NCBI GenBank assembly: GCA_002238765.1
Contig: MPMZ01000015.1
Span: forward strand, 1 to 53,861
DNA: 53,861 nucleotides
Source of the DNA: Nitrospira sp. bin75
GTDB taxonomy: Bacteria > Nitrospirota > Nitrospiria > Nitrospirales > UBA8639
Reading direction: 5' to 3'
This document shows, in pieces, positions 1 to 53,861 of the stretch (positions are counted from its first letter, which is position 1; every line of letters begins with the position of its first letter). The translations under genes and the position numbers were made by a program. A model generated the notes under the pieces. The model saw nothing but the letters and a program-made list of their open reading frames with translations, ran no database searches and was not told the DNA's origin.

Positions 1-312
1 GCCCGCAGTCCGGACAGTGGTAGTAGGCCCGATTCAGGCGCAGGCGCCCGAGGATGCTGGTGAACCGCTTCTCCCGCCGTCCCCGGTAGTGCGCCACCCC
101 GCCACAGGCGCACGCCCGCGTGGCCCCATCATGATCCGAATGATCGGCGTTCAGCCGGGCTTCGACGAAGGCCGCCGCCGTCTTCAGCGCCACTTCCCGG
201 CATTGGTGCTCCAAGGCCTCGAAGTCGAGCCCCTGAAGCCCGCCGGCCTCCAGCAGACGGCTCAGTTCCGACTGCGTCTCGGCTTCGAGCGCTTGCTCAA
301 GACCCCCCCCTT
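1..312 (-). CDS. ISKra4-type transposase, copy 1 (5' part only, runs off left edge)
   Basis: The minus-strand frame entered by a -1 shift at the A4G8 run near 303-314 encodes the same LEQALEAETQSELSRLL start as the transposase of copy 2, followed by the CACGG and CPDCGHG zinc-binding segments. It is open to the window edge, so only about the first 100 residues are seen. It has no start codon of its own, so it would depend on recoding from orfA. Confidence 0.6.
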
Positions 313-660
313 TTCCGGTTCGCCCGGCTCTCTTTCTTTCCGTCTCACCTCGCACCACTGGGTGTTCACCTCCGCCAGCTCCCGGCATAACTCCCGGAAA
401 TGCTGGTATTCGGCAATCTCGCGGCGCACTTGCGGAATCTCCGATTCCGGCAGCGTCACGCTGCGGGTCCGCCGGTCCAGATGGCGCGACCAGACCCAGG
501 TCGGGCCATGCCCCGGGTGGTCGTCGCGGGCGCAGTGGCAGTTGGACTTCCCGCACTTTCGGAACATCTCGTTGAGGGAACCGTGGCGGAAAGGCTGAAG
601 GGCCGCCAGCTTCTGCAAGAGCTGGTCCCGACGTTGGGATAGGGCTTCGGTCTGAGTCAT
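262..660 (-). CDS. ISKra4-type OrfA, copy 1
   Basis: A 132-residue protein with a CGKSNCHC zinc-knuckle-like motif near residue 37 and a basic, Ser/Arg-rich tail. It resembles the short upstream proteins of ISKra4-type elements. It is clearly related to, but much diverged from, the orfA of copy 2 (2160-2570): both have RKCGK..CHC and HGP.W, and both tails end in the same SKRSKPRRSRN, which is read out of frame from the transposase gene. The transposase frame continues in the -1 frame, entered at an A4G8 run (plus-strand 303-314). Confidence 0.6.
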   Translation of the reverse strand: MTQTEALSQRRDQLLQKLAALQPFRHGSLNEMFRKCGKSNCHCARDDHPGHGPTWVWSRHLDRRTRSVTLPESEIPQVRREIAEYQHFRELCRELAEVNTQWCEVRRKEREPGEPEKGGVLSKRSKPRRSRN

Positions 661-738
661 GGCCGACTTCCTCTGTAATGAAACATCTACAGATTATGCC
701 GGAAATCGCCCCAACGGGCAAGCTTTACACTTTTATGT

Positions 739-765
739 CGTACACCCTCGGGGTCTGGGTGTACG
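739..765. repeat. Perfect 9-bp inverted repeat between the two IS copies
   Basis: CGTACACCC (739-747) and GGGTGTACG (757-765) are exact reverse complements around a 9-base loop. It lies in the roughly 135-base spacer between the two ISKra4-type copies and outside both inferred ends. It could be a transcription stop or a protein site left from the interrupted locus; nothing else in the spacer is recognisable. Confidence 0.5.
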
Positions 766-789
766 TCAGATTTGTTAGATTTTCCTTCA

Positions 790-2212
790 TCAGGCCGCCT
801 TTAGGGGTCGCGATTTCGGTTTGAGCCCGGTAGATTGGGCATTTTCGTCTGATAATGAATCCTCTATCAGATCGGTTGCCGGGCGGGCGCGGCGCGCCCA
901 GAAGTCCTCGAAGCGGTTGCTGAGGATGCAGCACTTCAGGGCGATGATGGCATTGCCGCCGGCCACCGTCCAGTGCATGCCGCCGCGCTTGAGGCGATGG
1001 CCGACGACCTGCTTGCACCCGGACTCGACCACGCCGGAGGACACGCACAGGCCCTGCCGGCGGAATTCCGCATAGCGCATCCGGTGGCGATGGTTGTGGA
1101 AGTATCCGACGGCCGCCCGGGCGTCTTCTCCGGGCAGGCGCCGCAAGGCGGCGAGCACGGTCTCGATCCGTCCCGCCTCCAGTTCGGCGCCGCGGGCGTG
1201 CGCCCAGGCGGCGGCGAGATCGCTGCCTTTCCCGTAGGCAGCGTGCGCGACCTCCCAGAGGCGCTCCTTGGCATGGAACAGGTCGACGATCTGGATGGCC
1301 TGAGGGAACTGCTCGGAGACCGTGTTCCAGATCCAGGCCGCGCCGTCGCCGATGGCGACCTGGCGTTTTGCCTGGTCGAAGCCGCGCCGCTTCGCTTCGC
1401 GCTCGACGCGTTGCGCGAATGGCGGCAGTTCCCGGTCGGTGTCGTGGCAGGCGGCGCTCTCGACCGCGCCGGAGTAGCTGACCGAACCGGGATCCCGCTG
1501 CACCGGTTGCCCCGGGGCCGGCCGGCCGGCGGTCCACCCCAGCACCAGCTTGACCTCGCGCGTCTTCGCGCTGCCGTCCGGCTGCTTGCCGGCGCGCCCC
1601 TCGCGCTCCGACGGCCGCACCGGCAGGCCGGTGCCGTCCAGGCCCAGGTACATCGTGTCGGCCGGCGGCGGCGCGGCCTCCACCCGCTCCCGCTCTTCCT
1701 GCGCGATCTCGGCGCCCAGCGCCTCGGCCGTGCGCTCGACCTGCTTGGCGCTCACCGCCAGCCCGGCCAGCACTTTCAGCAACTGGCAGCTGCGCTCGAA
1801 ACTGGTCTCGGCGGCGGCGAAGCCGGTCAGGCGGGTCGCGCCGGGCGACAGCGAGGTGCCCTCCATGCCCAGCGCCCGGTCGCGCGGGTGGTGGCCGTGC
1901 CCGCAGTCCGGACAGTGGTAGTAGGCCCGGTTCAGGCGCAGGCGCCCGAGGATGCTGGTGAACCGCTTCTCCCGCCGTCCCCGGTAGCACGCCACCCCGC
2001 CACAGGCGCACGCCCGCGTGGCCCCGTCATGATCCGAATGATCGGCGTTCAGCCGGGCTTCGACGAAGGCCGCCGCCGTCTTCAGCGCCACTTCCCGGCA
2101 TTGGTGCTCCAAGGCTTCGAAGTCGAGCCCCTGAAGCCCGCCGGCATCCAGCAGACGGCTCAGTTCCGACTGCGTCTCGGCTTCGAGCGCTTGCTCCAGC
2201 GCCCCCTTTTTT
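790..2212 (-). CDS. ISKra4-type transposase, copy 2
   Basis: Large DDE-type transposase, probably made as a -1 frameshift fusion with OrfA at the A6G5 run. From the shift it shows CACGG and CPDCGHG zinc-binding motifs, LGLDGTG with a candidate first catalytic Asp, AIGDGAAWIW with a second Asp, VDLFHAKERLW, and a C-terminal SSGVVESGCKQVVGHRLK containing the likely catalytic Glu. Order and motifs fit ISKra4 family transposases. The frame continues through the left inverted repeat at 848-871 and stops only at 790, so the last ~15-20 residues come from flanking DNA. An alternative ATG-led reading from 2595 would be out of frame with OrfA and is mostly low-complexity Gly/Arg, so I reject it. Confidence 0.75.
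1899..2195. repeat. Segment nearly identical to 1-297
   Basis: About 295 bases of the transposase 5' region are repeated at the left edge of the window with about six mismatches and no gaps. Similarity falls off abruptly at the homopolymer frameshift site, upstream of which the two orfA genes are strongly diverged. Confidence 0.85.
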
Positions 2213-2570
2213 CCGGGGTTTCCGGCGCGCCGTGCTTCAGCCTCTCCTCGCAGATCCGGCTGCTGACCTCGGTCAGCTCCCGGGTCAGGGCGCGGAACCG
2301 ATGGTATTCCGCCACCTCCGCCTGGGTCGCCTCCACCGCCGCCGCCGGAATCGACTGGCTGCGCGTCTTGCGGCCGACGCTGCGGGTCACCACCCAGCGC
2401 GGCCCGTGCCCGACATCGCCGTCCTCGGCACAGTGGCAGCCCGGCTTTCCGCATTTGCGGTACTGGCTCGCCAATGTCCCTTGACGGAAATCGCCCAGCG
2501 CGTTCAGTTGGCGCCACAATTCGGTGCGCTGACGGTTCAGGATTTCGAGGGAAGATTCCAAGTTCATCAC
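2160..2570 (-). CDS. ISKra4-type OrfA, copy 2
   Basis: A 136-residue protein with the CGKPGCHC knuckle near residue 40 and HGPRWVV after it, as in ISKra4-type upstream proteins. The transposase lies in the -1 frame. The switch can be placed at an A6G5 run (plus-strand 2202-2212), where the orfA codons GAA AAA AGG become GAA AAA AAG GGG in the other frame. The last ~16 residues are therefore the transposase start read in the wrong frame and are unlikely to have been selected as protein. Confidence 0.65.
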   Translation of the reverse strand: MMNLESSLEILNRQRTELWRQLNALGDFRQGTLASQYRKCGKPGCHCAEDGDVGHGPRWVVTRSVGRKTRSQSIPAAAVEATQAEVAEYHRFRALTRELTEVSSRICEERLKHGAPETPEKRGRWSKRSKPRRSRN

Positions 2571-2658
2571 GGCCTCTACTGGTATATGAAAACATTACCA
2601 GATATTATGCGATAGCCCCCGTCCTCCTGTCAATCCCGAAAAACCCCACAAATTTGTC

Positions 2659-5600
2659 GTGCACCCCGGCATCCTCAGGGCGCTGCGCAATCTGAACCGG
2701 AAGAAACGCCTGGGCGGCGAAGTGGTGGCGACTGCGGGCGAAATTCTCAGCGAGGACGAAGACCATGCCTTCAAGCAGGACTCCGCGACTGATGATACCC
2801 GCGTACGTACCGCCATAGCCTGGCTGGAGGAGTCGGAGTTGCTGACTCGAGAGGGAAACGAGGTCCAGGTGTTTCCATCCTCGCTTCGGGTGAGTTCTGT
2901 CGGGGAGGCCAAGGAGCGGCTCGACAGCGCTGGTCTGGTGACCGCTTACCGGCAGCAGTTGCTGCGCATTGCCGAAATGATGATCGGGGCGGATGCAGAT
3001 GAAGGCATAACGACGGACGAGTTGATGGTGGCGTCGAATCTGAGCCCCGAGGGCGTGCGCAAGGCCCTGTACGATCTTGAGCGGCTTGGGGTCGCCAGCA
3101 ATGACATGGCGCTGACTGCATTTGTCCATGCGGGCGTAGAGCGTCATTCCCGCAAGCGTTTCGAACAGGCGGAAGCATTAGAGATGGCTCTGATCGCGCA
3201 TATGCGTGAAGAGGCTCCAGATCAGGGCAAGGGCGACTCGTCCCCTCTGCACTTGCGTATCGCTGCGCAGACTCTTCGAGATGAGGGCCTCGCCGATCCC
3301 TTGCCGGAACGGTTGTGGCGCATCATTCGTAGCCTTTCCTTCGACGGTCGAGGAGAAGATGGGGCCGTGGGCAGTTTGGCGGTGCGAAAGCAGGATGCGG
3401 AGAGGGTGTGGGTGAGGCTGCAGCGCGAATGGGCAGCAATAGAGGAGGCCGCGCAGACCCGGCGCAAGGCCGCCGATCTGTTATTAGAGCACTTGCTTGC
3501 CTGTCTGCCATCCGGGAGCCGGGGCACGGACTTGCTTGCCGAGACCACGCTTGGGGATTTGTTGCGGGCAATCGAATCCGATGTGATCCTGAAAGGCAAA
3601 GTCAGAAATCTCTCGAAACTGTTGGATCGCGCCCTGTTGTGGCTGCACGAGCAGGAGGTCATTCGTCTCCACAAGGGTTTGGCGGTATTCCGTCCAGCCA
3701 TGACCCTTCGTCTGGAGCACAAGGATAGGCGTGGCTTCGCCAAGGCTGATTACGAACCTCTTGCGCTTCATTACAAGGGGCAGGTCCTGCAGGTTCATGT
3801 GATGATGGAGTACGCTCAACGCGGCCTTGCCGCCATAAGCGAGGCACTGCGCATGGCCATGGACTACTTCACTCTCAAGGAGGAGGAGTTCCTTAACCAT
3901 TGGCTACCGGGCCGGGATAGGGAGATCGGACGGGAGACGACGCCCGAGTCATGGCGGGCCATCGTCGAGAGCCTGAAGAACCCCGTGCAGCAGCGAATCG
4001 TGGCTGATGATCGGGAACAGGCGAATGTTCTCGTGCTGGCTGGCCCGGGCTCGGGCAAGACCCGGGTGCTGGTGCATCGGATCGCCTATCTGGTACGCGC
4101 AAAACGGGAGAATCCTCGCGGCATCCTGGCTTTGGCATACAACCGCCATACGGCGGTAGATATCCGCCGCCGCCTCGCGGAGCTGATCGGCGACGATGCC
4201 CGGGGCGTGACCGTGCTCACCTGTCATGCCCTGGCGATGCGATTGGCGGGGGCCAGTTTTACAGGAAGGGCGGCAAGCCCTGACGACGAGGTGTTCCAGG
4301 AAGTGATTCATCGGGCCACGAATCTGCTGCGTGGCGAGGGGTTGCCTCCGGAGGAGGCAGACGAGCGACGCGACCGCCTGCTGGCGGGTTTTCGATGGAT
4401 TCTAGTGGACGAGTACCAGGACATTGATTCGGATCAGTATGATCTGATATCAGCCTTGGCCGGACGTACGGCCGACGATGATTCCGGCAAATTAACCCTG
4501 TTCGCGGTAGGGGACGACGATCAGAACATCTACGCCTTCAAGGGAGCCTCGGTGGCGTTCATCCGCCGGTTTGGGGAGGATTACGAGTCCAAGCCTGCCC
4601 ACCTCATTGAAAACTATCGCTCGACCGCCCACATCGTGGCGGCCGCCAATGCGGTTATCGATCGGGCGCGAGAACGGATGAAAGCCGGGAATCCTATTCA
4701 GATCAACCGTGCGCGCAGGAAAGATGCGCCGGGAGGCGCATGGGAAGCACTGGACCCTGTTTCCCGAGGGCGAGTACAGATCCTGCCGGTGAGCCGTGGC
4801 CCTGTCCATCAGGCTCGGGTCGTCATGGAGGAGTTTCGGCGTTTCTCCGATCTTGTCCCGGATTGGGACTGGTCGCGTTGCGCCGTCATCGCCCGGGCGT
4901 GGGAATACTTGGTTCCGGTGCGGGCGTTCTGCAAGGCCTATGGAATTCCGGCACAAATGGGTAATGAAGAAATCCCGGATTTCTGGCGATTGCGCGAGAC
5001 TCATGAGTTCGTCGAATGGCTGCGAGGCCGGAAATCCCGTGGTATTGATGGTGCCGGGTTGGAGGCATGGGCGGAAGCCCATCCGTCCGGTCGCTGGCAC
5101 GGGTTGTTGAGGCAGGCCATTGAGGAACATGCGCTGGAGATCGGAAAAGGAGACGTTCCGGTGCCTCACTTCATCGAATGGCTGGCGGAATGGGGGCGGG
5201 ATATCCGCCGGCGACAGCGCGGATTGCTTCTGTTGACCGGGCACGGTGCCAAGGGACTCGAATTCGACCATGTTGCTGTTTTGGATGGCGGTTGGGACCG
5301 TGTCAATCCAGATGAGGATCCGGATGCGCCGCGCCGGCTGTACTATGTGGCCATGACGCGCGCCCGCATGACCCTGACCCTTGCAAAAGAAGATGGATCC
5401 CGACGACTGTACGACGAATTACTGGAGCATCCATCGGTCGTAGTCCGCGAGCCACCTGATCTTCCGCCGGGTCCTCCGGAACTTGAACATCGGTATATTC
5501 GGGTCGGCCTGAAGGACGTGGACCTGGGTTTTGCCGGGCGCCGGGAGGCCGCACACCCAATCCACCGCACCATCGCCGCACTGTCGCCCGGCGACCTGCT

Positions 5601-5832
5601 CAAGACACGCATTTCGAGCGATGGACGCTGGGAACTGCTGAATCCGGCGGGCATGGTCATAGGACGCCTTGCGAAAAATTTTGTGCCGCCATCCGGGACA
5701 CGGTGTCGGTTTGCTGTTGTCCGGGCCGTCGTCAGGCGGAATCGCGAGGAGACGCCACCGGAATATCTCGACCCTCGATGTGACGCTTGGGAGGTGGTTG
5801 TACCGGAATTGACGTTTGAGCCGGATCTGTAG
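2659..5832 (+). CDS. SF1 (UvrD/Rep-type) DNA helicase, 5'-truncated remnant of a RecQ-UvrD-type fusion
   Basis: The 1057 residues hold a complete SF1A helicase: Walker A GPGSGKT near residue 460, DEYQDID near 583, GDDDQNIYAFKG, ENYRST, TGHGAKGLEFDHVAVLDGG and RRLYYVAMTRAR. The first ~350 residues resemble winged-helix segments that follow a RecQ module in long RecQ/UvrD fusion proteins; a RecQ domain itself is absent. The frame is open leftward across the end of the ISKra4-type element and meets a stop at 2587, inside the IS, so the natural N-terminus has been lost. The GTG at 2659 is only the first possible start and has no convincing ribosome site. The product may still unwind DNA if expressed, but I infer a disrupted gene. 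The RecQ-fusion origin is my reading from domain order. Confidence 0.75.
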   Translation: MHPGILRALRNLNRKKRLGGEVVATAGEILSEDEDHAFKQDSATDDTRVRTAIAWLEESELLTREGNEVQVFPSSLRVSSVGEAKERLDSAGLVTAYRQQLLRIAEMMIGADADEGITTDELMVASNLSPEGVRKALYDLERLGVASNDMALTAFVHAGVERHSRKRFEQAEALEMALIAHMREEAPDQGKGDSSPLHLRIAAQTLRDEGLADPLPERLWRIIRSLSFDGRGEDGAVGSLAVRKQDAERVWVRLQREWAAIEEAAQTRRKAADLLLEHLLACLPSGSRGTDLLAETTLGDLLRAIESDVILKGKVRNLSKLLDRALLWLHEQEVIRLHKGLAVFRPAMTLRLEHKDRRGFAKADYEPLALHYKGQVLQVHVMMEYAQRGLAAISEALRMAMDYFTLKEEEFLNHWLPGRDREIGRETTPESWRAIVESLKNPVQQRIVADDREQANVLVLAGPGSGKTRVLVHRIAYLVRAKRENPRGILALAYNRHTAVDIRRRLAELIGDDARGVTVLTCHALAMRLAGASFTGRAASPDDEVFQEVIHRATNLLRGEGLPPEEADERRDRLLAGFRWILVDEYQDIDSDQYDLISALAGRTADDDSGKLTLFAVGDDDQNIYAFKGASVAFIRRFGEDYESKPAHLIENYRSTAHIVAAANAVIDRARERMKAGNPIQINRARRKDAPGGAWEALDPVSRGRVQILPVSRGPVHQARVVMEEFRRFSDLVPDWDWSRCAVIARAWEYLVPVRAFCKAYGIPAQMGNEEIPDFWRLRETHEFVEWLRGRKSRGIDGAGLEAWAEAHPSGRWHGLLRQAIEEHALEIGKGDVPVPHFIEWLAEWGRDIRRRQRGLLLLTGHGAKGLEFDHVAVLDGGWDRVNPDEDPDAPRRLYYVAMTRARMTLTLAKEDGSRRLYDELLEHPSVVVREPPDLPPGPPELEHRYIRVGLKDVDLGFAGRREAAHPIHRTIAALSPGDLLKTRISSDGRWELLNPAGMVIGRLAKNFVPPSGTRCRFAVVRAVVRRNREETPPEYLDPRCDAWEVVVPELTFEPDL

Positions 5833-6001
5833 CCTAAAAATTCCCGAAAGCTGGGGCTGACTGACGCCGACTGCAATCGCACGGTTGTGCTACACTCCCG
5901 TCCAATCCTCACGCCCTCCGAAAACGGACTTGACGAGGGCCTTCCGAATCAATTCAAGGTCGGAATAAATAAGGCTGACTGACCGGTAAGGGATCATCAC
6001 G

Positions 6002-6280
6002 ATGATGGATGCGAACATATTCCAGATCGTCGCGGTGCTGGCGCTCCTCGGTTTCATGTGGACGCTTCACCGCGAGGTCAGCAATTTGCACAAAGATGTC
6101 CGCAAGGACATGGCGGGTTTGCGTCAGGAATTCGGCAAGGATATCGGCGATGTCCGTAAGGACATGGCTGATATGCGCCAGGAATTCGGCCGGGACACTG
6201 CTGATCTGCGCGAACGCATGGCAAGGATGGAAGGCCTGCTGGCAGGCTTCGTCGGCCGTCCGCAGGAATCACAGCCCTGA
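6002..6280 (+). CDS. Small membrane-anchored coiled-coil protein with 18-residue repeats
   Basis: A 92-residue protein with an N-terminal hydrophobic helix (residues ~6-19) and a charged coiled coil. The coil is built from two nearly identical 18-residue units starting DVRKDM, encoded by adjacent 54-bp repeats (6095-6148 and 6149-6202), then a degenerate third beginning DLRERM. An AAGGGA ribosome site precedes the ATG. The layout recalls small inner-membrane coiled-coil proteins of unknown role. It lies alone between the helicase remnant and gltB. The function is unknown. Confidence 0.65.
   Translation: MMDANIFQIVAVLALLGFMWTLHREVSNLHKDVRKDMAGLRQEFGKDIGDVRKDMADMRQEFGRDTADLRERMARMEGLLAGFVGRPQESQP
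6095..6202 (+). repeat. Two tandem 54-bp coding repeats
   Basis: Unit 1 (6095-6148) and unit 2 (6149-6202) both begin GATGTCCG.AAGGACATGGC and share CAGGAATTCGGC, with differences mostly at third codon positions. They encode the repeat units of the small coiled-coil protein. Confidence 0.8.
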
Positions 6281-6404
6281 CAATGGTGCCGCGCATCGGC
6301 GCGGTTGAGTGTCCCGGCGGCGAAATAATCCCCGTCGGAACCCGACAGCGCCTGTAATATACTTGACAGGCTTAGACACTTTCTATGCCCATGGAAACGC
6401 CATC

Positions 6405-10865
<4,461 letters not shown>

Positions 10866-10895
10866 GTCCGGATCCGGCTCCGTACTTATTCCGCC

Positions 10896-12662
10896 ATGGC
10901 CGGGCGCATCCCTTCCGAATTTATCCAGCAATTGCTGGCACGGGCGGATCTGGCCGACCTGATTGGACGCTATGTCCAGATTAAGAAGGCCGGGGCGGAG
11001 TTCAAGGCCTGTTGCCCGTTCCACAACGAGAAAACCCCCTCGTTCACGATCAGCCCGAGCAAGGGTTTTTATCATTGTTTCGGTTGCGGCGCACACGGCA
11101 CCGCGATTTCATTCCTGATGGAGTACGGCCGGTACTCGTTTCCCGATGCGGTCGAGGAACTGGCCAAGCAGACCGGGATGGAGGTTCCGCGAACCGGCGG
11201 GAGTGACGCGCCGCGCCAGGAACTTGATCCGCTGTACGATTGCACGGAAGCGGCGTGCCAGTACTACCAGCAGGCGTTGACCCGGTCCAAGCCGGCACAA
11301 GCGTATGCCCGCGAGCGCGGCCTTTCGAAAGAGATTTGCGAAGAGTATCGGATCGGCTTTGCGCCGCCAGGTTTCGAGAACATCGGTTCGAATCTGCCGA
11401 GCCGGTTTAACCAGGAATTGTTGCTGAAGGTGGGACTGTTGTCGAAAAAGGAAGGGCGGGTCTACGACAAGTTCCGCAATCGCCTGATGTTCCCGATCCG
11501 GGATTCGCGCGGGCGGGTGCTCGGGTTCGGCGGACGGGTCATCGACGATAAGGACAAACCCAAGTACATGAACTCGCCGGAGACCCCGCTGTTCCACAAG
11601 GGGCGTGTCTTGTACGGAGTGCACGAACTGCAGCAGCGCCGCGGAAAGATCAACTACCTGATCCTGACGGAGGGGTATATGGATGTGGTCAGCCTGACGC
11701 AGGCCGGAGTGCGGAACGCCCTTGCCACCCTGGGCACGGCCACGACCGAGGATCATGTCCGGCAGATGGGGCGCTTCTGCCGCACGTTCGTGTTTTGCTT
11801 CGATGGGGATCCGGCAGGTCGGGCTGCCGGCTGGCGCGCGCTTGAGAGCCTGCTGCCGGTTCTGCGCGAGGGCGATGAGGTTCGCTTTGCGCACCTGCCG
11901 GAGGGGGAAGATCCGGACAGCTACATCCGTGCCCATGGCGTGCCCGGCTGGAAAGAATTCATCCGAGGGGCCACGCCGCTGGAGGAATATTTCTTCACGC
12001 ACCTGGAGCAGGGCCTGAACTTGGACCTGGCGTCCGGGAAGTCGGCGTTGGTCGCGAAGGCGAAACCGTTGTGTGAGAAAGTCGGCGCCCCGGTCTTCCG
12101 CGACCTGATGATCCGGAAGCTGTGCGACACGACCGGATTAAGAGAAGACCAGTTGCGCCTGGAACCGGCGACTGCAGGCGAACCGGATGCCCAACGGCCC
12201 AAGCCGACCCCGCCCGGACGACCGTCGGCGATACGGGTGATGATCCGCCTGTTGCTGGAGTATCCCGGGCTGGCCCGCCTGGCACCGCCGCCGGAAGACC
12301 TGAAAGCTATTTCGGTCCCGGGATTTGACCTGTTCGCCAAGATTGTGGAACTGGTACAAAAGAATCCCGATATTAAGGCGGACGGAATCCTGGAATCATT
12401 TCGGGGCCAGGATGCGGAGAAGCACCTGAATAGCCTGATGCGCTGGACGCCGGTAGAGCTGTCCGGAGTGAAAGAGGAGGGGGATGTTCATGTCGTCTTC
12501 GAGCAGGGCGTGCGCCGGTTCAGGCTCCAGTGGGTCAGGCAGCGGATTGGCTTCCTGGAGACCAAGCAGGCCGAAGAAGAGGTTCTCGGCCCGGTGGAAC
12601 AGGAGGAACTGGCGAACCTGCGCAAGGAACGCGCCGAACTTGCACGGGCTCCAGGCGGATAG
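10896..12662 (+). CDS. dnaG: DNA primase
   Basis: Makes RNA primers at the replication fork. The 588 residues show the N-terminal CHC2 zinc finger (C40, H43, C61, C64), the RNA polymerase core with the Toprim motif EGYMD near residue 257 and DGD in FCFDGDPAG, and a C-terminal helical region that would contact DnaB helicase. The length is normal. It begins 30 bases after gltB on the same strand, not in the usual rpsU-dnaG-rpoD arrangement, so it may be co-transcribed with gltB. It converges tail to tail with the barrel protein gene, leaving only three bases between the stops. Confidence 0.95.
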   Translation: MAGRIPSEFIQQLLARADLADLIGRYVQIKKAGAEFKACCPFHNEKTPSFTISPSKGFYHCFGCGAHGTAISFLMEYGRYSFPDAVEELAKQTGMEVPRTGGSDAPRQELDPLYDCTEAACQYYQQALTRSKPAQAYARERGLSKEICEEYRIGFAPPGFENIGSNLPSRFNQELLLKVGLLSKKEGRVYDKFRNRLMFPIRDSRGRVLGFGGRVIDDKDKPKYMNSPETPLFHKGRVLYGVHELQQRRGKINYLILTEGYMDVVSLTQAGVRNALATLGTATTEDHVRQMGRFCRTFVFCFDGDPAGRAAGWRALESLLPVLREGDEVRFAHLPEGEDPDSYIRAHGVPGWKEFIRGATPLEEYFFTHLEQGLNLDLASGKSALVAKAKPLCEKVGAPVFRDLMIRKLCDTTGLREDQLRLEPATAGEPDAQRPKPTPPGRPSAIRVMIRLLLEYPGLARLAPPPEDLKAISVPGFDLFAKIVELVQKNPDIKADGILESFRGQDAEKHLNSLMRWTPVELSGVKEEGDVHVVFEQGVRRFRLQWVRQRIGFLETKQAEEEVLGPVEQEELANLRKERAELARAPGG

Positions 12663-12665
12663 TTT

Positions 12666-13631
12666 TTAGAACCGCCGCTTGAACCCGACCGTGATCGCCC
12701 AGTACTCGATGTTGTCCATCTTGACCCGGTCCACGAAAGGCGTGACCCCGTCTACATGTACCGGTTCGTGGCTACGGATCTGGTCGTATGCCGCACGGTC
12801 GCTGAAATCGTCGAACTGGGCCCAGCGTGCCTTGATGCCGACGAAAGTCTGATCGGTCAGGGCGTAGTCCACGCCGGCCAGCAACTGAAACCCGAACAGC
12901 GTGTCGGACAGTTCCGTGTCCATGGAGCTCAGGGTGCCGGCGGCGCTCTCCCGCCATTCGAGCCACGAATCCTCATCCCAGCCGTATGCGCGTTGCGCCG
13001 CCGGGACGTCTGGGGCTACCTCCAGATAACCCTCGTCCACGGTCTTTCGCAGGAGCCGGCGCTTGTACTGCATCTTGGTCCGTGCCCATCCGGCACCGAT
13101 GCCGACGTATGGCGTCCATCGGGATTCCAAGGCAAAGTCGTAGAACAGGTTGGCGAAATATTGCCGGATGCGGAAGTCCGAGATCCATTCGTAGGGCGGG
13201 GCGGTCTCGCTCCATTCTCGATCCTTGCTGGCGAGACCCGGGTGGGTCGAGGCGGTGATGATGGGATAGCTGGCCGAGTCGGGTTCGACGTGCATGAATT
13301 CCAGTTCGAATCGGAACCGGTCTCGGACGTAGCCCGCGTGCAGGCCAGCGGCCAGGCCGCTGCCCGCGTCGAACCGGGAATTCCATTTCCCTTGGGGGTC
13401 CACGATTCCGCAGGCGGGGTCATTGGCGATCGCCCCGGATGGGCGGGTTGCGTCGCTGTACATCTGGACATCGCAACGTGTCGGATTGCTTCGCCCGCTG
13501 ACGATGGAATCCAGCGTGCGGGAGTCGGCCAGGCCAAGATCCGCGCCGACATAGAAGTCGGCGTGCGCGGCGGCCAGAATGTTCATGCCGAGCATGAAGA
13601 CGCACAGGCGAAATGGGGTTGCGTGGGGCAT
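12666..13631 (-). CDS. Outer-membrane beta-barrel protein
   Basis: A 321-residue protein with a cleavable signal peptide (hydrophobic residues ~8-22, cleavage likely near AAHA-DF), then alternating strands such as FYVGADLGLAD, RFRFELEFMHVE and TPYVGIGAGWART, and a C-terminal Phe, the pattern for BAM-inserted barrels. It resembles OmpA-like or P44/Msp-type surface proteins in general shape only; I assign no transport function. Two Cys (in RCDVQ and ACGIV) may form an external-loop disulfide. A TATAAT box on the minus strand 35 bases upstream (13671-13666) supports this start. Confidence 0.75.
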   Translation of the reverse strand: MPHATPFRLCVFMLGMNILAAAHADFYVGADLGLADSRTLDSIVSGRSNPTRCDVQMYSDATRPSGAIANDPACGIVDPQGKWNSRFDAGSGLAAGLHAGYVRDRFRFELEFMHVEPDSASYPIITASTHPGLASKDREWSETAPPYEWISDFRIRQYFANLFYDFALESRWTPYVGIGAGWARTKMQYKRRLLRKTVDEGYLEVAPDVPAAQRAYGWDEDSWLEWRESAAGTLSSMDTELSDTLFGFQLLAGVDYALTDQTFVGIKARWAQFDDFSDRAAYDQIRSHEPVHVDGVTPFVDRVKMDNIEYWAITVGFKRRF

Positions 13632-13665
13632 TTTTTTGGGTGTTTTCGGGTGGCGGATACCCGCT

Positions 13666-13671
13666 ATTATA
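13666..13671 (-). promoter_or_regulatory. -10 box (TATAAT) for the barrel protein gene
   Basis: The plus strand reads ATTATA, a perfect TATAAT on the minus strand, about 35 bases upstream of the ATG at 13631. The -35 region is not clear. Confidence 0.5.
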
Positions 13672-13796
13672 GGGCAGGGTGGCGGATTCCTTAAGTTAAA
13701 AATCCCTATGAAACAATAACCTATGAGCCTTGCCGAATGCGGTAGAATAGTTTTCCAGAAACCCCGAATAACGAATCATAACTAGGGGTTGATTGT

Positions 13797-15707
13797 ATGG
13801 AGGGAGTCCTCGAAATCAGAGACGGGTGCAATACTCCGGAGCAACTGCTCCGGAGCCTCGCGTTCGCCCGCTACCTGAAAATCTACAAGGAAGAGTTCCT
13901 CGCGGACCTTCTGCATCGCGATCATAATCTCGACGAAGCTCAGCACAAGGCAGACTTGATCCGCAGCATCACGCTGCGGGATATCAGCACCATCCTGGAC
14001 TCCAATCACTTCGATCCCGAAGAGTTGGAGCATGCGCGCGCGGTTGTCAAGTTCCTGGACGGCGGCTTCCATCATTTCCGCAACGCGAGTTACTCGCGCC
14101 TGGTCCGCCTGCAGAACGAAGTGGTCAGTTCCGGTACGGAGAGTCAGAGCACGATCAAGGACAAGGTCACGGAGAAAGCCGCCGAGTTGAACGACTTGAT
14201 CCTGGAGACGCGCCGCCGGCTGCTGTCGCAGGTCGGGCTGGGCTACGGAGTGCGCCGTACGCCGGGAATGGACGCCTCGCCGAACGTGACGGCCGGGGAG
14301 ATTTCCGGACACTACTGCAACATTCCTGCGCCCTATAGCATCCTGTGCCATGTGCCCCTGACCATGGCGGCGGACATCCGCACGGGAGTGGATTACCGCA
14401 CGCCAGCCAACCGGCGTGCTTATCCGTTCTTTCAACTGGACCACAACCCGCTGCACATCGAGGACTTCGACCCGGAGGTCTGGGTGTCGGTCCCGCTACG
14501 GGTCGGGCGCTGGCTGATCATCGCCTACATCCACAAGTCGCGCGGCTGCATCGAGATGGAGCCGGGCCTGCTGAACCTGTTCCCTTTCGCCGACGTCGAG
14601 CAGACCTTCCCGGCGACGCGCCCCGACGGCCTGTTCTTCTTCGGAGATCCGAACGGGAAGTTCGGCGAGGATCTTGGCTATTACTGGGACGAGGAGAACC
14701 AGCTGCTGATCGGCTTGGTGCCGGAACACGACGAATACAAGTATTTCGGCTACTGCAAGAAGCCCATCCTGACCCTGCACAACGTGCTCGCGATCCGCGC
14801 CGGCGATGTTCCGCTGCACTGCGGCTGCACCCGCTATATCGTGGGCTTCGAGGGCGACGAGCCGTACATTTCGGAGATGCTGATCAAGGCGGACGACATG
14901 GGCCGGGCCGTGCTGGAACGTGCCAACGGCTCGGCGTTCCGCCGGCCGATCTTCTACGGCACCGAAATCGGCGCCTTCGCTTGCCTGGACGGTTTCAGCG
15001 AGCAGGCGAAGCTGGCCATGGAGGGCCGGGAGGTCGGCTACAACAACCACATGGGCTCGAACGCGCGGCAGGTCGTGCCGGTGGCCGAGGAGTCCGAAGT
15101 GGCGCTGGGCAGTAACCTGGACGTGCTGCTGTACCTGAACAACTTCGACATCAAGGAAGAAGGCGAGTCCTGTATCGACACGGAGATTCCGGTTCCCGAG
15201 GCCATCGAACATTTCCGCAAGGGTGAACGGGTCGCCGCGGGCAGCACCCAGACGCATCGGGGCAAGAAAGAGGCCAGCTACTGGGCCAATCCGTTCCCGA
15301 CGCTGATGAGCAACGACGGCGATGTGCTGCACCCCGACCTCTACGAACAGTTCAGCGAAACCGAAGCTTCTTTCATGAAGGATATCGAAGCACTGGTGGA
15401 GCGCAAGGAAATGTATCTCGGCGTTGCGTACAGCCAGTTGATGGCGGGGGTGTACGAGAAAGTCGAAGACGAAGACGTCACGCGTTGCGGCTTCAACGAC
15501 CGCGAGGAGATCGAACAGGTTGCGCCGGAGCGCCTGGCGCACGAACTGATCCAGATGGTCAAACAGATTGCAGTGAAGAAACGTGAGCGGCTGAACGGCG
15601 ATGCCCGGGAAGTCGATGTCACGGTGGCGCTGGTCGGCGACAGCCGCACCGGCAAGTCGGAGACCGGAGAGAAACTGGAAGGCGTCCTTGGATTGACGCT
15701 GGTTTGA
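13797..15707 (+). CDS. Unassigned 636-residue protein ending in a HprK/PEPCK-like P-loop
   Basis: I do not recognise the family. The protein starts with a helical region (residues ~1-150), then a mixed domain with IPAPYSILCHVPLTMAADI and a segment LTLHNVLAIRAGDVPLHCGC. The last ~25 residues hold a clear Walker A, VALVGDSRTGKSETGEKL, similar in form to the GxSGxGKSE loop of HPr kinase and PEP carboxykinase-like proteins. The chain ends about ten residues after this loop, too early for a folded P-loop domain, and the AT-rich island starts just downstream. I infer that the 3' part may have been lost at the island junction; a complete protein with an unusual tail is the alternative. The ATG at 13797 follows a GGGGTTG stretch. 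Confidence 0.55.
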   Translation: MEGVLEIRDGCNTPEQLLRSLAFARYLKIYKEEFLADLLHRDHNLDEAQHKADLIRSITLRDISTILDSNHFDPEELEHARAVVKFLDGGFHHFRNASYSRLVRLQNEVVSSGTESQSTIKDKVTEKAAELNDLILETRRRLLSQVGLGYGVRRTPGMDASPNVTAGEISGHYCNIPAPYSILCHVPLTMAADIRTGVDYRTPANRRAYPFFQLDHNPLHIEDFDPEVWVSVPLRVGRWLIIAYIHKSRGCIEMEPGLLNLFPFADVEQTFPATRPDGLFFFGDPNGKFGEDLGYYWDEENQLLIGLVPEHDEYKYFGYCKKPILTLHNVLAIRAGDVPLHCGCTRYIVGFEGDEPYISEMLIKADDMGRAVLERANGSAFRRPIFYGTEIGAFACLDGFSEQAKLAMEGREVGYNNHMGSNARQVVPVAEESEVALGSNLDVLLYLNNFDIKEEGESCIDTEIPVPEAIEHFRKGERVAAGSTQTHRGKKEASYWANPFPTLMSNDGDVLHPDLYEQFSETEASFMKDIEALVERKEMYLGVAYSQLMAGVYEKVEDEDVTRCGFNDREEIEQVAPERLAHELIQMVKQIAVKKRERLNGDAREVDVTVALVGDSRTGKSETGEKLEGVLGLTLV

Positions 15708-15751
15708 TTCCCCCCTAAACCTGTTTTGCTTGGTTGGGCGGTGCCAGAGGC

Positions 15752-15766
15752 CGTAAAATATTTACG
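15752..15766. repeat. Short palindrome downstream of the island operon
   Basis: CGTAAA (15752-15757) and TTTACG (15761-15766) are exact inverted repeats around ATA, about 60 bases past the end of the operon. They could be a weak transcription stop or a regulator site; no T-run follows in either direction. Confidence 0.35.
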
Positions 15767-15826
15767 TATGGTCTGGCGTCTTATTTAGTAATCAAAAGTC
15801 CAAAGTCCGTAAAGTAATATCTTTCT

Positions 15827-17308
15827 CTATTTGGCATTGACTAAAATTGACTCGATTATTTTTTTCGCTGCTTGTGGCGATGACGAAATCTCGGAGATAA
15901 TTTTGAAGATATTTTTGTATGTTGATATCTCAGATGAATCAATTCCGCGAAAAGCAGATTGTTTCTGCCTCACTTTGATGTGAGAAAATTTGTCTACCAG
16001 CAAATTTAATCTCTTAATGTCTTCCGCACACATTTTCTGACATCTCTCTGTTTTCCTAAAATCACAAATTTCAACCATCCTTTCTTTCGCTAACTGTCTA
16101 GCAACTTTCGTGGATAAATATCCAGACGACAGGAGATCATAAAACTCTTCTAAATCCTTCAAAAAGGCTTGTGTACGTCGAAAGTGATTACGTACCCCTG
16201 ACGCAATCCTGCATTGTCTTTCTAGCTTTCGGCATACTGCTCCAAGATGATTTTCAAGATTCCGAACATGTGGGCTTGGCTCAAAATAATCACGTTTACC
16301 ATTTGGCACTATTCGAGTATCTAATATGTGGATTTCTGCTACACACCAACGATTAAAGCGACTTTCAGAAAAGAGGTGATCAAATATAGTCGCATCGCCT
16401 ATCTGAATGTTACCTATCCGTGCCCGCAGACATTTTTCTTTAGACTTTTTAGAAAGTGCGCCTAGATATGAAGAATGGGCAACCCAACCAATTGCAGCGA
16501 AACCATTATTATCCAGTGTAGGGACCATAATTTTCTCGAAACTTACATATCTATCTTGCTGGTCATTAGGAAGACGCACTACATTGTCATATGGCCGGGT
16601 AATTTTTTCTTTTTCTCCGTTCAGATAAATGCTAAGTGTCAGAGGTTTAGGGTACCCTTTAAACAGGTGTGAAAGATCATCTAGATATGGAAAGGTTTCT
16701 TTAAATTGAACAGGGCAAATTTCTCCAATGTAGTCTCGAACAATATCTCGATTCAGTATGGACGAGGCCGCATATCTCGATATCCCCTCTACCTGAACCT
16801 CAAAAAAGTTTTCAGGGTAGTTGTCTCCTTTCAATTGATCAACGGTCACACACTCAAGAATCGCTTTCCTTATCGATAAATTTTTGTCAATGCTTTTTCG
16901 CAATTGCTCGCCATTCCATACTACTCTCATAATGGTAGATTCAGCTCCACAACGTGTGAGGAACGTTACTGAACTGCCAAATGCTAAACCTGATAGGCGC
17001 CCAACTCCTCTAAATCCTCTGTTGCATTTGAGGTCCTTTTGGCTCATCGCGAGAGGAATTAACTCTCGCTTAGCTTGTGAGGGCGATAGCCCTGGGCCAT
17101 TGTCTCTAATTTTTAGACATAACTCGCTTGGGTCAATTTCGATTTCAATTGACCCACTCTCTGGCTTATTTGATGTAGCAATAGCATCAGCTGCATTTTG
17201 GATATATTCGCGATAAATCACCAAGGGGTCTGTGTACATACCCCGAGTAACTAGGCCAAGTATATCCCCACCAACGAGCCCTCTGATGTCGTCGTTGCTG
17301 AAGGTCAT
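15827..17308 (-). CDS. GHKL (Hsp90-like) ATPase of the island operon
   Basis: A 493-residue protein with an N-terminal Bergerat-fold ATPase: N-box EYIQNAADA (residues 34-42, E34 and N38), G1 box DNGPG (69-73) and G2 box GFRGVGR (98-104), as in Hsp90, MutL and MORC proteins. The second half, with FEPSPHVRNLENHL, is not assignable and lacks the MutL and HtpG C-terminal features. It is the last gene of the operon, 18 bases after the radical SAM gene. Dimeric GHKL ATPases often act as ATP-driven clamps or switches; a role in gating the helicase or nuclease is my inference. Confidence 0.8.
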   Translation of the reverse strand: MTFSNDDIRGLVGGDILGLVTRGMYTDPLVIYREYIQNAADAIATSNKPESGSIEIEIDPSELCLKIRDNGPGLSPSQAKRELIPLAMSQKDLKCNRGFRGVGRLSGLAFGSSVTFLTRCGAESTIMRVVWNGEQLRKSIDKNLSIRKAILECVTVDQLKGDNYPENFFEVQVEGISRYAASSILNRDIVRDYIGEICPVQFKETFPYLDDLSHLFKGYPKPLTLSIYLNGEKEKITRPYDNVVRLPNDQQDRYVSFEKIMVPTLDNNGFAAIGWVAHSSYLGALSKKSKEKCLRARIGNIQIGDATIFDHLFSESRFNRWCVAEIHILDTRIVPNGKRDYFEPSPHVRNLENHLGAVCRKLERQCRIASGVRNHFRRTQAFLKDLEEFYDLLSSGYLSTKVARQLAKERMVEICDFRKTERCQKMCAEDIKRLNLLVDKFSHIKVRQKQSAFRGIDSSEISTYKNIFKIISEISSSPQAAKKIIESILVNAK

Positions 17309-17326
17309 CGGATGCCATCCGTTGTT

Positions 17327-19000
17327 TTATGCTGACTTGGCGACGGAAGCTATGCCTTCTGGTTCTTGGCACTCTCCGGCGTCTCCTTCTTGATCATATA
17401 ATCCGGAATCTTCTACGATTTCTTCCTCGTTAGGTAAGATTGGGTCTGTGTTAAGAGAAGAGAATATAGGAAGAATTTTAGAATCAGGGACTTTATCTAC
17501 TTTTGTCTTGGTGTCCAAAGTATGAAACGAAATTACTTCTCGTACTAAAGCATCAACACCACGTGTGTTTGCGATTCTGTTGTAATACTCTCTACGTGTT
17601 TTTTCGCCACCAATAGGTGTGGCCAAGTGTTCCAATAATTCTGCTTCTTGCCCTTTGGTCATTTTTCTCCGAAGTGTTTCATATTCATCACGAATACTGC
17701 TACTTGGACCCACTCCATAGTCCCTGTCGTTTTCATAGTATGTGCGGTGGAAGATGAAGCCATGAGGGTAGCTCAATAACCTCATAAATGCGTCTTTGTC
17801 TTCACCATATGCACGGTTGAAAAATGCTGCGCTTCCACTTACCACACCATGAGTGGCCTGTAACATGATTTGAAAAGTTCGAAGATAGTAACGATTCCAG
17901 TGTTCACCTACATGACTTCTATCTTTAAGAGTCACTGGCTGATATCTCATGGGGAACGACCATATTCGAACTCCAATTTCTTCATTCAACGCAATATTTA
18001 ATTTCATTCTGGTGTATAGGTCTACAGGCGTGTCCTTGAAGTTGTACAGCATGTAATTCGAAAGCGATGTAATACCATTATCCGCTGCCATACGCACGGA
18101 TGTTTCGTATACTTTGCGGACGCCAATGTGATCAAAAGCAATGCGCAAGGGGCTAATACAAATAGTAGACATTTCTTTCAGATACATTGGTGATTTAGCT
18201 AGTATCCGGGCATCCACTCCCTGATTGAAGTCGACACGACGCTTGGTTTGTTTTCCGTCGCGCTCAAGAGTGGCACCAGGTTTAAATCCGAGATCACGAA
18301 TTTCCGCTATAACCTCTTTGTAGCGCGCGGAGGCAGTTACGTTGTTGTCCATCAAGATTAGGTCTTTTTTAACACCATGATTTTCAGCGATTCCCGAGAC
18401 TAGATTAGATAATGGAGGCATTTCCCTTTGGGCTCCTTCCAGTTTTGGCACGCCACAAAAATGACACTTTCGAATACATCCCCTAGACGCGTACCCAAAA
18501 TATGCGTCATGGACAGGGTAAATATAGTCGGTGTGCTCAAGAATTGTGTAATCAGGAACACGTGTTTCAATAGATTCTCCCACGAGGTCGTCTGCACCAA
18601 GATAGCCATCTTCCGACGACAATCGCAATGCGGATGCAGGCGGTCCATCGAGCAGGCCAGCGATGAATCTCACGCCGGTCCATCTAGTTTCTCGAACAAA
18701 CTCATCATGCATTAGAGACGCAGCAATGCCACCTACAAAAACACGTTCCGGTTGATTTCCTGCTACTTGGATAGCAAAATCAATGGCACGGGCAATTCTT
18801 TTCCACTCAAAACTAAAAAGCGTTGTAACGTAAACTCGGTCCCATGCCTGAAGCAAAATCGATGCTGGCTTTCCAAAATCTTTATAGAATTTTACAGAAT
18901 CTCCCCGGTCTCTATGGTAAGACGCAAGTTTCATCAATCCTAGGGGCGGATATTTATTTCGATAACCTGGTTCTATCAGGAGTATGTTGCTTTTAATCAT
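17327..19000 (-). CDS. Radical SAM protein with N-terminal B12-binding-like domain
   Basis: A 557-residue protein. The N-terminus (NILLIEPGYRNKYPPLG) has the look of the Rossmann-like domain that precedes radical SAM barrels in cobalamin-type enzymes, but I see no DxHxxG cobalamin-ligand motif. The radical SAM cluster motif CX3CX2C is at C175, C179 and C182 (RGCIRKCHFCG). The C-terminal ~250 residues are unassigned, with an acidic tail. It should use a 4Fe-4S cluster to cleave S-adenosylmethionine and generate a radical. The substrate is unknown; association with helicase, nuclease and ParB-like genes suggests DNA or a nucleotide, which is inference. It overlaps the preceding ParB-like gene by eight bases. 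Confidence 0.85.
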   Translation of the reverse strand: MIKSNILLIEPGYRNKYPPLGLMKLASYHRDRGDSVKFYKDFGKPASILLQAWDRVYVTTLFSFEWKRIARAIDFAIQVAGNQPERVFVGGIAASLMHDEFVRETRWTGVRFIAGLLDGPPASALRLSSEDGYLGADDLVGESIETRVPDYTILEHTDYIYPVHDAYFGYASRGCIRKCHFCGVPKLEGAQREMPPLSNLVSGIAENHGVKKDLILMDNNVTASARYKEVIAEIRDLGFKPGATLERDGKQTKRRVDFNQGVDARILAKSPMYLKEMSTICISPLRIAFDHIGVRKVYETSVRMAADNGITSLSNYMLYNFKDTPVDLYTRMKLNIALNEEIGVRIWSFPMRYQPVTLKDRSHVGEHWNRYYLRTFQIMLQATHGVVSGSAAFFNRAYGEDKDAFMRLLSYPHGFIFHRTYYENDRDYGVGPSSSIRDEYETLRRKMTKGQEAELLEHLATPIGGEKTRREYYNRIANTRGVDALVREVISFHTLDTKTKVDKVPDSKILPIFSSLNTDPILPNEEEIVEDSGLYDQEGDAGECQEPEGIASVAKSA

Positions 19001-20027
19001 TTCCGCTATCGGTCTTTTCCGCTTTTTCGACTATTTTTGTGATTCTGTCGACCTTTCGTTTTAGTTGGCGGACAGCTTGTTTAAAAGCATTAAAGTCATT
19101 TTTGCCTAGATTGAGCACCTCGGGACTTGAAACGTCATCAAGCAGTTTAGAAGCTTGTAGTACTTTTTCTTTTTCTTGACTGATTTTGGCTCGTTGGTAT
19201 GCATCTTCTAGGCTAATCTCCCCTTTAACATATTGCTTCAACACTTTTTTCTTATTTAAAACAACTGGGAGTTGTTTTCTCATTACTTGAGCGGTAAACT
19301 CGTTTTCGTTTTCATCTTTACCTAACTGTTTTATTTTCTCCAAAATAAAAGACTCTAATTGGGCGTCTTCTTGCAGCCCATTCGCAATTGGTTTTGCTCT
19401 AGCCAACACATCGTAATAGCTAAAATGGCTTCGCTCACTGTCGCTGTTGTCCCTCATCATGCGAATTACATTTACGCGAGTTTTAACCGTCGCTGGGGAT
19501 TCCCCGAACAAGTTTGCAATTTTATCCACTGTCCACCCGGCATCGTGTCGCACGTAGGCAAAGTTGGCCTTTTCGTAGGCTGACCACTTTGTTTTTCCTT
19601 TGACATGAATTTGATTTAAGAAAGCGGCCTGTTGGTCTTCGGATAAACGTGCCACTATCTGACATGGTATCAATTCAAAGTCTCCTTCTATATCTTCCCC
19701 TTTTGATTGCCGTGTATTCAGCATTCGGTACACTGCTAGCCTAGAATTCCCTTCTATAACCTCCATCGTGTCGTGGCGAACCAATATTGGTTCTATGAGA
19801 CCTTGGTGCCGTTTAATTTCGGGGTAGAGATTCTTGACGCTCGCCTCTTTCGCAAGCTTGTCAAATATTCGTTGTTGTTGGTCTGTGTCAGGAAGATTAT
19901 CGAATCCTGGTATCGAGTGTGTACAGGCGTATACTCTTGGGTTGTCCTTTAGGAATTTAAGATCATATATGTCCAAATAGTCGGAACTGACCGCTATCGT
20001 TTCTCCCAAAATTTTCATGTCCATCAT
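18993..20027 (-). CDS. ParB/Spo0J-like protein, second of the operon
   Basis: A 344-residue protein with a ParB N-terminal-type domain: VIEGNSRLAVYRML (residues ~90-103) stands where ParB has its GERR-type nucleotide-binding motif. A helix-turn-helix-like segment DKIANLFGESPATVKTRV follows, then a Lys/Glu-rich coiled tail. Just after the core it has HVKGKTKWSAYEKA, a motif also present in the other ParB-like protein of the operon (HLVGPRDWPAYEKA), so the two are likely paralogues. It lies 17 bases after the helicase stop. It is not accompanied by ParA, so partitioning is unlikely; DNA-site recognition or NTP-dependent loading is inferred. Confidence 0.8.
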   Translation of the reverse strand: MMDMKILGETIAVSSDYLDIYDLKFLKDNPRVYACTHSIPGFDNLPDTDQQQRIFDKLAKEASVKNLYPEIKRHQGLIEPILVRHDTMEVIEGNSRLAVYRMLNTRQSKGEDIEGDFELIPCQIVARLSEDQQAAFLNQIHVKGKTKWSAYEKANFAYVRHDAGWTVDKIANLFGESPATVKTRVNVIRMMRDNSDSERSHFSYYDVLARAKPIANGLQEDAQLESFILEKIKQLGKDENENEFTAQVMRKQLPVVLNKKKVLKQYVKGEISLEDAYQRAKISQEKEKVLQASKLLDDVSSPEVLNLGKNDFNAFKQAVRQLKRKVDRITKIVEKAEKTDSGND

Positions 20028-20044
20028 AATGCTATTTCGTCGTT

Positions 20045-21505
20045 TCAGTTTCTAGGAGAAAGTATCTGCGCTAATGCTCCAGACAGGTCATAGTCATAGT
20101 CTGAAGAAAATTTTTTGCAGGATATGTCGCCTTGTGTCATTTGTGCTGCTTGAAACTTCGCGTTTAGAAGTATATCGACCCACTCGTCTATTGTTGCCTT
20201 AGCGATTAAGTTGTGCACAAAACATTCCTCAGTCTGCGATATTCGGTGGATGCGGTCTTGGGCTTGTAGGTAGTCATCAAGGCTAAACCCACGGTCGAAA
20301 AATATAGCATGATTGGCTACTGTTAAAGTCAACCCTTCTTTAGCAGCACCAGGTGTGGCCACCAAAATTCGGCAATTCATATCTACTTTGAATTTCCTGA
20401 TAGATTCGTTCCTGTCCGCGATGGACATTGAGCCATGCACTTTTTGTGGCCCATGTTGCAACAATTTTTCTGCTAGCCACTCAACGTTATCAATAAATCC
20501 AGTCCATATGATAATTTTGTTTGACCGCAAGTCGATGTCTGTAATTAATTTAATTAGCGCGTGATATTTTCCAGGCAATTCGTCGTATGCTTCATCTACA
20601 AGGATTGGATTTGAAGCGCATTGAACTAAACGCAACAAGCGTTTCAAAACATCTTCCGCGTCGTCAATTGTATGATTGCCCTCGCGCTGCACTTCATAGG
20701 CCATTTGTTTCCTGTATGCGGTATAAATGGCCAATTGGCGTGGCGTCATATCTACATAGTGAGTGAGAATAGTTTTGTTTGGTAGCTCTAGACCTGATGT
20801 ACGTTTTGTTTTACGGATTGAGAAAAGCCTAATACTCTCCATTACATTAGATAATTGCTTTCCATACTTTGATGCTGATGCAGGGTTAGAAGGCAAGTCA
20901 TAAGAATTTTTAAAATCGGTGAATTCATGTCCTAGTGCCTCCCCAAAGTCAAGGAACTTAATTTGAGACCATATGTCGTAGGGGCGATTAGCTACGGGCG
21001 TTCCGGTCATGATTATGCGGCGCGTAAATTTTTCTGCCAAGGTATGCAAACTACGTGCAAGTTGTGACTCTGGGTTTTTGATTTTTTGGCTTTCGTCCAA
21101 GACTGCTCCAGTGCGACAAGAATCGAGAAACTTATGCATAAGGTCTAGATTCGTTGAGACAACTTCGTAGTTCATAATGTAAATTAGAACGGGAGAGTTT
21201 AAGGCAATGCTATTTGCATGGCGATTTTCTGACAAGACTCTAGGGGTGACGTGTGAGTGAATTGCTAATTCTTCCACCCAATTCTGGACTAGTATTTTTT
21301 TGGTGATAACAAAAACGGTATCGACAATATCCTTTTGTAGCCAAAGCAGCATTAAATCAACTGCGATTTTAGTTTTCCCCAGTCCTTGCTCATGGAAAAT
21401 GGCAGCGTAGGGCATGGACTGTATTGCCCTGACAGCATCTAACTGATACGGATATGCTTCGTGCTTCGCACTCAGCGCGGGTGGCTTTCTTAGTACAAGT
21501 CCCAT
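20045..21505 (-). CDS. SNF2-type SF2 helicase/translocase
   Basis: A 486-residue protein with both RecA-like lobes: Q-motif-like YPYQLDAV, Walker A HEQGLGKTKIA (GLGKT at 41-45), motif II DESQ (137-140, a DEAH variant typical of SNF2 proteins), motif III MTGTPVANRPYDIW, then RILVATPGAAKEGLTL and motif VI QAQDRIHRISQ. These fit compact SNF2 translocases, which move on double-stranded DNA. It has no nuclease domain of its own; the nuclease gene just upstream overlaps it by 16 bases, and the two may work as a unit. Confidence 0.9.
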   Translation of the reverse strand: MGLVLRKPPALSAKHEAYPYQLDAVRAIQSMPYAAIFHEQGLGKTKIAVDLMLLWLQKDIVDTVFVITKKILVQNWVEELAIHSHVTPRVLSENRHANSIALNSPVLIYIMNYEVVSTNLDLMHKFLDSCRTGAVLDESQKIKNPESQLARSLHTLAEKFTRRIIMTGTPVANRPYDIWSQIKFLDFGEALGHEFTDFKNSYDLPSNPASASKYGKQLSNVMESIRLFSIRKTKRTSGLELPNKTILTHYVDMTPRQLAIYTAYRKQMAYEVQREGNHTIDDAEDVLKRLLRLVQCASNPILVDEAYDELPGKYHALIKLITDIDLRSNKIIIWTGFIDNVEWLAEKLLQHGPQKVHGSMSIADRNESIRKFKVDMNCRILVATPGAAKEGLTLTVANHAIFFDRGFSLDDYLQAQDRIHRISQTEECFVHNLIAKATIDEWVDILLNAKFQAAQMTQGDISCKKFSSDYDYDLSGALAQILSPRN

Positions 21506-21927
21506 GTTACTTGGTGAGAATCTAAGAGCCAGAGATCAAGGGTGTCGAAAACCATAATATTTGTCTTGAACACTCGTGTTTTTTTACATATAAACCGAAG
21601 AACAGTCTTAGCATGATCGGCATTTTGTCCGGTTGCCGCTAAGACCAGCACACCGTTCTCTCTTTTTTCAAGATAGTTAATAAATGACACAATTTGCTCA
21701 TGGGTGTGTTGGTAGTCAAGATCGTCCGTTTTGGCCTCAGCGATGATAACTGACCCATTGGATTCTCTGCGGACATATATATCCGGGCGAAATCCGTTGA
21801 TTAGCGGTGGCACTTCATCACCAGGAGCATCCTGAACGTCGGTCAGGACACGTATTTGCGGGTCTAGGCTTTTGAGCTTTTCAGCAACCTGCAAAACCAA
21901 GTTTCTATGTAATTCACTCTGAGACAT
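21490..21927 (-). CDS. PD-(D/E)XK-type nuclease
   Basis: A 145-residue protein with the core of a restriction-endonuclease-like fold: N-terminal helix with a Glu, FRPDIYV (P48, D49), then IIAEAKT (E64, K66), and the helix THEQIVSFINYL. D49, E64 and K66 fit the PD...ExK metal site, so it should cleave DNA. It overlaps the first ParB-like gene by 14 bases and the helicase by 16. Its small size, with no recognition domain, suggests that partners supply target choice. A Holliday-junction or archaeal-type resolvase-like role is possible but less likely. Confidence 0.7.
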   Translation of the reverse strand: MSQSELHRNLVLQVAEKLKSLDPQIRVLTDVQDAPGDEVPPLINGFRPDIYVRRESNGSVIIAEAKTDDLDYQHTHEQIVSFINYLEKRENGVLVLAATGQNADHAKTVLRFICKKTRVFKTNIMVFDTLDLWLLDSHQVTWDLY

Positions 21928-22945
21928 CTTTTAGCAAGCCATCTAAGCTTTCAGACAAGCCTTCAAGAGCCCTAATTTGCTCTATAGTCTCGTTATTCTC
22001 TTTGGCTTTGAGTGCGCGCAACTCAGAATATGGTAGGTCAGTAATACGACGATTAAGTGCTACTGCCAAGTGATACATTGATGCGGTCTTTAAAGTGAGT
22101 TTCGTGGAGCCCGGCTCAGTCTGCTGCCGTTTTTCGACCACCCGGATTGCATCCTCTATAGAACGAATCTCTCCAGCGAGGAAGACCTCTTTGGCTTCTT
22201 CGTCTTGGAGCACCTTCGGCAAGTTTCGTACATCCTCCAACCGATATATCTTTCCATCCCGAATCCATTCCCCGAAGTCTTTCAGGTCGCAACCAGCATC
22301 AAATATGGCATCTTTTATTTTTGGCTTTTGCAGTTCAACGAACCCACTAAACCTGTCAATACGAAAACTATCATCCTCAACAACGTCACGATAATATTCA
22401 TTCATATCATGATAGGCATCAATTTGCCGTTCTATATCCCGTCTATTGCCGCCGCAAAGAGCGATCATTTCCTCGTAATCCATGAATTCTTGATTTCGCA
22501 AATGGTGGAGATATCTTGCTTTCTCGTAAGCGGGCCAATCTCTAGGTCCTACCAAATGTGCAGTCACGCGAATTGTTTCAATATCTCGCCGACTTGCGGG
22601 GTCAAGCACTACCGATTTAATTTGAGTCCAATCGCCACTCACGTCTCGTTGTAGAAATTCCTTGTATATGGCCAGCCTAGTATTTCCATCAATGCACACG
22701 TATCCGCCATCCTTATTTACCGTGACAGTGATGGGGACGACTATGCCACTACTAGCACGGATCGAATCTCTCAGTCGGTCGTAGGAAGGCACACCAGACG
22801 ACCCACCATTAGCCGAATGAAGAGCAAAGGAGATACGCTGGGCATTTATTTGGTCGCCCCATTTCTCTAAAGCCTTCTTAATTCTTGGATTATCGCGATC
22901 ATAGGATATATCTTCGACATTGAGCATGACATAGTTTTTGGACAT
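21914..22945 (-). CDS. ParB/Spo0J-like protein, first of the operon
   Basis: A 343-residue protein opening with VEDISYDRDNPRIKKALEKW and a ParB-type core ending in CIDGNTRLAIYKEF (DGNTR at 86-90). Next comes the shared motif HLVGPRDWPAYEKA and a region resembling the central helical domain of ParB. The C-terminal ~60 residues are helical and charged. It starts the operon, 33 bases downstream of a TATAAT box. Like its paralogue it has G-N-x-R in place of the canonical ParB motif; whether it binds CTP cannot be told from sequence. Confidence 0.8.
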   Translation of the reverse strand: MSKNYVMLNVEDISYDRDNPRIKKALEKWGDQINAQRISFALHSANGGSSGVPSYDRLRDSIRASSGIVVPITVTVNKDGGYVCIDGNTRLAIYKEFLQRDVSGDWTQIKSVVLDPASRRDIETIRVTAHLVGPRDWPAYEKARYLHHLRNQEFMDYEEMIALCGGNRRDIERQIDAYHDMNEYYRDVVEDDSFRIDRFSGFVELQKPKIKDAIFDAGCDLKDFGEWIRDGKIYRLEDVRNLPKVLQDEEAKEVFLAGEIRSIEDAIRVVEKRQQTEPGSTKLTLKTASMYHLAVALNRRITDLPYSELRALKAKENNETIEQIRALEGLSESLDGLLKDVSE

Positions 22946-22977
22946 CGCATCACCATAAGAGTTTGTAGACGTTCTGA

Positions 22978-22983
22978 ATTATA
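22978..22983 (-). promoter_or_regulatory. -10 box (TATAAT) of the island operon
   Basis: ATTATA on the plus strand is TATAAT on the minus strand, 33 bases upstream of the first ATG of the operon (22945). The only alternative upstream gene is valS, which is transcribed in the same direction from far away in GC-rich DNA, so the island likely has its own promoter here. The -35 region is poor. Confidence 0.5.
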
Positions 22984-23058
22984 AATCGGTGTCATGGTAT
23001 CAGCATAAAGATGAGCAATTAGAGGCTTGCTGCAGGATCGTATTTTTACTTTTGGTTG

Positions 23059-25815
23059 CTACATCTGCGCAATCCGCTCGCGCTGTTCCGCGAGCTGCGC
23101 ATGTGCGGCCTCCAGTTCCGCCAGCCGCTCGCGCTCTTTCTGCACGACCGCTTCCGGGGCTCGTGACACGAATTTCTCGTTGTCCAGCTTGCCGCGGACT
23201 GCATCGAGTGCGCCGTCCAGTTTTTTCAGTTCCCGATCCAGCCGGGCCAGTTCGGCCTCGCGGTCGATGAGGTCGGCAAGCGGAATCAGCAGGCGCATGT
23301 TTCCGATCAGTGCCGTGGCAGCTTCCGGGGTCGTTTCACCCGGCTCCATCCAGTGGACCGATTCCGGACGCGCGAGGTTCTGAATCCAGGCTTGAGTCGC
23401 CTCGAAACGCGCTTGGTCCTGTGTCGTCCAGTTCTCGAGGAGCACGGGGACCGGACGGCCCGGCGCAATATCCATCTCGGCACGAGTCCGGCGGATTCCG
23501 CCGATGAATTCCTGCAGCCAGCGCATCGTCCCGGGGGGTTCAGGGTCTTCCTCGATGTCTTCCGCTTCGGGCCAGTCGCGGGTCATCAGGAACGCGTCCC
23601 CGTCGTTTCGGCGTTGCGGGAGTTGCCGGTGCAGTTCTTCGGTGATGAACGGCATGAACGGGTGCAGCAGGCGCAGAATCCGGTCCAGTGTCGCGTACAG
23701 GGTGCGCAGGGTGGATTGCACGGCCTCTTCCGGCGCGTCGTCGTTCAGGGTCGTCTTCGTGAATTCCAGGTACCAGTCGCAGAAGTCGTGCCACACGAAA
23801 TCGTACAGGGCCTTCGCGGCCAGGTCGAAGCGGTAGGCGCTCAGGTGCCCGGACACTTCTCGGGTAACCGCCTGCGAGCGGGCCGCAATCCAGCGATCCA
23901 CCAGGCTGGCCTCGGCCGAAGGCGCCGATTCGTCCAGCCGCCCGGCGTGCATCAGCGCGAAGCGCACCGCGTTCCAGAGCTTGTTGCAGAAATTCCGATA
24001 GCCCAGCACGCGCGGCAGTTCGAAACGCACGTCGCGCCCGAACGTCGCCTGCGTGGCAAAGCAGAAGCGCAGCGCGTCGGTTCCGCAGGCCTGGAAGCCG
24101 TCCGGGAATTCCTGGCGGGTGATCCGCTCGATCGAGGCGGCCTGCTTCGGATCCATCAGGTCACCGATGCGCTTCTCTACCAGTGCCTCCAGGTCGATGC
24201 CGTCGATGACATTGATCGGGTCGATGGTATTGCCCTTGGATTTCGACATCTTCTGCCCGTGCGCATCGCGGACCAGGCCGTGCACGTAGACGTCGCGGAA
24301 CGGCACGTCCTCCATGAAATGCAATCCCATCATGATCATGCGCGCGACCCAGAAGAAGATGATGTCGAAGCCCGTGACCAGTACGCTGGTCGGGTAGAAG
24401 CGCTCCAGCGCCGCATCCTTCCGGGGCCAGCCGAGCGTGGAGAACGGCCACAGCGCAGAGGAGAACCAGGTGTCCAGCACGTCCTCGTCCTGGCGCAGCG
24501 GCGCATCGGCCGGAATCTGGTACTTCTCCCGGACCTCCCGCTCGTCGCGCCCCACATGAGGCGTGCCGTCGGCGTCGTACCAGGCGGGGATGCGGTGTCC
24601 CCACCACAACTGACGGCTGATGCACCAGTCCTCGATGTTCTCCATCCAGTCGTAGTAGGTCTTGCTCCAGTTCTCCGGCACGAAGCGGATGCGGCCATCA
24701 CGGACTGCCGCCAGCGCTTTGTCGGCCAGCGGGCCGGTGCGGACGTACCACTGGTCGGTCAGGTAGGGCTCGACCACGGCACCGCTGCGATCGCCGCGGG
24801 GGATGGTCAAAGCATGCTCCTCGGTGCGCGCCAGCAGGCCCTGCGCTTCGAGGTCGGCCAGGACCTGTTCGCGCGCCTGCTCCCGGCTCAGGCCCCGGTA
24901 GGCCTCGGGCGCGCCCTCGCCGAGGTGTGCGGTATCGGTGAAGAGGTTGATCAGCGGCAGGTCGTGGCGCTGTCCCACCTGGTAGTCGTTGAAGTCGTGT
25001 GCCGGAGTGATCTTCACGCAGCCGGAACCGAACTCCGGATCCACGTAGTCGTCCGCCACGATCGGGATGTCGCGGTCGGCCAGCGGCAGGCGAACGGATT
25101 TCCCGATCCATTTCTGGTAGCGGGGATCGTCGGGATGCACGGCCACCGCGGTGTCGCCCAGCATGGTTTCCGGGCGCGTGGTGGCGACCACCAGTGCTTC
25201 GTCGGAGCCGGCGATGGGGTAGCGCAGGTGCCACAGGTGTCCCTGTTCCTCGGAGGCGATCACCTCGAGGTCCGACAGGGCGGTGCGCAGCACCGGATCC
25301 CAGTTGACCAGCCGCTTGCCGCGGTAGATCAGGTCCTGGTCATGCAGTTGCACGAAGACTTCGCGCACCGCTTCGGACAGCCCCTCGTCCATGGTGAACC
25401 GTTCGCGGGACCAGTCGACCGAAGCGCCCATCCGGCGCAACTGTCGGGTGATGTGTCCACCGGATTCGCGCTTCCAGGTCCAGACCTCTTCCACGAAGGC
25501 GTCCCGGCCCAGTTCCCGGCGCGTCCGACCTTCGCGTTCCAGCTTGCGCTCGACCATCATCTGGGTGGCGATGCCGGCATGGTCGGTTCCCGGCTGCCAC
25601 AGGGCGGCACGGCCCTGCATCCTCCGCCAGCGGGTCAGGATGTCCATCAGGGTGTCCTGGAACGCGTGGCCCATGTGCAGGGTCCCGGTCACGTTCGGGG
25701 GCGGGATCATGATGCAGAAGGGCTCGCCTTCGGCATTCGGCGCAAAGGCGCCGCTGTCTTCCCAGCGTTGCCGCCAGAAGGCTTCGATCCGTTCGGGGTC
25801 GTAACTCTTATCCAT
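23059..25815 (-). CDS. valS: Valyl-tRNA synthetase
   Basis: Class I synthetase that charges tRNA-Val, with editing of Thr. The protein is about 918 residues. It shows [15 protein letters not shown] with the HIGH-type motif, the CP1 editing insertion ([16 protein letters not shown]), KMSKSKGN, and a C-terminal coiled arm ([16 protein letters not shown]...). I chose the ATG at 25815 ([14 protein letters not shown]), the usual start; the open frame extends farther but upstream residues are Arg/Ser-rich and not ValS-like. It follows holC and pepA in one leftward operon, the standard gammaproteobacterial order. Its stop is next to the right edge of the AT-rich island. Confidence 0.97.
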
Positions 25816-25852
25816 GTGGCGGGCCGCCCGGTGGGAGCGGGGGCGCGACGCC

Positions 25853-26269
25853 CTACATCGAGATCTCGTGGAGTTCCGGCTCGACGCCGTTCTCCCGGTA
25901 CTGGCGGAAGCGCGCACGACCGTGGCTTTTGGTGTCGTCGTCTGGACCCACCACCTCGGCCACGCGGCTAAACGATTCGTACTCGTCCGGCATGTCGTCG
26001 GCCAGGTTGATCAGGACGTCCCGTTCCTGCGGCAGCCATTCCTCATGGATGGTGACCCGGACGTGCGGGCTTGGACTTTCGCCTAGGCTATGCGGCAGGA
26101 AGCTCTGGTCGCGGAAGGTCCACATCTGGGTATTCAGCGATTCTGCAGCCTGCGGGTCCGGGACCCGGACGTGCACCCGGTGGCCCTGAGCCACGGCCTT
26201 CTCCGCGATCTGGCAGGCAATCCGTTCGCGGTGGCCGTTCTTGATGACGTAGAAGTGGACGTTCTGCAT
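25853..26269 (-). CDS. holC: DNA polymerase III chi subunit
   Basis: Clamp-loader accessory subunit that links the replisome to SSB. The 138 residues match HolC in shape: VHFYVI at the start, [17 protein letters not shown], then FLPHS and [19 protein letters not shown], which fits the common LINL..D.P motif. It lies between pepA and valS, 3 bases after the pepA stop, as in most gammaproteobacteria. Confidence 0.93.
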
Positions 26270-26272
26270 AGG

Positions 26273-27763
26273 TTATTTTTGGGCGTCTCGCATCAGGAAG
26301 TGCGTCAGCAACGGTACCGGGCGGCCGGTCGCACCCTTGCTCTTGCCCGTATTCCAGGCGGTCCCGGCAATGTCGAGATGCGCCCACGGCGTGTCGCCGA
26401 CGAAGCGGGACAGGAAGCAGGCGGCGGTTGTGGCGCCCGCGTAGCGCTCCCCGATATTGGCGATGTCGGCGAAGTTGCTGTCCAGTTCGCACTGGTAGTC
26501 GTCCCACAGCGGCAGCGGCCAGACCCGGTCCCAGCTTTCGCGGCCGGCGGCGACCAGCGCGCGTTCCACTTGGGCCTGATAGGTAAACAGCCCGGACGCG
26601 TGCTTGCCTAGCGCGTGCAGGCAGGCGCCGGTCAGGGTGGCAATGTCGATGATCAGGCGCGGCTTGAATCCGAGGGCGTAGTCGAGGGCGTCGCACAGGA
26701 TCAGGCGGCCCTCGGCGTCGGTATTCAGGATCTCCACGGTCTGGCCGGAGGCAGTGGTGACCACGTCGCCGGGCCGGGTGGCTTTCCCGCCCGGCATGTT
26801 CTCGGTCGCCGGGATGATGCCGACCAGATGCTGCGGCAGATTCAGTGCCGCCGCCGCCTTGAGCGTGCCGAGCACGCTGCCGGCACCGCACATGTCGAAT
26901 TTCATTTCGTCCATCGCGGAGCTGGGTTTGATGGAAATCCCGCCGGTGTCGAACGTGACGCCTTTGCCGACCAGGGCGATCGGGGCCTTCATTCGGGCCC
27001 GGCCGCGGTATTCGATGACGATCAGCTGCGGCTCTTCCGCGCTGCCCTGCGCCACGGCGAGGAATGCGCCCATGTTGCGTTTTTCCAGTTCGCGGCGGCC
27101 GAACGACTTGACCGTGAAACGCGAGTCCTCGCGAACCAGCGAACGGGCCTCGCGGGCCAGGTAGCCCGGCGTGCAGAGGTTGGGCGGCAGGTCGCCGAGT
27201 TGCCGGGTCCAGATCATTCCGGAGGCGATCGCCACGCCTTGATCCACCGCCTTGCGGACCTTGGCCCGGTTCGCCGTGGAAGCGAGGACCGAGACGGACT
27301 CCAGGGGGGTGGCCGGAGGCTTGGCGGAGGGTTTGGTCTCCTGGAAGACGTAGGCCGCGTTTTCCAGCGTCAGCGCGGTCTGGCGCGCATTCCACTGCGC
27401 GTTCCTGCCGGCGACCCGGACTTCGCTACTGGCGAGCGCTGCCGTCGCCGTTGAGTCCTTGTGCAAAGTCCGCGCGACTTGTTGCAGCGTTTTCAGGAAA
27501 TCGTTTTCCCCGGTCTTGCCGGCCTCCCCGAAGCCGGCCAGCAGCAGGCGCGCGGCCTTCAGCCCGGCAGGGCGATACAATGCGTGGAGTGCTTCGGCCT
27601 TGCCTGCGGCATCCTGCTGGGACAGGAGGTCGCTGACCGCCCCGCCCGTGGCCCGATCCACGGCTTGGGCACTGGGGGTCATCTGACCGTTTTCGTAGAC
27701 ACCGACCACAAGGCAGTCGCAAACGATTTCCGCGGGTGAGGCGGTGACAACGGAATACTTCAT
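26273..27763 (-). CDS. pepA: Leucyl aminopeptidase (M17)
   Basis: Cytosolic hexameric two-metal aminopeptidase; in E. coli it also binds DNA in Xer recombination. The 496 residues end with the M17 catalytic domain: VGKGVTFDTGGISIKPS, MKFDMCGAGSVLG and the signature NTDAEGRLILCDAL, which carry metal ligands and the catalytic Lys and Arg. It is the first gene of the pepA-holC-valS operon and is divergent from lptF, with only 22 bases between the two start codons if the long lptF start is right. Confidence 0.96.
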   Translation of the reverse strand: MKYSVVTASPAEIVCDCLVVGVYENGQMTPSAQAVDRATGGAVSDLLSQQDAAGKAEALHALYRPAGLKAARLLLAGFGEAGKTGENDFLKTLQQVARTLHKDSTATAALASSEVRVAGRNAQWNARQTALTLENAAYVFQETKPSAKPPATPLESVSVLASTANRAKVRKAVDQGVAIASGMIWTRQLGDLPPNLCTPGYLAREARSLVREDSRFTVKSFGRRELEKRNMGAFLAVAQGSAEEPQLIVIEYRGRARMKAPIALVGKGVTFDTGGISIKPSSAMDEMKFDMCGAGSVLGTLKAAAALNLPQHLVGIIPATENMPGGKATRPGDVVTTASGQTVEILNTDAEGRLILCDALDYALGFKPRLIIDIATLTGACLHALGKHASGLFTYQAQVERALVAAGRESWDRVWPLPLWDDYQCELDSNFADIANIGERYAGATTAACFLSRFVGDTPWAHLDIAGTAWNTGKSKGATGRPVPLLTHFLMRDAQK

Positions 27764-27785
27764 GGAAAGAGCCTAGAGGTCACGT

Positions 27786-29213
27786 GTGAAGAAGCCAAAT
27801 TCTATCAAATTGCGCCTCCCCGCCTCTTTGAAAAGCTGCTTGAGTCAAGGCCTGTCCGACCTGGATCGCTACCTGTCGTTGCTGGATCGCCGCATCGTCG
27901 AGCTTGATCTGCGGTGGAGTCGAAAGGTATCGCGCGGCATGGCCGGACTGCTGCTGCTGGTGTCGCACCTCAGGCAGATTGGCAGGGAGATGCGGGCTAC
28001 GTTGATGTCGAGCCTGTCCAATCTGGATCGCTGCCTGTCGTCGCTGGACCGCCGCATCGCCGAACTTGATCTTCGGTGGAGTCGCAAGGTGTCGCGCGGC
28101 ATGGCCGGACTTGATTTCAGCTTGGCCGACGTATCCAAATTGCGCCTTTCGATCTTGGATCGCTACCTGACACGTGAACTCTTGCGTGCCGCATTCGCGG
28201 TCACCATTGTCCTGCTGCTGCTGATCGCCAGCAAGCTCTTCATGCAGCAGCTCGGATACCTGATGGAAGGCAAGTTCTCCACCGGCATCGTCTACGAGCT
28301 GCTGGCCAACAAGCTTCTCACGTACTTTGTCCATATGCTGCCGTTCCTGATGCTTCTGTCGTCGGTGCTGGCACTCGGCCGCATGCACCGGGATGCCGAG
28401 ATGACGGCCCTGCATTCCTGCGGCTACTCCGATGCCCGCCTGCTGCTTCCCATGTCGATGGTCGGCATCCCTCTGGCCCTCGCGTTGGGGGTGATGAGCC
28501 TATACGTCACGCCCCGGTTGTCGCTTGAAGCGGAGCTGGCTCATCATCAGGCCCGTCTGGAGGCAGGGCTGGATGTGATGCAGGAAGGGCGTTTCATGCA
28601 GACCCGGAACGGACGCTGGGCGCTGTATGCGAGCCGAACGGACGGGCAGGTTGCGGAAGATGTGTTTTTCGCCAGTTACGAGACGGAATCGCAACAGGTC
28701 CATATCGAAACCGCGGCCCGGGCGACCCGGACCCTGGACAAGGAAGAGGGCGTCTATGTGCTGGACTTCGAGGACGGCCGGTGGCACAGCGGCTGGCCGG
28801 GCGACGCGGACTTCCAGACCATGAAATTCGACCGGCACCTGCTGCGGGTCAACATGGCGCCGCCTCCCGGCGTCTGGACGCAGACCAAGTACATGATGCC
28901 CGGGCAGTTGTGGGAAGACGGCTCCGCGGCGGCTCGGGCGGAGTTGCAATGGCGATGGTCCCTGCCGATCTCGCTGCTTCTGATGTTGGCGCTGGCCATT
29001 CCGCTTTCGCGCAGTTCGGTGCGCGAGGGGAAATACGCCCGCACCGCCTACGCCATCGCGATCTATCTGGTCTACGCGCAGTTCCAACTGCTGGCGACTA
29101 GCCAGGTGCGCGGCGGCAACTGGCCTGCCTGGGCAGGCGTCTGGTGGGTGCATGTGCTGATGGCCCTCGGCGTCGTGTTGCTGTATCACCGGGCGCGGCG
29201 GAGCCGGGCATGA
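27786..29213 (+). CDS. lptF: LPS export permease LptF with a repeat-containing N-terminal extension
   Basis: Inner-membrane permease of the LptB2FG complex that extracts lipopolysaccharide for transport. The LptF fold starts at residue ~123 (ILDRYLTRELLRAAF), then the usual paired N-terminal helices, a periplasmic beta-jellyroll (residues ~260-380) and C-terminal helices with PLSRSSVREGKY. In front is an unusual ~122-residue extension with two 33-residue repeats, LS.LDR.LS.LDRRI.ELDLRW, followed by SRKVSRGMAGL. In-frame TTG codons at 28140 and 28155 could give a normal-length protein. Third-position bias between the repeat copies suggests the extension is or was translated. It overlaps lptG by four bases (ATGA). 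Confidence 0.9.
   Translation: MKKPNSIKLRLPASLKSCLSQGLSDLDRYLSLLDRRIVELDLRWSRKVSRGMAGLLLLVSHLRQIGREMRATLMSSLSNLDRCLSSLDRRIAELDLRWSRKVSRGMAGLDFSLADVSKLRLSILDRYLTRELLRAAFAVTIVLLLLIASKLFMQQLGYLMEGKFSTGIVYELLANKLLTYFVHMLPFLMLLSSVLALGRMHRDAEMTALHSCGYSDARLLLPMSMVGIPLALALGVMSLYVTPRLSLEAELAHHQARLEAGLDVMQEGRFMQTRNGRWALYASRTDGQVAEDVFFASYETESQQVHIETAARATRTLDKEEGVYVLDFEDGRWHSGWPGDADFQTMKFDRHLLRVNMAPPPGVWTQTKYMMPGQLWEDGSAAARAELQWRWSLPISLLLMLALAIPLSRSSVREGKYARTAYAIAIYLVYAQFQLLATSQVRGGNWPAWAGVWWVHVLMALGVVLLYHRARRSRA
27852..28112 (+). repeat. Two 99-bp repeats in the lptF extension
   Basis: Unit 1 is 27852-27950 and unit 2 is 28014-28112; they match at 88 of 99 positions by eye, without gaps. Six of the eleven differences are synonymous third-position changes. 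The start of the native LptF part (TTGGATCGCTACCTG at 28155) matches CTGGATCGCTACCTG within unit 1, so the repeats may derive from the gene's own 5' end. Confidence 0.85.
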
Positions 29214-30316
29214 GCATTCTGACCCGCCACCTGATCTGGCGCGTGCTGGTCGGAATCAGCCTGGTGGCGCTGGTCGTGGTGACGATCCTCACCTTGGTGG
29301 ATCTGATCGACGAGGCGCGGCGGGTGCGCCCGGGAGGCTATTCGTTCACGGACGCCCTGTGGGTCATCGTGTTGACCACGCCGCAGCGAGTCTACGAAGT
29401 GCTGCCGGTCTCGGTGTTCATCGGTAGCCTGCTGAGCTTGGGCCAACTGGTTGCAGACAACGAAATGACAGCGCTGCGCGCATCCGGGATGGGCGCCTGG
29501 TGGTTATCCGGGAGATTGCTGGCGGTGGGCCTGGTCCTGGCGCTGGCGACCATCTTCATCGGCGAGAAGATTGCTCCGGCGGGCGTGGAAGCGGCATGGG
29601 ACATCCGGCAGCAGCCGAAAGAAAAGGCGCTGGGCGGAGAAGGGCAGGGGCTGTGGGTCCGCAAGGGCGACCATTACCTTCATGTACTGCGGAGTGCTCA
29701 CCGTGACCGCCTGTCCGACGTGCTGGCATATCGATTGGACGCCCACGGCGCCCTGAAACACAGCCTGCATGCCAAGAGTGCCCAGTTCACGGACGGACGC
29801 TGGGTCTTGCACGAGGTTCGGGAAAGCGTAATCCATCCGGACGGCAGCGTCACCCGCGAGCAGTATGCGGAGAGAACCGACGTGGCCCTGCCGGATGTCG
29901 GCGTGCTGGACACGATGCTGATGCCTGCCAACGAGATGCCGATCACGCGTCTGGATCGCTATCTAGACTACTTCGACGGCGAAGAACTCGACCTGCGCCC
30001 CTACCGGTTTGCCTGGTGGCAGCGTCTCGCCACGCCCTTGGCCTGCGTGGTGGTTCTCCCGCTGACGATTTCGTTCGCCTTCACCCAGTCCCGTGGCGGG
30101 GGGCTCGGGCAACGCATCTTCATCGGGGTGATCAGCGGGATCGGCATCTACCTGTTCAACCGGGTGGGCGGGCATCTCGGGATGCTGGCGGATTTGCCGC
30201 CCTGGCTGGCGGCGTTCCTGCCGCTGGTACTGCTTTTCCTGCTTGGTTTGGCGCTGTTGCTGACACAGCAGACAAAGGCGCGTCAGGTCCTCGGCAGCAA
30301 GCTCAAGGCAGGTTGA
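29210..30316 (+). CDS. lptG: LPS export permease LptG
   Basis: Second permease of LptB2FG, about 368 residues. It has N-terminal helices (LTRHLIWRVLVGISLVALVV), TTPQRVYEVLPVSVFIGSL, a periplasmic domain and C-terminal helices (LATPLACVVVLPLTISFAF...GIGIYLFNRV). I use the ATG at 29210, which overlaps the lptF stop as ATGA and gives the typical LptG start MSILTRHLI; the longer frame from 29144 lies inside lptF. It ends 12 bases from the convergent RDD gene. Confidence 0.95.
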   Translation: MSILTRHLIWRVLVGISLVALVVVTILTLVDLIDEARRVRPGGYSFTDALWVIVLTTPQRVYEVLPVSVFIGSLLSLGQLVADNEMTALRASGMGAWWLSGRLLAVGLVLALATIFIGEKIAPAGVEAAWDIRQQPKEKALGGEGQGLWVRKGDHYLHVLRSAHRDRLSDVLAYRLDAHGALKHSLHAKSAQFTDGRWVLHEVRESVIHPDGSVTREQYAERTDVALPDVGVLDTMLMPANEMPITRLDRYLDYFDGEELDLRPYRFAWWQRLATPLACVVVLPLTISFAFTQSRGGGLGQRIFIGVISGIGIYLFNRVGGHLGMLADLPPWLAAFLPLVLLFLLGLALLLTQQTKARQVLGSKLKAG

Positions 30317-30328
30317 TCCACTCCTGGA

Positions 30329-30745
30329 TCATTCCATCGAGACCAGACGGGTGGAACTCCACCGGTCATGCCAGCAAAGCCGAGTCGAGCTGAACAGGCT
30401 CCACAGGAACCCCAAGCCCAGACAGGCCCAGGACAGTACGGCTCCCAAAGCCCGGATGACGGCGGTGCCCCAGCCGATTCTCCGGCCGTCCGGGGTCTCG
30501 ATGCGCACCCGCCAGGCCCGCATGCCTAGCGTAGCTCCGCGGGCACGCCAGCAGAGCACGAAGTAGGCCAGGCCGACGATCGACAGGTAAGCCTGGTACA
30601 GCCAGCGCTCCGGGGAACCAGGTACGGACAGGTCCAGTGCTGCAAAGGGAAGACTGGCGGCCCACCAGATGGCGATCAGCGCCAGGAGATCGTAGATGAT
30701 GCAGCCGAACCGCCGCCAAAGGCCCACGATTTTTGTAGACGGCAT
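30329..30745 (-). CDS. RDD-family membrane protein
   Basis: A 138-residue protein with about three hydrophobic segments and the RDD layout: WRRFGCIIYDLLALIAIWW at the start (R..A..D pattern), an internal GATLGMRAWRVRI, and GWGTAVIRALGAVLSW. RDD proteins next to lptFG are common in gammaproteobacteria, but their role is not settled. An earlier ATG at 30772 would add nine residues; MPSTKIVGLWRR at 30745 is the better RDD start. Confidence 0.85.
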   Translation of the reverse strand: MPSTKIVGLWRRFGCIIYDLLALIAIWWAASLPFAALDLSVPGSPERWLYQAYLSIVGLAYFVLCWRARGATLGMRAWRVRIETPDGRRIGWGTAVIRALGAVLSWACLGLGFLWSLFSSTRLCWHDRWSSTRLVSME

Positions 30746-30786
30746 GGTGCGCGAGTGTAGCAGAATTTCCATGCACAGTCCCCAAA

Positions 30787-30816
30787 GCGGCTTTCCACCG
30801 AACTGTGGGAAGCCGC
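30787..30816. terminator. Stem-loop between the amidohydrolase remnant and RDD gene
   Basis: GCGGCTTTCC (30787-30796) pairs with GGGAAGCCGC (30807-30816), with one G-T-type mismatch and a 10-base loop. It follows the end of the broken amidohydrolase gene in the leftward direction, but only a short TTT follows, so it is at best a weak intrinsic terminator. Confidence 0.4.
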
Positions 30817-30970
30817 CTTATAACCGGCCCCTCCATGCCGCAAGTGCTTTGGAAGCGGATTGGATTGAATATCCACGTCCGTCGTCGTGATGGCTGCAGC
30901 GGGATGACGCGGCCAGACTGGTGCACATGGAAGGCAGAACGCCACAGGGTGGCCAGCCGCGACTTTGTCC

Positions 30971-32055
30971 TCAAAACGGGCCGATGGCGAGCAGTCTCTC
31001 GGCATTCTTGTGAGCGATCTTCTCCTTGGTCGCCCGGGGCAGATCGACGGCCCGGAACCAGTCGGCTCCCGCCTTGGCGCTCGCCATGGGATAATCGACG
31101 GAGAACATGATCCGGTCCTCGCCCATGGTCGACAGGGCCAGGGTCAGCAGTTCGTCGCGGAAAAACGCGCTGGTCGTAATCCACAGGTTGTCGCGGAAGT
31201 ATTGCTGCACGGGCTTGTGCAACCGGTCCTTCGCGATGCGGGCCAGGTCCTCCCCGACGCGCCAGTAGTAGAAGGGAAGCCCTTCGCCCATGTGGCCGAT
31301 AACGATCTGCAACTTGGGAAACCGGTCGAAGACGCCGCTGACGATCATGCGCAGACACTGGAGCGCGACTTCCTGATGCCATCCATAGCCTGGGCGCCGA
31401 GAATCCGGCTCGCCAATGTGTCGCCCAGCCCGTCGTAGTAGACCTCCAAGGCTTGGGGCGAAGGCTAGTTCGGGTGGATGTAGAGGGGTACGCCAAGCGC
31501 TTCGGCCCGGGCGAGCACCGGCTCAAAGTCGACGTGGTCGAGAAACTTCCCGTCGATTGCGCCGTAGCTCATGCAGCCGACGAAGCCATGCTCGCGGACC
31601 GAACGTTCGAGTTCGTCGGCCGCCGCCTCCGGCTGGCTCAGCGGCAGCGTGGCGAAGGCGCGGAAACGGTCCGGATAGGCCGCGATGACTTCGTCGGCGA
31701 CCCAGGCATTGAGCTTGCGGGCGTAGGCCACGCCTTCGGCTCCGGGCAGGGTCTGGGCGCCGGGCGTCACGGCCGACAGCACCTGAATGTCGACACCCGC
31801 CTCGTCCATGTCCGCGATCCGGCCGGAGCCCAGGTCGAGGAGCTCGGGTCTGCGCTTGCCCCCCGAGAAGAGCCGCTTGTCCCCGGCGGCCTTCAGCCGC
31901 TGAATCTCGCGTGTCGTGAAATGCTCTTCCAGTGTGATCAGGAACAGCTTCCTGTCCTTGGCGCCCGCGCCCGGAGAGGCGGTGCCGAACAATCCCGTCG
32001 CCGTCGCGGCGACGCCGAGGCCCGCGACGCGGCCCAGGAACGCGCGCCTCGTCAT
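30971..32055 (-). pseudogene. Tat-exported amidohydrolase, broken by an amber stop and a frameshift
   Basis: ACMSD-like amidohydrolase-2 family protein. The start (ATG 32055) encodes a twin-arginine signal, MTRRAFLGRVAGLGVAA. The first part runs to LGVPLYIHPN and then hits an in-frame TAG (31467-31465). The same frame continues with family-like sequence, PQALEVYYDGLGDTLASRILGAQ, to about 31390, where a one-base shift is needed to enter the frame encoding YGWHQEVALQCLRMIVSGVFDRFPKLQIVIGHMGEG and the C-terminus, ending at 30971. Two independent lesions make function unlikely. The cytochrome b561 gene upstream on the same strand may have been its partner. Confidence 0.85.
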
Positions 32056-32159
32056 AGTGGGGCTGCCGATGCGCTCGGCTGGCGATGATGGGTTTCCCGG
32101 CCCCGCAGGCGGGCGGGCCTGCTCCGGTCGCGCCGGCGGCGCGCGGAAAGCGAACCTTC

Positions 32160-32708
32160 TCATCGGTCGCCGAAGGTCATGCGATGGATGATGTCGTGGC
32201 CGTCGAACCAGCGATGCTTGAAGGCTGCCGCGATGTGGCCGGCAGTGACCGCCAGCATGGTGTAGGCGAGCCACATGTGCAGATCCTCGGACAGATCCTG
32301 GAGGTCCTCGCCGGTCTCGGGGAACACTTGCGGCATCTCGACGCCGAACCACTGCACGGTGTGGCCGCCGAAATTGGTTTCCGCCCAGCCGAGCGCGATG
32401 ACCAGGGCGGGAAGCGCATAGAGCGCGGCATGGCCGAGATGCGCGGCGGTGCGTTCCGTTCCCCGAATCGAGTCCGGCAGCGGCGGGGGCCGTTTCGCCA
32501 ACCTGACGGCGATGCGCAGGACGAGCAGGGCGAGCAGCGTGACGCCGATCGAGATGTGCAGGTCGAACAGAAGTTCCTCCAGCGGAGAGTCGTCCTCGAC
32601 CAGCGTCGTCATCGCGTAGCCGCATCCCCACATGAAGACGAAGCCTGCGGCCATGATCCAATGGATCAGGCGCGCCGCCAAATGGTACTTTTCGTGGGTC
32701 ATCGGCAT
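32160..32708 (-). CDS. Cytochrome b561-type membrane protein
   Basis: About 182 residues with four hydrophobic helices and paired His ligands, as in bacterial cytochrome b561: YHLAARLIHWIMAAGFVFMW, DLHISIGVTLLALLVLR, HAALYALPALVIALGW and DLHMWLAYTMLAVTAGHIAAA. It would bind two b-type hemes and pass electrons across the inner membrane. The start at 32708 (MPMTHEKYH) is chosen over a longer frame with Arg/Pro-rich residues. It lies 104 bases upstream of the amidohydrolase remnant on the same strand. Confidence 0.88.
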   Translation of the reverse strand: MPMTHEKYHLAARLIHWIMAAGFVFMWGCGYAMTTLVEDDSPLEELLFDLHISIGVTLLALLVLRIAVRLAKRPPPLPDSIRGTERTAAHLGHAALYALPALVIALGWAETNFGGHTVQWFGVEMPQVFPETGEDLQDLSEDLHMWLAYTMLAVTAGHIAAAFKHRWFDGHDIIHRMTFGDR

Positions 32709-33025
32709 GGTTCTCCTTTGTGGGGTGGCGGTGTCGCAGTCTGGTCCGCGTGCGCCGACGTTCGGCAGGCCAGTCTTCCGGCCCGCACGAGGGCGGGTGC
32801 CCGCGGGGTTTGACCGCCGAAGCGGGATTTGGTTCTCCATGCGCCAGCTTGAGGGTAACGCACTTCCCGCCGGGAGAGTGCCACAAGGAGCGAATCACAT
32901 GTCGGCACCATCCGCACGCCCTCCGCCCATGAGATCAAGGCTTTACACAAGGCTTTACTCCTTGGCGCACCGACCCCGACCTACTATAGAATATCTTGAG
33001 GCGTTTCACGAATTGTAATGGAATC
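32709..33025. other. Intergenic region between cytochrome b561 and xerD genes
   Basis: No convincing gene is seen. It carries the divergent upstream regions of the two genes and, near 32962-32990, the promoter listed separately. Short open frames here are Arg/Pro/Ser-rich and overlap on both strands, which is typical of non-coding GC-rich DNA. Confidence 0.5.
32962..32990 (+). promoter_or_regulatory. Putative sigma-70 promoter of xerD-dsbC
   Basis: TTGGCG (32962-32967) and TATAGA (32985-32990) are spaced by exactly 17 bases, 36 bases before the xerD ATG. Confidence 0.55.
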
Positions 33026-33919
33026 ATGTCCGATGCCGATGTAATCGACGCATTTCTCGACAGTAGCTGGGCGGAACAGGGACTCGCGCGCTCCACGATG
33101 CAGGCGTATTGCTCTGACCTTTCAGGATTTTCTCGCTGGCTGAGGGTTCAGGGAAACGACCTGTGTACCGCGGGTGGCGAGGACATCCAGATGTACTTGG
33201 CCTCCCGGCTCCAGAAAGGCACGCGGGCCAGCAGCGTGGCGCGTATCCTGTCGGCGATCCGGCTGTTCTACCGCTATGCAAAACGGCATGCCCTGCGTGG
33301 CGACGATCCCTGCGCGCAGGTCATCACCCCGAAACCATCCCGGTATCTGCCTACCGTACTGAGCGAGCAGGAAACCGAGACCTTGCTGAACACGCCGGAT
33401 GTGAGCACCCCGAAGGGACTGCGGGATCGCGCCATGCTGGAACTGCTCTACGCCTGCGGACTTCGGGTCAGCGAACTGGTTTCCCTCAAACAGGGTCAGA
33501 TCAACATGAAGACCGGAGTCTTGCGCCTGGTTGGGAAGGGCATGAAGGAGCGGCTGGTGCCGTTCGGCGAGTGCGCGACCGACTGGCTGGAGCGCTACCT
33601 CAGGGAGTCCCGTCCGCTGCTGCTGGAGGGACGCCCGCAGACCGAAGATCTGTTTGTGACCCGCCAGGGCCGCGCGATGAGCCGCCAGGCTTTCTGGCAG
33701 ATGCTACGCCGGATGACCCAGAAGGCCGGCATCACCAAGCCGCTGACCCCGCACACGCTGAGGCACACGTTCGCGACGCACCTGCTGAACCACGGGGCGG
33801 ACTTGCGGGTCGTGCAGATGCTGCTCGGCCACAGCGACCTGGCTACCACTCAAATCTATACCCATGTGGCACATGACAAACTCAAGAACATGCACCGGGT
33901 TCACCACCCTCGTGGTTAA
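33026..33919 (+). CDS. xerD: Tyrosine recombinase XerD
   Basis: Site-specific recombinase that, with XerC, resolves chromosome dimers at dif. About 297 residues with an N-terminal SAM-like core-binding domain and a catalytic domain with the full set: R in ACGLRVSEL, K in GKGMKERLVPF, HTLRHTFATHLL, LGHSDLATTQIYTHV with the catalytic Tyr. The ATG at 33026 (MSDADVIDAFLDSSW) gives the normal start. It lies directly upstream of dsbC, with overlap, the usual gammaproteobacterial order, so it is the housekeeping enzyme rather than an island integrase. Confidence 0.93.
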   Translation: MSDADVIDAFLDSSWAEQGLARSTMQAYCSDLSGFSRWLRVQGNDLCTAGGEDIQMYLASRLQKGTRASSVARILSAIRLFYRYAKRHALRGDDPCAQVITPKPSRYLPTVLSEQETETLLNTPDVSTPKGLRDRAMLELLYACGLRVSELVSLKQGQINMKTGVLRLVGKGMKERLVPFGECATDWLERYLRESRPLLLEGRPQTEDLFVTRQGRAMSRQAFWQMLRRMTQKAGITKPLTPHTLRHTFATHLLNHGADLRVVQMLLGHSDLATTQIYTHVAHDKLKNMHRVHHPRG

Positions 33920-34622
33920 GCGAACCCTATTCTTTGGCGCGCTTCTGCTCGCGACCGCGGCTCCCGCGGAGATGAGCGAAACGCAACTCCATGAACGTCT
34001 GATGGCATTGAACCCGGATCGCGCTCCGGATCGGGTCCGTCCTGCGCCGGTGCCGGGCCTGTACGAGGTTCTGTACGGGGCGCAGGTCTTCTACATTACG
34101 GACGACGGCAAGCACCTGATCTCGGGGGGCGAGCTGATCGACCTGGACAACCGGATCAGTTTGACGGAAGTCTCCCGGGCAGCGGCTCGGGCGGAGTTAC
34201 TGGAAGCCTACGGCACGGACAAGATGTTGGTTTTCCCGGCGGGTGCGTCGCGCCGCCATGCGATCGTCGTGGTGACGGACATCGACTGCCCGTATTGTCA
34301 GAAATTCCATGAGCATATCGAAGAACTCAATGCCGCCGGCGTTGAAGTCCGCTACTTGCTGTATCCGCGGGCCGGCATGGAAAGCGGCAGTTACCAGAAA
34401 TCCGTCAGCGTCTGGTGCTCAACGGACCGCCAAGATGCGCTGACCCGCGCCAAGCGCCTAGAGCCGGTCCCGCCGAAAACCTGCGCCAACCCGGTCGCCG
34501 AGCATATCGACCTGGTCGATCGGATCAATATCCGGTCGACACCCTCCATCTTCCTGCCGGACGGCACGCTGGTCCGTGGATACCGCCCGCCGGCGGAGCT
34601 TCTGGCCCTGCTGGGCGACTGA
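33912..34622 (+). CDS. dsbC: Thiol:disulfide interchange protein DsbC
   Basis: Periplasmic disulfide isomerase, about 236 residues. A signal peptide (KRTLFFGALLLATAAPAE) leads to an N-terminal dimerisation domain (GLYEVLYGAQVFYITDDGKHL) and a thioredoxin-like domain with the CPYC active site in TDIDCPYCQKF; the second Cys pair is in VWCS...KTCANP. I choose the GTG at 33912, which overlaps the end of xerD by eight bases and places a short basic region before the signal; upstream ATGs at 33864 and 33873 would lengthen it implausibly. Confidence 0.92.
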   Translation: MVKRTLFFGALLLATAAPAEMSETQLHERLMALNPDRAPDRVRPAPVPGLYEVLYGAQVFYITDDGKHLISGGELIDLDNRISLTEVSRAAARAELLEAYGTDKMLVFPAGASRRHAIVVVTDIDCPYCQKFHEHIEELNAAGVEVRYLLYPRAGMESGSYQKSVSVWCSTDRQDALTRAKRLEPVPPKTCANPVAEHIDLVDRINIRSTPSIFLPDGTLVRGYRPPAELLALLGD

Positions 34623-34631
34623 TTCCGGGAT

Positions 34632-37600
34632 TTACGTGCCGGGCATGTCGTGCAGCTGGCGGCTGCGCGTGAACAGCAGGGAACAGCGAACCGGCCGGCC
34701 GGGATAGACGAGGCGGACAAAGCGGGCATATTCGTTCATCTGCTCGGTGTAGTGCCCGGCGATTTCTTCGAGTTCCTCCGGGTCTTCCGTGGTGTGGGAC
34801 TTGAAGTCGATGACCCAGGCCTGGTCCGGAGTGACCAACAGCCGGTCGATGATGCCAAACCCTTCGCCTGCTTCGGTTCTGCAAAGGATCGGGACTTCCG
34901 TGTAGACGCGGGTCTGGGGACCGGGCCGGAACACCGGATCCAGTTCCGGGTCGCCGACCACCCGACGGGCCTCGTCCAGCCAGTCCTGAAAGTCGGGGTC
35001 CTGCAGGTTGCGGTTCTGGCCGTGAGCCAGGCGCTCGATCTTGGCCGGATCGGGTTCTCCGGCCTCCAGCATTTCGATCAGGGCATGGATAAGACTGCCG
35101 CGCTCCAGTGCATACCGCCGCGCCAGGACTCCCCTCATGTCCCCGGAATCCATCGGTTCGTCCAATGCGTCGGTCGCGCTTGGCGCCACGACGTTCGGGA
35201 GTTCGATGGGCGTGTCCAATCCGGTACAGTCCGGCTCCGGCGCGGCAGAAGGGGAAAGGGGGTCGGCAGGCTGCGGGTCCGGTCCCAGTGCCAGCAAGCC
35301 GGACTCTTCTTCGGAGAACTCCGAGGGTAACGCCAGAAGCTTCTGGTGAAGTTCTTCGTGCTGGCAGAGAATCAGCATCTGCCGGGCGCGGGTAAACGCG
35401 ACATAGGCGCGGTTGAAGTCTTCCGCCTGCCTTTTTTGGCGTACTAGTTCCAGGCATTCCAGCGAACGGGAATCCATGTCTGCCTTGCGGGGCCTGAACA
35501 GGAAACGCCGGGGCCGGTCTTCGTCGGCGGGCCAATCGATCAGGACGTCCCCGTGCCGGCCCCGTTCCGTGGGCTTTTCCAGCTCGGCGTACACGACGAT
35601 GGGTTTCTCCAGGCCCTTGGCTGCGTGCACGGTCAGGATCTGGACGCGGTCTTCCTGGTCGTCCGACTTCAGGCTGACGAGGTCGGGCGCGTCATAGCCC
35701 TCGACGCGGCCGCAACGCATCTCCTCGATGAAGTGGACGAAGGCCGCCGTGCTGGGATAGCGCCCGCTGTCGAATTCCAGGGTCAGTTCGATGAAGCGGG
35801 TCAGGTTGCTGACCGCCCGCTCGCCGCGCTCGCCCGGCCAGGCACGCTGGTAGCAGCGCAGGGCGTCCGTCTGGAAGTAAATCAGATCCAGAAGGTCGTG
35901 GGTGGGGATGTGGCCGACCAGTTTCCGCCACTTTTTTAAGTTTTTGTGCGCCCGCCGCAGCGGGTGTTCCGGGTCTTTCTGTTTGGACAGGATCTCCAGG
36001 CGGTCGGTCCAGCGGTCCGACTTCTCGCCGGTACATGCCAGTTCCATCAGTTCTTCGTCCGTCACGCTGTACGGGGGGGAGCGCAGCACCTGCACCAGGT
36101 GCAGGTCGTCGGCCGGCCGGATCAGGAACTGCAGCAGGGCCTGCATGTCCCGGACTTCCAGGTGCTGGAGCAGGGTCTGGCGGGACTGGCGGGCGAACGG
36201 GATTTCATGGCGGGTCAGCGCATGTTCGATCTGCGGGACGTGGGTGCGCCGGTTCACCAGGATCATGCAGTCGCGGAATTCGGCGGCCCGGGTCCCGGTG
36301 TCCCGATCCTCGATGGCGACCCGCTGGTCGATGATCCGCCGGATGCGTTCGGCGATCTTCTCGGCCATCTGCTCGAGGTGGGTGGAACGGACTTCGGGGC
36401 GGGGTTCGGTCAGGGGATTGCGCAGCGGCTGGTCCGGGTCGGGGGCGTCTGACTCATCCCGGGCTTCTTTCGCAACGGGCGGGAGCAGCTCGACCCGTCC
36501 CCACAATCCTTCCAGATGGGTGTCGTGGGGCGAGAAGTCCGGCAGGGGGAAGATGCCGCCCTCGCCGAAGGCGGAGTTGACGAAGTCGATGATGACCTTG
36601 GACGAGCGCCAGGAAGCGTCCCTGGGGACGGGTTTGTCCGCCTGCAGGTGGGACTGGAGGTAGGTGTCGGCCTCTCTTTGGATCTCCGGGTTGGCGCGCC
36701 GCCACTGGTAGATGGACTGCTTGGGGTCGCCGACGATGAAGGCGGAGCCGGACCCGTCCCCGGACTCGTGCAGGGCCTCAAGGAAAATCTTCAGCGTTTG
36801 CCAGGACAGGGCGTCGGTGTCCTGGAATTCGTCGACCAGGACATGCCGGAAACTCTGCCCGAGCTTGTACTGCACCCACTCGATGCCGCCGTTCATCAAC
36901 CGGTTCGAGAACCACAGCAGGTCGTCGTAGTCCATATACCCTTGAGCCTGCTTGAGGCGCTGGTAGTTGTCGGCCAGTTGGCCGACGATGGCGTACCAGT
37001 GGCTGTTAATTTCGCAGGATTTCCGACGCAGGAGCCCGTCGAGGGTCTTGCGGATTTGCGGGGGCCATCGGGAAAGGAAACGATTGATTTCTTCGACCCC
37101 GCTCTCGCCCAGACGGTCTTGCGCCGCCTTGCTCGTGGGGGGGAGCGACGACCGGACGTCCTGCTTCTCGGAGTCGTACAGGGCATCGTTCAGTTGCTGG
37201 GCCTGCTCGAGGCTTCCGGCTTCCTCATTTTCCAGCGCGCGACACAATTTGACGGCGGCCTTAGCCTGATGGGATTTCTCCGAGGCGCCGCTTTTCTCGA
37301 GCAGGTCCGCCAAGTGCCGAAGCTCCGGTTCGGCGTCGGGATCCTGAGTCGGATCCGAAGCCTCGTCCAGGCGAAAAACTTCATCCCGCAGGTGCGCGCG
37401 CAATTGTTCAAGGGTGAATTCGCCTTCGCCCTCGCCCTCGCCCACGAAAGCGCGCCACTCCAGGATATGCCCCCGGAATCCTTTCAGGATGCGGCGCAAC
37501 TCCGACAGGCTCGGAATCTCTGCCACGACCGCGTTCATGGACTCCGACAATTCACTGCCGGGATTGCGGCGGGCTTCCTCGAAGAGCTGGTCCTCCGCCT

Positions 37601-38048
37601 CCTCATGCAAATGCGCGGACTGCTCCCTTTGCGGGATCGTGAAGCCGGCCGGGATGCCGGCCTCCAGGGGGAAGCGCCGCAGCAGCTCCTGGAAGAAGGA
37701 ATGGAACGTCGCGATGCGGATGCCTTGGTCCGCGAACTGCACCGTTTCGAATAGCGCGCGGGCCCGATCAAGATGTCTCTCGGGTGTGTCGACGCCGATC
37801 TTCTCCAGGTCTTCGGCCAGCGCCGGGTCGTCGAGGGTCAGCCATTTCTCCAGCCACTCGGTCAGGCGTTGCTGGATCTCGGCCGCCGCCTTGCGGGTAA
37901 AGGTGATGGCCAGGATGGAATCGGGCTCGGCACCTGCCAGCAGCAGACGCAGGATGCGCGCCACCAGCAGCCAGGTCTTGCCGGTTCCTGCCGAGGCGAA
38001 GACGGCGACGCTTTTTTTCGGATCAGCGGGGGCCAGTGAATCAATCAT
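34632..38048 (-). CDS. AddA/RecB-type helicase-nuclease (UvrD family)
   Basis: An 1138-residue exonuclease V-type protein for double-strand break processing. It has Walker A ASAGTGKT (residues 18-25), TFTRKAAAEI, DEFQDTD, GDPKQSIYQWRRA, VHAAKGLEKPIVVY and AYVAFTRARQM, then a C-terminal PD-(D/E)XK nuclease with GFGIIDRLLV and AWVIDFKSH. Architecture fits AddA or RecB-like subunits. The partner gene addB normally lies just upstream on the same strand, but here the AT-rich CoM cluster begins within ~100 bases of the start codon. I infer that the partner is beyond the cluster or lost. It converges on dsbC, with nine bases between the stops. Confidence 0.85.
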   Translation of the reverse strand: MIDSLAPADPKKSVAVFASAGTGKTWLLVARILRLLLAGAEPDSILAITFTRKAAAEIQQRLTEWLEKWLTLDDPALAEDLEKIGVDTPERHLDRARALFETVQFADQGIRIATFHSFFQELLRRFPLEAGIPAGFTIPQREQSAHLHEEAEDQLFEEARRNPGSELSESMNAVVAEIPSLSELRRILKGFRGHILEWRAFVGEGEGEGEFTLEQLRAHLRDEVFRLDEASDPTQDPDAEPELRHLADLLEKSGASEKSHQAKAAVKLCRALENEEAGSLEQAQQLNDALYDSEKQDVRSSLPPTSKAAQDRLGESGVEEINRFLSRWPPQIRKTLDGLLRRKSCEINSHWYAIVGQLADNYQRLKQAQGYMDYDDLLWFSNRLMNGGIEWVQYKLGQSFRHVLVDEFQDTDALSWQTLKIFLEALHESGDGSGSAFIVGDPKQSIYQWRRANPEIQREADTYLQSHLQADKPVPRDASWRSSKVIIDFVNSAFGEGGIFPLPDFSPHDTHLEGLWGRVELLPPVAKEARDESDAPDPDQPLRNPLTEPRPEVRSTHLEQMAEKIAERIRRIIDQRVAIEDRDTGTRAAEFRDCMILVNRRTHVPQIEHALTRHEIPFARQSRQTLLQHLEVRDMQALLQFLIRPADDLHLVQVLRSPPYSVTDEELMELACTGEKSDRWTDRLEILSKQKDPEHPLRRAHKNLKKWRKLVGHIPTHDLLDLIYFQTDALRCYQRAWPGERGERAVSNLTRFIELTLEFDSGRYPSTAAFVHFIEEMRCGRVEGYDAPDLVSLKSDDQEDRVQILTVHAAKGLEKPIVVYAELEKPTERGRHGDVLIDWPADEDRPRRFLFRPRKADMDSRSLECLELVRQKRQAEDFNRAYVAFTRARQMLILCQHEELHQKLLALPSEFSEEESGLLALGPDPQPADPLSPSAAPEPDCTGLDTPIELPNVVAPSATDALDEPMDSGDMRGVLARRYALERGSLIHALIEMLEAGEPDPAKIERLAHGQNRNLQDPDFQDWLDEARRVVGDPELDPVFRPGPQTRVYTEVPILCRTEAGEGFGIIDRLLVTPDQAWVIDFKSHTTEDPEELEEIAGHYTEQMNEYARFVRLVYPGRPVRCSLLFTRSRQLHDMPGT

Positions 38049-38133
38049 ATGAACCGGGAAAGGTTTTGGAGAGGCTGGGATGGTGCGATGGTCGGACTTG
38101 GATTTTTTAATAAACCACTATTAGGCATATGTA

Positions 38134-38139
38134 TATAAT
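38134..38139 (+). promoter_or_regulatory. -10 box (TATAAT) at the start of the CoM cluster
   Basis: A perfect TATAAT lies about 75 bases before the ATG at 38213, in the first AT-rich bases after the backbone. The -35 region (near 38111) is weak. Confidence 0.45.
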
Positions 38140-38212
38140 TCCCATTGTTTATCGAAGCCAGCCAGTGTAAATCATAAAAGTTTATACCAGTAATTTCCAT
38201 TAGGAACAAGGC

Positions 38213-39562
38213 ATGTATGACGTGTTGATCATTGGTGCAGGAACCGCAGGTATTGCAGCGGCCAAACAATTGGAAAAATTGAATGCCGAATATTTGCTGA
38301 TAGAAGAGGGAGATGGAGGTACGACGTGTGCAAAGACGGGATGTATGCCATCTAAAGGGCTAATTGAAATAGCAAAGAAGGTTAATAATCTTCAGTCTTT
38401 AACTAAAGAGAATCTTATCCAACAAAATCAATTCAAAATTGATACTGCTTCTGTGCTGAAAAAAGTACGCACACTTAGAGATCATTTTGTCGAGAGAGCC
38501 ATTAAAGGGAGTGAAAAATTTCCTCGGATCAAAGGGACTGCAAAATTTATTAATACTAATACGATTGAAGTCAATGGGGAAAAAATATCGGCCAACAATA
38601 TAATTATTGCAAACGGTTCAAGGCCAAGAATACCGGATGTATTTGAAGAGGTGAAATCCAAAATATTAACTACTGACAATATTTTTGAACAAGAAAAGCT
38701 ACCCGATAGCATAGCTGTTGTCGGACTGGGTGTTATCGGGGTAGAGCTTGCTCAAGCTCTTGCAAGATTGGGAGTAAAAGTACAAGTATATGAAGAATAT
38801 AGAACAATAGCAGGAATACAAGATGAAAAAGTTTTTCATCATGCACTTTCTCTTCAACAGCAGTACTACCCGATTCACTTTAATACCAAGATTTCAAAAG
38901 TAACAGAGCAAGCAGGGAAGTTCTTGATTGAGTGGAAAAATGGTCGATTAGAAGTTGACCAAATATTGTTGTGCGCTGGAAGAGAATCCAATATTGATCA
39001 ATTGAACTTGGGAAAACTAGGCCTAGATACTACGGACACAGCAAACACGTTATATGACCCCTGCACGTTGCAGATAAATGATTTCCCAATTTATGTGGCT
39101 GGTGATGTTAGTTCCCAAAAAATGGTGGTGCATGAAGCCGCAGAAGAAGCAAGAGTTGCGGTACACAATGCGATGCATACTAAAAAGAAAAAACTTGCAA
39201 AGCCTGCTTTAAATATAGTTTTTACTGACCCACCCATAGCAAGAGTAGGCCAGTCATTAAATGAACTCGACCAGGACAAGTGTGTTATTGGTGAATTCGA
39301 TTTTTCTCTGCAAGGGCGTGCGACTTTAAAAGGGGAAAATCATGGCGTTGTACGGGTTTATGTGAATTCAAGAAACGATCATATTCTCGGTGCAGAAATG
39401 ATAGCCCCAGGTGCGGAAAATTTTGCACATTTGTTAATGATGGCCATTCAAAATGAAATTCCATTACACAAGCTATTACAGCTGCCTATCTATCATCCGG
39501 TTTTGGAAGAAGGATTACGCCAAGCATTAGTTAATGCAAAAAGCAAATCAGCAGTTGCATAA
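38213..39562 (+). CDS. FAD-dependent pyridine nucleotide-disulfide oxidoreductase
   Basis: A 449-residue class I flavoprotein of the dihydrolipoamide dehydrogenase type. FAD motif GAGTAG (8-13), redox-active disulfide C39/C44 in TTCAKTGCMPSKG, NAD(P) motif VVGLGVIGVELAQ near residue 174, second FAD motif PIYVAGDV, and the C-terminal dimerisation domain with HPVLEE, which keeps the His-Glu catalytic pair. Keeping that pair argues against 2-ketopropyl-CoM carboxylase, which lacks it. Given its neighbours, reduction of a CoM or mixed disulfide is a reasonable inference. It is the first gene of the cluster and has its own putative promoter. Confidence 0.85.
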   Translation: MYDVLIIGAGTAGIAAAKQLEKLNAEYLLIEEGDGGTTCAKTGCMPSKGLIEIAKKVNNLQSLTKENLIQQNQFKIDTASVLKKVRTLRDHFVERAIKGSEKFPRIKGTAKFINTNTIEVNGEKISANNIIIANGSRPRIPDVFEEVKSKILTTDNIFEQEKLPDSIAVVGLGVIGVELAQALARLGVKVQVYEEYRTIAGIQDEKVFHHALSLQQQYYPIHFNTKISKVTEQAGKFLIEWKNGRLEVDQILLCAGRESNIDQLNLGKLGLDTTDTANTLYDPCTLQINDFPIYVAGDVSSQKMVVHEAAEEARVAVHNAMHTKKKKLAKPALNIVFTDPPIARVGQSLNELDQDKCVIGEFDFSLQGRATLKGENHGVVRVYVNSRNDHILGAEMIAPGAENFAHLLMMAIQNEIPLHKLLQLPIYHPVLEEGLRQALVNAKSKSAVA

Positions 39563-39680
39563 GCTTTTCTGCACACCCTTTTTCGTCCGGTCCAGCAAAC
39601 GAATTCTAAGCCTGGCTTCCGATATGCAGCGAACCTGACCGGGACTATCTTTTGAAATTTAAAGGCATAAAATACAGCCT

Positions 39681-39701
39681 AGTACTTAAGTAGTACTCAA
39701 G
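39681..39701 (+). repeat. Direct repeat upstream of the MetE-type gene (possible operator)
   Basis: AGTACTTAAG (39681-39690) and AGTACTCAAG (39692-39701) recur with an 11-base spacing, one helical turn, 33 bases before the ATG at 39734. A TAAAAT (39668-39673) just upstream may be a -10 box. The placement over a probable transcription start suggests a regulator site; this is inference. Confidence 0.4.
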
Positions 39702-39733
39702 AATCCAGAGATAGACCCAAGAGAGGTATCATT

Positions 39734-40846
39734 ATGAAAATTAGAGATCAAGAGGTACTTATACCTACCAGTATTGTAGGTAATTATCCCAACCCACGTT
39801 GGTGGGATACGTTGTGGGCGACCAATTTTTCGGGAGACCAGGCACCACCGGATGCGAAAGAGCGAGAAGCACTGGAAGACGCAATAGCCACTATGGCGCA
39901 CGATCAAGAAATGGCAGGGCTGGATATTATTTCGGATGGCCGGGTACAAGGCGATAATTATGTTGATCAAATCGTGTACTACTACCTTAAGCGTCTCGGC
40001 TACAGCATGCATGGGGAATACCTGGCTACACCACTTTATAGTGACTTACACTCCGCGACCTGCCATCAAGAAATCAAACGCTACGGCCCCATCATGATTC
40101 AACAGGCCAGGGCATTGAAACGGGCTACTGACAAGCCGATTAAAGTGCAATACACGGGGGTTCAAGCTTTGGCCCAATGTACCAATGATTATTATTACAA
40201 GTCCAGTTATGATCGAGCGATGGCAATTGCCGTAGCACTGAACGAAGAACTCCTTGAATTAGACGAGATGGGCGTAGACTTCATTCAATTGGACGAGTTT
40301 ACATGGCCTTACCTTTTTGAAGATTGGGCGATAGAGGCCTACAACCGATGTGTGGAAGGTGTCAAAAACGCCAAGATTGTCACACATGTCTGCTGGGGAA
40401 ACTACAAAGGGACTTACGGGTATTACATGGAAGAAGGAGCAGAGGATTTCGATATCACCAAGCGAGCAGGTGAAAATCCAGCGAATCGAGCGGAATCCAT
40501 CGTACCGAAATGTTATGAGGCGAACCTGGATGTCATTAACATAGAAAACTGTGGCAGATGTGAGGGCGAACTGGATGTTCTGAAAACACATCCGCTGCCG
40601 GATAACTTGTACTTTTGGGCAGGGGTCATCGACATCAAGAGCACGATTGTTGAAACTGCTGACCAGGTAGCTGATCGTATCCGGGGCCTGCTCAAGTATG
40701 TTCCTGCCGACCGCCTTGGGGTTACAACCGATTGTGGTCTTATTCACTTTTGGCGCTACATCGCCTATGAAAAAATGCGTGCTCTTGTTGAAGGAACAAA
40801 AATCGTGCGTGAAGAATTGCAAAAGGAATCAAAGAAAGCCGCATGA
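39734..40846 (+). CDS. MetE-family zinc thiol transferase, epoxyalkane:CoM transferase-like
   Basis: A 370-residue protein equal to the C-terminal barrel of cobalamin-independent methionine synthase. Zinc ligands by comparison with MetE are H218 and C220 (THVCW), E271 (NIENCG) and C334 (TTDCGL). It lacks the MetE N-terminal half. Stand-alone proteins of this size include epoxyalkane:CoM transferase, which adds the CoM thiol to epoxides, and archaeal methyltransferases. The adjacent CoM-biosynthesis genes favour a CoM-dependent enzyme, but the substrate is not shown by the sequence. An AGAGG ribosome site precedes the ATG. Confidence 0.7.
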   Translation: MKIRDQEVLIPTSIVGNYPNPRWWDTLWATNFSGDQAPPDAKEREALEDAIATMAHDQEMAGLDIISDGRVQGDNYVDQIVYYYLKRLGYSMHGEYLATPLYSDLHSATCHQEIKRYGPIMIQQARALKRATDKPIKVQYTGVQALAQCTNDYYYKSSYDRAMAIAVALNEELLELDEMGVDFIQLDEFTWPYLFEDWAIEAYNRCVEGVKNAKIVTHVCWGNYKGTYGYYMEEGAEDFDITKRAGENPANRAESIVPKCYEANLDVINIENCGRCEGELDVLKTHPLPDNLYFWAGVIDIKSTIVETADQVADRIRGLLKYVPADRLGVTTDCGLIHFWRYIAYEKMRALVEGTKIVREELQKESKKAA

Positions 40847-40886
40847 TGCACTGATCGAAAATAAAGTTAATGGAGATTCTGTATCC

Positions 40887-41096
40887 ATGTCAGTTCTAAC
40901 CTTATGGTGTCCGGATTGTGAACGGGAGTTCAAAGGCATGGTTATGACTGGTGCGAAAGTTCCTGATGTGTGGGTTTGCGCGGTCTGTAAAAATGATCGC
41001 GCAAATCCCATACACGAAGATCATCATTCACATCCCTGGGCGAAAGATCCATGCGATCATGATGCTCATAGGACCTGCCCTTGCTGCGTAGTGTAA
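40887..41096 (+). CDS. Small Cys/His-rich metal-binding protein
   Basis: A 69-residue protein with two CXXC pairs (C8/C11 and C31/C34), forming a likely zinc ribbon, and a His/Asp/Cys-rich tail: HEDHHSH, then CDHDAH and CPCC at the C-terminus. The ATG at 40887 follows a GGAG ribosome site. I do not recognise the family. It sits between the zinc-dependent transferase and the CoA transferase genes on the same strand, so a metal-delivery or thiol-handling role is possible but unproven. Confidence 0.65.
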   Translation: MSVLTLWCPDCEREFKGMVMTGAKVPDVWVCAVCKNDRANPIHEDHHSHPWAKDPCDHDAHRTCPCCVV

Positions 41097-41100
41097 TTGT

Positions 41101-42045
41101 GTGTTGACTCTCCACTCGACCGCAGAGAACAAATTTACCAGCATTGAAGCACTAGCTTCACAAGTTGAATCCGGAGATTGTGTAGCAGTCGGAGGTGGCT
41201 TGTCATCACGTGAGCCGATGGCTCTGATCCGTTCAATCATCCGCAATCGTGTTAACGGTTTGACAGTGGTCGGTTCTGCACACGGAATTGACATCGATTT
41301 GCTGTGCGGTGCAAATGCGGTTTCTGCGTCGCAAGAAAGTTATGTAGGGTTTGAACAAGATTTTGGCATGGCGCAAAACTATCGACGAGGATGTGAAAGT
41401 GGTGAAATAGAAATTCAGGACAATTGCTGCTATACGCTTGTTCAACAACTTCGTGCCTCGATACAAGGCTTACCATTTATGCCCATTCAATCAGTAAGAG
41501 GTACCGATTTTGAAAAAAATCATCCAAGCTATAAAACGATACAGAGTCCTTATTCGGGAGAGGACATATTAGTTGTTCCACCTCTGACACCGGATGTGGC
41601 AATTATTCATGCCCAATATGCCGACTTGCATGGCAATTTGAGGATTGAAGGTCCTCCAGTCGTTGACTTGCTGTTTGCGCAGGCATCAAGAACAGTACTG
41701 GCAACAGTGGAAAAGATCGTAACAAATGAAGAATTGAAGCGCCTCGGTGGTGCAAATCTTCCGTACTTTTATGTGTCCTACATTGCGGAAGCACCCATGG
41801 GCGCTCATCCGACCGCTTGCTATCCATTTTATGCCTATGATCGTGAACATACCGAGTTATACATGTCTGCTGCGAAAGAAGGTTCAACAGCGTTCAAAAA
41901 AAAATATTTGAAAGATTTCGTGTATGAATGTGAAAGTCATGAAGAATACCTGCATCGCATTGGCGGAGAAGATACACGTGTAAGACTATCTAGCTGGAAG
42001 GAGTCAGCTGATGCCTGGATGGAGTTATACAAGGGAAGTACATAA
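41101..42045 (+). CDS. Family I CoA transferase-like, alpha subunit
   Basis: A 314-residue protein with the alpha-subunit fold of glutaconate CoA transferase-type enzymes: SGDCVAVGGGLSSREPMALI near the start, LTVVGSAHGIDIDLL, then PPLTPDVAIIHAQYADLHGNLRIEGP, and a C-terminal segment seen in this subfamily. The start is GTG 41101, directly after the small Cys-rich gene; the next gene is two bases downstream. With the beta subunit it would act on an acyl-CoA made in the pathway, either transferring CoA or, as in IpdAB, hydrolysing a ring. Confidence 0.85.
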   Translation: MLTLHSTAENKFTSIEALASQVESGDCVAVGGGLSSREPMALIRSIIRNRVNGLTVVGSAHGIDIDLLCGANAVSASQESYVGFEQDFGMAQNYRRGCESGEIEIQDNCCYTLVQQLRASIQGLPFMPIQSVRGTDFEKNHPSYKTIQSPYSGEDILVVPPLTPDVAIIHAQYADLHGNLRIEGPPVVDLLFAQASRTVLATVEKIVTNEELKRLGGANLPYFYVSYIAEAPMGAHPTACYPFYAYDREHTELYMSAAKEGSTAFKKKYLKDFVYECESHEEYLHRIGGEDTRVRLSSWKESADAWMELYKGST

Positions 42046-42047
42046 AT

Positions 42048-42902
42048 ATGGGCAAGAATTGCACGCTGGGCGAGCTACTTATCGATCAACTGGCGCGAAC
42101 TGTTGAAGATGACACATTAGTGTTCCATGGATTTGGATCACCATTAGTTCAGATTGCATTGCATGTTGCCAAAAGGGTATACACCCCTAATTTGGTGCTG
42201 GTAGCTGGTGCTACCTATGGAGTCAATCCAGATCCTCCTTTCATATCTCCCACGACTAACGACTGGGTACATGACCGAAACTCTGAATGCCACCTAAGCA
42301 TTGGTGAGTTATTCGATTTGTCTGCAAGTGGGCGCTTGGGGAGAATGTTTTTATCAGGCCTGCAAATCGATCGTTGGGGCAATACCAATGTCACTCAGCT
42401 GGGCCGTAAAACCTTAAAGCTGAAACTGCCGGGGGGTGGCGGCGCTTGTAACCTGTCCTGTAATGCAAAAAATATAACATTGTGGACTGCCGCGCATCGT
42501 TCAGAGCCAGTAAAAGGAAAACGCCGCTATCGGATCGTCTCGCAGTGTGACTATGTCACCGGTTTTGGTCATAAGAACGCTGATGGGATTACTCGCAGGC
42601 AACTTGGGTACCGGGGCAACGGTCCACAGTGTCTCGTTACGGATTTAGGCGTTTTTGATTTCGACCAGGACGGGCATTTGCAATTGAATGCTCTCTATCC
42701 GCACACCACTGTAGACGATGTTCTGGAAAATACTGAATTTGAACCAAGAATGAAGAAAGAGGTTAAAACAGTTTCGCTTCCTTCTTTAGAAGTGCTTTCG
42801 ATCATCCGAAAACTTGATCCACTTCGTATTCATGAAAAGGAATTATTACCCGGGGACCGCTCATTGACATTGGAAGAGCCTAATAATGCAGCAATCTGTT
42901 GA
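42048..42902 (+). CDS. Family I CoA transferase-like, beta subunit
   Basis: A 284-residue protein with LGELLIDQLARTVEDDTLVFHGFGSPLVQIAL, LVLVAGATYGVNPDPP, and SGLQIDRWGNTNVTQLG, then a GGGGACNLSC segment that fits the beta subunit. The position where family I transferases have the catalytic Glu (an ENG-type motif) reads VAGATYG here, with no obvious Glu, as in IpdB-type hydrolases. This assignment of the missing residue is by eye. The end of the gene adjoins a GC-rich insertion sequence. Confidence 0.82.
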   Translation: MGKNCTLGELLIDQLARTVEDDTLVFHGFGSPLVQIALHVAKRVYTPNLVLVAGATYGVNPDPPFISPTTNDWVHDRNSECHLSIGELFDLSASGRLGRMFLSGLQIDRWGNTNVTQLGRKTLKLKLPGGGGACNLSCNAKNITLWTAAHRSEPVKGKRRYRIVSQCDYVTGFGHKNADGITRRQLGYRGNGPQCLVTDLGVFDFDQDGHLQLNALYPHTTVDDVLENTEFEPRMKKEVKTVSLPSLEVLSIIRKLDPLRIHEKELLPGDRSLTLEEPNNAAIC

Positions 42903-42933
42903 ACAATCCCAAACGAGCATGAAACAAGTGGGT

Positions 42934-43711
42934 CTTCACGGAAGTGTGTGGAATCCCTGAGGCTCCCGAGTCTGAATTTGCTACAGTAACTTCTCATGTA
43001 CGAATTCCGCTCATCCCGCTATCGTCTGTACCCGAACCGGTCCCAGGCGGAACAGTTCCGGCAGTTGTGCGGCGCCTCGCGCTACGTCTACAACACGCTG
43101 CTCGGCGAACAGATTCAGGGCTACGAGCGCTACCGGGCCGGCGACGGGGAGAAGCCCGACGCCTCGGCCTACGGCCTGGGCCGGCAGTTCATCCGGTTGC
43201 GCCACCGGGACGGGCACGACTGGCTTGAGCCTCTGTCCTGCCAGGTGGTGCGGGCCTCGGGGGCGTTCCGCCTGGGCGCGGCGTTTGGGCATTTCTTCCG
43301 GCGGGTGAAGGAAGCCGAAGCCGAGCCGGGCTTTCCGCGCTTCAAGGCCAAGGGCCTCAGCCGGGAGTCGTTCATCATTCCGGAGGCGGTGCGGCTGGAG
43401 AGGAAGCGCCTGCGGGTGCCGAAGGTGGGCTGGGTGCGGCTGAACCGCAAGGCGGAGCGCTTTGCGTGCCGCGCCTGCGGGCATCGGGACCATGCGGACG
43501 GCAATGCCGCGCGAAACATCCTGGGCTTGGGATTGAACAAGCTCTTGGCCGGAGGCGCTCCGGTGACGGGACGGGGAGGGGACAACGAAACGGGGGGGCT
43601 GCTGTGTGAATGGCGGCATCTAGTGGAGACCGCCCATGATCCGTCAAGACATTTGCCCTGGAATCTTCCGAGGCTTGATCCCGGATGATCCACACAAAAG
43701 TCCGGAGCGCC
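42934..43711 (+). mobile_element. IS200/IS605-type element with internally deleted tnpB
   Basis: A GC-rich block in AT-rich surroundings with a tnpB-like gene and no tnpA. Similar 12-base strings flank it: AAACAAGTGGGT at 42922-42933 and AAACAAGTAGGT at 43712-43723, one mismatch. IS200/IS605 elements do not normally make target duplications, so these may be chance or a trace of the insertion. The boundaries are inferred from composition and these strings. A CCGGA...TCCGG hairpin lies near the right end (43681-43705). Confidence 0.6.
42996..43688 (+). pseudogene. TnpB with the catalytic core deleted
   Basis: A 230-residue reading frame. It keeps the TnpB N-terminus (YEFRSSRYRLYPNRSQAEQFRQL, then EPGFPRFKAKG) and the C-terminal end (FACRACGHRDHADGNAARNIL, with the second zinc-knuckle pair and the last RuvC Asp). 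The middle, holding the first two RuvC catalytic residues and the first CxxC, is missing: GWVRLNRK runs directly into AERFACRACG. A full TnpB is near 400 residues. The deletion kept the frame. The protein cannot be an active RNA-guided nuclease, though the 3' region that normally yields the omega-RNA is still present. Confidence 0.8.
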
Positions 43712-44620
43712 AAACAAGTAGGTTTCTCGGCTAGGTATCGAGACAAAAACAATATTGTTCCAATTCCTTATCGCAAAACCAGTGTTCAGAAATACGCTGG
43801 AGAGATGTCCGAGAAAGCGGTGCAGTCATACTTGTTGGGGAAAGAAGCGTATCGGCGTACAGAATTTATTGTGCTCAAGGGGGGCAACCAGGAAAATGCA
43901 GTCGTTGCCATTCAAAAGTCTGATGATCAATCGCTATTTTCAGACATAATTCATGTTGAAATTCTAGGCCTTCCAGAAAACTGCATTTACGTTCAAGACA
44001 GCAGTGTTGACTGCGCGAATCGATCTGCCTTGGCTGAAGTTGCTTTTCGCAATCAAGTAAAAAAAGATGGAATATGCATTGTTGAAGGCAAGTATGACCA
44101 TATCAACTTCATATGTCGTCCTGACCCGCTTGTGCTTCAGGTACTGGAAGTCGAACCACCTTCTCCACCAAAATTATATGACCTGGTAGTACAGGCATTA
44201 AGTTATGCTGATTTGCCTCCCATTCTTGTTGAGTTCAAAGCCATTGATGTAAGAGAGCTATGTAACAGTGTAGATCCTGAATGTTACTTGCTGCCTTGTA
44301 GATCAGGTGGGATGGATCAACTACAAAAGCCTGTATATTTCTTGGACGAGCGTCCCGAGCAACGCAAAAACTGGGTTTTAATAGGATGTGAAAGAAGTCT
44401 TCAATTTCATCGACACTATTATGGAGATGAGCCACCCCGGGTTGAGATGTGTCCACGCAAGCTTCGACAAGAATCTGAAGTGCCTACACTATTGAAGTGT
44501 TGTCTCCTTGAATTCGAGATTGAAAGAGATGGGGACCTGATGGTTGTTCCCTGGGGTGCCGATCTCACTATGGTAGAACAAGCTTTGCGGGAAATTTCGA
44601 GTGAGGTTGAGTATGTCTAA
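43685..44620 (+). CDS. Unassigned protein preceding comA, N-terminus altered by IS
   Basis: A 311-residue frame whose 5' end overlaps the IS element. Residues ~18 onward (ARYRDKNNIVPIPYRKTSV) look like native protein; an original start may be the ATG at 42919, upstream of the IS, which encodes MKQVG. A shorter start is ATG 43805 (MSEKAVQSYLLG). The protein has several Cys (ECYLLPCRSGG, IGCERS, MCPRK, LKCC) and FEIERDGDLMVVPWG near the end. I do not recognise the family. Its end overlaps comA by eight bases, so it is translationally coupled to CoM biosynthesis and probably belongs to it. Confidence 0.6.
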   Translation: MIHTKVRSAKQVGFSARYRDKNNIVPIPYRKTSVQKYAGEMSEKAVQSYLLGKEAYRRTEFIVLKGGNQENAVVAIQKSDDQSLFSDIIHVEILGLPENCIYVQDSSVDCANRSALAEVAFRNQVKKDGICIVEGKYDHINFICRPDPLVLQVLEVEPPSPPKLYDLVVQALSYADLPPILVEFKAIDVRELCNSVDPECYLLPCRSGGMDQLQKPVYFLDERPEQRKNWVLIGCERSLQFHRHYYGDEPPRVEMCPRKLRQESEVPTLLKCCLLEFEIERDGDLMVVPWGADLTMVEQALREISSEVEYV

Positions 44621-45497
44621 GTCTGCTTGGGATGGGATTCAAGTCATAAGTGAATTCATGAAAGAGCGTGTAGAGCGGCCCAAAAACGTTGGGATGACGA
44701 TGGTTATCGATACGTGTATGGGGCCGAAGATGTTGCAGGATCTGCTTCTAGTTTCGAATGAGTATATTGAGCACTGGAAGTGTAGCTATGGAGTATCTGC
44801 CGTGATGCCTGCAAACATACTCCGTCAAAAGCTTGAGACATTAAATCAATACGACATCAATACATTTCCTGGAGGTACGCTGCTAGAGGCTGCGATTATT
44901 CAGAAAAGTTGTCAATCGTACATGCTGCGTGCCAAAGAGATTGGATTCCGTTCAGTCGAAATTTCAGATGGAACGATCACACTGCCCATTAAGCGCAGGC
45001 GTAACGCAATCTTGTGTGCGCTAGACAATGGATTGATTCCAATTACAGAGGTAGGTAAAAAGGACCCCACAAAGCAACCAAGCCCTGAAGAACTCGCAGA
45101 CCTGATTCTGCAAGATTTATATTTTGGTGCTGAGTATGTAATCTTGGATGCAAGAGAATCCGGGCGCGAAATCGGCATATTTGACCAAAATGGAGATTTG
45201 AAGCTCGAATTATTTGAGAAAATCTTATCGTTAGTTGGGCAAAAAAAAGAAAAGGTCATTTGGGAAGCCCCCCTAAGAAAACAACAGGCCACCCTGATCA
45301 AACAAATGGGTCCAAATGTAAACCTTGGGAATATAAGCCCCATGGACGTCTTGTCGTTAGAGTCATTACGCTTGGGACTTCAATATGAATCCTTAAGAGA
45401 AGTTGCCGACGAGTCTACCCAGCGTGGAATGTGGGACCCTGATTCAGTAGAAAACTCTGATACAACCAAAATACCACAAGAGTCTGCAAAGAAATGA
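44613..45497 (+). CDS. comA: Phosphosulfolactate synthase (ComA-type)
   Basis: Joins sulfite to phosphoenolpyruvate to give phosphosulfolactate, the first step of CoM synthesis. The 294 residues match the ComA TIM-barrel family: GMTMVIDTCMG, HWKCSYGVSAVMP, TFPGGTLLEAA, RSVEISDGTITL, ITEVGKK (145-150 region), LDARESGREIGIFD, VIWEAP and GPNVNLGNI. ATG 44613 is preferred over GTG 44601 because it gives the normal start and the overlap ATGTCTAA with the upstream gene. The next gene overlaps by ATGA. This corresponds to XcbB1 of Xanthobacter autotrophicus Py2, the ComA homologue of the bacterial pathway. Confidence 0.92.
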   Translation: MSKSAWDGIQVISEFMKERVERPKNVGMTMVIDTCMGPKMLQDLLLVSNEYIEHWKCSYGVSAVMPANILRQKLETLNQYDINTFPGGTLLEAAIIQKSCQSYMLRAKEIGFRSVEISDGTITLPIKRRRNAILCALDNGLIPITEVGKKDPTKQPSPEELADLILQDLYFGAEYVILDARESGREIGIFDQNGDLKLELFEKILSLVGQKKEKVIWEAPLRKQQATLIKQMGPNVNLGNISPMDVLSLESLRLGLQYESLREVADESTQRGMWDPDSVENSDTTKIPQESAKK

Positions 45498-47011
45498 GTG
45501 ACAGATTTTCAGACTCCGATGCCGTTTTGTGTACCAATGGCCGTTTATCACAGCCTCCCGAAGATATATTAGTTACCAGTGCTTTTAAGAGTGAGCTTCA
45601 AGAACAGCTCTGCTTGTCAGAAGAAATGAATCGGGTGGATATTGCACATGTAATAGGATTGGTTGAGGCCAAGGTTATCAAGAAAAAAGTAGGCGCCGAC
45701 CTGTTGAATGCATTGCAAAAATTACAGGAGAACCCAACGGATTTCCAACCTGACCCTAAATTCGGTGATTTATTTACAAATCGAGAAAATTGGTTGGAAC
45801 AGCACTCAAGCGCAGTAGGCTGGTTATGTGCAGGCAGAGCGCGTAGAGAAAGCACTACGGTCGCTTATCATCTAACAATAAAAAAGGTTTTGCTTGACCT
45901 TGCTGATGAAATAACAGCCTTGATGCGGGTAATGATGATACAGGTGTCGGCGCATAAGGCATCAGTTATGCCGGATTACACGTATATGCAGCCGGGACAG
46001 CCAACGACATTCGGGCATTATTTACATTCATTTGTATTCATGCTGATGCGTGATCTTGCGCGCATTGAATCACTTTATGGAAGGGTCAATTGCTGTCCAG
46101 CAGGGTGCGGAGGCATAAACGGGTCAACTCTTCAGATTGACAGGGAAAAGCTGTCAAGCTTATTAGGCTTTGCGAGGCCTGTCATGCATGCAAGAGATGC
46201 AATGTGGCAAGCTGATATTTCCATCGAGATCGCGTCAGTTTCAACTTCAATTTTAGTTACGCTGGACCGCTTTTGCGAAGATCTACTGTATTTCGTGACG
46301 GAAGAATTCAACTACATTGAGTTGCAAGATTCTTGTTCACGAGCAAGTAAGATTATGCCGCAGAAAAAAAATCCTTATGCCTTAGCGTATATTCGAGCGC
46401 TGGCAAATAAGGTTATTGGTATGCAGAATATGGTGGTTGTGTCGCAGCGCACACCAACTGGACAGATTGATAATCGCCTGTTCTTGTACGGAGAAATTCC
46501 ATTCGTGCTTAAGAAAAGCATCGAAGGAATTGGCTTGTTAAAAAATGTGGTGGAGGGATTGCAGTTCAAAACTTCAAATGCAGTAAACAGAATAAGGGAA
46601 AGCTACGCGATGGCCGCGGAACTAGCTGAACAAATTTCAGTTGAAAATAATTTGGATTATAGAACCGCCCATAAGATTGTTGGAAAAATTGTCCGAAATT
46701 TTATACACCTTAAAAAACATTTATTCGAGTTGACGGAACTAGAATTAAATGAAGCTGCAAGCGATGTAGTAGGTCGCCCAATTTCATGCTCCAGGCAGAT
46801 CCTCGAGATACTGAATTCTCCGCATGTTGCAATTGAGAAAAAGTCCGGGTTAGGAGGCACGTCTAAAGAAAGGATCAAGGAGATGATCGAATACAGTAAA
46901 CAAGAGATTAATTATTATAAAAAATGGACAGACAATGAACGGGAAAAAATAAAACAAGCAGAAAATGCATTGTCACAACACATGGATACCATCATCAATC
47001 AAGCCCAATGA
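45494..47011 (+). CDS. Aspartase/fumarase-superfamily lyase, XcbC1-like
   Basis: A 505-residue protein closest in form to argininosuccinate lyase. The superfamily signature SKIMPQKKNP is at 285-294 and GQPTTFGHYL near 168-177. The conserved TH before it reads TY (YTYMQPGQP), which departs from argininosuccinate lyase. In the X. autotrophicus Py2 pathway, XcbC1 of this superfamily eliminates phosphate from phosphosulfolactate to give sulfoacrylate. Position directly after comA, with ATGA overlap, supports the same role here; which of the two lyases is XcbC1 and which XcbD1 is inferred from gene order. Confidence 0.82.
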   Translation: MSDRFSDSDAVLCTNGRLSQPPEDILVTSAFKSELQEQLCLSEEMNRVDIAHVIGLVEAKVIKKKVGADLLNALQKLQENPTDFQPDPKFGDLFTNRENWLEQHSSAVGWLCAGRARRESTTVAYHLTIKKVLLDLADEITALMRVMMIQVSAHKASVMPDYTYMQPGQPTTFGHYLHSFVFMLMRDLARIESLYGRVNCCPAGCGGINGSTLQIDREKLSSLLGFARPVMHARDAMWQADISIEIASVSTSILVTLDRFCEDLLYFVTEEFNYIELQDSCSRASKIMPQKKNPYALAYIRALANKVIGMQNMVVVSQRTPTGQIDNRLFLYGEIPFVLKKSIEGIGLLKNVVEGLQFKTSNAVNRIRESYAMAAELAEQISVENNLDYRTAHKIVGKIVRNFIHLKKHLFELTELELNEAASDVVGRPISCSRQILEILNSPHVAIEKKSGLGGTSKERIKEMIEYSKQEINYYKKWTDNEREKIKQAENALSQHMDTIINQAQ

Positions 47012-48360
47012 CTTCATTATTCATAGAATCCTCTATATACCAGAATTCCTGGAGTACGGAATCCTTGCGAAAAATTTTTGATGAGAAATCAAGAATCAGA
47101 ACTTGGCTGGAAATATTGGCGGTTCTAGCAGAAGTCCAGTCAAAATTTGGGTTAATACCAAAATCAGCTGGAAATTCAATTAAGGAATTCTGCAGTCAAG
47201 TTGAGATCGATAGCGAATTACTTAATGACATCAAAGAAGGATTTGAACAAAGTGGCCATTCCATGCAGGGCTTTATCAATGCTTTGGCAAAGCGTGGAGA
47301 CGAAGATGTAAGAAACTGGTTGTATTTTGGCGCAACTGTACAAGATGTAACAGATACCTGGTTTTCGATCGCTTTGAGGGATGTCAGGGAACAGTTTTTG
47401 TTGGATATAAATACGATATGTTCTATCACCAAAAATCTCATGAGCGAGCATCGCGACACGATCATGCCAGGGCGTACGCATGGACAACACGGGCTGCCTA
47501 TAACATTTGGATTTAAGGTCGCGGGTTGGGCGTGTGAACTGGATCGTCATCGAACTCGGTTATCGCAATTGGGTAACCGAATGGACGAGGGGCAGTTATG
47601 TGGAGGCGTTGGATCACTTTCATCGTTAGGCCGCCACGGTCTAGAAATTCAAAAGGAATTTTGTAATCGCCTCGGATTACGTGACCCCATTATCTCCTGG
47701 ATTTCAAGTCGGGATGTATTTGCAGAATGGGGCCAGTTATTAGTGCTGATAACTGGAACTGCAGATCGTATCGGTCATGAAATTTATAATTTGCAAAGAA
47801 CAGAAATTGCAGAACTCATTGAGAGTACGCCTATAGAAACCGTAGGCAGTATTACGATGCCGCATAAACAAAACCCGGAAATATCCGAACATCTGGGAAC
47901 GCTTGCCAGAGTCGTTCGCCATAATGCTGCAATTCTTCTTGAGGGCTTAGTCACTGATCATGAACGAGATGGTCGATCTTGGAAAAGTGAATGGCATGTC
48001 CTGCCGCTCATAACTTTAGTATCGGGAAAATCTCTAGAATTACTGAAATTAATATTGTCAAACCTGGAAGTACAAACACTGAAAATGAAAGAGAACTTAG
48101 AAATCAGTGGCGAACAGATATTTTCAGAAGGTGTAATGCTGGCGTTGGCAAAAAAACTGGGGAAAAACCAGGCTCAAAAAATAGTCTACAAGGAAGCAAT
48201 GAATGCGCGTAAGAAAGGAATTTCATTCAGAGAGGCTGTTTTGAATAACTCTCAAATTTCATCCCATCTAAGTGCTGAAGATATCGATGAGATTTTTAAA
48301 CATGAAAATCGTCTTGGTTTATGTACAGCGATGGTGGATAGAGTGCTAAACAAAATATGA
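47008..48360 (+). CDS. Aspartase/fumarase-superfamily lyase, XcbD1-like
   Basis: A 450-residue protein of the adenylosuccinate lyase / carboxymuconate cycloisomerase branch: WLYFGATVQDVTDTW, MPGRTHGQHGLPITFG (154-168), and the signature GSITMPHKQNPE (280-291). It overlaps both neighbours by ATGA. In the Py2 pathway the second superfamily member XcbD1 had no proven reaction when described; addition to or elimination from sulfoacrylate-derived compounds is plausible. purB as a housekeeping gene is less likely because of the context and AT-rich composition. Confidence 0.82.
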   Translation: MTSLFIESSIYQNSWSTESLRKIFDEKSRIRTWLEILAVLAEVQSKFGLIPKSAGNSIKEFCSQVEIDSELLNDIKEGFEQSGHSMQGFINALAKRGDEDVRNWLYFGATVQDVTDTWFSIALRDVREQFLLDINTICSITKNLMSEHRDTIMPGRTHGQHGLPITFGFKVAGWACELDRHRTRLSQLGNRMDEGQLCGGVGSLSSLGRHGLEIQKEFCNRLGLRDPIISWISSRDVFAEWGQLLVLITGTADRIGHEIYNLQRTEIAELIESTPIETVGSITMPHKQNPEISEHLGTLARVVRHNAAILLEGLVTDHERDGRSWKSEWHVLPLITLVSGKSLELLKLILSNLEVQTLKMKENLEISGEQIFSEGVMLALAKKLGKNQAQKIVYKEAMNARKKGISFREAVLNNSQISSHLSAEDIDEIFKHENRLGLCTAMVDRVLNKI

Positions 48361-49349
48361 GTACTCAAACACTCGTATCTGATGACTTGCCGAAAATCAG
48401 CCGATGTGAGTTCGCACAATTTCCCACTCCTTTGCAGCGGTTTAAAAAACTGGAAAAAAATTTCAATGATATTGAGCTATGGGTTAAGCGCGATGACCTA
48501 ATCGAATTTGGTTATGGGGGGAATAAAATCAGGGCACTTGAATACATAGCGGCAGACGCATTAAAGAGGGGGTCGAAAACGTTAATTACGGGTGCAGGTG
48601 TGCAATCCAATCATGTACGTGCAACGGCAGCAGTGGCAGCTTATTTAAATCTGAAGTGTATCGCTATCTACTGGGGCAGCCCCCCAAAAGAAATTACAGG
48701 CAATTATTACCTGACCAAATTGTTGGGAGCAGAAACCAGATTTACACACGATACTGATCGAAGCTCGGTGGATACGATGATCCGACTTGTTGAGCAAGAA
48801 CTGATGCATGGTGATGCCTTTCCTTATTCAATCCCGCGAGGAGGAGCATGTGCACTAGGGGTCATCGCTCACATGTTTGCGGCGAAGGAATTATTTGAGC
48901 AGTGCCAGAGCAAAGAAATAAATGTCGATCTTGTAACGCTTGCAGTGGGTTCTGGGGGGACTCTAGCTGGTTGGGTACTTGCACGAATCTTGTATGACCA
49001 TCCTTGGCGAATCGAAGGCTTTACTGTGAGTCGGCCTGCCAAGGAGTTAAAGGAAATTGTTCATAATTTAGTACAACAAGCCGCCATAGTATTGAATGTT
49101 TCAGTGAACATAAATTTGGCGGAGATAGTAATCCGTGAGGGCTACATTGGTGATGGATACGGGATACCAAGTATTGAAGGGAATGAAACAATTAAAGATG
49201 TTGCAATCAAGCAAGGTGTTTTTTTTGATCCGACGTATACAGGAAAAGCATTTGCCGGACTTTCAGATTTGATAAATAATGGTTTCTACAAGGACGTTCA
49301 AACAGCCGTGTTTTTACATACAGGAGGAGAGCCCGTTTTGTTTAGTTAG
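48357..49349 (+). CDS. PLP enzyme, D-cysteine desulfhydrase / ACC deaminase family, XcbE1-like
   Basis: A 330-residue fold-type II PLP protein. FPTPLQRFKKLE and LWVKRDDLIEFGYGGNKIRALE hold the PLP Lys (K57). TGAGVQSNHVRATAAVAA and LAVGSGGTLAGWVLA (phosphate-binding loop) follow. The family includes D-cysteine desulfhydrase and ACC deaminase. XcbE1 of X. autotrophicus Py2 is of this family and is thought to act late in CoM synthesis. ATGA overlap with the preceding lyase keeps the comA-lyase-lyase-PLP order intact. Confidence 0.88.
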   Translation: MSTQTLVSDDLPKISRCEFAQFPTPLQRFKKLEKNFNDIELWVKRDDLIEFGYGGNKIRALEYIAADALKRGSKTLITGAGVQSNHVRATAAVAAYLNLKCIAIYWGSPPKEITGNYYLTKLLGAETRFTHDTDRSSVDTMIRLVEQELMHGDAFPYSIPRGGACALGVIAHMFAAKELFEQCQSKEINVDLVTLAVGSGGTLAGWVLARILYDHPWRIEGFTVSRPAKELKEIVHNLVQQAAIVLNVSVNINLAEIVIREGYIGDGYGIPSIEGNETIKDVAIKQGVFFDPTYTGKAFAGLSDLINNGFYKDVQTAVFLHTGGEPVLFS

Positions 49350-49364
49350 ATATAGGATCAACAA

Positions 49365-50810
49365 ATGACAGAAGTTAAAACTACAACTATTCCTGATTTG
49401 CAAACAAGTGCAATGTCGACGGATAGCGATGAGCGCGAAATTTTAAAATTGGTGGAGAATGCCAGATTTGCACAATTGCAAGTAAATTCCTATACGCAAG
49501 AACAAGTAGATGAATTAGTGACATCAATTGCCTGGAGCGTCATCAAAAATAGAGAAGAATTGGCGCGCATGGCTGTTGATGAGGGTGAGTTTGGAAATTA
49601 CGTTGATAAAGTAACAAAGATTTACAATCGCGTAATAGGAACATTGGCGGAGATGCGTTCAATCAAGACTGTTGGCGTAGTTGAAGAGGACCCTGAGACC
49701 GGAATTACAAAGCTCGCTAAACCCGTGGGTGTAATTGGCGCACTTATTCCGGCAACAGGCCCTGATGCAACGCCGCCCGTCAAGGCATTAGGCGCGATTA
49801 AAGCAAGAAACGCGTTGATCATAGCGCCACACCCAAGGACAAAAAGAAGTTCAGCTAGAGTAGTCGAATGCATACGAGAAGGTTGTACTCGCGTTGGTGC
49901 TCCTGAAGACCTGGCACAAGTGATAACCAGCCCTTCAATTCAAAAAACAAAAGTGCTAATGGAAAATGTAGATCTCATCGTGGCAACGGGGGGCATGAAT
50001 ATGGTGAAAGCCGCATACAGCTCGGGGAAACCTGCATATGGAGTAGGTGTAGGGAATGCGGTACATATAGTGGATGAAACCGCAGACCTCAACGATGCCG
50101 CGGATATGATTGCAAAGGCAAAGACATTTGATTTTGCAACAAGCTGCTTGGCGGATAACGCCATAGTAGTTCATCAAGATATCTACAAAGTACTAGTAAA
50201 CAAGTTGATAGAACTGGGTGGTTATTTATGTAATAAAGCAGAGAAAAGTAGCCTTGAAAAGATTATGTGGCCAAAAGATGCCCATATCCCATCTCCTGAA
50301 ATCATCGCGAAATCTGCAGAGTCAATTGCAAAGAGGGCACAAATTGATATTCAGCCTGGCAAAAGCTTTCTGTTAGTAGAAGAAACCGGAATTGGAGAAG
50401 GCCATCCGTTCTCTGGAGAAAAACTGTCCGTTGTTTTAGCCGTCTATCAATATTCGGGTAAAATTGAAAATGCGGTAGATGTCGTAAATAGAATTACGAA
50501 TTATCAGGGCTTGGGACATACATGCGGAATACATTCACAATCTGAAGAAAACATCAACTATGTCGCCTTAAATACAAAAACAGCAAGAGTCATCGTGAAT
50601 CAAAATCTTAATGAAGGAGCAGGCAGTCCCAGAAACGGATTGCCTTATACATTGTCACTTTCCTGTGGGACATGGGGAGGGAATATCACAACCGAAAATG
50701 TCAATGTTAGAAACTTTATGAATGTAACCTGGGTTTCCCGTCCAGTACGTCCTCGTGCGTTGAACGAAGAGGAGCTGTTTGAAAATTATTGGGACAAATA
50801 TGGCAAGTAA
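49365..50810 (+). CDS. CoA-acylating-type aldehyde dehydrogenase
   Basis: A 481-residue aldehyde dehydrogenase of the acylating branch: KPVGVIGALIPATGPDATPPVKAL, IIAPHPRTKRSS, VATGGMNMVKAAYSSGKPAYGVGVGN, and the catalytic Cys C261 in FDFATSCLADN. This branch contains acetaldehyde and sulfoacetaldehyde (SauS) dehydrogenases. In a CoM cluster, a sulfoacetaldehyde or similar sulfonated aldehyde is an attractive substrate, but sequence alone does not decide. It starts 15 bases after the PLP enzyme gene and may be in the same operon. Confidence 0.82.
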   Translation: MTEVKTTTIPDLQTSAMSTDSDEREILKLVENARFAQLQVNSYTQEQVDELVTSIAWSVIKNREELARMAVDEGEFGNYVDKVTKIYNRVIGTLAEMRSIKTVGVVEEDPETGITKLAKPVGVIGALIPATGPDATPPVKALGAIKARNALIIAPHPRTKRSSARVVECIREGCTRVGAPEDLAQVITSPSIQKTKVLMENVDLIVATGGMNMVKAAYSSGKPAYGVGVGNAVHIVDETADLNDAADMIAKAKTFDFATSCLADNAIVVHQDIYKVLVNKLIELGGYLCNKAEKSSLEKIMWPKDAHIPSPEIIAKSAESIAKRAQIDIQPGKSFLLVEETGIGEGHPFSGEKLSVVLAVYQYSGKIENAVDVVNRITNYQGLGHTCGIHSQSEENINYVALNTKTARVIVNQNLNEGAGSPRNGLPYTLSLSCGTWGGNITTENVNVRNFMNVTWVSRPVRPRALNEEELFENYWDKYGK

Positions 50811-50854
50811 GAGTCAGTGATTGAGATTTTATCGGCTATACATGGGTGCATCAC

Positions 50855-52360
50855 ATGAAACATTATGAGCTAGGGACTGTAGAAGACCTAAAAAATTCTA
50901 CCCGATTAAAACGAGAGAGTTTTGATGAAAATTCTTTAAAAAGAAAACACCCTTCACCGATCGAACCGGTACAAAATGTTATGGATTTGGCCGATGATAT
51001 TAACAGCAAGAAATATGATGCCGTAATTGTTGGAAGTGGCCCGGGAGGATCAGCTGTTGCAAGAGAACTGGCAAGGGCAGGGAAAAAAGTAGTCGTACTG
51101 GAGTATGGGAAAGATCATCGAGGTAAATGGTATTACGGAACTGTCGCAGGACCTTTTATCTACACCGAAAAGCGGGGCTTTTTAAAATCTAAGGAAGGGG
51201 TCACAATTGTCCGCCCGATGCTTACTGGGGGGGCAACCAACATGTTTGCAAGTGCTGCTTCAGGCCCTCCATCTTGGTGGTTTGATAAAACGGGTGTAGA
51301 TATAGAGTCTGAAGTTAACGAAACCATTGATGAGCTTCGGATTGAGGCGTTACCTGAAGAACTCACTGGCGCTGCATCACAACGTATTGGAGAAGCAGGC
51401 AGAGATCTAGGCATGGACTGGGTGCCCCAAATAAAATTCATTCATCCAAAGCGGTGTTACTCTGAATTAGATTGCGGTGATAAATGCATGTTTGGTTGTC
51501 GATGTGGAGGTAAGTGGACTGCAAATGAATATTTGGATCAAGCTATTGAGGCCGGTGCGGAAGTTATTACCGAGTGTAACGTTCATAATGTTGAGATTGA
51601 AGATGGCGTGGCAACCGGAGTATATGCTGAAGTACACGGGAAAAAATTCAGACTGAATGGCCAGGTCGTTATTGTTTGTGCTGGAGGAATTGGCACACCT
51701 AGAATTTTACAAAATTCAGGCATTCATAATGCTGGAGATGCACTGGGTGTAGATACTACATTTGTTGTATATGGTGTCGTCAAGGAGAAAGGAAATACTG
51801 GTGATCCACCTATGACGATCAGCTATTGTGACGATGAGAATGGTTTGATGTATTCGACACTCACTCAGCCATTTGGGCTATTTGCGCTTACTCAATATTA
51901 CAAAGGTTGGAGGCATTTAAAGAAAGTGCCCAAGTTTCCGCGCATGCTAGGAATTATGGTTAAGATAAAAGAAGGTCTTAAAGGCTATGTGGCACCGGAT
52001 GGACAGATCAGTATGCCTTTGTTGCATGATGATTTCCTCCGGGCAAACATTGGGTTCAGTACCAGCAAAAGTATTCTTATGAAGGCGGGATGTGATCCCA
52101 ATACTATTTTTTGGAACCCCCCAAGAGGAACACATCCATGTGCAACAGTACGTATAGGTGAGCACTTGGATTCCGATCTGAAAACTTATGCATTTGATAA
52201 CTTATATGTCTCGGATGCGAGCACTTTCCCATTACCCCTGGTACGTCCTCCGACACTTACAATTATTGGGCAAAGCAAGAGGTTGGCAAAGCATCTTATT
52301 GGAACCAAACTCAAAGACACTCAAATTCAGAAAGAGGAAAGTATGGCATTGGCACAATAG
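50855..52360 (+). CDS. GMC-family FAD oxidoreductase
   Basis: About 501 residues, FAD-binding GMC fold: AVIVGSGPGGSAVARELARAG near residue 60, TGGATNMFAS, VIVCAGGIGTPRIL, and the C-terminal LYVSDASTFPLPLVRPPTLT, which fits the GMC signature without the common GHVN. A Cys-rich stretch (DCGDKCMFGCRCGG) near residue 210 is unusual and may bind metal. It would oxidise an alcohol or related group of a pathway intermediate. Start is ATG 50855; a GTG at 50846 would add three residues. It follows the aldehyde dehydrogenase by 45 bases. Confidence 0.85.
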   Translation: MKHYELGTVEDLKNSTRLKRESFDENSLKRKHPSPIEPVQNVMDLADDINSKKYDAVIVGSGPGGSAVARELARAGKKVVVLEYGKDHRGKWYYGTVAGPFIYTEKRGFLKSKEGVTIVRPMLTGGATNMFASAASGPPSWWFDKTGVDIESEVNETIDELRIEALPEELTGAASQRIGEAGRDLGMDWVPQIKFIHPKRCYSELDCGDKCMFGCRCGGKWTANEYLDQAIEAGAEVITECNVHNVEIEDGVATGVYAEVHGKKFRLNGQVVIVCAGGIGTPRILQNSGIHNAGDALGVDTTFVVYGVVKEKGNTGDPPMTISYCDDENGLMYSTLTQPFGLFALTQYYKGWRHLKKVPKFPRMLGIMVKIKEGLKGYVAPDGQISMPLLHDDFLRANIGFSTSKSILMKAGCDPNTIFWNPPRGTHPCATVRIGEHLDSDLKTYAFDNLYVSDASTFPLPLVRPPTLTIIGQSKRLAKHLIGTKLKDTQIQKEESMALAQ

Positions 52361-52377
52361 AAAATGCATGCAATTTT

Positions 52378-53064
52378 TTGTGCATTAAATTAACAAAAAG
52401 AACATTGGAAGAACTAGAATTAATCAGCTTAAAACTATGTCCCTTTGTACAAAGGGCGGTGATAGTTTTAAATCATAAAAACATAAACTATAAAATCACG
52501 AATGTGGACCTGGAGAATCCACCAGGCTGGTTTAACAAAATCTCACCATTAAAAAAAGTTCCGCTTCTAAAGATAGGTGAAAAAGATATCCTGTTTGAAT
52601 CAGCGGTTATCTGTGAGTACATAGATGATGTTACACCGATCAAGTTACGGCCAGAAAACCCGCTCCAGTTGGCATACAATCGTGCATGGATTGAATTTGG
52701 ATCTACATGCATTATCGATCAGTATCTGCTGCTTTTAAAACAAACCGAAAAAGAGTTTAAAGAGCAAGCTGATCAAATCATTAGTAAACTACATTTAGTA
52801 GAGAATGCTTTGAATAATCAGCCATTTTTTAATGGCGAACAATTCTCGCTTGTAGATGCCGCATATGCTCCATTACTGATACGCTATGAAGTCATAAATA
52901 ATATTGTTCCAATATTTAATTCTCAGAACTTTAAAAAGCTTTCAAGCTGGTCAGATACGATTGGATCAAGCGCTGTACAAGAATCAATAGAATCAGATTT
53001 CCTCACCCAGTATAAAGACAAAATTAAAAGTTTCGACGGATACTTGTCATCCCACATTCGCTAG
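52378..53064 (+). CDS. Glutathione S-transferase-like protein
   Basis: A 228-residue protein with a thioredoxin-like N-terminal domain carrying CPFVQR (C21), the CPF-type catalytic Cys of omega-like GSTs, then PLKKVPLLKIGEKDILFESAVICEYID with the cis-Pro and the ES/SNAIL motif, and a helical C-terminal domain. CPF-type members often work as thiol transferases that reduce mixed disulfides. No good ATG exists: TTG at 52378 or at 52405 is used, so the start is uncertain. It may handle thioether or disulfide adducts of the CoM pathway; this is inference. Confidence 0.78.
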   Translation: MCIKLTKRTLEELELISLKLCPFVQRAVIVLNHKNINYKITNVDLENPPGWFNKISPLKKVPLLKIGEKDILFESAVICEYIDDVTPIKLRPENPLQLAYNRAWIEFGSTCIIDQYLLLLKQTEKEFKEQADQIISKLHLVENALNNQPFFNGEQFSLVDAAYAPLLIRYEVINNIVPIFNSQNFKKLSSWSDTIGSSAVQESIESDFLTQYKDKIKSFDGYLSSHIR

Positions 53065-53104
53065 AGATTAGCTAGAAAAACTCTACTCTAAAAAACTTTC
53101 TTTT

Positions 53105-53752
53105 GTGAATTTACTTGCATCCAGGTCTGCAGTTTATGCTGCATTGATATTGGCCATAGGAATGGGTTTTGGACGTTTTTGTTTTACAGGCATTTTCCCT
53201 GTAATGGTTGATGAAGGATCGTTGACACTAGATGGGGGCGCCTATGTGGCATCTGCAAACTACGCAGGATATTTGCTTGGTGCATTGTTAGCTATTAATA
53301 CGCACCCTAATGACTCGTTCAAGCTGTGTCTTTATTCGATATTAGGTACCGCATTGACCATTGCGTTTTTGGCTGTGTCCCAAAACGTGTGGTTTTTGAT
53401 TGTCATGCGTGGCCTTTCAGGGGTATTCAGCGCCACTGCAATGGTTGGCGCCTCATCATGGTTATTGCAGTACAAAGGGGATCATCGTGCTTCGCCAATT
53501 TTATACGCAGGTATTGGGTTTGGAATTTTTATTTCGGCAGAATTCATCGCTATAGGCCAGCACTTTGGATTTGGTAGTGCGAAATTATGGTTCTTGCTAG
53601 GCGGAGCGGGTTTGCTAATTGGGATACCTTGTATTTTGCTGATGAAACTGGATTCAGTGGGAAAGACCGTAGACCAAATCTATACAGGCATTCACATTGC
53701 AGAAGTATTTGACAAGTGGAAACTAGTTTTAATTTCACTAGTGTCCGGTTAA
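53105..53752 (+). pseudogene. YbfB/YjiJ-type MFS transporter, 3'-truncated
   Basis: The first ~215 residues of a YbfB/YjiJ-type transporter, with about six hydrophobic segments, including AALILAIGMGFGRFCFTGIFP and a segment beginning ASANYAGYLLGALL. Members are near 390 residues; here a TAA ends the frame at 53752, and the sequence after it does not encode the second half in any frame to the window edge. A one-base loss near the stop is possible, but only a few more residues look family-like. GTG 53105 is the likely start. The break probably marks the right edge of the cluster. Its role would have been uptake or export of a pathway compound. Confidence 0.75.
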
Positions 53753-53861
53753 CTTTCGGCCTACAGAGCAAAGAGCCAAGTATTTCAAAGGATTATAGCA
53801 AGATTGAAGTGTCCCTGATTTGACGCGCCCCTGCCACAATGTGCCTTTCTCCAACTGCACA
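53753..53861. other. Right-edge sequence, no gene recognised
   Basis: Composition becomes more mixed after ~53810 (TGACGCGCCCCTGCC). It may be the end of another mobile element or the backbone resuming; too short to tell. Confidence 0.3.

Follow-up and report, generated by a model that had tools for sequence, protein, structure and literature searches.

A six-gene operon joining a radical SAM-GHKL ATPase core to an exchangeable nuclease module is a probable bacterial defence system

A six-gene operon on contig MPMZ01000015.1 of Nitrospira sp. bin75 (GCA_002238765.1; its positions 1-53,861 are here called the window) is likely, from its genomic context, to be a defence system of some kind, and one that has probably gone undescribed so far. 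The predicted radical SAM enzyme and GHKL ATPase form a constant core, and the block of two ParB-type proteins, a nuclease and an SNF2 translocase is one of several exchangeable modules found beside it. The best explanation is a mobile anti-invader system, directed against phages or plasmids and working like modification-restriction, for which the chances are about even; the argument that it works by marking DNA, made by analogy, is likewise evenly balanced. The initial annotation had proposed the six genes as a candidate undescribed system for defence or DNA modification. This interpretation has been partly supported, as the system is real, conserved and apparently horizontally spread, but the six genes do not constitute one fixed system.

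The six minus-strand open reading frames were confirmed at exactly the limits first given for the operon (15827-22945 of the window), and the reported packing, with overlaps of 8-16 bases and gaps of 17-18 bases, agrees with the measured values of 14, 16 and 8 bp for the overlaps and of 17 and 18 bp for the gaps (Table 1). The AT-rich island with sharp edges was also borne out, with a GC content of 0.34-0.52 (about 0.42) in the operon against about 0.63 outside and edges near 15.7 and 23.1 kb. The promoter-like box that had been assigned to the operon did not hold up, with such boxes occurring in the region at chance level (18 against 14.8 +/- 4.0 in shuffles) and none scoring upstream of the first gene in the same shuffle-controlled scan. 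No tRNA or Rfam RNA families were found in the window. All six proteins are intact and conserved, and purifying selection was detected in relatives, at whose loci genes were called mechanically, on every operon gene tested (dN/dS mostly 0.02-0.3).

Table 1. Features of the operon and its island in the window.
Feature	Position	Strand	Description
ParB1, putative ParB/Srx-type protein	22945-21914	minus	343 aa; opens the restriction-like module
Small predicted PD-(D/E)XK nuclease	21927-21490	minus	145 aa; P48 D49 - E64 A65 K66 - Q78
SNF2-family SF2 translocase	21505-20045	minus	486 aa; both helicase lobes
ParB2, predicted ParB/KorB-like protein	20027-18993	minus	344 aa; nucleotide-binding-type domain, HTH and C-terminal helices
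Predicted radical SAM enzyme	19000-17327	minus	557 aa; N-terminal B12-binding-like domain; C175, C179, C182 cluster-binding
Predicted Hsp90-like GHKL ATPase	17308-15827	minus	493 aa; C-terminal region fast-evolving
Inserted island with the whole operon	15708-23054		Between a 636-aa gene of unknown family and valS

The domain identities originally proposed (two ParB-type proteins, PD-(D/E)XK nuclease, SNF2, radical SAM and GHKL) are backed by profiles, motifs and models. The motifs NPR and GNxR are common to ParB1 and ParB2 and invariant in 45 ParB1 sequences; together with weak profile matches to Noc, ParB and SbnI structures (E 0.001-0.06), they suggest that ParB1 is a ParB/Srx-type protein. 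The AlphaFold2 model of ParB2 (pLDDT 93.5) points to a KorB/ParB fold, with KorB, ParB and Noc as the best Foldseek matches (E 5e-5) and a superposition on KorB with Z 11.4 over 198 residues (rmsd 3.9). Plasmid-derived rows were excluded from the alignments used for structure prediction. The 145-aa protein appears to be a small PD-(D/E)XK nuclease with the full signature and an intact predicted catalytic site, whose residues (Table 1) are invariant in 32 sequences. No family in the databases scanned attains its cut-off for this protein, and PDB profile searches gave no meaningful matches either for it or for the DndB-like protein of the sister systems described below. The SNF2 protein matches PF00176 (E 3.6e-29) and PF00271 (E 8.4e-17) in Pfam, and the ParB and nuclease proteins have weak matches to the PADLOC candidate families PDC-M38A and PDC-M15A.

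The radical SAM protein has a weak Pfam match but an invariant CxxxCxxC motif, the three cysteines of which (Table 1) are unchanged in 51 sequences. Its AlphaFold2 model (pLDDT 83) finds its best structural matches in AprD4 (Z 16.0), MgmA (15.4) and TsrM (15.4) over 332-362 residues, and also matches OxsB, which argues for a B12-type radical SAM fold with a B12-binding-like N-terminal domain. The substrate is a small molecule for AprD4, a protein for MgmA and tryptophan for TsrM, and AprD4 is a diol dehydratase rather than a methylase. Since the best fold matches act on such differing substrates, that of the enzyme cannot be deduced from its fold. Its tail (residues 529-557; window 17327-17416) has a pLDDT below 50, yet a VEDAGL motif within it is nearly invariant, and this tail may possibly serve as a docking peptide for a partner. 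The GHKL protein matches PF13589 (E 8.1e-9), its family profile matches HtpG structures (E 5e-14) and the ATP-site motifs are invariant among relatives, which suggests an Hsp90-like ATPase. When loci with similar radical SAM proteins are compared, residues at about 401-480 are the fastest-evolving, with a mean identity of 0.44-0.54 against 0.74 at residues 1-380. A hypervariable recognition domain was considered for this stretch and set aside, as it looks helical or coiled and may simply be weakly constrained.

A search with the radical SAM protein across 84,980 GTDB species genomes returned 435 relatives, the best 80 of which were analysed and span at least 11 phyla; module frequencies therefore hold for near relatives. 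In these best 80 of 435, the GHKL gene lies directly behind the radical SAM gene at 75 of the 78 loci with an intact radical SAM gene, most commonly with a 4-bp overlap. Beside this pair, module A (ParB1-nuclease-SNF2-ParB2) was found at 41 of the loci, module B (NurA-HerA with a further GHKL-type protein, GHKL') at seven and module C (PIN and a second GHKL) at 16, with A and B never together and A and C together sometimes. The conserved co-occurrence of all six families, which the initial annotation had named as a check, is present for the radical SAM-GHKL pair, but not for the ParB-nuclease-SNF2-ParB block, which can be exchanged. A DndB-family gene (PF14072, E 1.4e-9; DpdB match E 5e-15 at one locus) overlaps the radical SAM gene at many alphaproteobacterial loci, forming 24 adjacent pairs, and effector-like PIN and HEPN domains are present in these sister systems. 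On plasmid pNL1 of Novosphingobium aromaticivorans DSM 12444, a fusion of a DndB-family protein with a Swt1-like HEPN domain (15183-17492 of the locus) lies beside the radical SAM-GHKL core, and the plasmid has a PIN-GHKL module as well; a Rhizobium plasmid is another carrier. In the clade of the window, module A is joined straight to the core, and no match to DndB family PF14072 was found in the window operon with Pfam.

It is proposed that the radical SAM enzyme, aided by the GHKL ATPase, would place a chemical mark on host DNA, for which the B12-type fold would allow C-methylation or a similar alteration. Reading of the mark or regulation would fall to the ParB/KorB-type proteins through binding of DNA and a nucleotide, a part that the DndB/DpdB-like proteins might take in sister systems, while the SNF2 translocase and the PD-(D/E)XK nuclease would locate and cut unmarked DNA. 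The NurA-HerA or PIN-GHKL modules could perform the same restriction job in other lineages. This division between a core that marks and modules that attack is drawn by analogy with Dnd and Dpd, in which relatives of DndB/DpdB occur. For the Dnd and Ssp systems, modular decoupling has been described (PMC10853773), and the present systems resemble them in that the proposed modification part stays constant while restriction parts can be exchanged, as well as in the DndB-family protein of the sister systems. The six window proteins nonetheless have no match to DndC/SspD, the sulfur-transfer enzyme, to its partners DndD, DndE, SspB and SspC, or to DndFGH and SspE (PADLOC, E up to 1), and the operon has the radical SAM and GHKL proteins in place of those of Dnd and Ssp. 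The likeness to Dpd and related clusters that had been suggested extends to the DpdB-like protein, found solely in the sister systems, and to the SNF2 protein, the match of which to DpdE reflects a common helicase domain only. Neither DpdB, a DpdA transglycosylase-like enzyme nor any other Dpd component is encoded among the six genes.

Several points count against marking: the radical SAM enzyme is about as close to enzymes with protein substrates as to those with tRNA or small-molecule substrates, the window clade is without a DndB/DpdB-like gene and, to our knowledge, no radical SAM marker of host DNA is known from any restriction system. The same genes may also provide defence without any DNA mark, with ParB, GHKL and SNF2 sensing invading DNA or its replication, the radical SAM enzyme modifying a protein, a tRNA or a nucleotide as effector or activator, loosely as viperins do, and the nucleases serving as further effectors. 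The genomic evidence for defence fits this alternative equally, the nearest solved folds (AprD4, MgmA, MiaB and TsrM) belong to enzymes of proteins, tRNA and small molecules, and the sister systems contain PIN and HEPN domains of an effector-like kind. However, the radical SAM protein is the most conserved component and is kept while the nucleases change, as would be expected of a constant core and not of an effector, and the PADLOC comparison at E up to 1 gave no family match for it. Defence without marking is regarded as a tentative reading, well under an even chance. For the marking model in its full form, a new class of modification-restriction immunity with host DNA marked by a B12-type radical SAM enzyme together with an Hsp90-like ATPase and with several unrelated, interchangeable nuclease modules that destroy what is unmarked, confidence falls somewhat short of even. 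If true, it would describe a widespread defence family with a core chemistry unlike that of known systems. Bacterial immunity may then use novel chemistry to mark 'self' DNA, and the service of one constant core by several unrelated nuclease modules would bear on the logic of self and non-self discrimination.

The earlier remark that no named system with these six parts was known agrees with the comparisons made. Against PADLOC-DB 2023, the six proteins showed no match to a named system beyond generic SNF2 similarity, and in the NCBIfam scan they missed the cut-offs by far. The operon is also absent from the open-access literature searched (including PMC10853773, PMC12839542, PMC12704722, PMC7159879 and PMC7641849), a scope in which subscription papers and preprints are mostly not covered. 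Family scans excluded Dnd, Ssp, Dpd, Zorya, DISARM and pVip as the identity of the operon. Its SNF2 helicase domain is shared with Zorya (ZorD, E 2.5e-46) and DISARM (DrmD, E 1.6e-16), but here it forms a stand-alone 486-aa protein, the ZorD score is 72.7 against an NCBIfam cut-off of 1500 bits, and the six proteins include no ZorA or ZorB and no DrmA, DrmB, DrmC or methylase. Prokaryotic viperins (pVips) are radical SAM enzymes linked to antiviral defence; the operon enzyme differs from them in its modelled B12-type two-domain fold with a B12-binding-like N-terminal domain. HerA-nuclease systems are comparable in that NurA-HerA is an alternative module beside the same radical SAM-GHKL core, but a radical SAM or Hsp90 partner is unmentioned in the HerA-system papers found.

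Module A was also followed independently of the core. A class-wide search for co-occurrence was too sparse to inform (2 and 4 of 385 genomes), and searches anchored on ParB1, a starting point independent of any radical SAM gene, were therefore carried out on plasmids and viral contigs. ParB1 is matched by seven of 72,556 plasmids, and all seven are within the 17 plasmids with a radical SAM match and among the 12 best of these matches; likewise, all nine viral contigs with ParB1 have a radical SAM relative alongside. Thus, no ParB1 without a radical SAM gene was found in these two sets. On one viral contig (L233, 6219-13886), a distantly related radical SAM gene (8631-9989) overlaps ParB1 by 4 bp in an arrangement with ParB1-nuclease-SNF2-ParB2, and no GHKL gene was recognised at this locus. 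A reverse-transcriptase-looking gene, seen by eye and with no Pfam match, lies upstream. In Marinitoga camini virus 1 (7995-11821 of the locus), a short radical SAM relative adjoins HerA and NurA genes.

These copies on plasmids and viral contigs, together with the ParB/KorB fold and HTH domain that ParB2 shares with ParABS systems, would suit a device for the maintenance, partition or competition of plasmids or other mobile elements, in which the paired ParBs and the nuclease attack rival elements. Such a role is considered unlikely, given that the six genes include no ParA-like ATPase, that the NurA-HerA and PIN versions have no ParB pair and that the copy in the lineage of the window is chromosomal, at a junction where a sister genome has type II restriction-modification genes.

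The operon appears to have spread horizontally across bacteria of many phyla. At least 14 changes of module type fall on the radical SAM tree (four for A against B alone, and 19 for the presence of module A), and the phylum label changes 16 times, where 10 would be the minimum, counts to be read with the knowledge that bins may hold misplaced contigs and that near relatives are over-represented. At three loci (L059, L069 and L070), the radical SAM proteins are 93-95% identical and the module A proteins 23-54% alike, with ParB1 at 24-32% and ParB2 at 23-26%. Within the genus assigned to the window's genome, the gene was found in three of the 13 remaining genomes, in one as a partial copy.

The operon is an insertion of about 7.3 kb at a junction that takes varied cargo, including restriction-modification genes. 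The site is empty in two near relatives (L280, 92-95% identity; L281, 78-87%), in which the 7.35-kb stretch of the island is absent and window position 15707 is joined to 23055/23056 with 50 bp between, so that the gene at 13797-15707 is followed by valS. In a third relative (L283, 8842-12274), a different 3.4-kb insert occupies the same junction and carries an N6/N4 DNA methylase (PF01555, E 3.8e-47), an NgoMIV-family restriction enzyme (PF09015, E 6.8e-94) and an ADP-ribosylglycohydrolase; PADLOC likewise calls the methylase and nuclease type II. About 600 bp lie at the same junction in a fourth (L282). No other observation speaks more strongly for a defence role than this varied cargo with its restriction-modification genes. 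The flanks contribute less: matches to defence families such as PD-T7-1, LmuB and DndH turned up for some flanking genes, but a control set compared with PADLOC also gave helicase-type matches, and matches could not be traced to single flank members, so that the defence-gene enrichment is modest and suggestive. Varied flanks, which the initial annotation had named as a check, were found, with no flanking family common to the loci and at most five of 80 loci sharing one. The 636-aa protein at the edge of the site (13797-15707) is conserved in relatives (53-99% identity) and has no match in Pfam or PADLOC; a PrkA kinase assignment was dropped for want of a Pfam match.

Repair and maturation enzymes also contain NurA-HerA, SNF2, radical SAM and GHKL domains, and the operon might accordingly encode a pathway for housekeeping or for repair, be it of DNA or RNA or through cofactor chemistry, that travels horizontally by chance. 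This is nevertheless very improbable, with an operon so rare and patchy (two of 385 genomes of one class, and an empty site in near relatives) and with a swapping of modules that does not fit such a pathway.

The host in which this insertion took place is not the one given by the assembly. Over 20.8 kb, the window contig shares 99.995% identity with a contig from a gammaproteobacterial metagenome-assembled genome, and it carries a second valS at a GC content of 0.63, while the genes of the bin are Nitrospirota-like and it has its own valS on another contig, at a GC content of about 0.54. The window contig is therefore gammaproteobacterial and was misbinned into a Nitrospirota genome, and the two valS genes together with the contig identity rule out the Nitrospirota bin as the operon host. 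Elsewhere in the window, a second AT-rich stretch (38200-53861; GC 0.38-0.47) holds metabolic-looking genes and is interrupted at about 42996-43688 by what appears by eye to be a GC-rich TnpB-like fragment.
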